Source of the DNA: Duncaniella sp. | GTDB taxonomy: Bacteria; Bacteroidota; Bacteroidia; Bacteroidales; Muribaculaceae | NCBI GenBank assembly: GCA_023664955.1 | Contig: JAMPEV010000004.1 | Coordinates: 1-42,329 of the forward strand | Reading direction: 5' to 3' | DNA: 42,329 bases | Shown: positions 1 through 42,329 of the stretch, piece by piece | Position numbering within the stretch: position 1 is the first letter of the stretch | How the letters are laid out: the number at the start of each line of letters is the position of its first letter | Position numbers and translations under genes: made by a program | The notes under the pieces: generated by a model | Seen by the model: the letters and a program-made list of their open reading frames with translations, nothing else | Told to the model about the DNA's origin: nothing | Databases searched by the model: none

Positions 1-51
1 AGCATCTGACTACGGATCAGAAGGTTACAGGTTTGAATCCTGTAGGAGTCA
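1..51 (+). tRNA. tRNA-Arg (anticodon ACG), 3' part only
   Basis: The 3' portion of a tRNA is cut by the window edge. The anticodon stem TCTGA/TCAGA encloses the seven-base loop CTACGGA, giving anticodon ACG, which reads arginine CGN codons. It is followed by a short variable region, a T arm ACAGG-TTTGAAT-CCTGT, the 3' acceptor strand and a discriminator A at 51. The D arm and 5' acceptor strand lie outside the window. CCA is not encoded. A strong hairpin follows immediately. Confidence 0.85.
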
Positions 52-53
52 CT

Positions 54-96
54 AATAAGAGACCGAATATTAATATTCGGTCTCTTATTGTATTTT
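54..96 (+). terminator. Rho-independent terminator of the tRNA-Arg gene
   Basis: Bases 54-89 form a perfect 36-bp palindrome, two 18-base arms meeting at 71/72, starting two bases after the tRNA discriminator base. A T-rich tract follows to about 96. The upper stem would open to form the loop. Confidence 0.8.
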
Positions 97-249
97 AAAG
101 TTAAACAGCACACTATCCTAAACTTCAAAGAGAAGAGTTATGAATCGGATTATGGGTGGATGTAGAAAAGATTGTTGGTTGTTTTACTGAGAACTGTGAT
201 GATATGTAAATATTAAGCACTTCAGGATAGATGTAAAAGAGTTATATAG

Positions 250-283
250 AATAAAAGGAGGCCGTGTCGGTGACAAGGCCTCC
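250..283 (-). terminator. Terminator after the receptor/lipoprotein unit
   Basis: GGAGGCC at 257-263 pairs with GGCCTCC at 277-283 around a 13-base loop. On the minus strand the stem is followed by TTTTAT (250-256). It lies 47 bases past the stop of the 661-residue lipoprotein gene and ends that unit. Between this hairpin and the tRNA terminator (about 90-250) I see no convincing gene. Confidence 0.85.
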
Positions 284-329
284 GTGGTTATGACTAATGG
301 ATTAATTAGTCAATAGATTAATCAAGCTA

Positions 330-2315
330 TTAGTTGTCGAGCTGGAATAGGGTAGGGAATACGTCAGTAGCACTTGCTGAGGCGTAAACTGCGAAGTTGC
401 TATAGCTTGAAGAGTAGTAGAAAGATCGAACGTTGCCATCGCCAAGGTCGCAAGTGATGGCCCAAGTTCCGTCAGCGTTGCGTGTAGCGGTCCAAAGGTA
501 TGCGTCCTTGATTTGACCACCATCAACAGCCGGAGTCTTAGAAACGTTGGCACTTGAGTAGGTACCTGAACGATATAGGTAACGGTCATAGGAATCCTTG
601 ATGAGGAATTTGCCTTCCGGAGCTTTAATCACAGTGCCATCGATGGTAGCGGATGAAGCGAAGAGGAATGCGTTGGCATCTGACTTCATCACGATGCTTG
701 TTCCGGAAATGGTAACAGGGGTTGTGAGAAGGTAGCCGTAATTGCTGTTCTTGTCAATAACTGTAGCGCAAATGTTGCCTGAAACCATCAAGTAGCTGCG
801 GTCAAGTTCGATCTGATCCATTTCAAAAGCTGAGAAGGTAGCTTTGCCGATATACTTAGAGAACTTCCAGGCACCGTTTGCTTTAGCGAAGCGACCTGTG
901 ACTGTTTCAAGTCCGTTATTGTTGAGAGCCCAGTTAACTCCGTCGAACACGAATAGGTCGGCTTTGTTCTTGTTGTAAACGACGTATTCCTGGTCGCCGC
1001 TCTGAGCATAGGGGAGTTTAGTCTTCAAATACATGGGGATGAAGATTTCGGGGTCAACGAGCTTGTTGTTGCTAACGCCCATTGCAGTGTAATCAGCGGG
1101 GTTAAGAACAGCGACACCTTCAGCCAGCGACCAAGCCTTTCCATCGAAATAGTAGACAGCGTTTTTGCTTTCGCTGGGGACTTCAGCGGCGAGAGAGCGG
1201 CTGCGTGCTGCCACGTTGGCACCATCCTGGAGCACTACGTTTCTAACTTCGAGAGTGCCGGCCTTTGTGGCTGTGCTTTTATAGCAGAAACCGATTTGAA
1301 TAGTTTTGCCATTATAGGCAGAAAGGTCGATGTTGCCTGAGTTAACGAAAGTCCAACCCATCTTTTCAGGAACGGTGGGCACTGTTAGTTGTACCCACTT
1401 TCCACCCTTTTCACGAACGCTAACGGTAGCTTCTTCCTTAGCCACGTCAACGCTTGTGAAGTAATTCCATGCCTGCTCATAAGTGAGCACAGCGTTTGCA
1501 TTGGCGGAAAGGTTAACCTCTGGTGAAATGAGCCAGCCTTCGCTATCGCAGTTTTTACCGCTTACATAGCCGGAAGCCTTCATGTAGCCGCGAGTATCGA
1601 AGCTCCAGACGTAGGTTGAGCCGGTGGGGAGGAGCACATTCTCCATGGTGAAGTCACCCATGCTTTCAGTGAATGGTTCGTTGATGTATACCTTGGGAGC
1701 GTCGTCAGCCTTGTTGAACACAGGGTTGGTAGAAGCTTCATCGTAAGTTACCACAGCGTAATTGCCTTCAGCAGCATCGGGAAGGGCCTCAGTGAGTATG
1801 CCGGGGAGGTATTTAGAAGCGGGATTAACGGGAGCGAAAGCCTTAATGTAATCCTCGTCGCTTTCCCATACGGCCTTGTAGTTGTCGGTGCTGACAGTGT
1901 AAGCAAGAGAAGCAGCGAGAGCAGTGAGCTCGGCGGGAACTTCAGCAGCTTCAGCGTATACAACGTCAACGGTAGAGCCGTTGGAAGCGAGATAGTAGGG
2001 GAAATCAGAAGTTTCAAAGAAAGCGGGGAGAGCGACACTTGCGGGGAATGGACCAGTCTTGTCGAAGTAGTGGTTAGTGCCGATAGCTTTAGCGGCAGCC
2101 TTCTGCTCGTCAGTGGTGGCCTTGCCGGTCATCAAAGAAGCGATAGATGAATAGTCAGACTCGGTCAGAGTGTAAGAGCCTTCTTCTGAGCTATTATAGT
2201 CCACCCCTCCTTCAAAACCATCAAGATAATGGTCATTCCATGTATTTTCGCCGCAACTTACCAGCGCAAGGGTGAATGAGCCGGCCAAGAGTGCGTTTAG
2301 AATATTCTTATTCAT
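330..2315 (-). CDS. Large outer-membrane lipoprotein with a choice-of-anchor J-type domain
   Basis: 661 residues. It has a lipoprotein signal peptide with lipobox ALVS-C at Cys21, followed by Gly-Glu-Asn; an acidic residue just after the Cys fits Bacteroidota surface export. Residues about 205-362 resemble the choice-of-anchor J / cleaved-adhesin beta-sandwich: a start like INEPFTES, then a W-x-F-D stretch, SEGWLISPEVNL, and a late segment on being an effect of Lys/Thr-rich loops. The C-terminal 290 residues look beta-rich and I do not recognise them. No catalytic motif is visible. The gene lies 28 bp after the TonB-dependent receptor gene and ends at a terminator, so it is probably the second cistron of that unit and may be the receptor's surface-binding partner in place of a SusD. 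That role is inferred from position; the ligand is unknown. Confidence 0.85.
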   Translation of the reverse strand: MNKNILNALLAGSFTLALVSCGENTWNDHYLDGFEGGVDYNSSEEGSYTLTESDYSSIASLMTGKATTDEQKAAAKAIGTNHYFDKTGPFPASVALPAFFETSDFPYYLASNGSTVDVVYAEAAEVPAELTALAASLAYTVSTDNYKAVWESDEDYIKAFAPVNPASKYLPGILTEALPDAAEGNYAVVTYDEASTNPVFNKADDAPKVYINEPFTESMGDFTMENVLLPTGSTYVWSFDTRGYMKASGYVSGKNCDSEGWLISPEVNLSANANAVLTYEQAWNYFTSVDVAKEEATVSVREKGGKWVQLTVPTVPEKMGWTFVNSGNIDLSAYNGKTIQIGFCYKSTATKAGTLEVRNVVLQDGANVAARSRSLAAEVPSESKNAVYYFDGKAWSLAEGVAVLNPADYTAMGVSNNKLVDPEIFIPMYLKTKLPYAQSGDQEYVVYNKNKADLFVFDGVNWALNNNGLETVTGRFAKANGAWKFSKYIGKATFSAFEMDQIELDRSYLMVSGNICATVIDKNSNYGYLLTTPVTISGTSIVMKSDANAFLFASSATIDGTVIKAPEGKFLIKDSYDRYLYRSGTYSSANVSKTPAVDGGQIKDAYLWTATRNADGTWAITCDLGDGNVRSFYYSSSYSNFAVYASASATDVFPTLFQLDN

Positions 2316-2343
2316 ATTATATATGTATGACTTGGGTGCTTAA

Positions 2344-5106
2344 TTAAAAATAGAGTTTGCAACGTAGGCTGAATGTTCTTCCGTAGCTGTAGAAGATACG
2401 GTAAGCGGTTTGCCATGTACCGGGGCTGCTGTAATCGCTGTAAGCGTCCATGATGTAGTAGTTGTTGAACACATTGTAAACGTTGGCAGAGAAAGTGGCA
2501 CGAACGCCGTCGGTGATAGGGAAGTTATAGCTTGCGTTAAGGTCGAGCTGGTTTCCGAATGGGATTCTCCACGGTTCCTCGATCTTGAGGGTCTGACCCG
2601 GGGTGAGTGAAACGCTGCTATTGTTGGTGAGTGAGAAGTCGCTGAAGTTGCGAGCATTGCAAGTCCAGTCGGCACCTACGCGGAAACCGCTGAAGGGACG
2701 GAATTGAACGCCGAGTGCGCCGGTGAGTTGAGCCGAACCACCGACCTTTACACCTTTCTGGTCAATAGTAGCGAAGAGGTGGTCAGAAGCCAAGGGGGTA
2801 GTGGTAGTGGCTGGTTGGTTGCGATCGCCAAGGCTTGAAAGAGCCTGACCCTGACTGTTGTAGAAGTAACCAACGGGGTCGTTCTGCCATGTATTGTCAG
2901 CGTATGAGAACATACCTGATAGTTCAAACCAACGGGTGGGTTTGTATACGAAGTTCAATTCTACGCCCATGTAGCGAGAGTCAACACCGTTCATTGTTGC
3001 GGTGTAACGGTCGTTGTCATATTGGAGAGTACCGGTGGAGATTAGGGTACGGTCCATCCACATGGTGTAGTAACCGTTTAACTGAGCTGTGAAAGTCGGT
3101 GAGTGGAATTCATATCCGAATTCAAATGCGCCGACCTTTTCGTTGCGTGGGTTAGGGTTGATGGCATTAGAGTTGGCCGGTGAAACGAACACGCCATACT
3201 GGAGATATGGTGCGCGAGTGATGTAACCACCGTTTACGAACACGTTGTTGTGGCGGTCGATATTATAGTTTGCACCACCCTTGATGTTTCCAGCGAAGAA
3301 GTTCTTGGTGGGAGACTTGCTATCTTTCTCATCATAGTAGAAGTGCTCGTAACGAGTGTAAGTGTTGAGGTTCATTGCACCAGCGAGTACGAGGTTGAGT
3401 TTCTTGTCAAACATGTTGTACTCAGCCTGAGCATATACGCCTTCCTGCCAGATACGGCTATCCCAGTCACGGTAAACTACGTCGCCTACACCAAGTTTTT
3501 GGTTCTGATAAGCAATCTTGTCAGCTTCGTTAGCGAAGGTGCGGAGGTTATTAGAAGCGGCACGGTTGATATCGATGAAGTATTCACCATTGTAGAGGTC
3601 AGAAATCTCATTGGTGTGCATGCCGTAGTAGTAACGTACATCGATACCACCTGTAACTGTTAGGTTGTCAGTTAATTCGTTCTTGTAGTTGGTGATGCCG
3701 CCAAACCAACGGTGATTGTTGACAGAGTTAGACATGACCATCTGAGCACCGGTAAGACTGTTTTGGTTCATGAGCTGAATCTGGTCATAAGCGAACATGC
3801 CGTTTTTGTGACGGAGGCTGTAAGTTACCCCGTTGCTTTCAACGGTATTCCAGTTAAGATTACCGTTAGATGCGCCGTACCAGTAGTTACGCATGCTGCT
3901 TGTGGCAGCTTGACCGCTTGAGCCGTAACCTGAACCGAGAGAAGCGTATATTACAGAAGAAAGTGAAGACTTGTGGCTGATTTGCCATACGTGGTTAAGC
4001 ATTGCTACAGGTTTGTTGTATACGTTGTACTGAGAAGATTTTTCTTCACCGTTGAGACCGAAACCGTAGGTGGGGTTGTAGCGATAGGCTTCTCCCTTTG
4101 GCATGAAGTTGGCCACATCCTGCCATCCCTGAACGGTAAGACCGTCCTGAGAGCTGCGTTTCCAGTGAGTCTGGGGGGCACCTGTCACGGTTAATGAAAT
4201 TTGGTTAGTTTCGTTGATACGCTTAGAGATGTTGAAGAAGTAGCTGAATGCTTTGTACTTAGCACCCTGGATGTAACCGTCGCCGGTTTTGCGTGAACCG
4301 AGGAAAGTCATAGCCCAACCGTTTTTCATCAGACCGGTAGAGAATGAGATACCGTAGTTCATAGAATTGTCATTACCGAGACCGTACCACAAAGTACCGC
4401 CTTTCTTAGCATCCAATCCTTTAGTAATCATATTGATAGTACCACCGAACGAAGGAGCGGAGATGATTGTGGCGCCAAGACCTCTTTGCACTTGCATTGA
4501 AGATGTAACATCTCCAAGACCTGACCAGTTAGACCAGTAAATGCCACCCCACTCCATATCGTTGACGGGCACACCGTTAACCATTGTAGCAGTGTTGGAG
4601 GACTTGAAACCGCGGATGTTGATTTTAGCGTCACCGAAACCGCCACCATCCTTAGTAGCCCAAACGCCAGGGGTTGTTTTAAGGACTTCAGGAAGTTCCT
4701 GGTTACCAAGTTTCAGGTCGATAGTTGCAGCATCGACGGCTGAAACAGCCACCGGGGTCTGACGAGTGCGGGCGATAGACTGGGTAACAACGACATCTTG
4801 GAGCATTTGAGTCTCCATGTCCATTTTGATTTCGCCCAAATTAGAGGCTGCCTTTAGATTTAAGGGAGAGTATCCAATGTAGTTGATGTGGATTTCCTTC
4901 CCTTTCGGGGCGTTAATCACAAAACGGCCGTCGATATCGGTTACAGCCACGGCCTTAGTACCGGGCACGGTAACGGTGGCGCCAATGATAGGTTCACCGT
5001 CTTCACCGACAATCACGCCACTACATTTAATATCATCCGGTGCAGCCATAGCAGCCGCACATGCCAGCCAGAAAGCTCCGGCTAAGAGAATGAGTCTCTT
5101 AATCAT
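2344..5106 (-). CDS. TonB-dependent outer membrane receptor
   Basis: 920 residues. A Sec signal peptide (about 1-22) is followed by a carboxypeptidase-regulatory-like beta-sandwich (about 28-105, with GEDGEPIIGATV and TDIDGRF motifs). A plug domain spans about 110-225 (TPVAVSAVD, LPEVLKTTPGVW, INIRGF, GLGATIISAPSFGGTINMIT). The remainder is a 22-strand-type barrel rich in aromatic strands, ending in Phe as outer-membrane barrels do. It lacks the STN domain and the long SusC-specific loops, and no SusD is next to it, so it looks like a stand-alone receptor. Such receptors import a bound ligand into the periplasm using TonB/ExbBD energy; the substrate cannot be told from sequence. It is the first gene of a two-gene unit with the 661-residue lipoprotein and has its own promoter-like element 170 bp upstream. 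Confidence 0.93.
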   Translation of the reverse strand: MIKRLILLAGAFWLACAAAMAAPDDIKCSGVIVGEDGEPIIGATVTVPGTKAVAVTDIDGRFVINAPKGKEIHINYIGYSPLNLKAASNLGEIKMDMETQMLQDVVVTQSIARTRQTPVAVSAVDAATIDLKLGNQELPEVLKTTPGVWATKDGGGFGDAKINIRGFKSSNTATMVNGVPVNDMEWGGIYWSNWSGLGDVTSSMQVQRGLGATIISAPSFGGTINMITKGLDAKKGGTLWYGLGNDNSMNYGISFSTGLMKNGWAMTFLGSRKTGDGYIQGAKYKAFSYFFNISKRINETNQISLTVTGAPQTHWKRSSQDGLTVQGWQDVANFMPKGEAYRYNPTYGFGLNGEEKSSQYNVYNKPVAMLNHVWQISHKSSLSSVIYASLGSGYGSSGQAATSSMRNYWYGASNGNLNWNTVESNGVTYSLRHKNGMFAYDQIQLMNQNSLTGAQMVMSNSVNNHRWFGGITNYKNELTDNLTVTGGIDVRYYYGMHTNEISDLYNGEYFIDINRAASNNLRTFANEADKIAYQNQKLGVGDVVYRDWDSRIWQEGVYAQAEYNMFDKKLNLVLAGAMNLNTYTRYEHFYYDEKDSKSPTKNFFAGNIKGGANYNIDRHNNVFVNGGYITRAPYLQYGVFVSPANSNAINPNPRNEKVGAFEFGYEFHSPTFTAQLNGYYTMWMDRTLISTGTLQYDNDRYTATMNGVDSRYMGVELNFVYKPTRWFELSGMFSYADNTWQNDPVGYFYNSQGQALSSLGDRNQPATTTTPLASDHLFATIDQKGVKVGGSAQLTGALGVQFRPFSGFRVGADWTCNARNFSDFSLTNNSSVSLTPGQTLKIEEPWRIPFGNQLDLNASYNFPITDGVRATFSANVYNVFNNYYIMDAYSDYSSPGTWQTAYRIFYSYGRTFSLRCKLYF

Positions 5107-5275
5107 AATAATGACTGATTAGTTAATAATTTGATTGTGTTATATTTTCTGGTATTTATGAGGAGGTAGTTGTTGTTGTTAGACTTCCGCTAAATAGTTG
5201 AACACATAAAAATCCATGAATGTATCAGAAATAAGTGATGACTGTTCATGGACCAAGCGTTTATGAAATTTTGCA
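5107..5275 (-). other. Long 5' leader of the TonB-receptor unit
   Basis: This gene-free stretch lies between the predicted -7 box and the receptor start, so the transcript would carry a leader of about 160 bases. It contains an inverted repeat, CCATGAA (5214-5220) with TTCATGG (5245-5251), around a 24-base loop. I recognise no known riboswitch class. The rest of the interval up to the terminator at 5412 is AT-rich and I see nothing else in it. Confidence 0.4.
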
Positions 5276-5306
5276 CAAAGTTAAGTATTTTTATTGGATT
5301 TTCTAA
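5276..5306 (-). promoter_or_regulatory. Candidate Bacteroidota promoter for the TonB-receptor unit
   Basis: On the minus strand, TAACTTTG (5276-5283) matches the Bacteroidota -7 consensus TAnnTTTG exactly. A one-mismatch -33 element, TTAG for TTTG, lies 19 bases upstream at 5303-5306. The weak -33 suggests dependence on an activator or low basal output. Transcription would start near 5269. Confidence 0.55.
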
Positions 5307-5404
5307 GATTGGATGATGAAAATATCATAGTTTTAACACTTTGATGTGAAAAATTTTGTGTGGACTTTCCGTGGGTGATTCTATATAGCGGCAGATTGAA
5401 TGAA

Positions 5405-5462
5405 GAAAAAAGCCTCTTCCCGGTGAGTGATTATTAAAAAATAATAGTGTCCGGGAAGAGGC
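5405..5462 (-). terminator. Terminator after dsbD
   Basis: A perfect 12-bp stem (GCCTCTTCCCGG at 5412-5423, CCGGGAAGAGGC at 5451-5462) has a 27-base loop containing a small inner AT hairpin. On the minus strand a run of T follows (complement of 5406-5411). It lies 75 bp past the dsbD stop and separates the redox locus from the TonB-receptor unit. Confidence 0.85.
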
Positions 5463-5537
5463 TGTGATATGTGTTTACCTATGTGTATATCAATTATAGT
5501 AGTGACTACTAAAAAAGGGACTTTTGATAATTGTTGC

Positions 5538-7574
5538 TTATTTTTTGTAATCTTTGATTCCTTTTTCGAGGAACTTGGTGAAGCGCGGGATATTCTCGTC
5601 GTAAGAGAATGGACCAGAGAGGAGTTTTCCGGAGTTGTTGAGAATTACGTAGTATGGTTGTGCATTGGCGTTGAATTTGTAACGCTGCAGATAGCTCCAT
5701 TTGTCACCATAAGTGCGAAGAGTTACTTTTTTGCCGTATTCTTCCACTTCCATAGGCTGAGGCAGCTTAGCTTTTTCGTCAACCATTAGCTTGATAACTA
5801 CGAAATTGTCCTCAATCATCGCTTTAACGTTGGCCTCATCGAGTACAGCCCCCTCCATCTTTCGGCAATTGACACATCCAAATCCCGAGAAATCGATAAG
5901 GACCGGTTTGCCGCTTTCAGCTGCGATTTTCATACCCTCTTCATAGTCATCATATTCCTTAAAACCGTCACCATATAGATTAAAATCCTGTGTGAACAGA
6001 GGTGGAACAAATGCGCTGACTCCCTTGAGAGGAGCGCCCCAAAGTCCGGGAATCAGATAAACGGTGAATGAAAGGGATGCGAGTGCAAGGAAGAAACGAA
6101 CCACCCCGATGCTACTATCGGCCGGGCCGTAGTGAGAGAAGTTAAATTTCCCCAACAGGTATATACCGAGAAGGGCAAACATCACAATCCAAAGAGCCAA
6201 GAAAGCCTCGCGGTCGAGGATGTGCCATCCGTATGCCAAATCGGCTACTGAAAGGAACTTGAGAGAGAGGGCGAGTTCCACGAAACCGAGCACAACTTTC
6301 AAGGTGTTCATCCAGCCGCCGGAGCGAGGAGCAGATTGGAGCATTGTGGGGAACATTGCAAAGAGCATAAACGGCAGTGCGAGTGCTGTCGAGAATCCAA
6401 GCATACCGATTGCCGGACCCCAAAGGTTGCCCATTGAGGCCGCTTCTACAAGAAGAGTGCCTATGATGGGACCAGTGCATGAGAATGACACCAATGTAAG
6501 GGTGAATGCCATAAAGAAAATAGAGAGAAGGCCTGTGGTGCGCTCAGCTGTGGCATCCATCTTATTAGCCCACGAAGAGGGGAGCTTTATGTCAAAAGCG
6601 CCGAAGAAAGAGATGGCAAAGACAACAAGGAGAAGGAAGAAAATAATGTTGCAGGTGGCAGATGTGGAGAGCGCATTGAGCGAGCTTGCGCCAAATAAGC
6701 CTGTGATAAGCAGACCGAGAGCCACATATATTATAATAATAGACAACCCGTAGATGCAAGCATCCTTAATTGACTTAGCGCGGTCTTTACCTTTTTTCAA
6801 GAAGAAGCTTACAGTCATAGGTATCATCGGCCATACACACGGTGTGAACAGAGCCACAAGACCACCGAGGAAGCAGGTGAAGAAGATGTACCAGAGAGAA
6901 GTGGTAGAGAAATCCTCAGCTGCACTCTCTTCATCGTAGGTCACGGGTGCCCAAAGGTTGCCTTGGCTCACTGAGGCAACGCCATTAGTAGTTGTGCTGT
7001 CGATAGCAGTTGTAAGTGCCGATGATTCAGTGGCAGAAGTTGGGTCATCGTTAGCTGCATCAACATTTGCGACGACTGTCTCTGTCGATTGTGGAGCTGC
7101 GGAGGCTGCTACTTTGGCTTTGCCGGTAAGAGTGAACTCAGAGCGTGATGGAGGCACGCAGTTCTCATCGTTGCAAGCCGAATTGACAATTTCAACACCG
7201 ATTTTAAAATCGGGTTTTGTCGCTGTAAACTTCTGAGTAATAGTCACACTACCTGTCCACCATGCGAGTTCCGCGCCGAAGAGATCGTCGAACTGGCGAT
7301 GAGGGGCTTTTGAAGGGTTGATTTTGCCATCGAGAGTAACACCGTCGAGGGTTGGGAATGTAACATCGAGAGGCTGAGGCCCTGCGTTGGGGTCCACATC
7401 GTTGGAATACATGTGCCATCCCGGTTCAATTGCTGCATTGAGTACCACTTCACCAGTGTTGTCGCCTGTCATGTTTATTTTAGCCGACCAACTAACCGGA
7501 TTCATTATCTGGGCGACAGCGGCGCAAACGGTGAGTAGAATAAGTGATGTTAAGAGAAATAATCTCTTTTTCAT
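5538..7574 (-). CDS. dsbD: DsbD-type transmembrane thiol:disulfide interchange protein
   Basis: 678 residues with all three DsbD modules. Residues 1-21 are a signal peptide. About 25-155 form the periplasmic DsbD-alpha domain with the Cys134/Cys139 pair (ACNDENC). A Ser/Thr/Ala linker leads to a polytopic CcdA-like domain (about 225-515, eight predicted helices) with Cys246 (FTPCVWP) and Cys366 (SFSCTGP). The C-terminal thioredoxin-like gamma domain (about 530-678) has Cys567/Cys570 in GCVNC. In this family electrons pass from cytosolic thioredoxin through the membrane cysteines to periplasmic thiol proteins. All six expected redox cysteines are present. The gene follows two WCGPC lipoproteins in the same orientation, which are the obvious electron acceptors. 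A terminator-like hairpin lies in the gap before it (7618-7652), so its expression may depend on readthrough. Confidence 0.93.
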   Translation of the reverse strand: MKKRLFLLTSLILLTVCAAVAQIMNPVSWSAKINMTGDNTGEVVLNAAIEPGWHMYSNDVDPNAGPQPLDVTFPTLDGVTLDGKINPSKAPHRQFDDLFGAELAWWTGSVTITQKFTATKPDFKIGVEIVNSACNDENCVPPSRSEFTLTGKAKVAASAAPQSTETVVANVDAANDDPTSATESSALTTAIDSTTTNGVASVSQGNLWAPVTYDEESAAEDFSTTSLWYIFFTCFLGGLVALFTPCVWPMIPMTVSFFLKKGKDRAKSIKDACIYGLSIIIIYVALGLLITGLFGASSLNALSTSATCNIIFFLLLVVFAISFFGAFDIKLPSSWANKMDATAERTTGLLSIFFMAFTLTLVSFSCTGPIIGTLLVEAASMGNLWGPAIGMLGFSTALALPFMLFAMFPTMLQSAPRSGGWMNTLKVVLGFVELALSLKFLSVADLAYGWHILDREAFLALWIVMFALLGIYLLGKFNFSHYGPADSSIGVVRFFLALASLSFTVYLIPGLWGAPLKGVSAFVPPLFTQDFNLYGDGFKEYDDYEEGMKIAAESGKPVLIDFSGFGCVNCRKMEGAVLDEANVKAMIEDNFVVIKLMVDEKAKLPQPMEVEEYGKKVTLRTYGDKWSYLQRYKFNANAQPYYVILNNSGKLLSGPFSYDENIPRFTKFLEKGIKDYKK

Positions 7575-7612
7575 GATAATATGGTGATTTTAATTAGACA
7601 ATCAAATCATCG

Positions 7613-7652
7613 ATGAAAAGTCCGGCAATATGCCGGGGGCATTGCCGGACTT
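7613..7652 (-). terminator. Intergenic terminator-like hairpin before dsbD
   Basis: A perfect 12-bp stem, AAGTCCGGCAAT (7618-7629) with ATTGCCGGACTT (7641-7652), has an 11-base loop. On the minus strand the stem runs into TTTTC. It sits 18 bp past the stop of the 367-residue lipoprotein gene and 43 bp before the dsbD start. It may stop most transcripts or protect the 3' end of the upstream message. Confidence 0.7.
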
Positions 7653-7670
7653 AATGGTATATTCCCGGTG

Positions 7671-8774
7671 TTATTTTTCAAGGAGTTCAGCGAGTTTAGC
7701 GTCAAGTTCCTTTTCATCATCGAAACGGCCCACCATGTTGCCTTCAGCATCGACAATGAACTTGGAGGGGATGTACATCACGGCATAATTGTCGGCGTTG
7801 TTTACAGGTTCATCGTAAACATGGGCATATTTTTCCATACCCATGCCGCTGTTAGAGATATAATCCTTCCAAGCGTTTTCATCGCGGTCAAGAGATACGC
7901 AGAGGACTTCGAGCCCCTTGTTATTATATTTCTCATAAACTTCCTTAACGTGGGGAAGAGAAGCGCGGCAGGGACCACACCATGTTGCCCAGAAGTCGAG
8001 AAGAACAACTTTGCCTTTCAATCCTGAAAGGGTAATGTCATTGCCATTTTGGTCCTTACCGGTGATTTCAGGAGCGGGTGAGCCGGGCTGGATTGATTCG
8101 AGCGCGCTGATATACTTTGCAGTTGCCTGGTCAGCGGCCTGAATTTCCGGAGCCCAGCTATTGTAAATCTCCTTGAGTTCATCAAGTGAGAGATCCATTT
8201 TAGCCATGCCCATGATCACGGGTGAATAGTAAGAATTGGGGTGAGTCTTCATAAAGTTGATTTTGGCATCCTTTACCTCATTCATGGCGGCGTCATACTT
8301 TGCATTGAACTCAGCGAGAGCTACAGAATCCTTCTGGATAGAATCGTAGATAGCGTAATATGGACGAATTGTTTCGTAAGCGGCAGCTTCGATTGCAGTT
8401 ATAGAGTCCATCTGCTGAGTGAGGGGAGAGCCGGTGACTTCAGCATTCTGGTAACTATCGCCTGTGAGAGCCACGGTAATCACACCGGGTTCAATCATCA
8501 TCTGACGTACTTTCTCATTGGCATTTTGCCGTTTGCCAAGGCTGATATATGCTGACTTTGGAATTTCGATGTTTCCGGCAAAAGAGAAAGTACCGTTGGC
8601 TACTACAGCACTGTCATTGACAGTAGAGTCAGCGGAAAGACGGTACATCAAGTAAACGGTTTCGCCATCGGCAGCGTCGGTCGTACCATTGATAGTATAT
8701 TCAGTAGAGGGTTTTGAAGAGCAAGACGCAATGAGAGCCATTGCTCCAAGACCGATAAAAATTTTTGTTTTCAT
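7671..8774 (-). CDS. DUF4369/TlpA-like thioredoxin lipoprotein (copy 2)
   Basis: 367 residues. The lipobox IAS-C gives lipidated Cys18, followed by Ser-Ser-Lys with no acidic pair, which suggests a periplasm-facing protein. The N-terminal half (about 25-125) is a DUF4369-type beta domain (YTINGTTDAADGETVYL, GTFSFAGNIE). A helical linker follows (about 125-225). The C-terminal TlpA/AhpC-TSA thioredoxin fold (about 230-367) has the active site WCGPC (Cys266/Cys269) and the cis-Pro loop YIPSKF. Such proteins normally reduce or isomerise disulfides on periplasmic substrates and are recharged by DsbD or CcdA. It is a diverged paralogue of the upstream 379-residue gene: same architecture, same WATWCGPCRA-LPHVKE active site. 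It has its own strong promoter at 8850-8881. Confidence 0.92.
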   Translation of the reverse strand: MKTKIFIGLGAMALIASCSSKPSTEYTINGTTDAADGETVYLMYRLSADSTVNDSAVVANGTFSFAGNIEIPKSAYISLGKRQNANEKVRQMMIEPGVITVALTGDSYQNAEVTGSPLTQQMDSITAIEAAAYETIRPYYAIYDSIQKDSVALAEFNAKYDAAMNEVKDAKINFMKTHPNSYYSPVIMGMAKMDLSLDELKEIYNSWAPEIQAADQATAKYISALESIQPGSPAPEITGKDQNGNDITLSGLKGKVVLLDFWATWCGPCRASLPHVKEVYEKYNNKGLEVLCVSLDRDENAWKDYISNSGMGMEKYAHVYDEPVNNADNYAVMYIPSKFIVDAEGNMVGRFDDEKELDAKLAELLEK

Positions 8775-8835
8775 TGATTGGTTTCTTTAGTGATAATTGT
8801 GGGGAGATGCGAAAAGTTAATTATTAAGAATGCCA

Positions 8836-8889
8836 AAAGAAATAGCCCCCAAAGTTAATGCTTTATTGTAACTTATGCAAATTGGGGGC
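8836..8889 (-). terminator. Terminator after the first thioredoxin lipoprotein
   Basis: On the minus strand GCCCCCAA (8889-8882) pairs with TTGGGGGC (8852-8845) around a 29-base loop, and is followed by the T-rich run TATTTCTTTT. It lies 41 bp past the stop of the 379-residue gene. The loop holds the promoter of the next gene. Confidence 0.7.
8850..8881 (-). promoter_or_regulatory. Strong Bacteroidota promoter for the second thioredoxin lipoprotein
   Basis: On the minus strand, TTTG (8878-8881), a 20-base spacer and TAACTTTG (8850-8857) match both consensus elements of the Bacteroidota housekeeping promoter. The start site would be near 8843, giving a leader of about 70 bases for the 367-residue gene. 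The element lies in the loop and 3' arm of the terminator hairpin at 8845-8889. Confidence 0.75.
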
Positions 8890-8929
8890 GACTTCTTTTT
8901 ATGAACTGCGGTAGGTATAAGCAAAAGGA

Positions 8930-10069
8930 TTACTTAAAAATTTCTTCGAGTTTCTTGTCAAGGTCTTCGTTTTTATCCATCTTACCAATGATTGTGCCAT
9001 CGGCAGCGATGAGATATTTGGTGGGAAGATAATGCACGGCATATTTGTCGCTTTGGTCGTTTGATTTGTCATAGCCGGTTAACTGACCTTGTGCGTCCTT
9101 TATGGTTTTGAGACCGCGGAGTATGTTATAGTAATTTTCCATGCCTTCCTCGACGATTACCTCTTTCCACTTTTCGGGCTTAGAGTCATCATCACCAACG
9201 CAGAACACTTCGAAACCTTTGTCGTGATACTTATTGTAAAGCTCCTTGACATGGGGAAGAGCCGCACGGCAAGGACCACACCAAGTAGCCCAGAAGTCAA
9301 CGAGAACAACTTTACCTTTGAGGTCGCTCAATTTAATTTCCTTGCCATCAGGGTTTGTACCAATCAAGTCGGGAGCGGGCATGCCAGGCTGAACTGCTTC
9401 GAGAGCTTTAATTTCAGAAGCGACCTCAGTGGCAGCGGCCTGAACTTCGGGAGTGAGGGCGGCGTAGGCATTCTTCATTTCTTCAAGGCTCATTTGACCT
9501 GTACGCATGTTGAGGAGGTCGGCGGTGTAGTATGACCCCGGATTGTTCTTGATAAACTCGTCAGTAGCTGCGGTGTAGAGTTTAACTAAAGAATCGCGTT
9601 GAGCTGAGAAAGCTGCGCGGGAAGATTCATCGGCATTCTGAATAGAATCGTTAAGAGCCCTAAGCTGGGTAGAGATGGGTTCAATGGTCTTCTCGTAGCT
9701 ATCGACTTCAGCTTGAGTTTTAGAACCTGACACAGCTACATTAGAGAAGTCATCGGCAGTGAGACCGGAGATTGAGATTTCAGAGGGTTCGAGGTAAAAG
9801 GGTGCATAGGTTTTGCTACCCCACTGTAGAGTACCGGTGTAGAGGGTTGCACGTGTGGGTATATCGATATTGCCGGTGAACGCGAATGTGCCGTTTGTAA
9901 TAACTGCGCTATCAGTTACACCGGAATCACCTACAGCGTAAGAAAGATAGATAGTCTGACCGTCAGCACCATCGATTGTGCCCTTAACATCATACTGGTT
10001 AACGGGACGAGAGTTACATGCTGCTAAAGCAGCGAGAACTCCGAGAGAAATGATTGGAAAAAGTCTCAT
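8930..10069 (-). CDS. DUF4369/TlpA-like thioredoxin lipoprotein (copy 1)
   Basis: 379 residues. The lipobox LAA-C gives Cys18, followed by Asn-Ser-Arg with no acidic pair, so it is probably retained on the periplasmic face. The order is DUF4369-like N-terminal domain (about 25-120, with YDVKGTIDGADGQTIYL), helical linker (about 120-225), then a TlpA-type thioredoxin domain (about 228-379) with WCGPC at Cys264/Cys267 and a LPTKYL cis-Pro loop. The expected role is disulfide reduction or isomerisation in the periplasm with electrons from the neighbouring DsbD. It follows the susD-like gene by 93 bp with a weak hairpin between them. I see no promoter of its own, so it is likely transcribed with the SusC/SusD genes. 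Confidence 0.92.
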   Translation of the reverse strand: MRLFPIISLGVLAALAACNSRPVNQYDVKGTIDGADGQTIYLSYAVGDSGVTDSAVITNGTFAFTGNIDIPTRATLYTGTLQWGSKTYAPFYLEPSEISISGLTADDFSNVAVSGSKTQAEVDSYEKTIEPISTQLRALNDSIQNADESSRAAFSAQRDSLVKLYTAATDEFIKNNPGSYYTADLLNMRTGQMSLEEMKNAYAALTPEVQAAATEVASEIKALEAVQPGMPAPDLIGTNPDGKEIKLSDLKGKVVLVDFWATWCGPCRAALPHVKELYNKYHDKGFEVFCVGDDDSKPEKWKEVIVEEGMENYYNILRGLKTIKDAQGQLTGYDKSNDQSDKYAVHYLPTKYLIAADGTIIGKMDKNEDLDKKLEEIFK

Positions 10070-10120
10070 TATTAATATGTTAATTTTAATTAGTTGTTAG
10101 TGATGTCCTAAGAGAGAAGA

Positions 10121-10159
10121 GGAGGGCGCACCAGCCCGACAGAGAAGATGCGCCACTCT
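10121..10159 (-). terminator. Weak hairpin after the ECF-regulated susD-like gene
   Basis: GGCGCA (10125-10130) pairs with TGCGCC (10149-10154). The stem extends through GAG/CTC across one bulged base, with an 18-base loop. On the minus strand the stem is followed by pyrimidine-rich sequence rather than a clean T run, so it may act as an mRNA stability or processing element more than a terminator. Confidence 0.4.
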
Positions 10160-10162
10160 CTA

Positions 10163-11671
10163 TCAATCGTTTAAGAAAGGCTTAAAATTAGGATTATTAT
10201 TAATTACGTTTTGGGGAATAGGGAACACCCAGAGCTTAGAGTCGGGAGAGAGAGTCATCGTGCGTCCGGCAAGGGTGCGTGTGATTGTCTCCTGCCAATC
10301 GGAATCTTGGACATTCCAACGCTTGCGGTTGACATAATTCCATATAGAGAACAGACCTTCTGACTGATAAGACATTTTGAGATACCTGATGGCAGAATCC
10401 TTATCGTTTACATTGCCCTGGAGAGCGGTGTACATGTCGGGACGAATTCTCTTAACGCGGACTATGTCGAGATAGCCCATAGCCTCATCATAATTTCCTT
10501 TACGGATAGCGTTTTCAGCTTTGATGAAATACATTTGGGTAGAGCGAAGACCAAAAGGAGGGAACCAATAGCTATTGCTACCTGATGTCATGATATAGCC
10601 GGGATCACCGAGACGTTTAATTGACAGACGGTCTCTCTCAGATTCATCGCGGCCGCGGGCAGAGTTGTCAAGGTACCACATATAAATGTGTCCAGGTTCG
10701 ATAAATGATTGAGCATATGGGGTTATACATGAGCTAATTAATGTGCCGTACATTGTGTAATAATCCTCATCACAAGCCATACGAGGACGATTGAACACCG
10801 GATAGTCCTCCAATGGAGAATCATCAGTCTTGCGAATCTGAGAATTAGTCAAAAGGCTATTGTAGTCAGTCACGGCACTGTTAGCTGCGAGAGCTTTATC
10901 GGCGTAAGAGGCGGCCTCTTCATATTTCTGCATAGACATTAGTACGATAGCTTTAACTGCATACATGGCAGCACGGCTAAAGCGAGTCTGGTTGATAGCA
11001 ATGTCAGGAAGGGCATCAAGAGCAATAGCTGCGTCAAGGTCGGCATTGAGTTTGGTATAGAACTCTTCCATCGTTACAGGAGCCGAGGGGGTCTTGATAT
11101 CCATATCCTCTGTAAAATAGCTGAGAGCGATGGTAGAGGATGCGTTAGCGGGATTGTAAGCGGGAGCAAATTTTTGGAGAGCGAGCCAGTGATAGTAAGC
11201 ACGGACAACGTATGCTTCAGCTTTAATGGCTGCTTTTTTACTTTCATCGCCGGTAGCATTGTCAATTTTGCTGATGATGGGGTTGGAGATACGACCTACG
11301 TAGTAGTAGCAGCCGTTGTACCAGTCATCGGTTTTTAAAAGTTCGGGCATATTTGCCACCCATTTTTCATTATCCCAAGTCCAACGGATAGACTTTGCCG
11401 TAGGAACAGCAACGTTAATCGATGTGGAAATCAAGGAATATGAATAAAGGTAATCGTTGCAAATGTCTGACATGTCATCACAGCCCATGCTTATACCATG
11501 GTCATAATCATATCCGGCAGGAGCGTTGAGGAGGAGTTCAAGGTCGCTAACCGAAGAGAGCAGGTTGTTACCTTTAGCGTCAATCTCGGTAAAATCGGAG
11601 CAAGAGGTCATAGTCATTGCTGATGTGACCATCAGGCCGATGAAATATTTTGAATTCATTCTAATATTCAT
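10163..11671 (-). CDS. SusD/RagB-family nutrient-binding lipoprotein (ECF/FecR locus)
   Basis: 502 residues. A lipoprotein signal ends at Cys24 (MTS-CSDFTE), with acidic residues right after the Cys that fit export to the cell surface. The all-helical SusD architecture is recognisable: a TPR-like region with AYVVRAYYHWLALQKF near 155, a later segment with FIKAENAIRKGNYDEAMGYL near 375-395, and the conserved end with LWVFPIPQNVINNNPNFK. SusD-like proteins sit as a lid on a SusC barrel and capture the substrate. The gene follows the SusC-like gene by 10 bp. I chose the first Met; Met5 would also give a good signal peptide. The SusD fold is also used for non-glycan ligands, and there are no glycosidases nearby. 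Confidence 0.93.
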   Translation of the reverse strand: MNIRMNSKYFIGLMVTSAMTMTSCSDFTEIDAKGNNLLSSVSDLELLLNAPAGYDYDHGISMGCDDMSDICNDYLYSYSLISTSINVAVPTAKSIRWTWDNEKWVANMPELLKTDDWYNGCYYYVGRISNPIISKIDNATGDESKKAAIKAEAYVVRAYYHWLALQKFAPAYNPANASSTIALSYFTEDMDIKTPSAPVTMEEFYTKLNADLDAAIALDALPDIAINQTRFSRAAMYAVKAIVLMSMQKYEEAASYADKALAANSAVTDYNSLLTNSQIRKTDDSPLEDYPVFNRPRMACDEDYYTMYGTLISSCITPYAQSFIEPGHIYMWYLDNSARGRDESERDRLSIKRLGDPGYIMTSGSNSYWFPPFGLRSTQMYFIKAENAIRKGNYDEAMGYLDIVRVKRIRPDMYTALQGNVNDKDSAIRYLKMSYQSEGLFSIWNYVNRKRWNVQDSDWQETITRTLAGRTMTLSPDSKLWVFPIPQNVINNNPNFKPFLND

Positions 11672-11681
11672 TTCTAAATGT

Positions 11682-14600
11682 TTATAGGTTAAGATTTAGA
11701 CCTACCATGTAGGAAGACGGATTGCGGATACCGAGAGTTTCGGGGTCAACGCCGAGGTCGTTGGCAGTCCAGATAGCTTTCGGGTTGGTCACTTGGAAAC
11801 GGAAAGTCATCAGATTGACTCCAAATCGGCGAGTCCAAGCTTCAGGCACTGTGTAACCGAGAGTGATGTTACGGATTTTGAGGAATGATGCGTTGTGAAC
11901 GCTTCGGTTAGCGTAGGTGGTCTGAGAACTTGAAGATATAGTGGCATATTGGTCCTTGCCGGGGATGTCGGTCTGGTTATCGGGAGTCCAAGAATCTTTA
12001 AAATAAAGTTTCATAGGAGCGCTATATGATCCGGCGAAAGTTTCAGCAAAAGGTAGAGCACGCATCTTGTGGCCACCATAGTAAGCGAGAACCACACCAA
12101 GGCTTATGCCGTTCCATTTCCATGTGTTGTCCATGCCGATGATGTATTTCGGGTCAGACTGTCCCGAAAATTCAAGGCATTCAACGCTACGGTTAGACAC
12201 TGTAGTTGTTTTACCACCATTCTCATCGTAAAAAAGAGTCATACCCTGCTGACCTTCAATGTCAGAAATGCCGGCGAATCGGTAGCTCCAAAGGGCATTA
12301 ACAGGGTACCCCACCTTATATGGAGTAGAAATCAACTGGTAGGCCCTGGTGGCGTCATTTTCCACATCAGTAACTTCATTTTTATTATAAGAGAAGGTCA
12401 GGCTGGTGGTCCATGAGAAATCACGACGTGCTCTGGGGATAAACCAGTCGTAGGAAGCCACGAGTTCAATACCGGTGTTTTTGATTGAAGCCGCATTAGC
12501 GACGATTGAGGAGAAACCGGAAGTCGGATCAAGGTTGAGATTATTGAAAATATCCTTACCAACTTTGTTGTAGAAATCAAACGAACCGCGTAGACGATAG
12601 TTGAAGAAACTGAAATCGAGACCTACGTTAGTGGTGCGGTTCTGCTCCCAGCGTAAATCAGGGTTAGCGGGCGAGGTCACTGAACCGAATGGCTGGTTGG
12701 TGTACTCATTAATGTCACCGGCGGAGGCGGTCATCACAGAAGTTGCACCTTGGAAGATGTTACCTGTCACACCATAGGAGAATCGAAGCTTCAAGAAACT
12801 GAGCCAAGGTGTGAATTCTCGGGCAAATTCCTCGTTGTGAATATTCCAGCCTGCACCAACTGACCATAACGGCTTGCCGCGGAATTCAGAGTTAAGACCA
12901 AACACGTCAGCATAGTCCTTACGGAAAGAGCCAAAGATATTATATTTTTCGTCGTATGTGTAAGTCGCGTTAGCGTATCCGGAACCGTAACGGTGGTGAA
13001 CCTCCGGCACAATTCCCATCCCATCCTGAAGATATGGCACGAATGCAAATTGATTAGAGGGGAAACCTCCCATAAATGACATGTAGTCAGGGTTATAGTT
13101 CATTAAGCTCAATGTGCCGAAATCTATGGTATGAGTAGAACTTGACTGAAGCTGTTCGTCATAACCAAGGGCGAGAGCCTTTGTGCCTTTGATTTTTGTT
13201 TCACGGAACTCAAAACCGGCAATGGCTGCGATGTCATGTTTGCCGAAGGTGCGAGAGTAGTTCAATTGGCCACGAGCGGTCCAATAGTTGCCGTTACGTT
13301 GTGTGGTCTGAAGGAAACCGCCAGACTCTGGGGTGAGGTACTTGTAGCCGCCTTTGCCATCGCTTACGGTGAAGGCGTTTCGTAACACACGTGAAGCGTG
13401 GCTCTGTTCATTGGCATATTGCTTTGAGTTGGTCATTGTGGTCTCATAGATGAACTGGGCATTAGCAGTGAGACCGGGAATGATTTTGAAAAGGAGGTCG
13501 GCATGATAGCGCATGTCCTGGCGGTGGGTGGTGAGGGTGTTGTTGTACATTTCTTCTACCGGGTCTTCGCCAAGGTCATGGAAAGCAGGTGCTTCGAGAG
13601 TGAATCTATTACCGCAATACCAACCGTAGTTGCGGTAGCGGGTGCCATCCTCGTTATAGAAAGGCATGTAGGAAGTGAACTTCCATGGGCTGCTGGAGCA
13701 AGTGCTATAGTCATTACCGAATTCGCGAGAGTCGGAAATGATAGAGTTGATAGATAGTGTCGCAGTCAACCATTTAGCCACATCGTAGCTGCCTTTATAC
13801 GAAATGTTTAGCCAGTCATACTTGTGGTTGATTATGCCGGAATTGTCTTTCTTATAGTTGATTACGATATTGTTACGCGAATTTTCAGATGCACTGCGAA
13901 GAGCGAGGTTGTATTGCTGGATTACTTGACGACGGTATAAGGCGTCGGCATATTCCTGAGCATAGTTATTACCTTTAAATTGCTCAATTTGGCGGTTAAG
14001 TTCATCACGAGTGATTTGACCCGAAGCCAGTTGGAGATAGGCGTATTCAAGAGGGGTAGGGTTGAGATAACCACCATCGATATACATCTGTTCCATCATG
14101 ATGTTAGTGGTGGGATTATTTTTGTTACCGTCCTCAGTGAAGAAATAGTATTCAAGCCAATTACTTTCCGCAGCTATCTGTTCCTCGGGATTCATGTAGA
14201 AATTGTCATGGTAGTCCATGTTCTTCTTTTCATACCATGTGAGATTGGCTGAGAAGTCAATGTCGATTTTACCTTTCTTCTTTGCGCTCTTTGTGGTAAC
14301 AACGATGATACCGTTAGCAGCGCGTGCACCATAGATAGCGGAAGCGGCAGCATCCTTAAGCACGTTTACGCTTTCGATGTCGTAGGGGTTGAGGTCCTCA
14401 ATGTCTCCTTCGATTGGGAGGCCGTCGACAACGAGAAGGGGAGAAGTAGAGCCGTTCAAAGTACCCACACCACGGATGATGGGTTTGCCGCCGTAGGTAG
14501 AGAGACCAGCCACGCGGCCTTCGAGGTTATCGAGGAGGTTAAGGGTGTAACGTTCATCGAGTTTGTCAGCGCTGATGGTTGCGGTAGCACCGGTCATTTT

Positions 14601-15215
14601 CTCCTTGCTGACATCGGCATAACCGGTCACTACGACTTCGCTCATCATTGTGGCATGAGTTTCGAGGTCGAAGCGAATGTTATTTTGATTTTTTGGGGTT
14701 ACTTTTACAGAAGCCGGTTTCATGCCCACGAAAAGACATGTCACGATGGGGTTGAGGGCGTTAACATCTTTAATAGTGAAATGACCATCAATGTCCGACA
14801 CAGTTACGTTAGTTGTGCCGTCAATCATGATTGTTGCACCGGCGAGAGGCTCATTCTCTTCAAGGTCGTAAACGATACCCTTAATTGTGCCTTGAACGTA
14901 ATCAACATTCATGTTGGGGGTCTTGAGGATGACGCTTTTATCAACTACCTCATAATCGAGGAACATATTGATGGAAATCACACGGTTAAGCAACTGGTCG
15001 AGTGTCAAGCCGGTATAATTACAAGTGACCGGCGACTTTGCGTGTTTAAGGATATCCTTCTTGTAGACAAATTCGAGTCCAGTCTCCTGCTTGAGAGTCT
15101 TTATGACCTCTTCAGGATTAGCTTTGTCAAACTGGGCGTTGTAGGTGCGGGCATAACACTCAAGAGGTATGAGCATCGACACGGCCAGAATGAGGACCAT
15201 AAGTACTTTTTTCAT
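11682..15215 (-). CDS. SusC/RagA TonB-linked outer membrane protein with STN signalling domain
   Basis: 1177 residues from the chosen ATG at 15215; an upstream in-frame ATG at 15248 would add 11 residues in front of the obvious signal peptide MKKVLMVLIL. Domains in order: signal (1-22), STN short N-terminal domain (about 25-100, EEVIKTLKQETGLEFVYKK), carboxypeptidase-regulatory-like domain (about 108-185), TonB-box-like SEVVVTGY (192-199), SusC plug (about 210-330, with LLVVDGLPIEGD and AASAIYGARAANGIIVVTT), then a long barrel. In this family an STN domain contacts a FecR-type anti-sigma factor in the periplasm, so the transporter also reports ligand binding. That fits its position 76 bp after fecR. 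It pairs with the SusD-like gene downstream. Confidence 0.94.
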   Translation of the reverse strand: MKKVLMVLILAVSMLIPLECYARTYNAQFDKANPEEVIKTLKQETGLEFVYKKDILKHAKSPVTCNYTGLTLDQLLNRVISINMFLDYEVVDKSVILKTPNMNVDYVQGTIKGIVYDLEENEPLAGATIMIDGTTNVTVSDIDGHFTIKDVNALNPIVTCLFVGMKPASVKVTPKNQNNIRFDLETHATMMSEVVVTGYADVSKEKMTGATATISADKLDERYTLNLLDNLEGRVAGLSTYGGKPIIRGVGTLNGSTSPLLVVDGLPIEGDIEDLNPYDIESVNVLKDAAASAIYGARAANGIIVVTTKSAKKKGKIDIDFSANLTWYEKKNMDYHDNFYMNPEEQIAAESNWLEYYFFTEDGNKNNPTTNIMMEQMYIDGGYLNPTPLEYAYLQLASGQITRDELNRQIEQFKGNNYAQEYADALYRRQVIQQYNLALRSASENSRNNIVINYKKDNSGIINHKYDWLNISYKGSYDVAKWLTATLSINSIISDSREFGNDYSTCSSSPWKFTSYMPFYNEDGTRYRNYGWYCGNRFTLEAPAFHDLGEDPVEEMYNNTLTTHRQDMRYHADLLFKIIPGLTANAQFIYETTMTNSKQYANEQSHASRVLRNAFTVSDGKGGYKYLTPESGGFLQTTQRNGNYWTARGQLNYSRTFGKHDIAAIAGFEFRETKIKGTKALALGYDEQLQSSSTHTIDFGTLSLMNYNPDYMSFMGGFPSNQFAFVPYLQDGMGIVPEVHHRYGSGYANATYTYDEKYNIFGSFRKDYADVFGLNSEFRGKPLWSVGAGWNIHNEEFAREFTPWLSFLKLRFSYGVTGNIFQGATSVMTASAGDINEYTNQPFGSVTSPANPDLRWEQNRTTNVGLDFSFFNYRLRGSFDFYNKVGKDIFNNLNLDPTSGFSSIVANAASIKNTGIELVASYDWFIPRARRDFSWTTSLTFSYNKNEVTDVENDATRAYQLISTPYKVGYPVNALWSYRFAGISDIEGQQGMTLFYDENGGKTTTVSNRSVECLEFSGQSDPKYIIGMDNTWKWNGISLGVVLAYYGGHKMRALPFAETFAGSYSAPMKLYFKDSWTPDNQTDIPGKDQYATISSSSQTTYANRSVHNASFLKIRNITLGYTVPEAWTRRFGVNLMTFRFQVTNPKAIWTANDLGVDPETLGIRNPSSYMVGLNLNL

Positions 15216-15291
15216 TGTGTAGAAATTAATTAATAATGTGATAAGCAATTGGTTATTTGATATGTAAAGAAACTTTCGTTATTATAGTTAT

Positions 15292-16461
15292 CTATTGTGG
15301 CGATATTGTTACTTTGTTGCCGTTGACTGAGAACCGGAGACCACCGCATTTTTCAAGGATTGCCATGACGGTTTTGAAATCAGAGTATCGAGGGATGCTT
15401 CCCATGAACACGGTGTCCTTCAAGCCTTCGTCGGTGAATTCATATTTGAAATCATACCATCGGCAAAGGTCGCGCATAATATTTGCTAATGGTTGCTCCT
15501 CGAAGACGAATCGTCCATGACGCCACCCGGTTATTGCTTTTGGGTCGACGACACGCATGTCTACTTTCATATCTTTGCGGTTGAAAAGTGCTTGATGTCC
15601 CGGTGAAATAAGCACCTCTCCCGATGGATTCTCAATGCGAGATATGGATATTGAACCTTTTTCGAGAGTGGTGTAGATGTAAGGGTCATCGCTGTATGCG
15701 CGGATATTGAAGAGAGTTCCGTAAACTTTCACTACTTGTTTGTCAGTTTCGACGAAGAATGGACGATTAGTGTCCTTCTTTACGCTGAAATAAGCCTCTC
15801 CGGAGAGTTTAACCCTTCGTTCGCTTGACTGGAAGGCTTCCGGATAGATGAGCATTGATTCGGAATTGAGCCAGACCTCAGTGCTATCCTCAAGTGTGAT
15901 TTTGAATTCACCACCACGCGGCACGTCGATGCAAAGGTCGTGTGAAGATTGGGAGGAGAAGGAGGATGGGATATCCGGTTCTTTTTTTATATTTAATGTG
16001 TCGTCTGCAGTTAGGCGGTATATCGCACCGGTGTTGGTAATCAGACGGGCCTTGGTGGAACCGGGGCGTATCTCTTGTTGCTCATTATTTGTGTCGATAG
16101 AATCGACGAGCTCTCTGAGGGCCATGAATTGGTCGGGTGAGCTGACGGTTTTATTACTGAAGAGGAAAAATCCTGCAGAAAGCAAAACTATAATAATAGC
16201 GGCAGCGGCAGCATATTTGCGCCAGGTGGCATGACGTATGGCAGAGATGCGCATCTTCATATCATTTTTCGGGCGTTCGACAGCCACGAGAGAGCGACGC
16301 AAAATCTGACGGGCCACATAATCAGGGTCGGAAAGACGCTCAATCAAGGCACGTCGCTCAGCGTCGTTCCCTGCCCATTCCTCCAAAGCTGCTCGTTCCT
16401 TGGGTGAACATTTCCCTAATGATAGGCGATATAATAGTAATCTTACTGATTCCATTTTCAT
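15292..16461 (-). CDS. FecR-family anti-sigma factor
   Basis: About 389 residues from the ATG at 16461; an earlier in-frame ATG at 16506 adds an unlikely Pro/Phe/Tyr-rich leader, and an ATG at 16455 is equally possible. The N-terminal cytoplasmic region (SPKERAALEEWAGNDAERRAL) resembles the sigma-binding anti-sigma domain. One transmembrane helix follows (YAAAAAIIIVLLSAGFFLF). The periplasmic part has the FecR domain (DVPRGGEFKITLEDSTEVWLNSESML, split here as two motifs; then GEAYFSV and FNIRAYSDD) and a C-terminal DUF4974-type domain. It should hold the ECF sigma factor at the membrane and release it when the STN domain of the downstream SusC signals. It is the first gene of the minus-strand operon and is divergent from the sigma gene. 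Confidence 0.93.
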   Translation of the reverse strand: MKMESVRLLLYRLSLGKCSPKERAALEEWAGNDAERRALIERLSDPDYVARQILRRSLVAVERPKNDMKMRISAIRHATWRKYAAAAAIIIVLLSAGFFLFSNKTVSSPDQFMALRELVDSIDTNNEQQEIRPGSTKARLITNTGAIYRLTADDTLNIKKEPDIPSSFSSQSSHDLCIDVPRGGEFKITLEDSTEVWLNSESMLIYPEAFQSSERRVKLSGEAYFSVKKDTNRPFFVETDKQVVKVYGTLFNIRAYSDDPYIYTTLEKGSISISRIENPSGEVLISPGHQALFNRKDMKVDMRVVDPKAITGWRHGRFVFEEQPLANIMRDLCRWYDFKYEFTDEGLKDTVFMGSIPRYSDFKTVMAILEKCGGLRFSVNGNKVTISPQ

Positions 16462-16551
16462 TTGCTTATACTGGTAAAAGGGGAAGGGTGGAGAAAAGTA
16501 TATCAAATTTTCAGAAAATTTTCAATTTTTTTAGCAAAATGTAGTTTAACG

Positions 16552-16582
16552 TTTGAATTTAGCTTTAAATTATTTACTTTTG
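16552..16582 (+). promoter_or_regulatory. Promoter of the ECF sigma factor gene
   Basis: TTTG at 16552-16555, a 19-base spacer and TACTTTTG at 16575-16582 match the Bacteroidota TTTG-N19/20-TAnnTTTG consensus exactly. The expected start site, a few bases past 16582, falls at or next to the GTG start codon at 16587. No equally good minus-strand promoter for fecR is visible in the shared 125-bp interval. Confidence 0.75.
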
Positions 16583-16586
16583 CAAG

Positions 16587-17204
16587 GTGTATGACTACAA
16601 CTATATATATGGTAAATTCATAGCGGGTGATGTTAATCCGTTTTATGAAAATCTGTATCCCGGATTGCTCGTGTATGCCTCTCGTCAGCTCGGGGATGAA
16701 TTGTCGTACCTTGCCGAGGATTGTGTGCAGGATGCAGTAATGAGTTCTTACACAAATCGTCACGAGTTTAAAACATCAATGGCGTGGTATTCGTATATAT
16801 TAAAATGTATATACCACAATACCATCGCTTTGCTTCGGAAGGATAATTCGAGGGCAAATTATCTTGACAGTGGGGCAATAGAGGAGGAAATTCCGGGTCA
16901 TGATGTGGCGATGCTTGAGCAGGAAACTATGGATATGCTTTATTCGGCAATTGATTCATTGCCTGAGAAATATCGTGAATTGTTAAGGCTAAGCTACTTT
17001 GAGGGATTGAAAACTGCGGAGATAGCTGAGAGGCTTTCGGTGGCTGAGATCACGGTGAAAAAATGGAAGGCAAATATATTGAATTTGCTGCGGGAACAGT
17101 TCCGTGAATTACCCGATTATTATGATGATGAAGTTGGTATCGATGGAAGATTGATGATGGTGATTATGATAATTATGTCGCAATATGCAATAACGAATCA
17201 ATAA
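16587..17204 (+). CDS. ECF-type RNA polymerase sigma factor
   Basis: 205 residues. Region 2 (about 10-85) includes YLAEDCVQDAVMSSY and a helix with WYSYILKCIYHNTIALLRK. Region 4 (about 115-172) is the helix-turn-helix LPEKYRELLRLSYFEGLKTAEIAERL followed by SVAEITVKKWK (described here as two motifs). The C-terminus carries an unusual short hydrophobic patch (LMMVIMIIM, 189-197). It should direct polymerase to promoters of the divergent fecR-susC-susD genes, under control of the FecR anti-sigma. The start is GTG at 16587; the only nearby ATG (16591) is out of frame and opens a 10-codon ORF. With the promoter ending at 16582, the message would have essentially no leader. It is the only plus-strand protein gene in the window that I accept. 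Confidence 0.92.
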   Translation: MYDYNYIYGKFIAGDVNPFYENLYPGLLVYASRQLGDELSYLAEDCVQDAVMSSYTNRHEFKTSMAWYSYILKCIYHNTIALLRKDNSRANYLDSGAIEEEIPGHDVAMLEQETMDMLYSAIDSLPEKYRELLRLSYFEGLKTAEIAERLSVAEITVKKWKANILNLLREQFRELPDYYDDEVGIDGRLMMVIMIIMSQYAITNQ

Positions 17205-17207
17205 GAA

Positions 17208-17252
17208 AACCACAACCGATGTCGCTCTTGGACATTGGTTGTGGTTATTTTA
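17208..17252. terminator. Bidirectional terminator between the sigma gene and GH43 gene
   Basis: AACCACAACC (17208-17217) pairs with GGTTGTGGTT (17237-17246). An inner ATGTC/GACAT stem (17219-17223 with 17231-17235) extends it around a 7-base loop. T-rich sequence follows on the plus side (ATTTTATA) and on the minus side (TTTTCTTAT), so it can end both convergent genes. Confidence 0.88.
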
Positions 17253-17259
17253 TAGCTTA

Positions 17260-18318
17260 TTATTTTGACCAGTGGCGTTCGAGCCGAGTAGCTTCTTCGG
17301 GTGTTATTTGGATTACCGAGCCATGCTTAGGGCTACGGAAGTTAGTGGCTTTCATTTTACCTTCGTTGAAACGTCCGAGAGGAGTGAAAGTTTTGAAATC
17401 AGAGGTTTCGATGAACCCGAAGTTGTGAGGGCGGATACCGTAGATGTCGTACATCACTACCCATTTGTCTTCGCCGATACGTTTCCATGTGTTGGGGGCC
17501 TCGCAACCGCGACTCTCAGTGTCAATCTGTTGATTAAATGACTGAGTGTAGTTTTTGTTGATTTCGTTGGATGTCATGTAGCGAATTCCGGCAGGATTCT
17601 CCTGAGCCACGTAGGTCATAAAGTAACCGCCGTCGGGCATAGGGCAAATGTCGGCATCAAGCACGGGAATTGTGCTGTCTGGGTGTTCAAACAGCAATTT
17701 GGGCACAGAAGTTAGATGGGTGTAATCATCATCAACGTATGCCCAATACACGTTGGTGTGGTCCTTCATGTCACGACGGATGGTGAAATAGAGCATCAAT
17801 TTGCCAGCCTTGTCATCGTAGGATGTCTCCGGAGCCCAGAAGCAGCAGATATCGCCAAATTCCTCCGGAAATGCTTTGTCGATTCTCACGAGTGAACGAG
17901 TCCAGTTAATCAGGTCGTAACTCTTCATCAGGATTATGCCGCGGTTGTTGCCCCATCCATATTTCTTGCCGTCACGCTCCCATTCAGTGTCACGGAATCC
18001 CTTTTGCTGGCCGAAGATGTGGAGATCGGTCATTGAAAGGTAAAACGCGCCATCCGGGCCGCGGAAAATGTGCGGGTCGCGGATACCATGCTGTTCGGCG
18101 ATGGTATCACCCGCTATTACCGGATTTCCGTCATTTACAGCGGTGAATTCATAACCGTCATGGCTTGTTGCCATGAAAAGCGAATGAGTCGAATCGTTGA
18201 AGAAAGTGAAGAGATACGCTCCCATATCCTTCTCTTCAGGGACTTTTGGGGAGGATGCTGATACTGTCAGAATACTGATGGCTAAAAGAGCAGCGATTGA
18301 AGCAAGAAATTTTCGCAT
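17260..18318 (-). CDS. Secreted glycoside hydrolase family 43 enzyme
   Basis: 352 residues with a Sec signal peptide (about 1-22, no lipobox), so probably periplasmic. The five-bladed propeller motifs of GH43 are visible: RDPHIF with Asp81 as candidate general base, WAPET (161-165), VLDADI with Asp221/Asp223 as candidate pKa modulator, and GCEAPNTW with Glu273 as candidate general acid. GH43 enzymes invert configuration and mostly remove alpha-L-arabinofuranose, beta-xylose or related side chains; the subfamily cannot be fixed by eye. It is the last gene of the SusC-SusD-GH30-GH43 set, 98 bp after GH30 with a hairpin in between, and ends at a bidirectional terminator. Together with a GH30 it suggests trimming of side chains from an oligosaccharide before or after backbone cleavage. 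Confidence 0.87.
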   Translation of the reverse strand: MRKFLASIAALLAISILTVSASSPKVPEEKDMGAYLFTFFNDSTHSLFMATSHDGYEFTAVNDGNPVIAGDTIAEQHGIRDPHIFRGPDGAFYLSMTDLHIFGQQKGFRDTEWERDGKKYGWGNNRGIILMKSYDLINWTRSLVRIDKAFPEEFGDICCFWAPETSYDDKAGKLMLYFTIRRDMKDHTNVYWAYVDDDYTHLTSVPKLLFEHPDSTIPVLDADICPMPDGGYFMTYVAQENPAGIRYMTSNEINKNYTQSFNQQIDTESRGCEAPNTWKRIGEDKWVVMYDIYGIRPHNFGFIETSDFKTFTPLGRFNEGKMKATNFRSPKHGSVIQITPEEATRLERHWSK

Positions 18319-18333
18319 GACTTAGATATTAAG

Positions 18334-18405
18334 AGAGGTGGACGCGAAGCAAAGTGAGATATTTCTTATCTTTTGACGTTGATTTTGATGCTTGCGTCCG
18401 CCTCT
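18334..18405 (-). terminator. Long imperfect hairpin between GH30 and GH43 genes
   Basis: AGAGG-T-GGACGC (18334-18345) pairs with GCGTCC-G-CCTCT (18394-18405), and AAGC (18347-18350) pairs with GCTT (18390-18393) past one bulged G. The loop is 39 bases. No clean T run follows on the minus strand, so partial termination or transcript processing is as likely as full termination. Confidence 0.5.
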
Positions 18406-18416
18406 GTATGAATGGT

Positions 18417-19913
18417 TTATTTCTGTACGAAGCTATTGAATGAATGAGGTGCGAGGGTGGCGTTTAGGTATTTGCCGTTAAGTTCAACGCTCACATTTAT
18501 CTCATCGTCGTTCATATTACCGGCTACTACCACATATTTCCCTTCGGGGGTCATGGCAACGAGCACGGGAGTCTTCTTTTCACCTGTGGGTCTGAAACCG
18601 ATAATCTTGGCACCTTCCTTGATGAAATTACTGTAATGGCGATAGGCATACCATTCAGGCACATATTCGTAGGAACGATCGGCAGAGTTTACTTTTACGA
18701 GGGCATTTTGTTTCCATCCCCAGCGGCTTTCGCCCTTGTCGGGAAGGATGAGATTCCAGTTGTTGTATTCGGAGCAACCGTTACCGATGTAGTGGTTGAT
18801 TAGATGGAAAGTATGTTCCCCGGCCTTCCAGTCCATATTGCCGTTGCCACATTCGCTTTCGGTGCTGATGTAGCGATAATCCGGATATTCTTGGCGTATG
18901 CGAGGAAGGATTTGACCGCCCTCCCACTGGAAACCTATACCCTTGATATTGTCTTTCATACGAGCATCGGAGAGGAGCCCCTTCACGTGGTCATAGCGGT
19001 TGGTGTTAAATGTTCCGAGACAAAGTTCCACATCGGGATTTTTTGCGGCGAGGGTAGGGGACAGGTATTCGATATTGAATCGGATAATATCGTCGGACAC
19101 CCACGGACACCCGGGATATGGGGTGTAACTGTAAGCTTCGTTTTGGTACATCACCATTCCGATGTTGACACCCTGTTCTTTGTAAAGGTCGATAAATTTG
19201 CAGAACATGTCGGCATAGCATTGGAGATAGCGCGGGTCCTGAATGAAATAGCTCTGCACGGCAAGTCGGCGCGGGAAGAGTCGCTTGTCGGGGTTGACTT
19301 GTTCGTTGTCCGAACGGTCACCGTCGCCAAAGAGCAAATTATCCATTTTGGGATCCATATCATTGTAGCGATTGCTCTGCACTGCATAGTGGTTGTTAGC
19401 TTTCATCCAAGCCGGAGGACTCCAAGGAGACATCCAGAAAGTCATGTCGGGGCAGTATTTCTGAGCGGCGCGGATATAGGGGATGATTGTAAGCTTATCA
19501 CGCTCGATATTGAAGTGTTTGAGGTCGAAATCCCCCTGCACATCACTGCAAGAATACCATTCGAGTGCATAATCATTGGCATTCATTGATATGCGTCCCA
19601 TTGAGAAACCGAGTTCACCGTCAGGGGCGAAGGCGCGGCTTAGAATCTCATCCTGCTCGTGGCGAGAGAGCATACAAAGAGCACGCCAGTCCTGTTCATT
19701 GAATGTGGTGCCCCAGCGTCGGAAAGTCACTATCGGTTCATCAGCGTTAATTTTCACCACGTCAGAAACTGCGGGTTCTTTGGATGCTTTGACCACTGTT
19801 TTTGACTCATTCCAGCGGTTGGTATCAGTAGTGGAGTAATGATTGAAAGTCTGAGCCATTACCGAACCACACATTATACTCGCCAAAGCGGTAGTTAATA
19901 TTATTTTATTCAT
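18417..19913 (-). CDS. Glycoside hydrolase family 30 enzyme
   Basis: 498 residues with a Sec signal (1-20, ending VMA-Q). The TIM-barrel core shows GH30 landmarks: RRWGTTFNEQDW (65-76), MSPWSPPAWMK (161-171), acid/base Glu259 in YQNEAY, and candidate nucleophile Glu352 in STESECG. The barrel is followed by the small beta-sandwich typical of clan-A GH30 (about 425-498). GH30 members retain configuration and include beta-1,6-glucanases, beta-1,6-galactanases, xylanases and beta-glycosidases; I cannot assign the subfamily with confidence. It follows the PUL susD by 250 bp across a terminator-like hairpin, and precedes the GH43. It is probably the backbone-cleaving enzyme of this locus, on a beta-linked glycan. 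The acid/base motif reads Asn-Glu-Ala rather than the commoner Asn-Glu-Pro. Confidence 0.88.
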   Translation of the reverse strand: MNKIILTTALASIMCGSVMAQTFNHYSTTDTNRWNESKTVVKASKEPAVSDVVKINADEPIVTFRRWGTTFNEQDWRALCMLSRHEQDEILSRAFAPDGELGFSMGRISMNANDYALEWYSCSDVQGDFDLKHFNIERDKLTIIPYIRAAQKYCPDMTFWMSPWSPPAWMKANNHYAVQSNRYNDMDPKMDNLLFGDGDRSDNEQVNPDKRLFPRRLAVQSYFIQDPRYLQCYADMFCKFIDLYKEQGVNIGMVMYQNEAYSYTPYPGCPWVSDDIIRFNIEYLSPTLAAKNPDVELCLGTFNTNRYDHVKGLLSDARMKDNIKGIGFQWEGGQILPRIRQEYPDYRYISTESECGNGNMDWKAGEHTFHLINHYIGNGCSEYNNWNLILPDKGESRWGWKQNALVKVNSADRSYEYVPEWYAYRHYSNFIKEGAKIIGFRPTGEKKTPVLVAMTPEGKYVVVAGNMNDDEINVSVELNGKYLNATLAPHSFNSFVQK

Positions 19914-20019
19914 CAGAATGTTAATGTTATAGAGATTGGTTATTTATGATTCTTCATGTGAAAAGTATGTTCAACGCAATGAAGTTATCTTTTTCTGATG
20001 TAAAGATACAAATTAATTT

Positions 20020-20064
20020 AATAATAGGCTTTGCCGATAGGATTTTTTTGCCAACGGCAAAGCC
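20020..20064 (-). terminator. Terminator-like hairpin after the PUL susD
   Basis: A 10-bp stem, GGCTTTGCCG (20027-20036) with CGGCAAAGCC (20055-20064), has an 18-base loop and is followed on the minus strand by TATTATTAAATT. It lies 100 bp past the SusD stop. In Sus-like loci such a hairpin commonly lets SusC/SusD messages outnumber those of the downstream enzymes. A TTAATTTG sequence (20009-20016, minus) is a one-mismatch -7 box that could serve GH30. Confidence 0.7.
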
Positions 20065-20163
20065 CATACCAAGTAGTAACAAAAACTGAACCTAATTTAC
20101 CTCAGAAGATTACCATTACAAAAACTTGATGCTATTACATGAAAAAATCTAATAAAAATGCTT

Positions 20164-21903
20164 TTAGATACTTGGGTATCCGGGGTTCTGTTTAAGATTT
20201 GGATTGGTGTTAAGAGTGGTGCGTGAGAGCGGTAACCACATTGTGTGATTATCGGCATCAGGTTCTTTATCCCACCAACGGCCAGTGTTATAGAGACCGA
20301 AGCGGCAAAGCTGTTGGCGACGTAGACCTTCGGCGAGGAATTCACGACCCCATTCATCGAGGAGTTCCTGCTCAGTGATTACACTACCATCCTCAGGATA
20401 AAGGCTTGGAGAGCCTGCGGGATAGTTGCGTTTTCTCACGGTGTTGAGTAGACGCTCAGCCTCAGCTTTATTACCCTGATGGAAGCGAATTTCAGCGAGG
20501 TAATATATTACCTCCGGAAGACGAAGCATAGCATAGTCAGACTCGATTTTGTTAGGGTCATCAGATGGGTAGAATGGGTACTTGATGATGCACCATCCTG
20601 AATTCTGGTCACCGGTAGTCATCTTTGACTCAGTGGTAACAGCCCCGTTTGAAGGTTTGGGAGACGGGCTTGAAGGGTCAGTGTCACGGAACACACCCAC
20701 CTGGTCACGGATATAAAGCTCATAAGCGCCATTATCAGAGGTGACATGTTTAGTCACGCCATTCTCTTCATAAGGAAGATAGCCGAATAAGAACATACCT
20801 TCACGCTTGCTATTGCCAAGATTTTTGTATTTCTTTAGACGAACGTCATCGGGATACTTCATGAACTTACGTACCGGTTTGCCAAGTTCAAACTCATATT
20901 CCTTACCATCAAGGTCAAGACCCGGCTGTAGAGCGTATTTAGGATTGCAGTTACCCCAGTCAGTGAAACCGAAATACTTGGGAGAAAGGAACGGAGCAAC
21001 TTGCCAGAACATTTCAGTACCGTATACCCAGTGCATGCCACCGAAAGAAGAGGGGAAACCGTAGAGAACCTCATTAGAAGTCACGTTGTCCCAATCAAAT
21101 GGAGCGTCCCAGCGTGAATCAGGTTCGTAGAAACCATATTCACCATTGATGATAGCCTCGCAGTATTTTGCAGCTTCCTGCTCCTTGTTCTCATCGATCC
21201 ACCAACTTGCGTTCATGTACAGACGAGCGAGGAGAGCTGCACAAGCACCCTTAGTCCAAAGACCTTGGTCAGCACCATTCCCGTTGGCACCCTGCTTAGC
21301 ATTGAGTTTTGGGAGAGCCTCAAGAAGTTCTGTCTCAAGGAAATTGAAAGTTTCCTTTGGTGTGGCCTGAGAGGGGAGACCCGCGGCCGGATAGTCAGTA
21401 ACGATGGGGATATTGTGGTAAAGGTCATATATAGTCATATACATCCAAGCACGGAGCACACGAGTTTGTGCGATGAAATCATCGATTTCGGCCTGAGTCA
21501 GACCAAGACTTTGAGCATCGATTTTGCTAAGGTCGGCGATACTTGAGTTGCAAAGTCCGATACCGCGGTAAGTGTCATCCCATGTCCAACGCACGAAACC
21601 GTCATCGATGGTCCAAGTGTGGTAGTGATAGCGGCAGAATTCGCCACCGTTGTACCAGTGCTCCTCACGTTGAACTGTCATGTAATGGTCAGCAGAAAGT
21701 TCACCTACCCAGTAAAGACCTTGAGTGTTCAACCAATAAGCGTGGCCGAAAGGACGAAGGAATCCTTGAATTACATTCTCCTTTGTTTTATAGAAACCGT
21801 CCTGAGGGATAATATCATAAGTCGTCTCGCTGAGGTCGGTGCAGCTTGCGGAAGCGACGAGCGCAACAGCTGCCAATATATTGCGAAATATAAGCTTTTT
21901 CAT
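20164..21903 (-). CDS. SusD/RagB-family glycan-binding lipoprotein (PUL)
   Basis: 579 residues. The lipobox ASAS-C gives Cys21, followed by Thr-Asp-Leu-Ser-Glu, an acidic context fitting surface export. SusD features include the N-terminal segment DGFYKTKENVIQGF, the TPR-region helix TRVLRAWMYMTIYDLYHNIPIVTDYP near 145-170 (given here only as the site), LARLYMNASWW near 228, LRLPEVIYYLAEIRFHQGN-type helix near 470, and the C-terminal TTLNTNPNLKQNPGYP. Many aromatic residues (WYNGGEF, WDAPFDW) could form a glycan-binding platform. It starts 24 bp after its SusC partner and should cap that barrel at the cell surface. It shares little obvious sequence with the 502-residue SusD of the neighbouring locus, so the two pairs are not a recent duplication. 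Confidence 0.94.
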   Translation of the reverse strand: MKKLIFRNILAAVALVASASCTDLSETTYDIIPQDGFYKTKENVIQGFLRPFGHAYWLNTQGLYWVGELSADHYMTVQREEHWYNGGEFCRYHYHTWTIDDGFVRWTWDDTYRGIGLCNSSIADLSKIDAQSLGLTQAEIDDFIAQTRVLRAWMYMTIYDLYHNIPIVTDYPAAGLPSQATPKETFNFLETELLEALPKLNAKQGANGNGADQGLWTKGACAALLARLYMNASWWIDENKEQEAAKYCEAIINGEYGFYEPDSRWDAPFDWDNVTSNEVLYGFPSSFGGMHWVYGTEMFWQVAPFLSPKYFGFTDWGNCNPKYALQPGLDLDGKEYEFELGKPVRKFMKYPDDVRLKKYKNLGNSKREGMFLFGYLPYEENGVTKHVTSDNGAYELYIRDQVGVFRDTDPSSPSPKPSNGAVTTESKMTTGDQNSGWCIIKYPFYPSDDPNKIESDYAMLRLPEVIYYLAEIRFHQGNKAEAERLLNTVRKRNYPAGSPSLYPEDGSVITEQELLDEWGREFLAEGLRRQQLCRFGLYNTGRWWDKEPDADNHTMWLPLSRTTLNTNPNLKQNPGYPSI

Positions 21904-21927
21904 GCTAAATGGTTGTAAAGTTAATCT

Positions 21928-24900
21928 TTAAAAATCGATTTGAACGCCTATGAGATACTGGCGAGTTGAAGGATAGTATCCGGTTTTGCTTGTCGGGATA
22001 CCGGGCTGCAGACCGTTCACGCAGTAAGCGTCCGGGTCGAGACCGCGACTGTAGCTGCGGATGGAGAATAGATTGCGACCGGTGAAGTAGAATCGAATTT
22101 TATTTATGTATCTATTTATGTCCCATGTGTAACCGAGTGTAGCGACATCTAACTTCACATAATCACCATCATGCACGAAATAACTGCTGTGAACGTTCTT
22201 GCCCTCTGTAATATGTGCGTTCTCTTTATATGCTGACTGGAGTACATTGGTGCCCGGAGCAGCCCCCATCACACCGTAGTAAAGATCCTGTGCATCGTAA
22301 ATCTGATATCCGAAAGCACCGCGGAAGTAAAGGGTGAGGTCGAAGTGGCGGTAACGGAATTTATTAGTCAATGATGCTGTGAATTTGGGAAGACCGTTGC
22401 CAACAACTTTCTTGTCAGCATCTGTGCCCTTTGATACGGGAATCATTTCACCATCTTTATTGTAAACAAGCCAGTTACCGGCTTCATCCACACCAGCGTA
22501 TTCAAAGGTATAGAAGTTACCAACACGTTCACCTTCTTCGATACGTTGAACAGAGCCGGGATTACCGGGGTAGGTGGGGAATCCACTCATCCAGTAGAAC
22601 TTCTGCCCCTCGTACATCTGGTTGGAGAACGATACGAATTTATTATCAGAAGTTGAACCAACGAAGCCAACGGAGTAGTCAAAATTTTTAGTCTTAACGG
22701 CATTCCACTGTAGGTCGATTTCAACGCCGGTGTTCTTCATAGTACCAACGTTAACGTAGGAGTTAGCGATTACGTTCGGTGGAACCGGAACTGAGTAAGA
22801 GCCGAGAAGGTCGCTCTGCTTGCGGTTATAGTAGTTAATTGAACCTTCGAGAGTGTAATTGAACAAGCTGAAATCAACGCCTATGTTCCAGTTCTTACCC
22901 TTTTCCCATTTGAGGTCGTTGTTAGGATTGGTATTGATACCCCAGCCCTGAATCAACTGACCTTTGTAGAGGATAAGGTCATAAGAAGCCATGGTGGCAA
23001 GAGACTGGTAGCTTGCGAAATCCTGGTTGCCTGTTTCACCGTAGTCACCGCGAATCTTAAGGTCGCTGAGCCATTCAACATCGCGGAGGAAATTCTCCTC
23101 GCTGATTCGCCAGCCGGCTGAAACAGCAGGGAAGTTACCCCACTTTCTGTTGGAACCGAATTTAGAAGAACCTTCGTGGCGGAGAGAAGCAGTGAGGAAG
23201 TAGCGGTCAAGGAAATTGTAAGTGAGACGGCCGAAGAATGCGATTAGTTTTGAGTCATTCTTATAAGAAGCCATACCCTTGCGACCTGTAGCAGCGCCCA
23301 TGTATGCACCTGCGCCAAGATTATCAGCACCAAGAAGATCGGATGCGAAGTCTTTGTTCTCGCCGCTTACACCACTGTTTACGAAATACTGGTAGGAGTA
23401 GCCTGCCATGAGAGTGAGGTTATGCTTATCGTTGCGGAAACCGTAGTTAACAAGCCATTCAAGAGATTCTTGCTTATTCTTGTCGTAGGAACGTTTAGCC
23501 TCACCATCAAAACCTGACTCTTCGGCAACAGTAGAGGTTGACGGACGATACCATGAATAATCATTCTGTATAATCTGCTGAGCGAGAGTTATCTGAGTGT
23601 TAAGGGTGTGACGCTTATCCTTGCAAAGGGCCGGGAAGAGGTTGAGTTTGAAAGTACCGTCCCAGTTGAGGAAAGTGCGTTCCCCTCCGTTTTTCTCAAG
23701 TTTCATGCGCTCAACGGGGTTATTGGTAGCGTAGGCAGTAATATAGGTGTACTTACCGGGAGTGCTGCTATCCATCACCGGGATAGTAGGATTAATCATA
23801 AGGGCTTCACGGAAAGCATCGTAATCAGAATTGTTGTATTTAACATTACGAGGAGCTACGTTGAGAATAATCTTGTAAAGATCATCCTTGCCGGTGTGAT
23901 TAATTGTCATACGAGCGCCGAGCTGCTTGCGGTCAGCACGAAGGTCAACACCTTGAGTGTCCTTGTAATCAACGGTTGCACGATAATTTGTGCGACCTGT
24001 GCCTCCTGAGATAGAGAGTGTGTGACTGTGAGAAACAGCGGTGCGAGTGATTTCCTTGAACCAGTCAGTGTCAGCACCGTAGTCCTCACCGCGCTGATGC
24101 TGGCGGAACTGATCGGCTGAAAGGACTTCGAGTTCATGAATGGGGTCAGCGATATTCACAAAGCCTGAATAGGTGGTATGAACGCTACCATCATTAGCGC
24201 CCTTCTTGGTTGTTATTACGACAACGCCATTAGAACCGCGAGTACCATAAATAGCAGAGGCGGCACCATCCTTAAGCACATCGATAGACTCAATGTCATT
24301 CTCATTAATGTTATCGAGGCTACCACCGGGGACACCATCGATGACAACCAACGGGCCAAGACCAGCATTACGAGAGGTAACACCGCGAATCTGCATACTT
24401 ACACCTGCATTAGGGTCGGCTGCGGTGGAACTTTCGACAGAAAGGCCAGGGACTTTACCTTGGATTTGCATTGCGGGATTACCTGTGCCAATCTGAAGCA
24501 TATCCTTGTTTGAGACGTGTGACACAGCACTTGTCACTTCCTTTTTATTAATGGTGCCGTAACCGATCACCACAACTTCATCAAGGCTTGTAGCACTTGA
24601 TTCGAGAACCACATTTACATTAGTGCGACCATCAAGGCTAATTGATTGAGTCTTGCAGCCTACATAGCTTACAGACAATGTAGCATTGGCAGGAACATTG
24701 TTGAGAGTGAATTGTCCGTCGATATCGGTTGAGACACCTAACGATGAACCTTTGACCATCACAACGGCACCGATTAAAGGCTCGCCTTCAGAATCAAGTA
24801 CCGTACCTTTCACAGTTACTTTTTGGCTTACTGTACCACTGGGGGATGACTGGGCGAAAACTTCCGTCGCACCCCAAGGACCTAATGACATCATTGCAAC

Positions 24901-24933
24901 CAATAATGACAGGCAGATTGGTTTAGTTTTCAT
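21928..24933 (-). CDS. SusC/RagA TonB-linked outer membrane transporter (PUL)
   Basis: 1001 residues from the ATG at 24933 (MKTKPICLSLLV); an in-frame ATG two codons earlier (24939) cannot be excluded. The signal peptide (about 1-28) leads directly into a carboxypeptidase-regulatory-like domain (about 40-112), a TonB-box-like LDEVVVIGYG (117-126), the SusC plug (about 130-250, with LVVIDGVPGGSLDNINEND and AASAIYGTRGSNGVVVITT) and the barrel. There is no STN domain, which agrees with control by a hybrid two-component system rather than a FecR/ECF pair. It imports oligosaccharides captured with the SusD lid. It is the first gene of the PUL operon, 208 bp after the regulator gene, and has an exact -7 box with a poor -33 element. 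Confidence 0.95.
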   Translation of the reverse strand: MKTKPICLSLLVAMMSLGPWGATEVFAQSSPSGTVSQKVTVKGTVLDSEGEPLIGAVVMVKGSSLGVSTDIDGQFTLNNVPANATLSVSYVGCKTQSISLDGRTNVNVVLESSATSLDEVVVIGYGTINKKEVTSAVSHVSNKDMLQIGTGNPAMQIQGKVPGLSVESSTAADPNAGVSMQIRGVTSRNAGLGPLVVIDGVPGGSLDNINENDIESIDVLKDGAASAIYGTRGSNGVVVITTKKGANDGSVHTTYSGFVNIADPIHELEVLSADQFRQHQRGEDYGADTDWFKEITRTAVSHSHTLSISGGTGRTNYRATVDYKDTQGVDLRADRKQLGARMTINHTGKDDLYKIILNVAPRNVKYNNSDYDAFREALMINPTIPVMDSSTPGKYTYITAYATNNPVERMKLEKNGGERTFLNWDGTFKLNLFPALCKDKRHTLNTQITLAQQIIQNDYSWYRPSTSTVAEESGFDGEAKRSYDKNKQESLEWLVNYGFRNDKHNLTLMAGYSYQYFVNSGVSGENKDFASDLLGADNLGAGAYMGAATGRKGMASYKNDSKLIAFFGRLTYNFLDRYFLTASLRHEGSSKFGSNRKWGNFPAVSAGWRISEENFLRDVEWLSDLKIRGDYGETGNQDFASYQSLATMASYDLILYKGQLIQGWGINTNPNNDLKWEKGKNWNIGVDFSLFNYTLEGSINYYNRKQSDLLGSYSVPVPPNVIANSYVNVGTMKNTGVEIDLQWNAVKTKNFDYSVGFVGSTSDNKFVSFSNQMYEGQKFYWMSGFPTYPGNPGSVQRIEEGERVGNFYTFEYAGVDEAGNWLVYNKDGEMIPVSKGTDADKKVVGNGLPKFTASLTNKFRYRHFDLTLYFRGAFGYQIYDAQDLYYGVMGAAPGTNVLQSAYKENAHITEGKNVHSSYFVHDGDYVKLDVATLGYTWDINRYINKIRFYFTGRNLFSIRSYSRGLDPDAYCVNGLQPGIPTSKTGYYPSTRQYLIGVQIDF

Positions 24934-24934
24934 G

Positions 24935-25006
24935 AACATCGATTAAAGTTAATAACTTGGTTTATTTGCTGTGACAAAGTTACCAGCAGTTATTATCATC
25001 GATGTT
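24935..25006. repeat. Inverted repeat around the PUL susC promoter
   Basis: AACATCGAT (24935-24943) plus AATAACT (24951-24957) recurs in inverted form as AGTTATT (24988-24994) plus ATCGATGTT (24998-25006). The inner spacers differ, seven bases against three. The right arm covers the position where a -33 element should be, and the left arm covers the start-codon region, so the predicted -7 box and start site lie between the arms. It could be a regulator-binding site; chance cannot be excluded by eye. Confidence 0.45.
24975..24982 (-). promoter_or_regulatory. -7 element of the PUL susC promoter
   Basis: On the minus strand TAACTTTG matches TAnnTTTG exactly. At 19-21 bases upstream no TTTG is present; that place is occupied by the CATCGATG of the inverted repeat. 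This fits a promoter that needs an activator such as the adjacent hybrid two-component regulator. The leader would be about 30 bases. Confidence 0.6.
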
Positions 25007-25147
25007 AAGCTATTTTCCAAAAAGGTTTATTAGCAGAATAATTTGCCTTTTGAGAAGTGGATTTATCAATCTTTTTATGTTAGTAAATATTACATTAATA
25101 TATAAATCGTCAGTATATCAATGAATTATATTTTGTACGTTATGCCA

Positions 25148-28100
25148 TTAATCTTCAGATTGATTTTTGTTTCGTATGTTGTTCTTATACTCCAAAGGTG
25201 TGACTCCGAATTCTTTTTTGAAGCTTATTCCGAAATAGCGTGAGTCACTGAACCCAACCATATAAGCGAGTTCGTTTATACGGATATCGTTATGCTGGTC
25301 AAGCATCCTCTTGGCTGCATGCAATCGGGTTGAGCGGATGAAGTGAGTTGGAGACATATCGGTAAGCTCTTTGAGTTTACGGAATAGATGAGTCTGAGAC
25401 AGTCCAACTTCTTGGGCAAAAGTCGGAATGTCGAATTCAGTTTTATCCAAGTTCCTTTCGACCACATCAGCAGCAAGTTTGAGGAATTTGACATCGCTGG
25501 GTTGGTAATCAAGTTTCTTCAGGTCGATTACCAATTGGCCATCCTCAGCTTTTTTCACTTGTTTTCGAGTTGCGATCTGGGTCGCAATGCAGGCTGTCAA
25601 TGCAGCCGGGTCAAAAGGTTTTGGGAGGTATACATCAGCCCCTGCAGAATAGCTTTCGGTCCGGTCCTCATTTTGACGGCGAGCGGTGAGGACGATAATC
25701 GGGAGGGCTGAAGTGCGTTTATCGTTGCGTAACCTTTTTACGATTTCCAAACCGTCGATATCGGGAAGAGTAAGATCGGTAATCACAGCCGCCGGTGGAT
25801 TTTCAAGGGCTTTCTGCAATCCTTCATTTCCGGAGATTGAAGTTTCAACAATATATTTGCTGCTTAGAATCTGTTTCATTACAAAGAGGAGATCTTCATT
25901 ATCCTCGATTATGAGAATGCGGTGGCGTTCCTGTTCTGATTGAGCAGAAATTTCGGATGAATCAACATTTACACTGTCCTCTATGAAGTTGGAATTAGTT
26001 TCTTCATTTTCAGATGGCTGCTCTTGGTTAATAATTATTTCATCCGGATTGAAGAAAGATTCGTTAATTGGGAGAGTGACTGTGAAACAAGTTCCTTTAC
26101 CCTCCTCGCTATCAACGGATATAGTGCCGTGAGAGAGGTTAACGAGGTCGCGTGTAAGGGAAAGTCCGATTCCGGTTCCGGTGGTATTGTGTTCACGGTA
26201 GTCGCCGTCGTAGAATCTGCTGAAAAGGGTGGTCAGTTTTGCTGCCGGGATACCTTTTCCTGTATCAGAAACTTTTATGACAAAGTGAGAGCGGTCATCG
26301 GTCAGTGACCCTTCGACATAGATTGTGCCGTCAACATCCGAATATTTTGCCGCATTGGAAATAAGGTTATAAAGAATCTTGTCAAGCTTGTCGGAATCGA
26401 AATAGCCCATCACTCTCTGATGTGGAAGCTGGAGTAAGAGAGTCATAGATTTCTTTATTGTGATGGGTCGTAATGCCTCAATGGTATTTTCGATGAATGT
26501 TCCAATATCCCCGTAGCTTACGCGAAGTTTTAGATTGTCATTTTCAGCTTTACGGAATTCAAGAATTTGGCGAAGAAGTCGAACCAGTTTGGCCACGTTG
26601 ATTTCAGCGACATGAGTCAACTGTTCAGTGTCGCTTTCCTTTGAGCGTAATTCTGCGATAGAAGCTGAGATAACGGTGAGAGGGGTAAGGAGTTCGTGGG
26701 TTACATTGGTGAAAAATCGCAGCTTAGTACGGTTGAGTTCTTCCAAATTTTTCTTTTCTTGCTCGATAGCCCACAATTCGTTTTTACGGTGTTCACGCCG
26801 GCGCACCCAAAGTAACATCAATCCCAGTGCGGCCAAAATCAGCAAAGCGTAAATGATTTTTGCAAAGGTCGACAGATACCAGGGGGGTAATATTACAAGA
26901 TTAAGAGTCTTTTCTTCACCTCTTATCGATGAGTCACCATTGTCGATGCGCAGCCGGAAGGTGTATCTACCCGGTGTCATACGAGTATATGTTGCATAGT
27001 TATGACCCGGGAGGGTATGCTGCCATTCTTTGTCATAACCGTCAAGCTTGTAGACGAATGATGCGTTTTCCGAATTTTTATAATTGAAGTCAGCAAACTC
27101 TATGCTGAAATTGTTGAGCCGGTTAGATATTTTAATTTCACTACTATATATCGGGATAGTGTCACCACTGATAGATAAACGGTCGTTGAGGGGCAATTCG
27201 CTGTAAGATTGGTTGTTGAAATGAATGTCAGTAAATCCGAACATCGAATCGTTTTTCATGTCTGTGGAGTCGGTTTGCAAGTTAGAGATGTCAATTATTT
27301 CAAAACCGAAGCGAGTTGGAAGGACGAGTGTGGAATCAGAGGCCATTCCATTGTAGAAGAAATAGTCACTTTTCAGCCCGTTTCTTGTGGTGAATACAGA
27401 GCGTTCGTTAGTGTTATCAGGGTTAATTCTGAATAAACCGTGATTGGTGGCCACCCAAATGGTACCATTGGAGTCTTCGTTTATCAAAGAAATAAGGCCG
27501 AAACCATAATTAGTCACATGGTCGATGATATTGAATGACCCATTTTCCGGATTATATATCCAAAGGCCTTCATCCTCAGTACCAATGTATATGCCGGGGT
27601 AATTCTTAGAAGAGGCGATAGCAAGAATGACCGGCTGAAATCCATCAGGAAGTGTAAGCCTGAAACTATCAGCAGAAATCTCTTCCCGGATTAGATTATC
27701 AATCGCTAAGTAGAAAATGCCGTCATTAAGAGTTGCCACATAGATTTTACCATCCTTTTCACAGAATCCCATTACGTCACCAATATTAGTGATTGTGAGT
27801 TCACGACCATCGTGAGTTACTACTCCTACACCGCTCATCGTTCCTATCCAAACATTACCCTTACTATCAGTGAAAAGGCGCATCACATGATTGTTAGGCA
27901 CTGCTTTGGAATTATGGCTTTTAAGGATTCTAAGGGTGTTATTAACCGGTGAGTATATACGCAAACCGCCGGCATTTGAACCGAGGTAGTAGTTACCTTT
28001 CATATCTTCTGTGATAGAAAATGTAGAAGGGATGGATGATAGGGGAGAAATACTGCTATTGCGATGGTCAATCCATTTATCAGAATTGGCTTCATTGCTC

Positions 28101-29209
28101 ATAAGAGGGTAGGTGGTGCTACTGGTCCACAGAGTGCCATTTTTATCTTCGTAAACTGTTAAAGCGGCCCCGAAGTCGGATGGCAAGGAGGGACGAGAAG
28201 TGTTGCCTATTGTCAGTTCCTGTGTGGTATCACAGAAATAGATACCATCCTCGGAGGTTGAGATCCATATTATCCCATCATTTGTCCATATATTCGCAAT
28301 GTGATTATCTTCAAAGTTATCAATTTTGCTTATATCGTTTAGGTTATTGAGGTCGCAGGAAAACAATCCCATATTTGTCGCAAGAAGCAATTCATCAGGG
28401 TCAGCTGTTTCGCCAAATGCCAAAACACGGAATTCATTGGTAATCTTATCAGGGACTAATCGTTCAAGTCTACATTCAGAAGTGGAGTATGGGGATATAA
28501 CTCTATAAATACCTGATGAATAGGTTCCTATTAATATCCAATCATGAGAATCTTGATAAATACATTTAACAGCTGATAGTCCATCGGGCACATTACATCG
28601 ATACACGTTTGCATCATGAGGTGAATATCGGAGAAGTCCGCCGTTTACTCCAATCCAAATTTGTCCCACTTTGTCCTGAAAAATAGAATTGGTAGTGGCT
28701 AAGCCAAGCGAACCATCCTTATCGTCAAGAATAGTAGTTAATTCAGCTGTTTTCGGATTGTAGCTAACCATGCGATTGTCGCAAGCTACAAGCAACTCAC
28801 CTGACCTGGTGAGGTAAATCTCCTTAAAGGAATTACTTTCTAAATTTTCTACGGCTTTAAATTTTCCAATCTGTTTGTCGTAATATCCTAATGCAATATT
28901 TGTGATGAAATATATTTTGCCATTATTGCCCGGCACGACTGAAAGTACGTTATTGTAGAGCTTTGGCTTGGTGTGGCCTGAGAGAGGAAGCAAGGTGGTT
29001 ACTCGGGAGCCGTTGAACATTGATAATCCATAGCGTGTCGCAATCCATATAATCCCTTCTTCATCCATAGTGACATTTAGAATGTCATTGGAATAAAGAC
29101 CATCTTCAGTGCTAAGGTGTCGCCATTGTGTTTCAGAACCGATAGCCGGAACTGAGACGATTATAAGGAAGAGTAAGGTATGGATTAATGCTGATATGGA
29201 GAGTCGCAT
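25148..29209 (-). CDS. Hybrid two-component system regulator (one-piece sensor kinase / AraC regulator)
   Basis: 1353 residues in the full HTCS order. Signal/first membrane segment 7-23. The periplasmic sensor (about 28-690) consists of repeated two-component propeller blades (IIWIATRYGLSMF, QIWIGVNGGLLRY, NVWIGTMSGVGV, TIWVATNHGLFRI). A Y_Y_Y domain follows (about 695-775), then a transmembrane helix (783-801), HisKA with phospho-acceptor His838 (VTHELLTPL), HATPase (about 935-1047, SNAAKYS, DTGKGIP, GTGIGLSL), a receiver (about 1097-1215, Asp1145, Lys1197) and an AraC HTH (about 1250-1345). In this family an oligosaccharide bound to the periplasmic propeller switches on the PUL. The downstream susC is its likely target. 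All key residues are present. No promoter is seen in the 36-bp gap before it, so it may be transcribed from the upstream transporter gene. Confidence 0.96.
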   Translation of the reverse strand: MRLSISALIHTLLFLIIVSVPAIGSETQWRHLSTEDGLYSNDILNVTMDEEGIIWIATRYGLSMFNGSRVTTLLPLSGHTKPKLYNNVLSVVPGNNGKIYFITNIALGYYDKQIGKFKAVENLESNSFKEIYLTRSGELLVACDNRMVSYNPKTAELTTILDDKDGSLGLATTNSIFQDKVGQIWIGVNGGLLRYSPHDANVYRCNVPDGLSAVKCIYQDSHDWILIGTYSSGIYRVISPYSTSECRLERLVPDKITNEFRVLAFGETADPDELLLATNMGLFSCDLNNLNDISKIDNFEDNHIANIWTNDGIIWISTSEDGIYFCDTTQELTIGNTSRPSLPSDFGAALTVYEDKNGTLWTSSTTYPLMSNEANSDKWIDHRNSSISPLSSIPSTFSITEDMKGNYYLGSNAGGLRIYSPVNNTLRILKSHNSKAVPNNHVMRLFTDSKGNVWIGTMSGVGVVTHDGRELTITNIGDVMGFCEKDGKIYVATLNDGIFYLAIDNLIREEISADSFRLTLPDGFQPVILAIASSKNYPGIYIGTEDEGLWIYNPENGSFNIIDHVTNYGFGLISLINEDSNGTIWVATNHGLFRINPDNTNERSVFTTRNGLKSDYFFYNGMASDSTLVLPTRFGFEIIDISNLQTDSTDMKNDSMFGFTDIHFNNQSYSELPLNDRLSISGDTIPIYSSEIKISNRLNNFSIEFADFNYKNSENASFVYKLDGYDKEWQHTLPGHNYATYTRMTPGRYTFRLRIDNGDSSIRGEEKTLNLVILPPWYLSTFAKIIYALLILAALGLMLLWVRRREHRKNELWAIEQEKKNLEELNRTKLRFFTNVTHELLTPLTVISASIAELRSKESDTEQLTHVAEINVAKLVRLLRQILEFRKAENDNLKLRVSYGDIGTFIENTIEALRPITIKKSMTLLLQLPHQRVMGYFDSDKLDKILYNLISNAAKYSDVDGTIYVEGSLTDDRSHFVIKVSDTGKGIPAAKLTTLFSRFYDGDYREHNTTGTGIGLSLTRDLVNLSHGTISVDSEEGKGTCFTVTLPINESFFNPDEIIINQEQPSENEETNSNFIEDSVNVDSSEISAQSEQERHRILIIEDNEDLLFVMKQILSSKYIVETSISGNEGLQKALENPPAAVITDLTLPDIDGLEIVKRLRNDKRTSALPIIVLTARRQNEDRTESYSAGADVYLPKPFDPAALTACIATQIATRKQVKKAEDGQLVIDLKKLDYQPSDVKFLKLAADVVERNLDKTEFDIPTFAQEVGLSQTHLFRKLKELTDMSPTHFIRSTRLHAAKRMLDQHNDIRINELAYMVGFSDSRYFGISFKKEFGVTPLEYKNNIRNKNQSED

Positions 29210-29245
29210 AGGTGATATGATTATACTGATTTTTGAAATGATTCT

Positions 29246-31081
29246 TTAGAATGGGAATACCAGCGGTATGAGGAATATCATTATTATTCCCATAACCAAT
29301 TGCAATAGTCCACCGACTTTGAAATAATCGCCGAATGTGTATCCTCCGGCTGTCATTACAAGAGCATTCGGAGGTGTTGAGAAAGGGGATGCAAAACAGA
29401 GAGAAGCGCCAAAGCTTACCGCAAACAGAAAAGGCAGGGGACTAACACCAAAGGATATGGCACTCTGCATGGCTATCGGAGCCATGAGCACAGCGGTGGC
29501 CGTATTGGATATGAACAGTGTCATGACTGATGTTGCCATATATATACTTGCCATAAGAACATGTGGTCCCATGGCTCCGAACAAGCCTACAAGAGTTGAG
29601 GAGAACAATCGGTCGACACCGGTCTTTTCAAGAGCGAGGCTCATTGGCATCATTGCGGCAATCAGCACTATCGACTCCCAATTTATGGTCTTATAAGCAT
29701 CGGCTACAGTCCTGAAACAACCGCACAGCACCATTAGGAGGGCTGCTATTGTAACAGCGATTACGGAGGGAATAGAATCAATTACGAGTCCGACAATCAT
29801 CGCCAGCATTATGAACGCTACGAGTGGTGCCTTATAATCGAGTGTGACTTTATTGGCGAGATTTTGGGGCTGACCGAGCACCACCCATCTTGAAGAGGCC
29901 ACGCTCAATCGGGATATGTCATTCCAAGTACCCTGCACTAAAAGCACATCGTTACGTTGCAAAGTAAGGTCCTTTAGATCTTTTGTGAGGAATTCACGTC
30001 CACGCCTTACTCCTAATATATTGAGGTTAAAACGATTTCTGAAGTCAAGGTCGGCTATTGTCCCTTTGAGCAATGTGGAATTGGGCATAGGTATAATTTC
30101 AGCAAGCCCTATGTCATAGAAACGCAGGTTTTTACGTGTGTCCTCCGGCTCTGTGTCTAATACAAGACCATAATCATTGGCAAATTTCTCAACACCTTCC
30201 ATAGACCCTCTTACGAAAATAGAATCGCCGGAATCAACCGTAGATTTTGCTGTAGGCGCTTCCTGAGTCACACTTTTCAAAATTCCGGAACCCTTAGCCA
30301 CACGTAGTTCGAGCACATCGAGACCGTAATTGGAGCGTAGGGATAGAGCGCCTAAAGTCAGACCGTTGATAGGTGAGGATTTAGGCACTTCAAGTCGCCA
30401 TAAATCCTCATTAAGATGGTATTCTTCCACCAATCGGCCAAGCGTCCGTTCCTTAGAGTCGGATGGAGAATTCTGACTGTCTTTTTTCTTCACAAGCCAT
30501 TTGCTCAAAGGAATTAAAAGCATAGTGCCGATGCCGAGACATATGATGCCTGTGGGAAGAAACGAGAACATAGTCAGAGGTGTGCCACCCGACTCCTCCC
30601 ATACTTCAGCAATCACAAGGTTGGGCGGTGTTCCTATCAAAGTCAGCATACCCCCGATACTCGATGCAAAAGCGATTGGCATGAGGAGGCGAGATGTAGA
30701 CACGCTTGTGGATGCAGCCATCGAAACAACAATGGGGAGCATGAGAGCTACTGTGCCGGTATTGCTCACAAATCCTCCTATTAGTCCGGTTGCGATAACC
30801 ACTACAAGGAATAGGCGCGTGGGGTTATTGCCTCCTAATCCGGATAATTTGGCACCAATCATTTTTGCAAGACCGGAATTGAAAACGGCCGCTCCTACTA
30901 CAAACAATCCCGCCATCATTATCACGATGGAATTTGAAAATCCGGAAAAAGCTTCCGACACATCAAGTACCCCACCGCACACCAGGACCATTAGGGCTAT
31001 CAGTGCGACTACGTCAGAGCGAATTTTCCCTATTGCGAAAAAGATAGCGGCTACAACGAGCGTTACAAGGGTGAGTATCAT
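29246..31081 (-). CDS. SLC13/DASS-family transporter with two RCK_C (TrkA-C) domains
   Basis: 611 residues. Two membrane halves, about 1-205 and 410-611, each carry a Ser-Asn-Thr hairpin motif (SNTGTVALMLP and SNTATAVLMAP) and a Pro-rich partner (GTPPNLVIA and STPPNALVM), the signature of the DASS/SLC13 fold. A soluble insert between them has two RCK_C-like beta-alpha domains (about 225-310 and 325-405, ending VLLVQGTWND). Relatives take up sulfate, phosphate, or di- and tricarboxylates with sodium or protons; the substrate here cannot be told. It lies between the aldo/keto reductase (25 bp upstream) and the HTCS (36 bp downstream), all on one strand, so co-transcription with either is possible. 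The link to the PUL is positional only. Confidence 0.9.
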   Translation of the reverse strand: MILTLVTLVVAAIFFAIGKIRSDVVALIALMVLVCGGVLDVSEAFSGFSNSIVIMMAGLFVVGAAVFNSGLAKMIGAKLSGLGGNNPTRLFLVVVIATGLIGGFVSNTGTVALMLPIVVSMAASTSVSTSRLLMPIAFASSIGGMLTLIGTPPNLVIAEVWEESGGTPLTMFSFLPTGIICLGIGTMLLIPLSKWLVKKKDSQNSPSDSKERTLGRLVEEYHLNEDLWRLEVPKSSPINGLTLGALSLRSNYGLDVLELRVAKGSGILKSVTQEAPTAKSTVDSGDSIFVRGSMEGVEKFANDYGLVLDTEPEDTRKNLRFYDIGLAEIIPMPNSTLLKGTIADLDFRNRFNLNILGVRRGREFLTKDLKDLTLQRNDVLLVQGTWNDISRLSVASSRWVVLGQPQNLANKVTLDYKAPLVAFIMLAMIVGLVIDSIPSVIAVTIAALLMVLCGCFRTVADAYKTINWESIVLIAAMMPMSLALEKTGVDRLFSSTLVGLFGAMGPHVLMASIYMATSVMTLFISNTATAVLMAPIAMQSAISFGVSPLPFLFAVSFGASLCFASPFSTPPNALVMTAGGYTFGDYFKVGGLLQLVMGIIMIFLIPLVFPF

Positions 31082-31106
31082 CGTAGTATAGTGGTTTAGA
31101 TGTGCA

Positions 31107-32519
31107 TTAAAGTTTGTCTTGCTTTAGTTGTTCAACGAATTGGTCGATGCGGTGAAGTTGCTTGGGGATATTGATATTCTGAGGGCAGTGTGGCACACAA
31201 CGGCGGCAGCCTATGCAGTGACACGCTTGCCGTAGTTTGGGTACGCTTCGGTCGTAGCCTATGAGGAAAGCTCGGCGAGCCTCGCGATAGTTGAGCGACT
31301 GCTTGCTCTCAGGTACATTACCTTGATTGACACACTTATTATAATGCAGCAGTATAGCTGGAATATCAAGTCCATATGGGCACGGCATGCAGTATTTGCA
31401 GTCATTGCATGGGATTGTAGGATACTGCACCATCAGATTTGCCGTTTCATAGAGATAATCTATGTCATCGTTGGATAGCGGTTTCAGTGGACAGTAAGAT
31501 CGTAGGTTGTCTTGTAGATGTTCCATGTATGTCATACCGCTTAGCACGGTGAGCACCTTAGGGAAAGTACCGGCATAACGGAAAGCCCAGGAAGCTACGC
31601 TGCGTTCCGGTTCCTGTTGTTTGAGACGTTCCACAATGTGGTTGGGCACATTGGCAAGTCGTCCACCGAGCAGAGGCTCCATGATTACTGCCGGAATGTC
31701 GCGCTTAGCGAGCTCATTGTAAAGATACTCAGCATCGGTGTTGCGTTTGTTCAGTTCCTTGGCATGATGCCAGTCGAGGTAATTGAGCTGAATCTGTACG
31801 AAATCCCATTGGTATTTATCGTGATTCTCAAGGAGATAGTCAAATACTTTTATATCGCCGTGATATGAGAAACCGAGATTCCTGATGCGACCGGCTTCAC
31901 GTTCCTTCAAGAGGAAATCGAGCATTCCGTTGTCAATATATCTTTTCTTGAAAGTTTCCATGCCATCATCGCCCATGCCGATGCCATGGAGCAAGAGATA
32001 GTCGATGTAATCAACTTGGAGATACTTGAACGAGTCGTTGTACATTTTCATTGATGCTTCTCTACTCCATGTTTGTGGCGCAAAATTTGACAACTTAGTG
32101 GCGATGAGATACTTCTCTCGAGGATGTCGCTTTAAGGCTATACCGGTTACTTCCTCAGAGCGTCCCTTGCAGTAGGCTGGAGATGTGTCGAAATAGTTGA
32201 CGCCGTGGGCTATTGCGTAGTCCACGAGCTCGTTGATGGCCTCCTGGTCGAGTTCGCCGACGTGTTCGGTACCTTCTGGATGTTGCGGCCAACGCATACA
32301 ACCGTAGCCTAACAGTGACACCTTTTCCCCGGTTCTCGGACTAATTCGATAGGTCATCTGGTCCGTTGGAATCTCACCCAAGGCGGTAGAACCGTTAGGT
32401 GAAGTTACCGGATTTTTCTTAGAATCGCAGCCTATCAGTGCAGTAGCCGATGCGGCAGCAGTACCAACCCCGATGCGAGTTAGAAATTCTCGGCGAGTTA
32501 TGTTGTTTTCAATTTTCAT
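31107..32519 (-). CDS. Tat-type lipoprotein: aldo/keto reductase fold fused to a di-[4Fe-4S] ferredoxin domain
   Basis: 470 residues. The N-terminus TRREFLTRIG is a twin-arginine motif, followed by a small-residue helix and a lipobox-like LIG-C (Cys31). Residues about 55-345 form an aldo/keto reductase barrel retaining the tetrad Asp111, Tyr116, Lys142 and His178 (NYFDTSPAY, ATKLS, LLLHGIG). The C-terminal region (about 365-455) has a Cys cluster CNDCKYCMPCP (371-381) and a classical CIGCRRCVPHCP (435-446) motif. Ordinary aldo/keto reductases use NADPH; a copy exported by Tat would have no NADPH, which suggests electrons arrive through its Fe-S centres. Physiological substrate unknown. It sits 18 bp after a polytopic multi-[4Fe-4S] protein, the likely electron donor. 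Such Fe-S aldo/keto reductases are known in anaerobes but are usually described as cytoplasmic. Confidence 0.88.
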   Translation of the reverse strand: MKIENNITRREFLTRIGVGTAAASATALIGCDSKKNPVTSPNGSTALGEIPTDQMTYRISPRTGEKVSLLGYGCMRWPQHPEGTEHVGELDQEAINELVDYAIAHGVNYFDTSPAYCKGRSEEVTGIALKRHPREKYLIATKLSNFAPQTWSREASMKMYNDSFKYLQVDYIDYLLLHGIGMGDDGMETFKKRYIDNGMLDFLLKEREAGRIRNLGFSYHGDIKVFDYLLENHDKYQWDFVQIQLNYLDWHHAKELNKRNTDAEYLYNELAKRDIPAVIMEPLLGGRLANVPNHIVERLKQQEPERSVASWAFRYAGTFPKVLTVLSGMTYMEHLQDNLRSYCPLKPLSNDDIDYLYETANLMVQYPTIPCNDCKYCMPCPYGLDIPAILLHYNKCVNQGNVPESKQSLNYREARRAFLIGYDRSVPKLRQACHCIGCRRCVPHCPQNINIPKQLHRIDQFVEQLKQDKL

Positions 32520-32537
32520 TGTAATAGAGTAAGGAGA

Positions 32538-34034
32538 TTAGATGTTAATATGAACTTTGTTGCCTTCGACATATATGGCACTGAATGGGCGCGAGGGGCA
32601 AAGATTCTCACAAGCGCCACATCCTATACATACAGCCTCGTTTACCACCGGAATCTTTGGCGATTCATGATTGTTCTTGTCGGAAGCTACCATGATGATG
32701 GCTCCTACCGGGCAGTGACGTTCGCAATTGCCACATTCCACCCCTTCGGTTAAGGGTATGCAATTCTCCTTAACCCATACTGCATGACCAATCTGAATAG
32801 CAGATTTATCAGCGGTAGTAATATTCATTATTGCACCTGCAGGACACACGTCAGAACATTTTGTACATTCCGGACGGCAGTAGCCGCGTTCGTAAGAAGA
32901 TTCGGGCTGCATGAGCCGTGAAAGGTCGGTCGACGGACGTAATACCTCGTTGGGACATACAGACACGCAGAGCTGACATGCCGTGCAATGAGAAGTGAGA
33001 TGACGGAGACTGATAGCTCCGGGAGGCACGATCGGAGTGTTTCGTGAAGGTATCTTCTTGTCCTCAATTGCTACAAGGCCGCCATCCACCGTTTTATCCT
33101 GAGCTTTAAGCACTGCTGTTGAAGCTAATATGGCAGAAGCGGAGAGGAATTGCCGGCGAGATGTATCCGTGGTTTCCGAAGCTATGTTGTAAGAATCCAT
33201 TTTACTGCTCATTTGACGGTGGTAGGTGTAGGTGATTGCTCCTTTGTGGCATTTACCGATACAATCCATGCACGCCACACATCGAGAATAGTCAATATCA
33301 TGAGCTTTGCTATTGATGCATGCAGCTTTGCAATTACGAGCGCAAAGACCGCAACTGTTACATTTCGAAGTGTCGATAACCGGGCGTAGAAGCGAGAAAC
33401 GTGAAAGGAAACCAAGCACCGTGCCCACCGGACAGATTGTGTTGCAATAAGTACGGCCATTTCGCCATGCGAGGATGGCAAGAGTGATGATAGTTATGAC
33501 GGCCACACTGAAAGTGACACCGCCACGCACCCACACGTCAACTGTGTAAAATGCGTAACTATCGTGAGCCTCAGCCCATTGAGCAAGGAGATTATTGCCG
33601 AATTGCCAAATAGGGACAAGCAGGCTATGCACGATGCGGCCGTATGCGCTGTAAGGAGCGAATAGAGCCACAATGTATCCTAAACCGAGTATAAAAGCTA
33701 TAATAACTATGCCAAGCATAGTATATCGCAATATATTCTTAGCTGGAGAATAACTATAACGGTTTTTCTGAGCTTTCTTTCCCGCCCATCCGAAAAAGTC
33801 CTGCATCACGCCGAGGGGACAAATCACAGAGCAGAAAGCACGGCCGAAGAGTAAGGTCAATGCTACAAGGAATACTAACACTCCGAAGTTGAAGGCAAGT
33901 AATGCCGGAAGGAATTGGATTTTGGCCATCCATCCGAGCCATGTGTGCACAGTACCTGTGAAGTCCAGGAAAAGCAGCGTGACGCATATGATGAATATGA
34001 TGGCGAGGGTTACTCTAAGTTTACGTAAGCTCAT
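32538..34034 (-). CDS. Polytopic multi-[4Fe-4S] membrane protein (NapH-like) with an internal Tat-like motif
   Basis: 498 residues. The N-terminal half has about four helices (near 8-24, 44-63, 104-126, 172-190) and the NapH/CcoG-type cysteine motifs CSVICPLG (68-75) and CNTICPVG (197-204). A first ferredoxin pair lies at 225-262 (CNSCGLCARNC, CVACMDCIGKC). At 292-297 is an internal SRRQFL followed by a hydrophobic stretch (298-311) and Ala-Gln, the form of a Tat signal. After it come further [4Fe-4S] motifs: CTACQLCVSVCP (350-361), CRPECTKCSDVCP (386-398), CGNCERHCP (434-442) and CIGCGACENLCP (469-480). This would place Fe-S clusters on both sides of the membrane as an electron wire. The direct neighbour is the Fe-S aldo/keto reductase-like lipoprotein. 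No catalytic molybdenum or nickel subunit is near. Confidence 0.9.
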   Translation of the reverse strand: MSLRKLRVTLAIIFIICVTLLFLDFTGTVHTWLGWMAKIQFLPALLAFNFGVLVFLVALTLLFGRAFCSVICPLGVMQDFFGWAGKKAQKNRYSYSPAKNILRYTMLGIVIIAFILGLGYIVALFAPYSAYGRIVHSLLVPIWQFGNNLLAQWAEAHDSYAFYTVDVWVRGGVTFSVAVITIITLAILAWRNGRTYCNTICPVGTVLGFLSRFSLLRPVIDTSKCNSCGLCARNCKAACINSKAHDIDYSRCVACMDCIGKCHKGAITYTYHRQMSSKMDSYNIASETTDTSRRQFLSASAILASTAVLKAQDKTVDGGLVAIEDKKIPSRNTPIVPPGAISLRHLTSHCTACQLCVSVCPNEVLRPSTDLSRLMQPESSYERGYCRPECTKCSDVCPAGAIMNITTADKSAIQIGHAVWVKENCIPLTEGVECGNCERHCPVGAIIMVASDKNNHESPKIPVVNEAVCIGCGACENLCPSRPFSAIYVEGNKVHINI

Positions 34035-34069
34035 TATTTATTAATTGGTCTATTATCGGTTATTGTGTG

Positions 34070-36565
34070 TCATTGTTTATTGAGCAGGGTGGCAATGGCG
34101 GTGAAAAGAGTTTCTACCGTCTTTTTGTCGGGAACGGGGATGTTTAGAGAAGCTTGCCCTGTTTCAGGGTCTTCCTTTACGAGGGCGTCGGTGATTGCTT
34201 TCGCACCATCGGATTCGCGAAGCACGGATGCTAAAGAGCCGAAGAAATTCAAGCTCGATGATAGGAAATTATTAACCTTTGTGGTAGAAGAGGGTGATTT
34301 GCTTTTCTCAGGGTTCTCGGAGTTCTCAGGGTTCTCAGGGTTCTCGGAGTTCTCAGGGTTCTTGGAGTTCTCAGAGATTTCAGGGTTCTCGGAGTTCTCA
34401 GGGTTCTTGGAGTTCTCAGAGATTTCAGGGTTCTCGGAGTTCTCGGAGTTCTCGAAGTTTTCAGAGTTCTCGAAGTTTTCAGAGTTCTCTTCTTCTACGA
34501 TGCCTTCCACCATGTCGATAATTTTGCCAAATTTGTTATTGTCGATGAACACTGCGTCTTCTCCTCCATCAAGTATTCCAGCGGCAAGGTTAGATTTGAA
34601 GCGAAGTGTGGCTAACATTCTTTCTTCTATGGTGTCACGTGACACCATGTTGATTATCTGCACCGGATTTTCTTGTCCCAATCTGTAAATACGGGCAATA
34701 CGCTGTTCCAACACAGCCGGATTCCATGGTAAATCCATGTTAATTAGAAGTGAAGCAGTCTGAAGGTTCAAACCGGTGGAACCGGCATCTGTTGAAAGGA
34801 AAACTCTACATTCGGGGTCGTCCCTAAAGCGGTCAATCAAGTCCTTTCGTTTTATGGATGGCACACCACCATGCAGGAAGCAAAAATCGATATCCTCTTT
34901 TTCAAGCTCTTGGGAGATTATTCTCAACATGCGTTCCCATTGACTGAATATCACCACTTTGCCGTCACCTGTCTCGCACAGGTTGTTGATTATGGCCTTC
35001 ACTTCATCGACTTTAGTATCGTGTCGGGTCTTTTGGTCGATGATGAATGTACTGTCGCACACCATTCTCATCATTGACAGGAAGAGCATAAGTCGTTTAC
35101 GATCGGCTTCACTGAGGAACTTGAAACGGTGCCATTTTTCCACGAGAATATTTACCTGGTAGTGGTATTCATCGTGGATAGCACGTTGTTCCTTTGTCAT
35201 CGGCACAAACATGTTAGTGTCAGTGCGAGAAGGCATCTGTAGTTTCACATCAGCTTTTCTACGTCTAAGTAATGTGTCCTTAAGCATCTCAGATACCTGA
35301 TGGAGATTCTGGTATCCCACCACTCGTCCTGTTTCATCGAAAAGGGTGGTAAGATTGTTGAATTTATAAAGAGGACCGAGAACATATTGGTCCACGAACT
35401 GGGTTACGGAGTAAAGCTCGTTAAGTTTATTTTCAAGAGGCGTTCCTGAAAGAGCCAGTACATATTCTGACTTCAATTTGCGCAACTGACGTCCCATTTG
35501 AGTGTCCCAGTTCTTAAGTCGCTGCAACTCATCGAAGATTATCATGTCGGCCAACGGTATGAGGTTGGCCTTGATATTATTGGACACTGCATGGAAAGAG
35601 CAAATTTTATAGAAGTACTCTTTGGAACTGAGCTGGTCGCGTCGCTTATATGGGTCGCCTTCCACTACAATCGCCGTTGAATCAGTGAAACGTTTAATTT
35701 CCGACAGCCATTGGTATTTCAGGGAGGTCGGGCAGATAATTATCACAGATTCCACCAATCCTTCATGCCTCAGAAGTTCAGCAGTGGCGATTGCTTGCAC
35801 AGTCTTACCGAGACCCATTTCGTCGGCATTGATAGTGCGTCCACCTTTGAAGGCGAATTTCACACCATCCACCTGATATGGATGAAGCTTGGTTTTGATA
35901 AGTCCTGCAAAATCAGAGCCGTTATATTTCACATCGATGATTTCCCTCCTGCGTTTTGCGTCGCGGAAGGAAATAAGCAAGTCGAGAGCGTCATCTTCCC
36001 ATTCAAACTCCGGGTCGATTTCTTTGGCTTTTCTGATGAATGAAGAGGGGTCACATTCTTTGTCAAGAAGGAATCCATTGCAATCGAAAATTCCGGCACT
36101 GATATTTATAACATCTTGAGTACGGTATTTGCCTATTCGTAAACGTATGGTACGCCCATTGGTATAGTCAATTATAACAGAAGAATGTTCGGGAAGACGG
36201 AAAGAGACTCCGGCATACTTCCCGTTTTTGTAATTCGCAACCGACTCTATATGCTTACATGTGCCGATACAATTAGTTCGGAAGTCCATACATTCGCAAC
36301 GGTTTATGGGATTGGAAAGCCCGAAATATTCCACACGATATTTGCGGCCGGTCTTGGAATTTGTCACGTCAAACAGGTTTTCCCCCTCGGTTGTCACTTC
36401 GTTCACATGGATTGTCTCGCTCTCATTCTTCGCAGAATTCTTGCGCAGAGCAATCTGCCATGTTTCCAATGACATCCCCTTAGGGCAATGTACAGCGTTT
36501 ATAGCCGGCCCTTTATTACTTTTATCATTTGTGGTTTTCTTGGTAGTGGTTTTCTTCTTCGCCAT
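34070..36565 (-). CDS. SWIM/SNF2-family DNA-dependent ATPase (helicase) with a repetitive acidic tail
   Basis: 831 residues. A Lys/Thr-rich start leads to a SWIM zinc finger (Cys90-x-Cys92, Cys103-x-His105). The SNF2 core follows: Walker A MGLGKT around Lys254, Walker B-like DELQ at 345-348, an ALSGTPLENK motif, and in the second lobe LSTDAGSTGLNLQTA and EQRIARIYRLGQ. These proteins use ATP to move along duplex DNA or remodel protein-DNA complexes. After the core (ending about 690) come about 20 Glu-Asn-x triplets, then a basic Lys-Ser-Pro linker and a globular-looking end (about 765-831, with EDPETGQASLN and KKTVETLFTAIATLLN). The DNA of the triplet tract is a minisatellite. The gene follows the 106-residue unknown gene by 32 bp. 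Confidence 0.92.
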   Translation of the reverse strand: MAKKKTTTKKTTNDKSNKGPAINAVHCPKGMSLETWQIALRKNSAKNESETIHVNEVTTEGENLFDVTNSKTGRKYRVEYFGLSNPINRCECMDFRTNCIGTCKHIESVANYKNGKYAGVSFRLPEHSSVIIDYTNGRTIRLRIGKYRTQDVINISAGIFDCNGFLLDKECDPSSFIRKAKEIDPEFEWEDDALDLLISFRDAKRRREIIDVKYNGSDFAGLIKTKLHPYQVDGVKFAFKGGRTINADEMGLGKTVQAIATAELLRHEGLVESVIIICPTSLKYQWLSEIKRFTDSTAIVVEGDPYKRRDQLSSKEYFYKICSFHAVSNNIKANLIPLADMIIFDELQRLKNWDTQMGRQLRKLKSEYVLALSGTPLENKLNELYSVTQFVDQYVLGPLYKFNNLTTLFDETGRVVGYQNLHQVSEMLKDTLLRRRKADVKLQMPSRTDTNMFVPMTKEQRAIHDEYHYQVNILVEKWHRFKFLSEADRKRLMLFLSMMRMVCDSTFIIDQKTRHDTKVDEVKAIINNLCETGDGKVVIFSQWERMLRIISQELEKEDIDFCFLHGGVPSIKRKDLIDRFRDDPECRVFLSTDAGSTGLNLQTASLLINMDLPWNPAVLEQRIARIYRLGQENPVQIINMVSRDTIEERMLATLRFKSNLAAGILDGGEDAVFIDNNKFGKIIDMVEGIVEEENSENFENSENFENSENSENPEISENSKNPENSENPEISENSKNPENSENPENPENSENPEKSKSPSSTTKVNNFLSSSLNFFGSLASVLRESDGAKAITDALVKEDPETGQASLNIPVPDKKTVETLFTAIATLLNKQ
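34304..34489. repeat. Nine-base minisatellite inside the helicase gene
   Basis: About 185 bp built from variants of a 9-base unit, TTCTCAGGG / TTCTCGGAG on the plus strand. On the coding strand each unit reads Glu-Asn-Pro, Glu-Asn-Ser or Glu-Asn-Phe, with a few Glu-Ile-Ser and Lys-Asn-Pro variants. The unit is a multiple of three, so gain or loss of copies keeps the reading frame. It encodes residues about 693-754 of the helicase. Confidence 0.95.
34336..34425. repeat. Perfect 45-bp tandem duplication within the minisatellite
   Basis: Bases 34336-34380 are repeated without a single difference at 34381-34425. On the minus strand each copy encodes the same 15 residues (ENP-EIS-ENS-KNP-ENS order, in a shifted register). 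Perfect identity beside diverged 9-base units points to a recent slippage or unequal-crossover event. Confidence 0.95.
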
Positions 36566-36597
36566 ATACGAATGTATTTATATACTGTGGTATGGAT

Positions 36598-36918
36598 TTA
36601 TAATGGTAAAAAAAGTAGCTTTATAATGTCTTCTTTATCGACATGCGGGAGTAATTCTGCTATTTGCTTTATGTCGGAGCTGAAAGTATCAGCTCTGATT
36701 GAAAGGCATGAATGCGGAGTGAAATCCACAGGAACGATAGCGATTATGCCGTTAAAATCATCGGTTGAGTGAACTTCACCCTCGAATGGCACGATGGCAA
36801 GTTGTGGTAAATGACACGTGGGTGTGGAAACGCCCTTGCGATGCTCGGGGTAAATTACAATGACATTTGGGAACACCGAGCCATTCCGGATTACCGCATG
36901 ACAGCGTGTAGACTTCAT
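36598..36918 (-). CDS. Uncharacterised 106-residue protein in the ileS-lspA run
   Basis: I do not recognise this protein. It has no signal peptide and no membrane helix. It looks like a small soluble alpha/beta protein: beta-rich first part (HAVIRNGSVFPNVIVIYP, QLAIVPFEGEVHS, IIAIVPVDFTPHS) and a helical end (SDIKQIAELLPHVDKEDIIKLLFLPL split over about 80-106). It begins 5 bp after the stop of the DUF4296 gene and ends 32 bp before the helicase start, so it is very likely translated from the same message. Codon choice looks like that of its neighbours, which argues that it is real. A plus-strand ORF over the same region lacks such support. Its place between envelope lipoprotein and helicase genes gives no functional hint. 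Confidence 0.7.
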   Translation of the reverse strand: MKSTRCHAVIRNGSVFPNVIVIYPEHRKGVSTPTCHLPQLAIVPFEGEVHSTDDFNGIIAIVPVDFTPHSCLSIRADTFSSDIKQIAELLPHVDKEDIIKLLFLPL

Positions 36919-36923
36919 CTTAA

Positions 36924-37709
36924 TTATCTATGATGGATAAGATGCTGGCCTTCGCGAGCTTTCACATTGTTATTGCGGCCACGGGTTCGTACCACGGATA
37001 TTGAATCAAGGTAGGACACTTCATCGCCACGGGGGGCATAGAATATTGAGCCGAATACGGTTGATGCTACTTTCGCCGAGTCGAGGACAAGAGTGAGACG
37101 CTTTGTGCCCTCTCCTACTTGTGTTGATGTTACGTATTCAGTTGTACCGTCGTTATATTCCACAGCCATTCTTAAAGAAATGGGTGAGCGGTTGCCGATT
37201 GTTTTGATATTCATAGTATAGCGGTCGCCGCGGTCCCAGTTCTTGTCAGAGTTGGTGTGGAAAGCGAGATATTTAGAAGGCATATAGGGATTTACGCGCA
37301 AGGTGGATATTCCTTGCCAAACGTTCACCGAATCACCGTCAAGGCTAATGTTGATTGGAGCGTTTTCCGCCTTTCCACCAGCGCGTTCAGCGTCGGCAAT
37401 GCGATTTTTTAGAATCTCGATGGTGAGTTTGTACATCTCGCTATACTTGTTGAGATTATTGCCATACCAATAAAGCGATGTGTCGACTTGTGCGGAAGTA
37501 ACACCATGTTTCATGTAGATTGATTGCATGAATGTTCTCTTGAGTGAATCATTAGAGAATGTTCTTGAATTACTTTCCACAACGGCTTCACCAGTGTGCA
37601 CATCAGCCAATAGTTCCGCCATTTTCTTTGGTGGAATAACATAGTCAGGAGTGCTGTCGCAAGCTGCGAAAGTAACCATGACTAACAGTATGACCAGCAA
37701 GTTACGCAA
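36924..37709 (-). CDS. DUF4296-family lipoprotein
   Basis: 261 residues. The lipobox FAA-C gives Cys17. The DUF4296 core (about 20-125) has DYVIPPKKMAELLADVHTGEA, an FMQSIYMKHGV helix and a YWYGNNLNKYSEMY segment; this domain is typical of Bacteroidota and of unknown function. The C-terminal half (about 125-245) looks like a beta domain. The start is TTG at 37709, overlapping the lspA stop by eight bases (TTGCGTAA); a stop lies three codons upstream in frame, and the first ATG (codon 11) would destroy the signal peptide, so TTG is the only sensible start. The overlap suggests translational coupling to lspA, the signal peptidase that would itself mature this lipoprotein. Confidence 0.9.
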   Translation of the reverse strand: MRNLLVILLVMVTFAACDSTPDYVIPPKKMAELLADVHTGEAVVESNSRTFSNDSLKRTFMQSIYMKHGVTSAQVDTSLYWYGNNLNKYSEMYKLTIEILKNRIADAERAGGKAENAPINISLDGDSVNVWQGISTLRVNPYMPSKYLAFHTNSDKNWDRGDRYTMNIKTIGNRSPISLRMAVEYNDGTTEYVTSTQVGEGTKRLTLVLDSAKVASTVFGSIFYAPRGDEVSYLDSISVVRTRGRNNNVKAREGQHLIHHR

Positions 37710-38325
37710 TTTCTTCTAACGCTTTAGGTGACACAATATATTTATGGTAGAAAAGTATGAGGGCAATGATACCGCATGAGATGGCAGCATCAGCAAGATT
37801 AAAAACCGGTTGGAAAAACAGGAATTCATGACCTCCTACCCAAGGCATCCAAGATGGCCATGTGAAGGAGAAAAGCGGGAAGTACAGCATATCCACCACT
37901 CTACCATGGAAAATCTCGGCATAACCGCCTGCAGCAGGGAAAAGCGAGGCCACAAAAGGTGGCGCCGGGTTATTGAATATAAGACCATAGAACACACAGT
38001 CAAAAATATTACCTGCCGCTCCCGCCGTCACCAATGCCAGACATATGATATAGCCCATCGGGACGCGTGGAATCTTATATATCTTTACAATGTAGTAAAT
38101 CAAGAAGGTGACGGCCACAATGCGGAAGAGGGTAAGCAACAACTTGCTTCCGAACTCCATGCCGAATGCCATACCATTATTCTCGATGAAATACAGGTAA
38201 AACCAGGAGAAGATTTTGAAATCTTCTCCCAGGTAAAAGTGGGTCTTAATCCATATTTTCAGTGTTTGGTCAAGGACCACCACCACTAATATGATAAGTG
38301 TGGCTACAAGACCTTTTGAACGCAT
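37702..38325 (-). CDS. lspA: Lipoprotein signal peptidase (signal peptidase II)
   Basis: 207 residues, an integral membrane aspartyl protease that removes the signal peptide from diacylglyceryl-modified prolipoproteins. Four helices are visible. Conserved motifs are DQTLKIWI (19-26), ENNGMAFG (48-55), GNIFD (105-109), GRVVDM with catalytic Asp145, and FNLADAAIS with catalytic Asp179. It is longer than the roughly 165-residue proteobacterial enzyme because of an insertion between GNIFD and GRVVD (about 110-140), a feature I associate with Bacteroidota. It starts one base after the DksA-like gene and overlaps the DUF4296 gene. Proximity of lspA to ileS is a common bacterial arrangement. Confidence 0.96.
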   Translation of the reverse strand: MRSKGLVATLIILVVVVLDQTLKIWIKTHFYLGEDFKIFSWFYLYFIENNGMAFGMEFGSKLLLTLFRIVAVTFLIYYIVKIYKIPRVPMGYIICLALVTAGAAGNIFDCVFYGLIFNNPAPPFVASLFPAAGGYAEIFHGRVVDMLYFPLFSFTWPSWMPWVGGHEFLFFQPVFNLADAAISCGIIALILFYHKYIVSPKALEEIA

Positions 38326-38326
38326 A

Positions 38327-38710
38327 TTATTTCTTCTTAATAGAATTTTTGGCCTCTACACTACGAGTGGCGTGCGGGACGGCACGCAGACGTTCCTTGG
38401 GGATTAGCTCGCCAGTCTCGCAGCATATGCCGTAAGTCTTATTCTCGATGCGAATAAGGGCATTCTGGAGATGCTGTATGAACTTCATCTGCCTTTGGGC
38501 GAGCTGTCCGGCTTCCTCCTTTGAGAGAGTACTCGCGCCTTCCTCAAGGATTTTGAAGGTGGGGGAGGTGTCAGCGATGTCGTTCCCTTCGGTGTTATTG
38601 ATGTTGGCACGCAGGGAGTCATACTCTCTCTGTGCCTTGGCAAGTTTTTCAAGGATTATCTCCTTGAATTCTTGCAATTCTTCATCTGAATATCTTGTCT
38701 TGTCACTCAT
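38327..38710 (-). CDS. DksA/TraR-like protein with a degenerate zinc finger
   Basis: 127 residues. The coiled-coil N-terminal region (about 8-90, with Asp/Glu residues near the turn at 44-48) and the C-terminal TYGICCETGELIPKERL followed by AVPHATRS align with DksA/TraR proteins, which bind the RNA polymerase secondary channel and modulate promoters with ppGpp. Of the four zinc-ligand positions only Cys96 is kept; the others read Thr99, Ser117 and Ala120. So zinc binding is unlikely in the usual form, although the fold may persist. It lies between ileS (23 bp) and lspA (1 bp), an arrangement I believe is frequent in Bacteroidota. A role in transcription control is inferred from the family. 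Confidence 0.88.
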   Translation of the reverse strand: MSDKTRYSDEELQEFKEIILEKLAKAQREYDSLRANINNTEGNDIADTSPTFKILEEGASTLSKEEAGQLAQRQMKFIQHLQNALIRIENKTYGICCETGELIPKERLRAVPHATRSVEAKNSIKKK

Positions 38711-38733
38711 AGTAGTAATGTGTTAAAATGTTT

Positions 38734-41700
38734 TTATTTATTTAACGCTATTTTAACGTTAACGTTCACGTCGTCCATAGAAAAATTCTCTACTTCGGGG
38801 TCGTTTTCGTCAACATGGGCAATTTCGAGTGATGTAGCGAGTACTTGACGTGAGATATAATCAGCAAAATCGTTGATGGCTTCGTCGGTAGCTTCACCTG
38901 GAGCGAATGTGAGCGAAATGCGGTCAGTGATGTCATAGTCACGAGATTTGCGCACATTTTGAATGCGGTTCACAATGTCACGAGCTATACCTTCGCGACG
39001 CAATTCGGGTGACACGGTAACATCGAGGGCGATAGTAAGGGAGCCTTCATTTGCCACGAGCCATCCGGGGATATCTTCAGAGATGATCTCGACATCGGTC
39101 AGATCAACGGAGGCCGGTGTGCCATTAACGTCAATCTGAATCTGACCGTTGCGTTCGAGCTCGGCAATCTGATGAGAGTCAAGTGACTTGATGATTTCGG
39201 CAGCAGCTTTCATCTGTTTGCCAAACTTCGGACCAAGTTTCTTGAAATCAGGTTTCACACTCTTGACGAGAATGCCTTCGTCATTACCCACGATCTTGAG
39301 CTCCTTAACGTTGATCTCGCTTTTCACGAGGTCGCTGATAGCTTCAAGGGCAGCGTGCTGGGCGTCATCAGCCACGGGTACCATGATAGTCTGTAATGGC
39401 TGACGCACTTTCTGATTCACCTTGCGGCGGAGTGCGAGTGCCATTGAGGTAATATCCTGAGCAAGTTTCTGACGCGCTTCGAGGGCAGAGTCAATGAGAG
39501 CCGGGTCAGCGACAGGGAATTTTGCAAGATGAACAGACTCATTACGGCCGGTTAAATCACGGTAAAGTTCATCGGCATAGAAAGGTGCGAAGGGAGCCAT
39601 GAGTAATGCCACAGTTTCCAAGCACGTATAGAGTGTCTGATAAGCGGCAATCTTATCTTCGGTCATTTCACCACCCCAGAAACGTTTGCGGTTAAGGCGA
39701 ACGTACCAATTGGATAGGTTGTCACTTACAAACTCGCCAATCGCACGAGCAGCACGGGTAGGTTCGTAATCGTCAAGTGCATCTGTCACATCTTTAATAA
39801 GGGTGTTGAGAAGAGAGAGAATCCAACGGTCAATTTCAGGACGTTTTCCCACCGGGACTTGGGGTGTCTCCGGATCGAAGCCGTCAACGTTGGCATAGAG
39901 TGCGAAGAAGCTATATGTATTATATAATGTGGAGAAGAGTTTACGGGAAGTTTCTACAACCCCCTTCTCGTCATACTTCAAGTTATCCCAAGGAGATGAG
40001 TTGGAAATCATGTACCAACGCACAGGGTCAGCACCGAATTGGCCAATCTGACCGAATGGGTCAACGGCATTACCAAGTCGCTTAGACATCTTATTTCCAT
40101 ACTTGTCAAGGACAAGTCCGTTAGAGATTACGGTTTTGTAAGATATTGAGTCAAAGACCATCCCTGCGATAGCATGTAAAGTGAAGAACCAGCCGCGTGT
40201 CTGGTCAACTCCTTCAGCGATGAAATCGGCGGGGTATACCTCGCGATTGTCAAACGCTTCCTTATTCTCAAAGGGATAATGAATCTGAGCGTAGGGCATA
40301 GAGCCGGAGTCGAACCACACATCGATAAGGTCCTTTTCGCGCTTCATCGGTTTACCGGAAGCTGAGAGAAGCACTATGTCATCCACGTAGGGGCGGTGGA
40401 GGTCGATAAGATCATAGTTTTCCTTCGTGTACTCACCCGGTACGAAACCTGCTTTCTTATATGGATTTTCATCCATGAGTCCGGCTTCCACAGCCTTTTG
40501 AATCTCATTGTTGAGCTGCTCTACGGAGGTTATGCAAATTTCCTCAGAGCCATCCTCTGTGCGCCATATCGGGAGCGGAGTGCCCCAATAGCGGCTGCGT
40601 GACAAGTTCCAATCTTGTAGGTTTTCAAGCCATTTACCGAAACGGCCAGAGCCGGTAGAGGCTGGTTTCCACTTGATTGATTCATTGAGCTCCATCAAGC
40701 GTTCACGCACTGCGGTAGTCTTGATAAACCAGCTATCAAGTGGATAGTAGAGCACAGGTTTGTCAGTACGCCAACAGTGTGGATAGTTGTGGGTATGCTT
40801 TTCAATTTTAAATACCTTGTCGGTAGCTTTAAGTTCCATGCATATTTGCACGTCGAGAGTCTCGGCATCATCAGGAATAGAGGGGTCGTAGGCATTCTTA
40901 ACGTATTTACCTTGCCAAGGTTTGTAAGCCTCCACATCTACCATTTCCTCGACAAACTTAGGATCAAGCTGGTCAAGGAGATAAAAACGGCCTTTGAGGT
41001 CTACCATCGGGCGGATATTACCGTCCTTGTCAATCAGGTGAAGCGGGGGTATGTTATTTTGCTTTGACACACGAAGGTCGTCAGCACCGAAAGTACCTGC
41101 GATATGAACGATACCTGTACCATCCTCGGTAGTCACATAGTCGCCCGGAATAACACGGAAGGCACCTTCGCCGGGATTAACCCATGGGAGAAGTTGATGA
41201 TAGTCTATGCCGACGAGGTCGAGACCCTTCACTTGGGCAACGACTTCGTAAGGAATCAATTTGTCACCCTTGTTGTAGGAGTCAAGAGCTATTTCCTTAG
41301 CTTTTGCATTGAAAAGGGAACCCATGAGAGCATCGGCAGCTACGACTGTGATGGGCTTGCCGGAATAGGGGTTGTATGTGCGTACAATGTTGTAAGTGAT
41401 GTCAGGACCTACGGCGAGGGCAGTGTTAGAGGGAAGAGTCCAGGGGGTGGTGGTCCAAGCGAGGAAATAGGGTGTTCCCCATCGGAACAATAAGTCACGA
41501 TAAGGAGCTAAGGATGGATTGTCGTTGTTAACGACTTGGAACTGAGCCACACATGTGGTGTCCTTAACGTCGCGGTAACATCCGGGCTGATTCAACTCAT
41601 GAGAGCTAAGTCCTGTGCCGGCAGCGGGGGAGTAGGGCTGGATAGTGTAGCCTTTGTAGAGGTAGCCCTTCTTGTAGAGTTCACCAAGCAGCCACCACAC

Positions 41701-42180
41701 AGTCTCGATATAACGGTTGTCGTAAGTGATATAGGCATTAGGCATGTCGACCCAGTAGCCCATCTGGCGAGTAAGGTCTTCCCATTCGCCGGTGTACTTC
41801 ATAACCTCGCGCCGGCATGCTGCATTATATTCATCGACCGAAATTTTCTTGCCAATATCTTCCTTGGTGATTCCGAGATTCTTTTCTACGCCAAGTTCTA
41901 CGGGGAGACCGTGGGTGTCCCATCCGGCCTTACGCTTAACTTGGAAGCCCTGCATGGTCTTGTAGCGGCAGAAAATATCTTTGATGGTGCGTGCAAGTAC
42001 ATGGTGGATACCGGGCTTGCCGTTTGCAGAAGGGGGACCTTCAAAAAACACAAAAGAGGGACAACCCTCACGTTCAGACATTGTGCGATGGAACACATTC
42101 TCAGAATCCCACTTTTCGAGCACTGTTTTATTGACCTCGGGGAGGTTTAAACCGTTATATTCCTTGAATCTCTTTGACAT
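38734..42180 (-). CDS. ileS: Isoleucyl-tRNA synthetase, long (type 2-like) form
   Basis: 1148 residues. It charges tRNA-Ile with isoleucine and edits misactivated valine. The Rossmann fold begins with FFEGPPSANGKPGIHHVLA (44-63); the usual HxGH signature is replaced by GIHH (57-60). KMSKR is at 697-701. The CP1 editing domain (about 200-430) contains AWTTTPWTLPSNTALAVGP and GTGIVHIAGTFGADD. After the anticodon-binding domain (about 730-890) come a C-terminal extension (about 900-1148) of the kind found in type 2 IleRS rather than the zinc-binding tail of E. coli IleRS. Its length and C-terminus suggest natural mupirocin tolerance. It is the first gene of a run with the DksA-like, lspA and DUF4296 genes and has a recognisable promoter at 42228-42258. 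Confidence 0.97.
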   Translation of the reverse strand: MSKRFKEYNGLNLPEVNKTVLEKWDSENVFHRTMSEREGCPSFVFFEGPPSANGKPGIHHVLARTIKDIFCRYKTMQGFQVKRKAGWDTHGLPVELGVEKNLGITKEDIGKKISVDEYNAACRREVMKYTGEWEDLTRQMGYWVDMPNAYITYDNRYIETVWWLLGELYKKGYLYKGYTIQPYSPAAGTGLSSHELNQPGCYRDVKDTTCVAQFQVVNNDNPSLAPYRDLLFRWGTPYFLAWTTTPWTLPSNTALAVGPDITYNIVRTYNPYSGKPITVVAADALMGSLFNAKAKEIALDSYNKGDKLIPYEVVAQVKGLDLVGIDYHQLLPWVNPGEGAFRVIPGDYVTTEDGTGIVHIAGTFGADDLRVSKQNNIPPLHLIDKDGNIRPMVDLKGRFYLLDQLDPKFVEEMVDVEAYKPWQGKYVKNAYDPSIPDDAETLDVQICMELKATDKVFKIEKHTHNYPHCWRTDKPVLYYPLDSWFIKTTAVRERLMELNESIKWKPASTGSGRFGKWLENLQDWNLSRSRYWGTPLPIWRTEDGSEEICITSVEQLNNEIQKAVEAGLMDENPYKKAGFVPGEYTKENYDLIDLHRPYVDDIVLLSASGKPMKREKDLIDVWFDSGSMPYAQIHYPFENKEAFDNREVYPADFIAEGVDQTRGWFFTLHAIAGMVFDSISYKTVISNGLVLDKYGNKMSKRLGNAVDPFGQIGQFGADPVRWYMISNSSPWDNLKYDEKGVVETSRKLFSTLYNTYSFFALYANVDGFDPETPQVPVGKRPEIDRWILSLLNTLIKDVTDALDDYEPTRAARAIGEFVSDNLSNWYVRLNRKRFWGGEMTEDKIAAYQTLYTCLETVALLMAPFAPFYADELYRDLTGRNESVHLAKFPVADPALIDSALEARQKLAQDITSMALALRRKVNQKVRQPLQTIMVPVADDAQHAALEAISDLVKSEINVKELKIVGNDEGILVKSVKPDFKKLGPKFGKQMKAAAEIIKSLDSHQIAELERNGQIQIDVNGTPASVDLTDVEIISEDIPGWLVANEGSLTIALDVTVSPELRREGIARDIVNRIQNVRKSRDYDITDRISLTFAPGEATDEAINDFADYISRQVLATSLEIAHVDENDPEVENFSMDDVNVNVKIALNK

Positions 42181-42227
42181 TGGGAGACAGTATTTTCAAG
42201 TTATGATGAGTTTTTGGAAAATTTTTG

Positions 42228-42258
42228 CAAAATTAGTAATTTTTCTTTGAAAAACATA
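42228..42258 (-). promoter_or_regulatory. Promoter of the ileS operon
   Basis: On the minus strand TAATTTTG (42228-42235) matches TAnnTTTG. TATG (42255-42258), one mismatch from TTTG, lies 19 bases upstream. The start site would be near 42221, giving a leader of about 40 bases. A small palindrome (CTGTTTA-ATAA-TAAACAG) lies just upstream at 42262-42279. I see no T-box. Confidence 0.6.
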
Positions 42259-42329
42259 GGGCTGTTTAATAATAAACAGGGCTGGAGCATTAAATTTATA
42301 TAAGATTCAGTTAAAACTGAGGTGCAATT

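Follow-up and report, generated by a model that had tools for sequence, protein, structure and literature searches.

Thiol-redox genes are conserved partners of SusC and SusD in a distinct clade of SusCD loci, more often than by chance in the comparison made here. A redox gene stands beside SusCD in 21 of the 26 tested loci of this SusD clade and in none of the 11 usable same-genus controls (Fisher p 5e-6), with the HMMs partly trained on loci of the test set and the loci related by descent. The 26 loci were taken from 36 SusD rows, the ten not taken being for the most part weak or partial, and the 11 controls remain from 15 after removal of four with less than 2.5 kb after SusD. In the other five clade loci no redox gene adjoins SusCD, and among the 21 positives L092 lacks CxxC. 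The clade includes a locus in the window, i.e., the whole analysed stretch of 42,329 nucleotides from a contig (JAMPEV010000004.1) of a Duncaniella sp. MAG, for which a preliminary description had proposed thiol-redox genes as the partners of SusCD in place of polymer-degrading enzymes. Both halves of this proposal are supported for the clade, in which few such enzymes lie downstream of SusCD. Among 28 scanned genes downstream of clade members there is one GH95, and peptidases (S9, M60, trypsin-like) occur near some members, whereas the 35 scanned control neighbour genes (of 36; L143:1-1670 was left out) include many glycosidases, among them GH97, GH88, GH13 and GH76.

Gene content and redox proteins of the locus

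Positions 5538..17204 contain genes for an ECF sigma factor, FecR, SusC, SusD, two DUF4369/TlpA WCGPC proteins and a DsbD with six redox cysteines; all seven genes of the preliminary description were thus found in place and in the families that it named. On the - strand, the FecR-type anti-sigma factor (15292..16461; PF04773, PF16344) is followed by a TonB-dependent transporter of the SusC/RagA family whose N-terminal region is diverged and STN-like (11682..15215), a SusD-like lipoprotein (10163..11671; PF14322, PF07980), TlpA-B (8930..10069), TlpA-A (7671..8774) and DsbD (5538..7574; DsbD_N PF11412, DsbD_TM PF02683, Thioredoxin_7 PF13899). The ECF sigma factor gene (16587..17204; TIGR02937 above and TIGR02985 below cut-off) lies on the + strand and is divergent from the rest; the ECF/FecR pair adjoins SusC in a Fec-like arrangement. 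The adjacent susC and susD are those of a SusCD polysaccharide utilization locus; the linked carbohydrate-active enzymes of such a locus were not found by a Pfam scan between 5538 and 17204. The earlier statement that no glycosidase is present is correct within these limits, but a GH locus begins 55 bases further on. This separate locus (17260-29209; GH30, a GH43/32-like protein, SusCD and a hybrid sensor) is convergent with the ECF gene and separated from it by a convergent terminator, the hairpin at 17208..17246 (+ strand, z -7.93).

The window SusC scores 585 bits against the SusC/RagA NCBIfam model TIGR04056 (cut-off 368) and, among solved structures, matches RagA 6sli (E 2.3e-66). Its best PDB matches are 8ypt/8ypu, for which a literature search found no paper. 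The STN domain that the preliminary description assigned to it scores far below the Pfam cut-off (E 0.19); in SusC proteins of relatives the values are 0.03 (L005), 1.3e-5 (L009, below cut-off) and 7.8e-10 (L036, above cut-off), with no STN row for L004.

Both TlpA proteins combine DUF4369 with AhpC-TSA/Thioredoxin_8 and WCGPC and are probably lipoproteins, a lipobox cysteine being visible by eye in each. CxxC and P336 are invariant in 12 aligned TlpA proteins, and we take P336 to be the cis-proline before the last strand. The thioredoxin-fold match, WCxxC and the conserved proline are those of TlpA/ResA thiol-disulfide oxidoreductases. The DsbD has nDsbD, membrane and cDsbD domains, and its three cysteine pairs lie where expected (C134/C139 in nDsbD, C246/C366 in the membrane domain, C567/C570 in the C-terminal thioredoxin-like domain), confirming a complete DsbD with six redox cysteines, whose roles we assign by presumed analogy with E. 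coli DsbD. The protein scores 164.9 against the NCBIfam DsbD model, below the cut-off of 330, and is the one match to PF02683 in its own genome (82.7% complete).

Conservation of the DsbD linkage and the c6 protein

An orthologous ECF-FecR-SusC-SusD-TlpA module is present in five relatives (G054, G130, G117, G093, G543). In all five, DsbD lies on a separate contig, and the stretches fetched around their modules contain none. Adjacency to DsbD is thus a feature of one in six orthologous modules, that of the window on its single MAG contig, and the TlpA-DsbD junction was seen in no other examined genome. DsbD itself is a near-universal gene, found in 138 of 149 family genomes (E 1e-3 or better) and in 27 of 27 genus genomes. 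The preliminary description had staked the SusCD-TlpA-DsbD linkage on its conservation in related genomes; as DsbD is elsewhere in the relatives, the link to DsbD does not withstand that rule, whereas the one between SusCD and TlpA does.

In four of the five relatives, the gene after TlpA encodes c6, an uncharacterised protein of ~650 residues with a C-terminal DsbD_N domain; in the fifth, G543, the module comes without either c6 or DsbD. The window DsbD occupies the place that this nDsbD-domain protein holds in the four. DsbD_N is present in all 15 full-length c6 members with an invariant cysteine pair, and a second invariant motif, CxC, accompanies it. A DsbD-type component does recur in the form of the DsbD_N domain that c6 carries, but linkage to DsbD itself is not conserved. 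On the same strand, c6 is neighboured by SusC in 16, SusD in 15 and a CxxC TlpA in 13 of the 16 contigs with room, three of which are seed contigs (a seventeenth locus, on the 3.4-kb contig L045, has no room). The protein is found in SusCD clusters of several Bacteroidota lineages and is rare, occurring in 6 of 393 order genomes (E 1e-20; at most three candidates scored per genome); c6 was not found elsewhere in the window's genome at its 82.7% completeness. For the N-terminal ~500 residues, no Pfam family besides DsbD_N appears in more than one of 15 members (E up to 1), and the sole solved-structure match outside nDsbD is at chance level (E 0.8; nDsbD entries E 0.46-0.8). A ThuA/amidotransferase-like fold, considered for this region from a likeness seen by eye, was set aside, as neither Pfam nor solved structures support it. 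A chimeric origin of the window DsbD was likewise discarded: across 12 relatives, identity to its N-terminal, membrane and C-terminal portions declines in parallel, which gives no sign that its nDsbD derived from c6. In the L046 locus, a full DsbD and a stand-alone nDsbD gene adjoin broken c6 genes.

Promoter elements and hairpins

A candidate ECF-dependent promoter, ATTTGATATACTTTTCTCC, precedes FecR (16490..16508, - strand) with a matrix score of 21.0 bits, the next best in the window being 11.9. The matrix was built from the sites of eight relatives, with the window left out of the scoring; nine of 14 aligned upstream regions carry the TATAC core and were used (eight without the window), whereas the other five regions (L004, which is cut at the element, L007, L089, L090 and L098) did not enter it. 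No ECF-type element was found before the window DsbD, where the best score is 1.6 bits, and direct ECF control of DsbD is thus not supported. When the window's own genome was searched by pattern, one other place matched and the window's own site was missed, the pattern being ill-framed.

TlpA-A is preceded by a vegetative-type promoter-like element, TTTG-N20-TAACTTTG (8850..8881, - strand), detected by the full-element search, which gave two matches in the window with 0.52 expected (two are reached in 11 of 100 shuffles, so the count alone is weak). The vegetative-element search also places a promoter-like element immediately before the ECF gene (16552-16582). The -7 element, TAnnTTTG, lies 75-105 bases upstream of an A-type TlpA in all five tandem modules, although the second A-type TlpA of G543 has none upstream and in L088 the element precedes the third TlpA rather than the second. 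Before TlpA-B it is absent from all five stretches of 130 bases, of which those of L004, L005 and L006 belong to starts not at ATG; L004 has TAAATTTG further upstream in the SusD-TlpA-B gap. The -7 element precedes DsbD in 17 of 22 relatives, in one of them implausibly near the start, and is absent from the other five and from the window DsbD. With no -7 element of its own, the window DsbD may belong to a single unit with TlpA-A. A strong hairpin with a T run after DsbD (5395..5540, - strand; RNA fold -33.7 kcal/mol, z -6.84) is likely the end of the transcription unit. The hairpin between TlpA-A and DsbD (7618..7652, - strand; fold of 7601-7675, -25.7 kcal/mol, z -4.10) is followed by only four T and may represent a weak terminator or an intercistronic stem. 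Hairpins also precede c6 in L004 (z -4.56) and L007 (z -5.74) and are not clear in L005 (z -1.62) and L006 (z -0.94).

Proposed function, alternatives and known systems

The reading that fits best is that of a disulfide-bearing imported substrate. In the fuller form that we tentatively prefer, with a confidence a little below the even mark, the locus serves outer-membrane uptake and belongs to a distinct SusCD clade with thiol-redox accessory genes, the disulfide cargo is reduced in the periplasm, and TlpA-A and DsbD are read together. By analogy with ECF/FecR-SusC biology, ligand sensing by SusC would cause ECF/FecR to turn on FecR-SusC-SusD-TlpA-B. SusCD would then import a disulfide-bearing substrate, in all likelihood a peptide or glycopeptide that contains cysteine, which the two TlpA proteins would reduce in the periplasm, leading to its unfolding, cutting or use. 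DsbD passes electrons from cytosolic thioredoxin to the periplasm, and the same route would supply the TlpA proteins. In relatives that have c6, its extra nDsbD domain could relay electrons; in the window, where c6 was not detected, the sole detected DsbD lies directly behind TlpA-A and, from the promoter elements, is probably read from the vegetative-type promoter of TlpA-A. The broader generalization, an importer class that spends reducing power on disulfide-rich cargo, with TlpA fed by c6 or, in the window, by a DsbD drawn into the unit, seems to us rather unlikely.

It is quite possible, although we would sooner bet against it, that DsbD is a housekeeping reductase placed beside the module by coincidence and that the SusCD and TlpA unit draws electrons from DsbD wherever it is encoded. 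Its near-universality, its location on another contig in every module-bearing relative, the hairpin (z -4.1) between it and TlpA-A and its lack of chimeric signs all agree with coincidence, whereas its position where most relatives have an nDsbD-domain protein, its missing -7 element and the arrangement in L046 speak for a link. It is very unlikely that misassembly or misbinning created the junction: it is known from one incomplete MAG, but it lies deep inside a 42-kb contig on which the strands agree, GC runs through 0.50, 0.47 and 0.43 (1-kb bins) with no abrupt step, and the genome has no second DsbD_TM match.

A maintenance role of the reductases for cysteines in the module's SusC, SusD and FecR gains little and appears scarcely probable. 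Among hits that passed set thresholds of length and bit score, clade SusC proteins are slightly richer in cysteines than controls (median 2, n=23, vs 1, n=11; p 0.008), but none is invariant across 10 aligned SusCs, and clade SusD proteins have fewer (median 6, n=25, vs 10, n=15). Improbable, too, is a role of the redox genes in guarding surface or periplasmic proteins against oxidative damage, perhaps in connection with iron or haem uptake and independently of any disulfide-bearing nutrient: the SusC belongs to the SusC/RagA family, whose members import oligomeric nutrients, and ECF/FecR control suggests ligand sensing. In favour of such a role, a 2026 preprint on Muribaculaceae DUF4369-thioredoxin lipoproteins near TonB transporters, linked to high-fat diet, proposes ROS and iron roles for them in its available part (PMC13404670), and a DUF4369 gene is listed in an iron-stimulon table (PMC10434189), but the available parts of both papers do not describe the window's locus. 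The preprint's lipoproteins share the domain pair, the bacterial family and the nearby TonB transporters; they differ in that its main text, as available, lacks the term 'DsbD' and its section 8 lacks an ECF/FecR-SusCD module or an nDsbD fusion. Titles and abstract openings, with partial coverage, yielded no SusCD-TlpA-DsbD or nDsbD fusion.

A SusCD system is usually taken for a glycan importer, and its substrate is guessed from linked enzymes. A clade partnered with thiol-redox genes suggests a different class of substrate, such as disulfide-bearing peptides or glycoproteins of the mucin type, and nutrient uptake that draws on periplasmic reducing power. The c6 family, in which nDsbD is joined to ~500 residues that no Pfam family covers, offers a concrete, testable protein. 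The window module shares adjacent susC/susD, ECF/FecR control and downstream lipoproteins with the canonical SusCD polysaccharide utilization locus, but it has thiol-redox genes instead of carbohydrate-active enzymes. It resembles the RagAB/SusCD peptide importers in its match to the RagA structure and in the peptidases near some clade members; RagAB itself is not known to have TlpA or nDsbD partners. A six-cysteine DsbD with the expected domains and WCGPC TlpA-like proteins are also found in systems in which DsbD works with TlpA/ResA/CcmG-type partners. The usual DsbD partners function in disulfide isomerisation or in the maturation of cytochrome c, whereas those in the window are linked to an outer-membrane importer.

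Gene content and surroundings of the module

Gene calls and family matches recovered every gene named in the preliminary description, which had proposed a SusCD locus joined to TlpA and DsbD genes. The minus strand of the module (5538-17204) carries, in this order, FecR, SusC, SusD, TlpA-B (8930-10069), TlpA-A (7671-8774) and DsbD, and the ECF sigma gene, which ends in a strong terminator-like hairpin, is divergent from FecR on the plus strand. The DsbD contains six cysteines at the expected places, and each TlpA contains a DUF4369 domain and a WCGPC motif. Acidic residues after the lipobox cysteine are a mark of surface export in Bacteroidetes. TlpA-A and TlpA-B probably face the periplasm, because both have a lipobox cysteine (recognized by eye) that is not followed by such residues.

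The module is adjoined by a separate, ordinary-looking SusCD locus (17260-29209) with a hybrid two-component sensor, a GH43/32-like protein and a GH30, for which the nearest NCBIfam model, below its cut-off, is endo-1,6-beta-glucanase. Next in a row (29246-34034) are genes that, as named by eye from translations, encode an SLC13-like transporter, an aldo-keto reductase carrying ferredoxin-type motifs and a multi-[4Fe-4S] membrane protein, and that possibly form a redox group. The SNF2-like protein at 34070-36565, also named by eye, has a C-terminal part (34070-34688) that contains a long low-complexity NSENPE-like repeat.

Conservation of the SusCD-thiol pairing and placement of DsbD

The pairing of SusCD with thiol-redox genes is conserved. 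Of 26 genus loci of the window's SusD clade (window included; 26 of 36 SusD rows covered), 21 have a thiol-redox gene on the strand of the SusCD pair and no more than 2.5 kb from it, versus none of 11 controls, i.e., those with enough sequence among 15 loci of an unrelated SusD2 type (Fisher p 5e-6), figures obtained with HMMs trained partly on test sequences, from loci that share ancestry, and including one match without CxxC. The redox gene is a TlpA-DUF4369, another TlpA type, a secreted thioredoxin of about 362 residues, or c6, described below. In six loci from another branch within this SusCD clade (L095, L097, L098, L099, L101 and L102; Pfam run on three), the third gene is of the thioredoxin type, secreted-looking and containing WCGPC.

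Five relatives (G054, G130, G117, G093 and G543) keep the divergent ECF gene, FecR, SusC, SusD and one to three TlpAs, with SusC 57-82% identical; all five are among the 6 of 397 family genomes that have a SusD match at E 1e-120 or better. Among the first 25 of 36 families listed, the 28 same-strand genes scanned after SusD in clade and c6 loci gave one GH95 and one peptidase each of the S9, M60 and trypsin-like types, and the 35 control genes gave GH97, GH88, GH13, GH76, GH31, GH125 and GH127 (first 25 of 34 families listed). Histidine-utilization-like genes on the other strand, for an aromatic amino acid lyase and an amidohydrolase, adjoin the module in G130 (L005 3165-5882), G117 (L006 15293-18103) and G543 (L088 1580-4300), as identified by Pfam for L005 and L088 and by clustering for L006.

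The proposed linkage of DsbD to the module did not hold in the relatives: DsbD and the module are on different contigs in all five (the G093 assembly being fragmented into about 260 contigs), and DsbD is absent from the stretches fetched around their modules. DsbD, at E 1e-3 or better, is present in 138 of 149 family genomes (108 of the 109 good-quality ones) and in all 27 of the genus; one DsbD_TM match was found in the window genome, whose assembly of 2.18 Mb is 82.7% complete and includes the window as one 42-kb contig. A gene of a single cluster, whose L020 member is DUF6155, neighbours DsbD in seven of nine surroundings examined, the seven being those of the genus, and its counterpart in the window genome is on a contig other than that of DsbD. 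We infer that DsbD moved to a new place in the window's lineage, the TlpA-DsbD junction being known from a single MAG contig. A stand-alone nDsbD gene of about 160 residues lies directly upstream of DsbD in six of the 27 genus genomes (G142, G548, G540, G550, G073 and G545), with Pfam run on the L119 copy (7827-8309) only.

c6, a DsbD_N protein of the cluster

At the position where the window has full DsbD, after the last TlpA, four relatives (G054, G130, G117 and G093) encode c6, which is about 650 residues long, looks secreted and has a C-terminal DsbD_N domain; c6 was not found after the three TlpAs of G543. Pattern-based scanning of 84,980 species, each represented by one genome, yielded 17 c6 loci in several Bacteroidales lineages, Pinibacter, Chitinophaga and one MAG labelled Opitutaceae (Verrucomicrobiota); the seed contigs from G054, G117 and G093 account for three of these loci. 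The Opitutaceae-labelled MAG encodes c6 with two TlpAs (L043 8819-13062), which would reflect either gene transfer or misbinning of the contig. At E 1e-20, c6 was detected in 6 of 393 order genomes, at least three already among the 17 loci. In the 16 loci with room, same-strand genes include SusC (16/16), SusD (15/16), CxxC TlpA (13/16) and FecR (11/16); c6 directly follows SusD without TlpA in L089, L093, L110, L112 and L113. S9 prolyl oligopeptidase-family genes adjoin some c6 clusters: L036 has two of them on the other strand (13403-18402), and L093 has one on the same strand, 117 bases downstream (4187-6379).

All 15 full-length members contain DsbD_N with the invariant cysteines C628/C633. 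Their N-terminal region, which matched no Pfam family, has a further invariant pair in a CxC motif (C150/C152). A stand-alone nDsbD gene lies within the c6 cluster of Pinibacter (L044), and a Bacteroidales MAG contig (L046 8046-14097, the same contig as L117) carries, on the other strand, full DsbD and stand-alone nDsbD next to c6 broken into several pieces. Given the DsbD_N of c6 and these parts, it is, as judged from domain content, a DsbD-type component that recurs in the cluster, and not DsbD itself.

Candidate promoters and proposed thiol route

A TATAC-core element precedes FecR in 9 of 14 aligned upstream regions; with a matrix built from eight of the nine sites, the window left out, the window's copy ranks first (21.0 bits vs 11.9 for the next site). 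This element is a candidate ECF-dependent promoter of FecR-SusC-SusD-TlpA-B. TAnnTTTG, the Bacteroides -7 element, lies 75-105 bases upstream of an A-type TlpA (the type of TlpA-A) in all five tandem-TlpA modules, shuffles reaching this in 4-10% each, and is absent before the second A-type TlpA of G543. It is likewise absent from all five 130-base stretches before TlpA-B, three with start points not at ATG; one copy lies farther upstream in L004. The window's TlpA-A has the full element TTTG-N20-TAACTTTG, and two such matches in the window were reached by 11 of 100 shuffles. Within 130 bases upstream, 17 of 22 relatives' DsbDs (20 from the genus, two from another genus) have their own -7 element, one at -9. 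The window's DsbD would be transcribed together with TlpA-A because no -7 element was found in that range before it, but a hairpin between the two genes (z -4.1) counts against a shared transcript. The T run of this hairpin is short, however, and c6 too is preceded by a hairpin in L004 and L007, with no clear one in L005 or L006.

Gene content, recurrence, cysteine pairs and promoter-like elements constitute the observed part of the mechanism. SusCD is an importer of oligomeric nutrients, and DsbD takes electrons from thioredoxin and delivers them to CxxC proteins of the periplasm. The SusCD cargo, as a candidate substrate, would carry disulfides, which the TlpAs would reduce with electrons supplied by c6 or DsbD. 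Alternatively, as the preliminary description had also considered, TlpA and DsbD would maintain cysteines of the module's own SusC or SusD. Clade SusCs do have slightly more cysteines than controls, but this upkeep is less likely because none is invariant across 10 aligned SusCs and clade SusDs have fewer cysteines than controls. The reading preferred here is reduction of disulfide cargo. For related Muribaculaceae lipoproteins, roles in ROS and iron are proposed in a 2026 preprint (PMC13404670).
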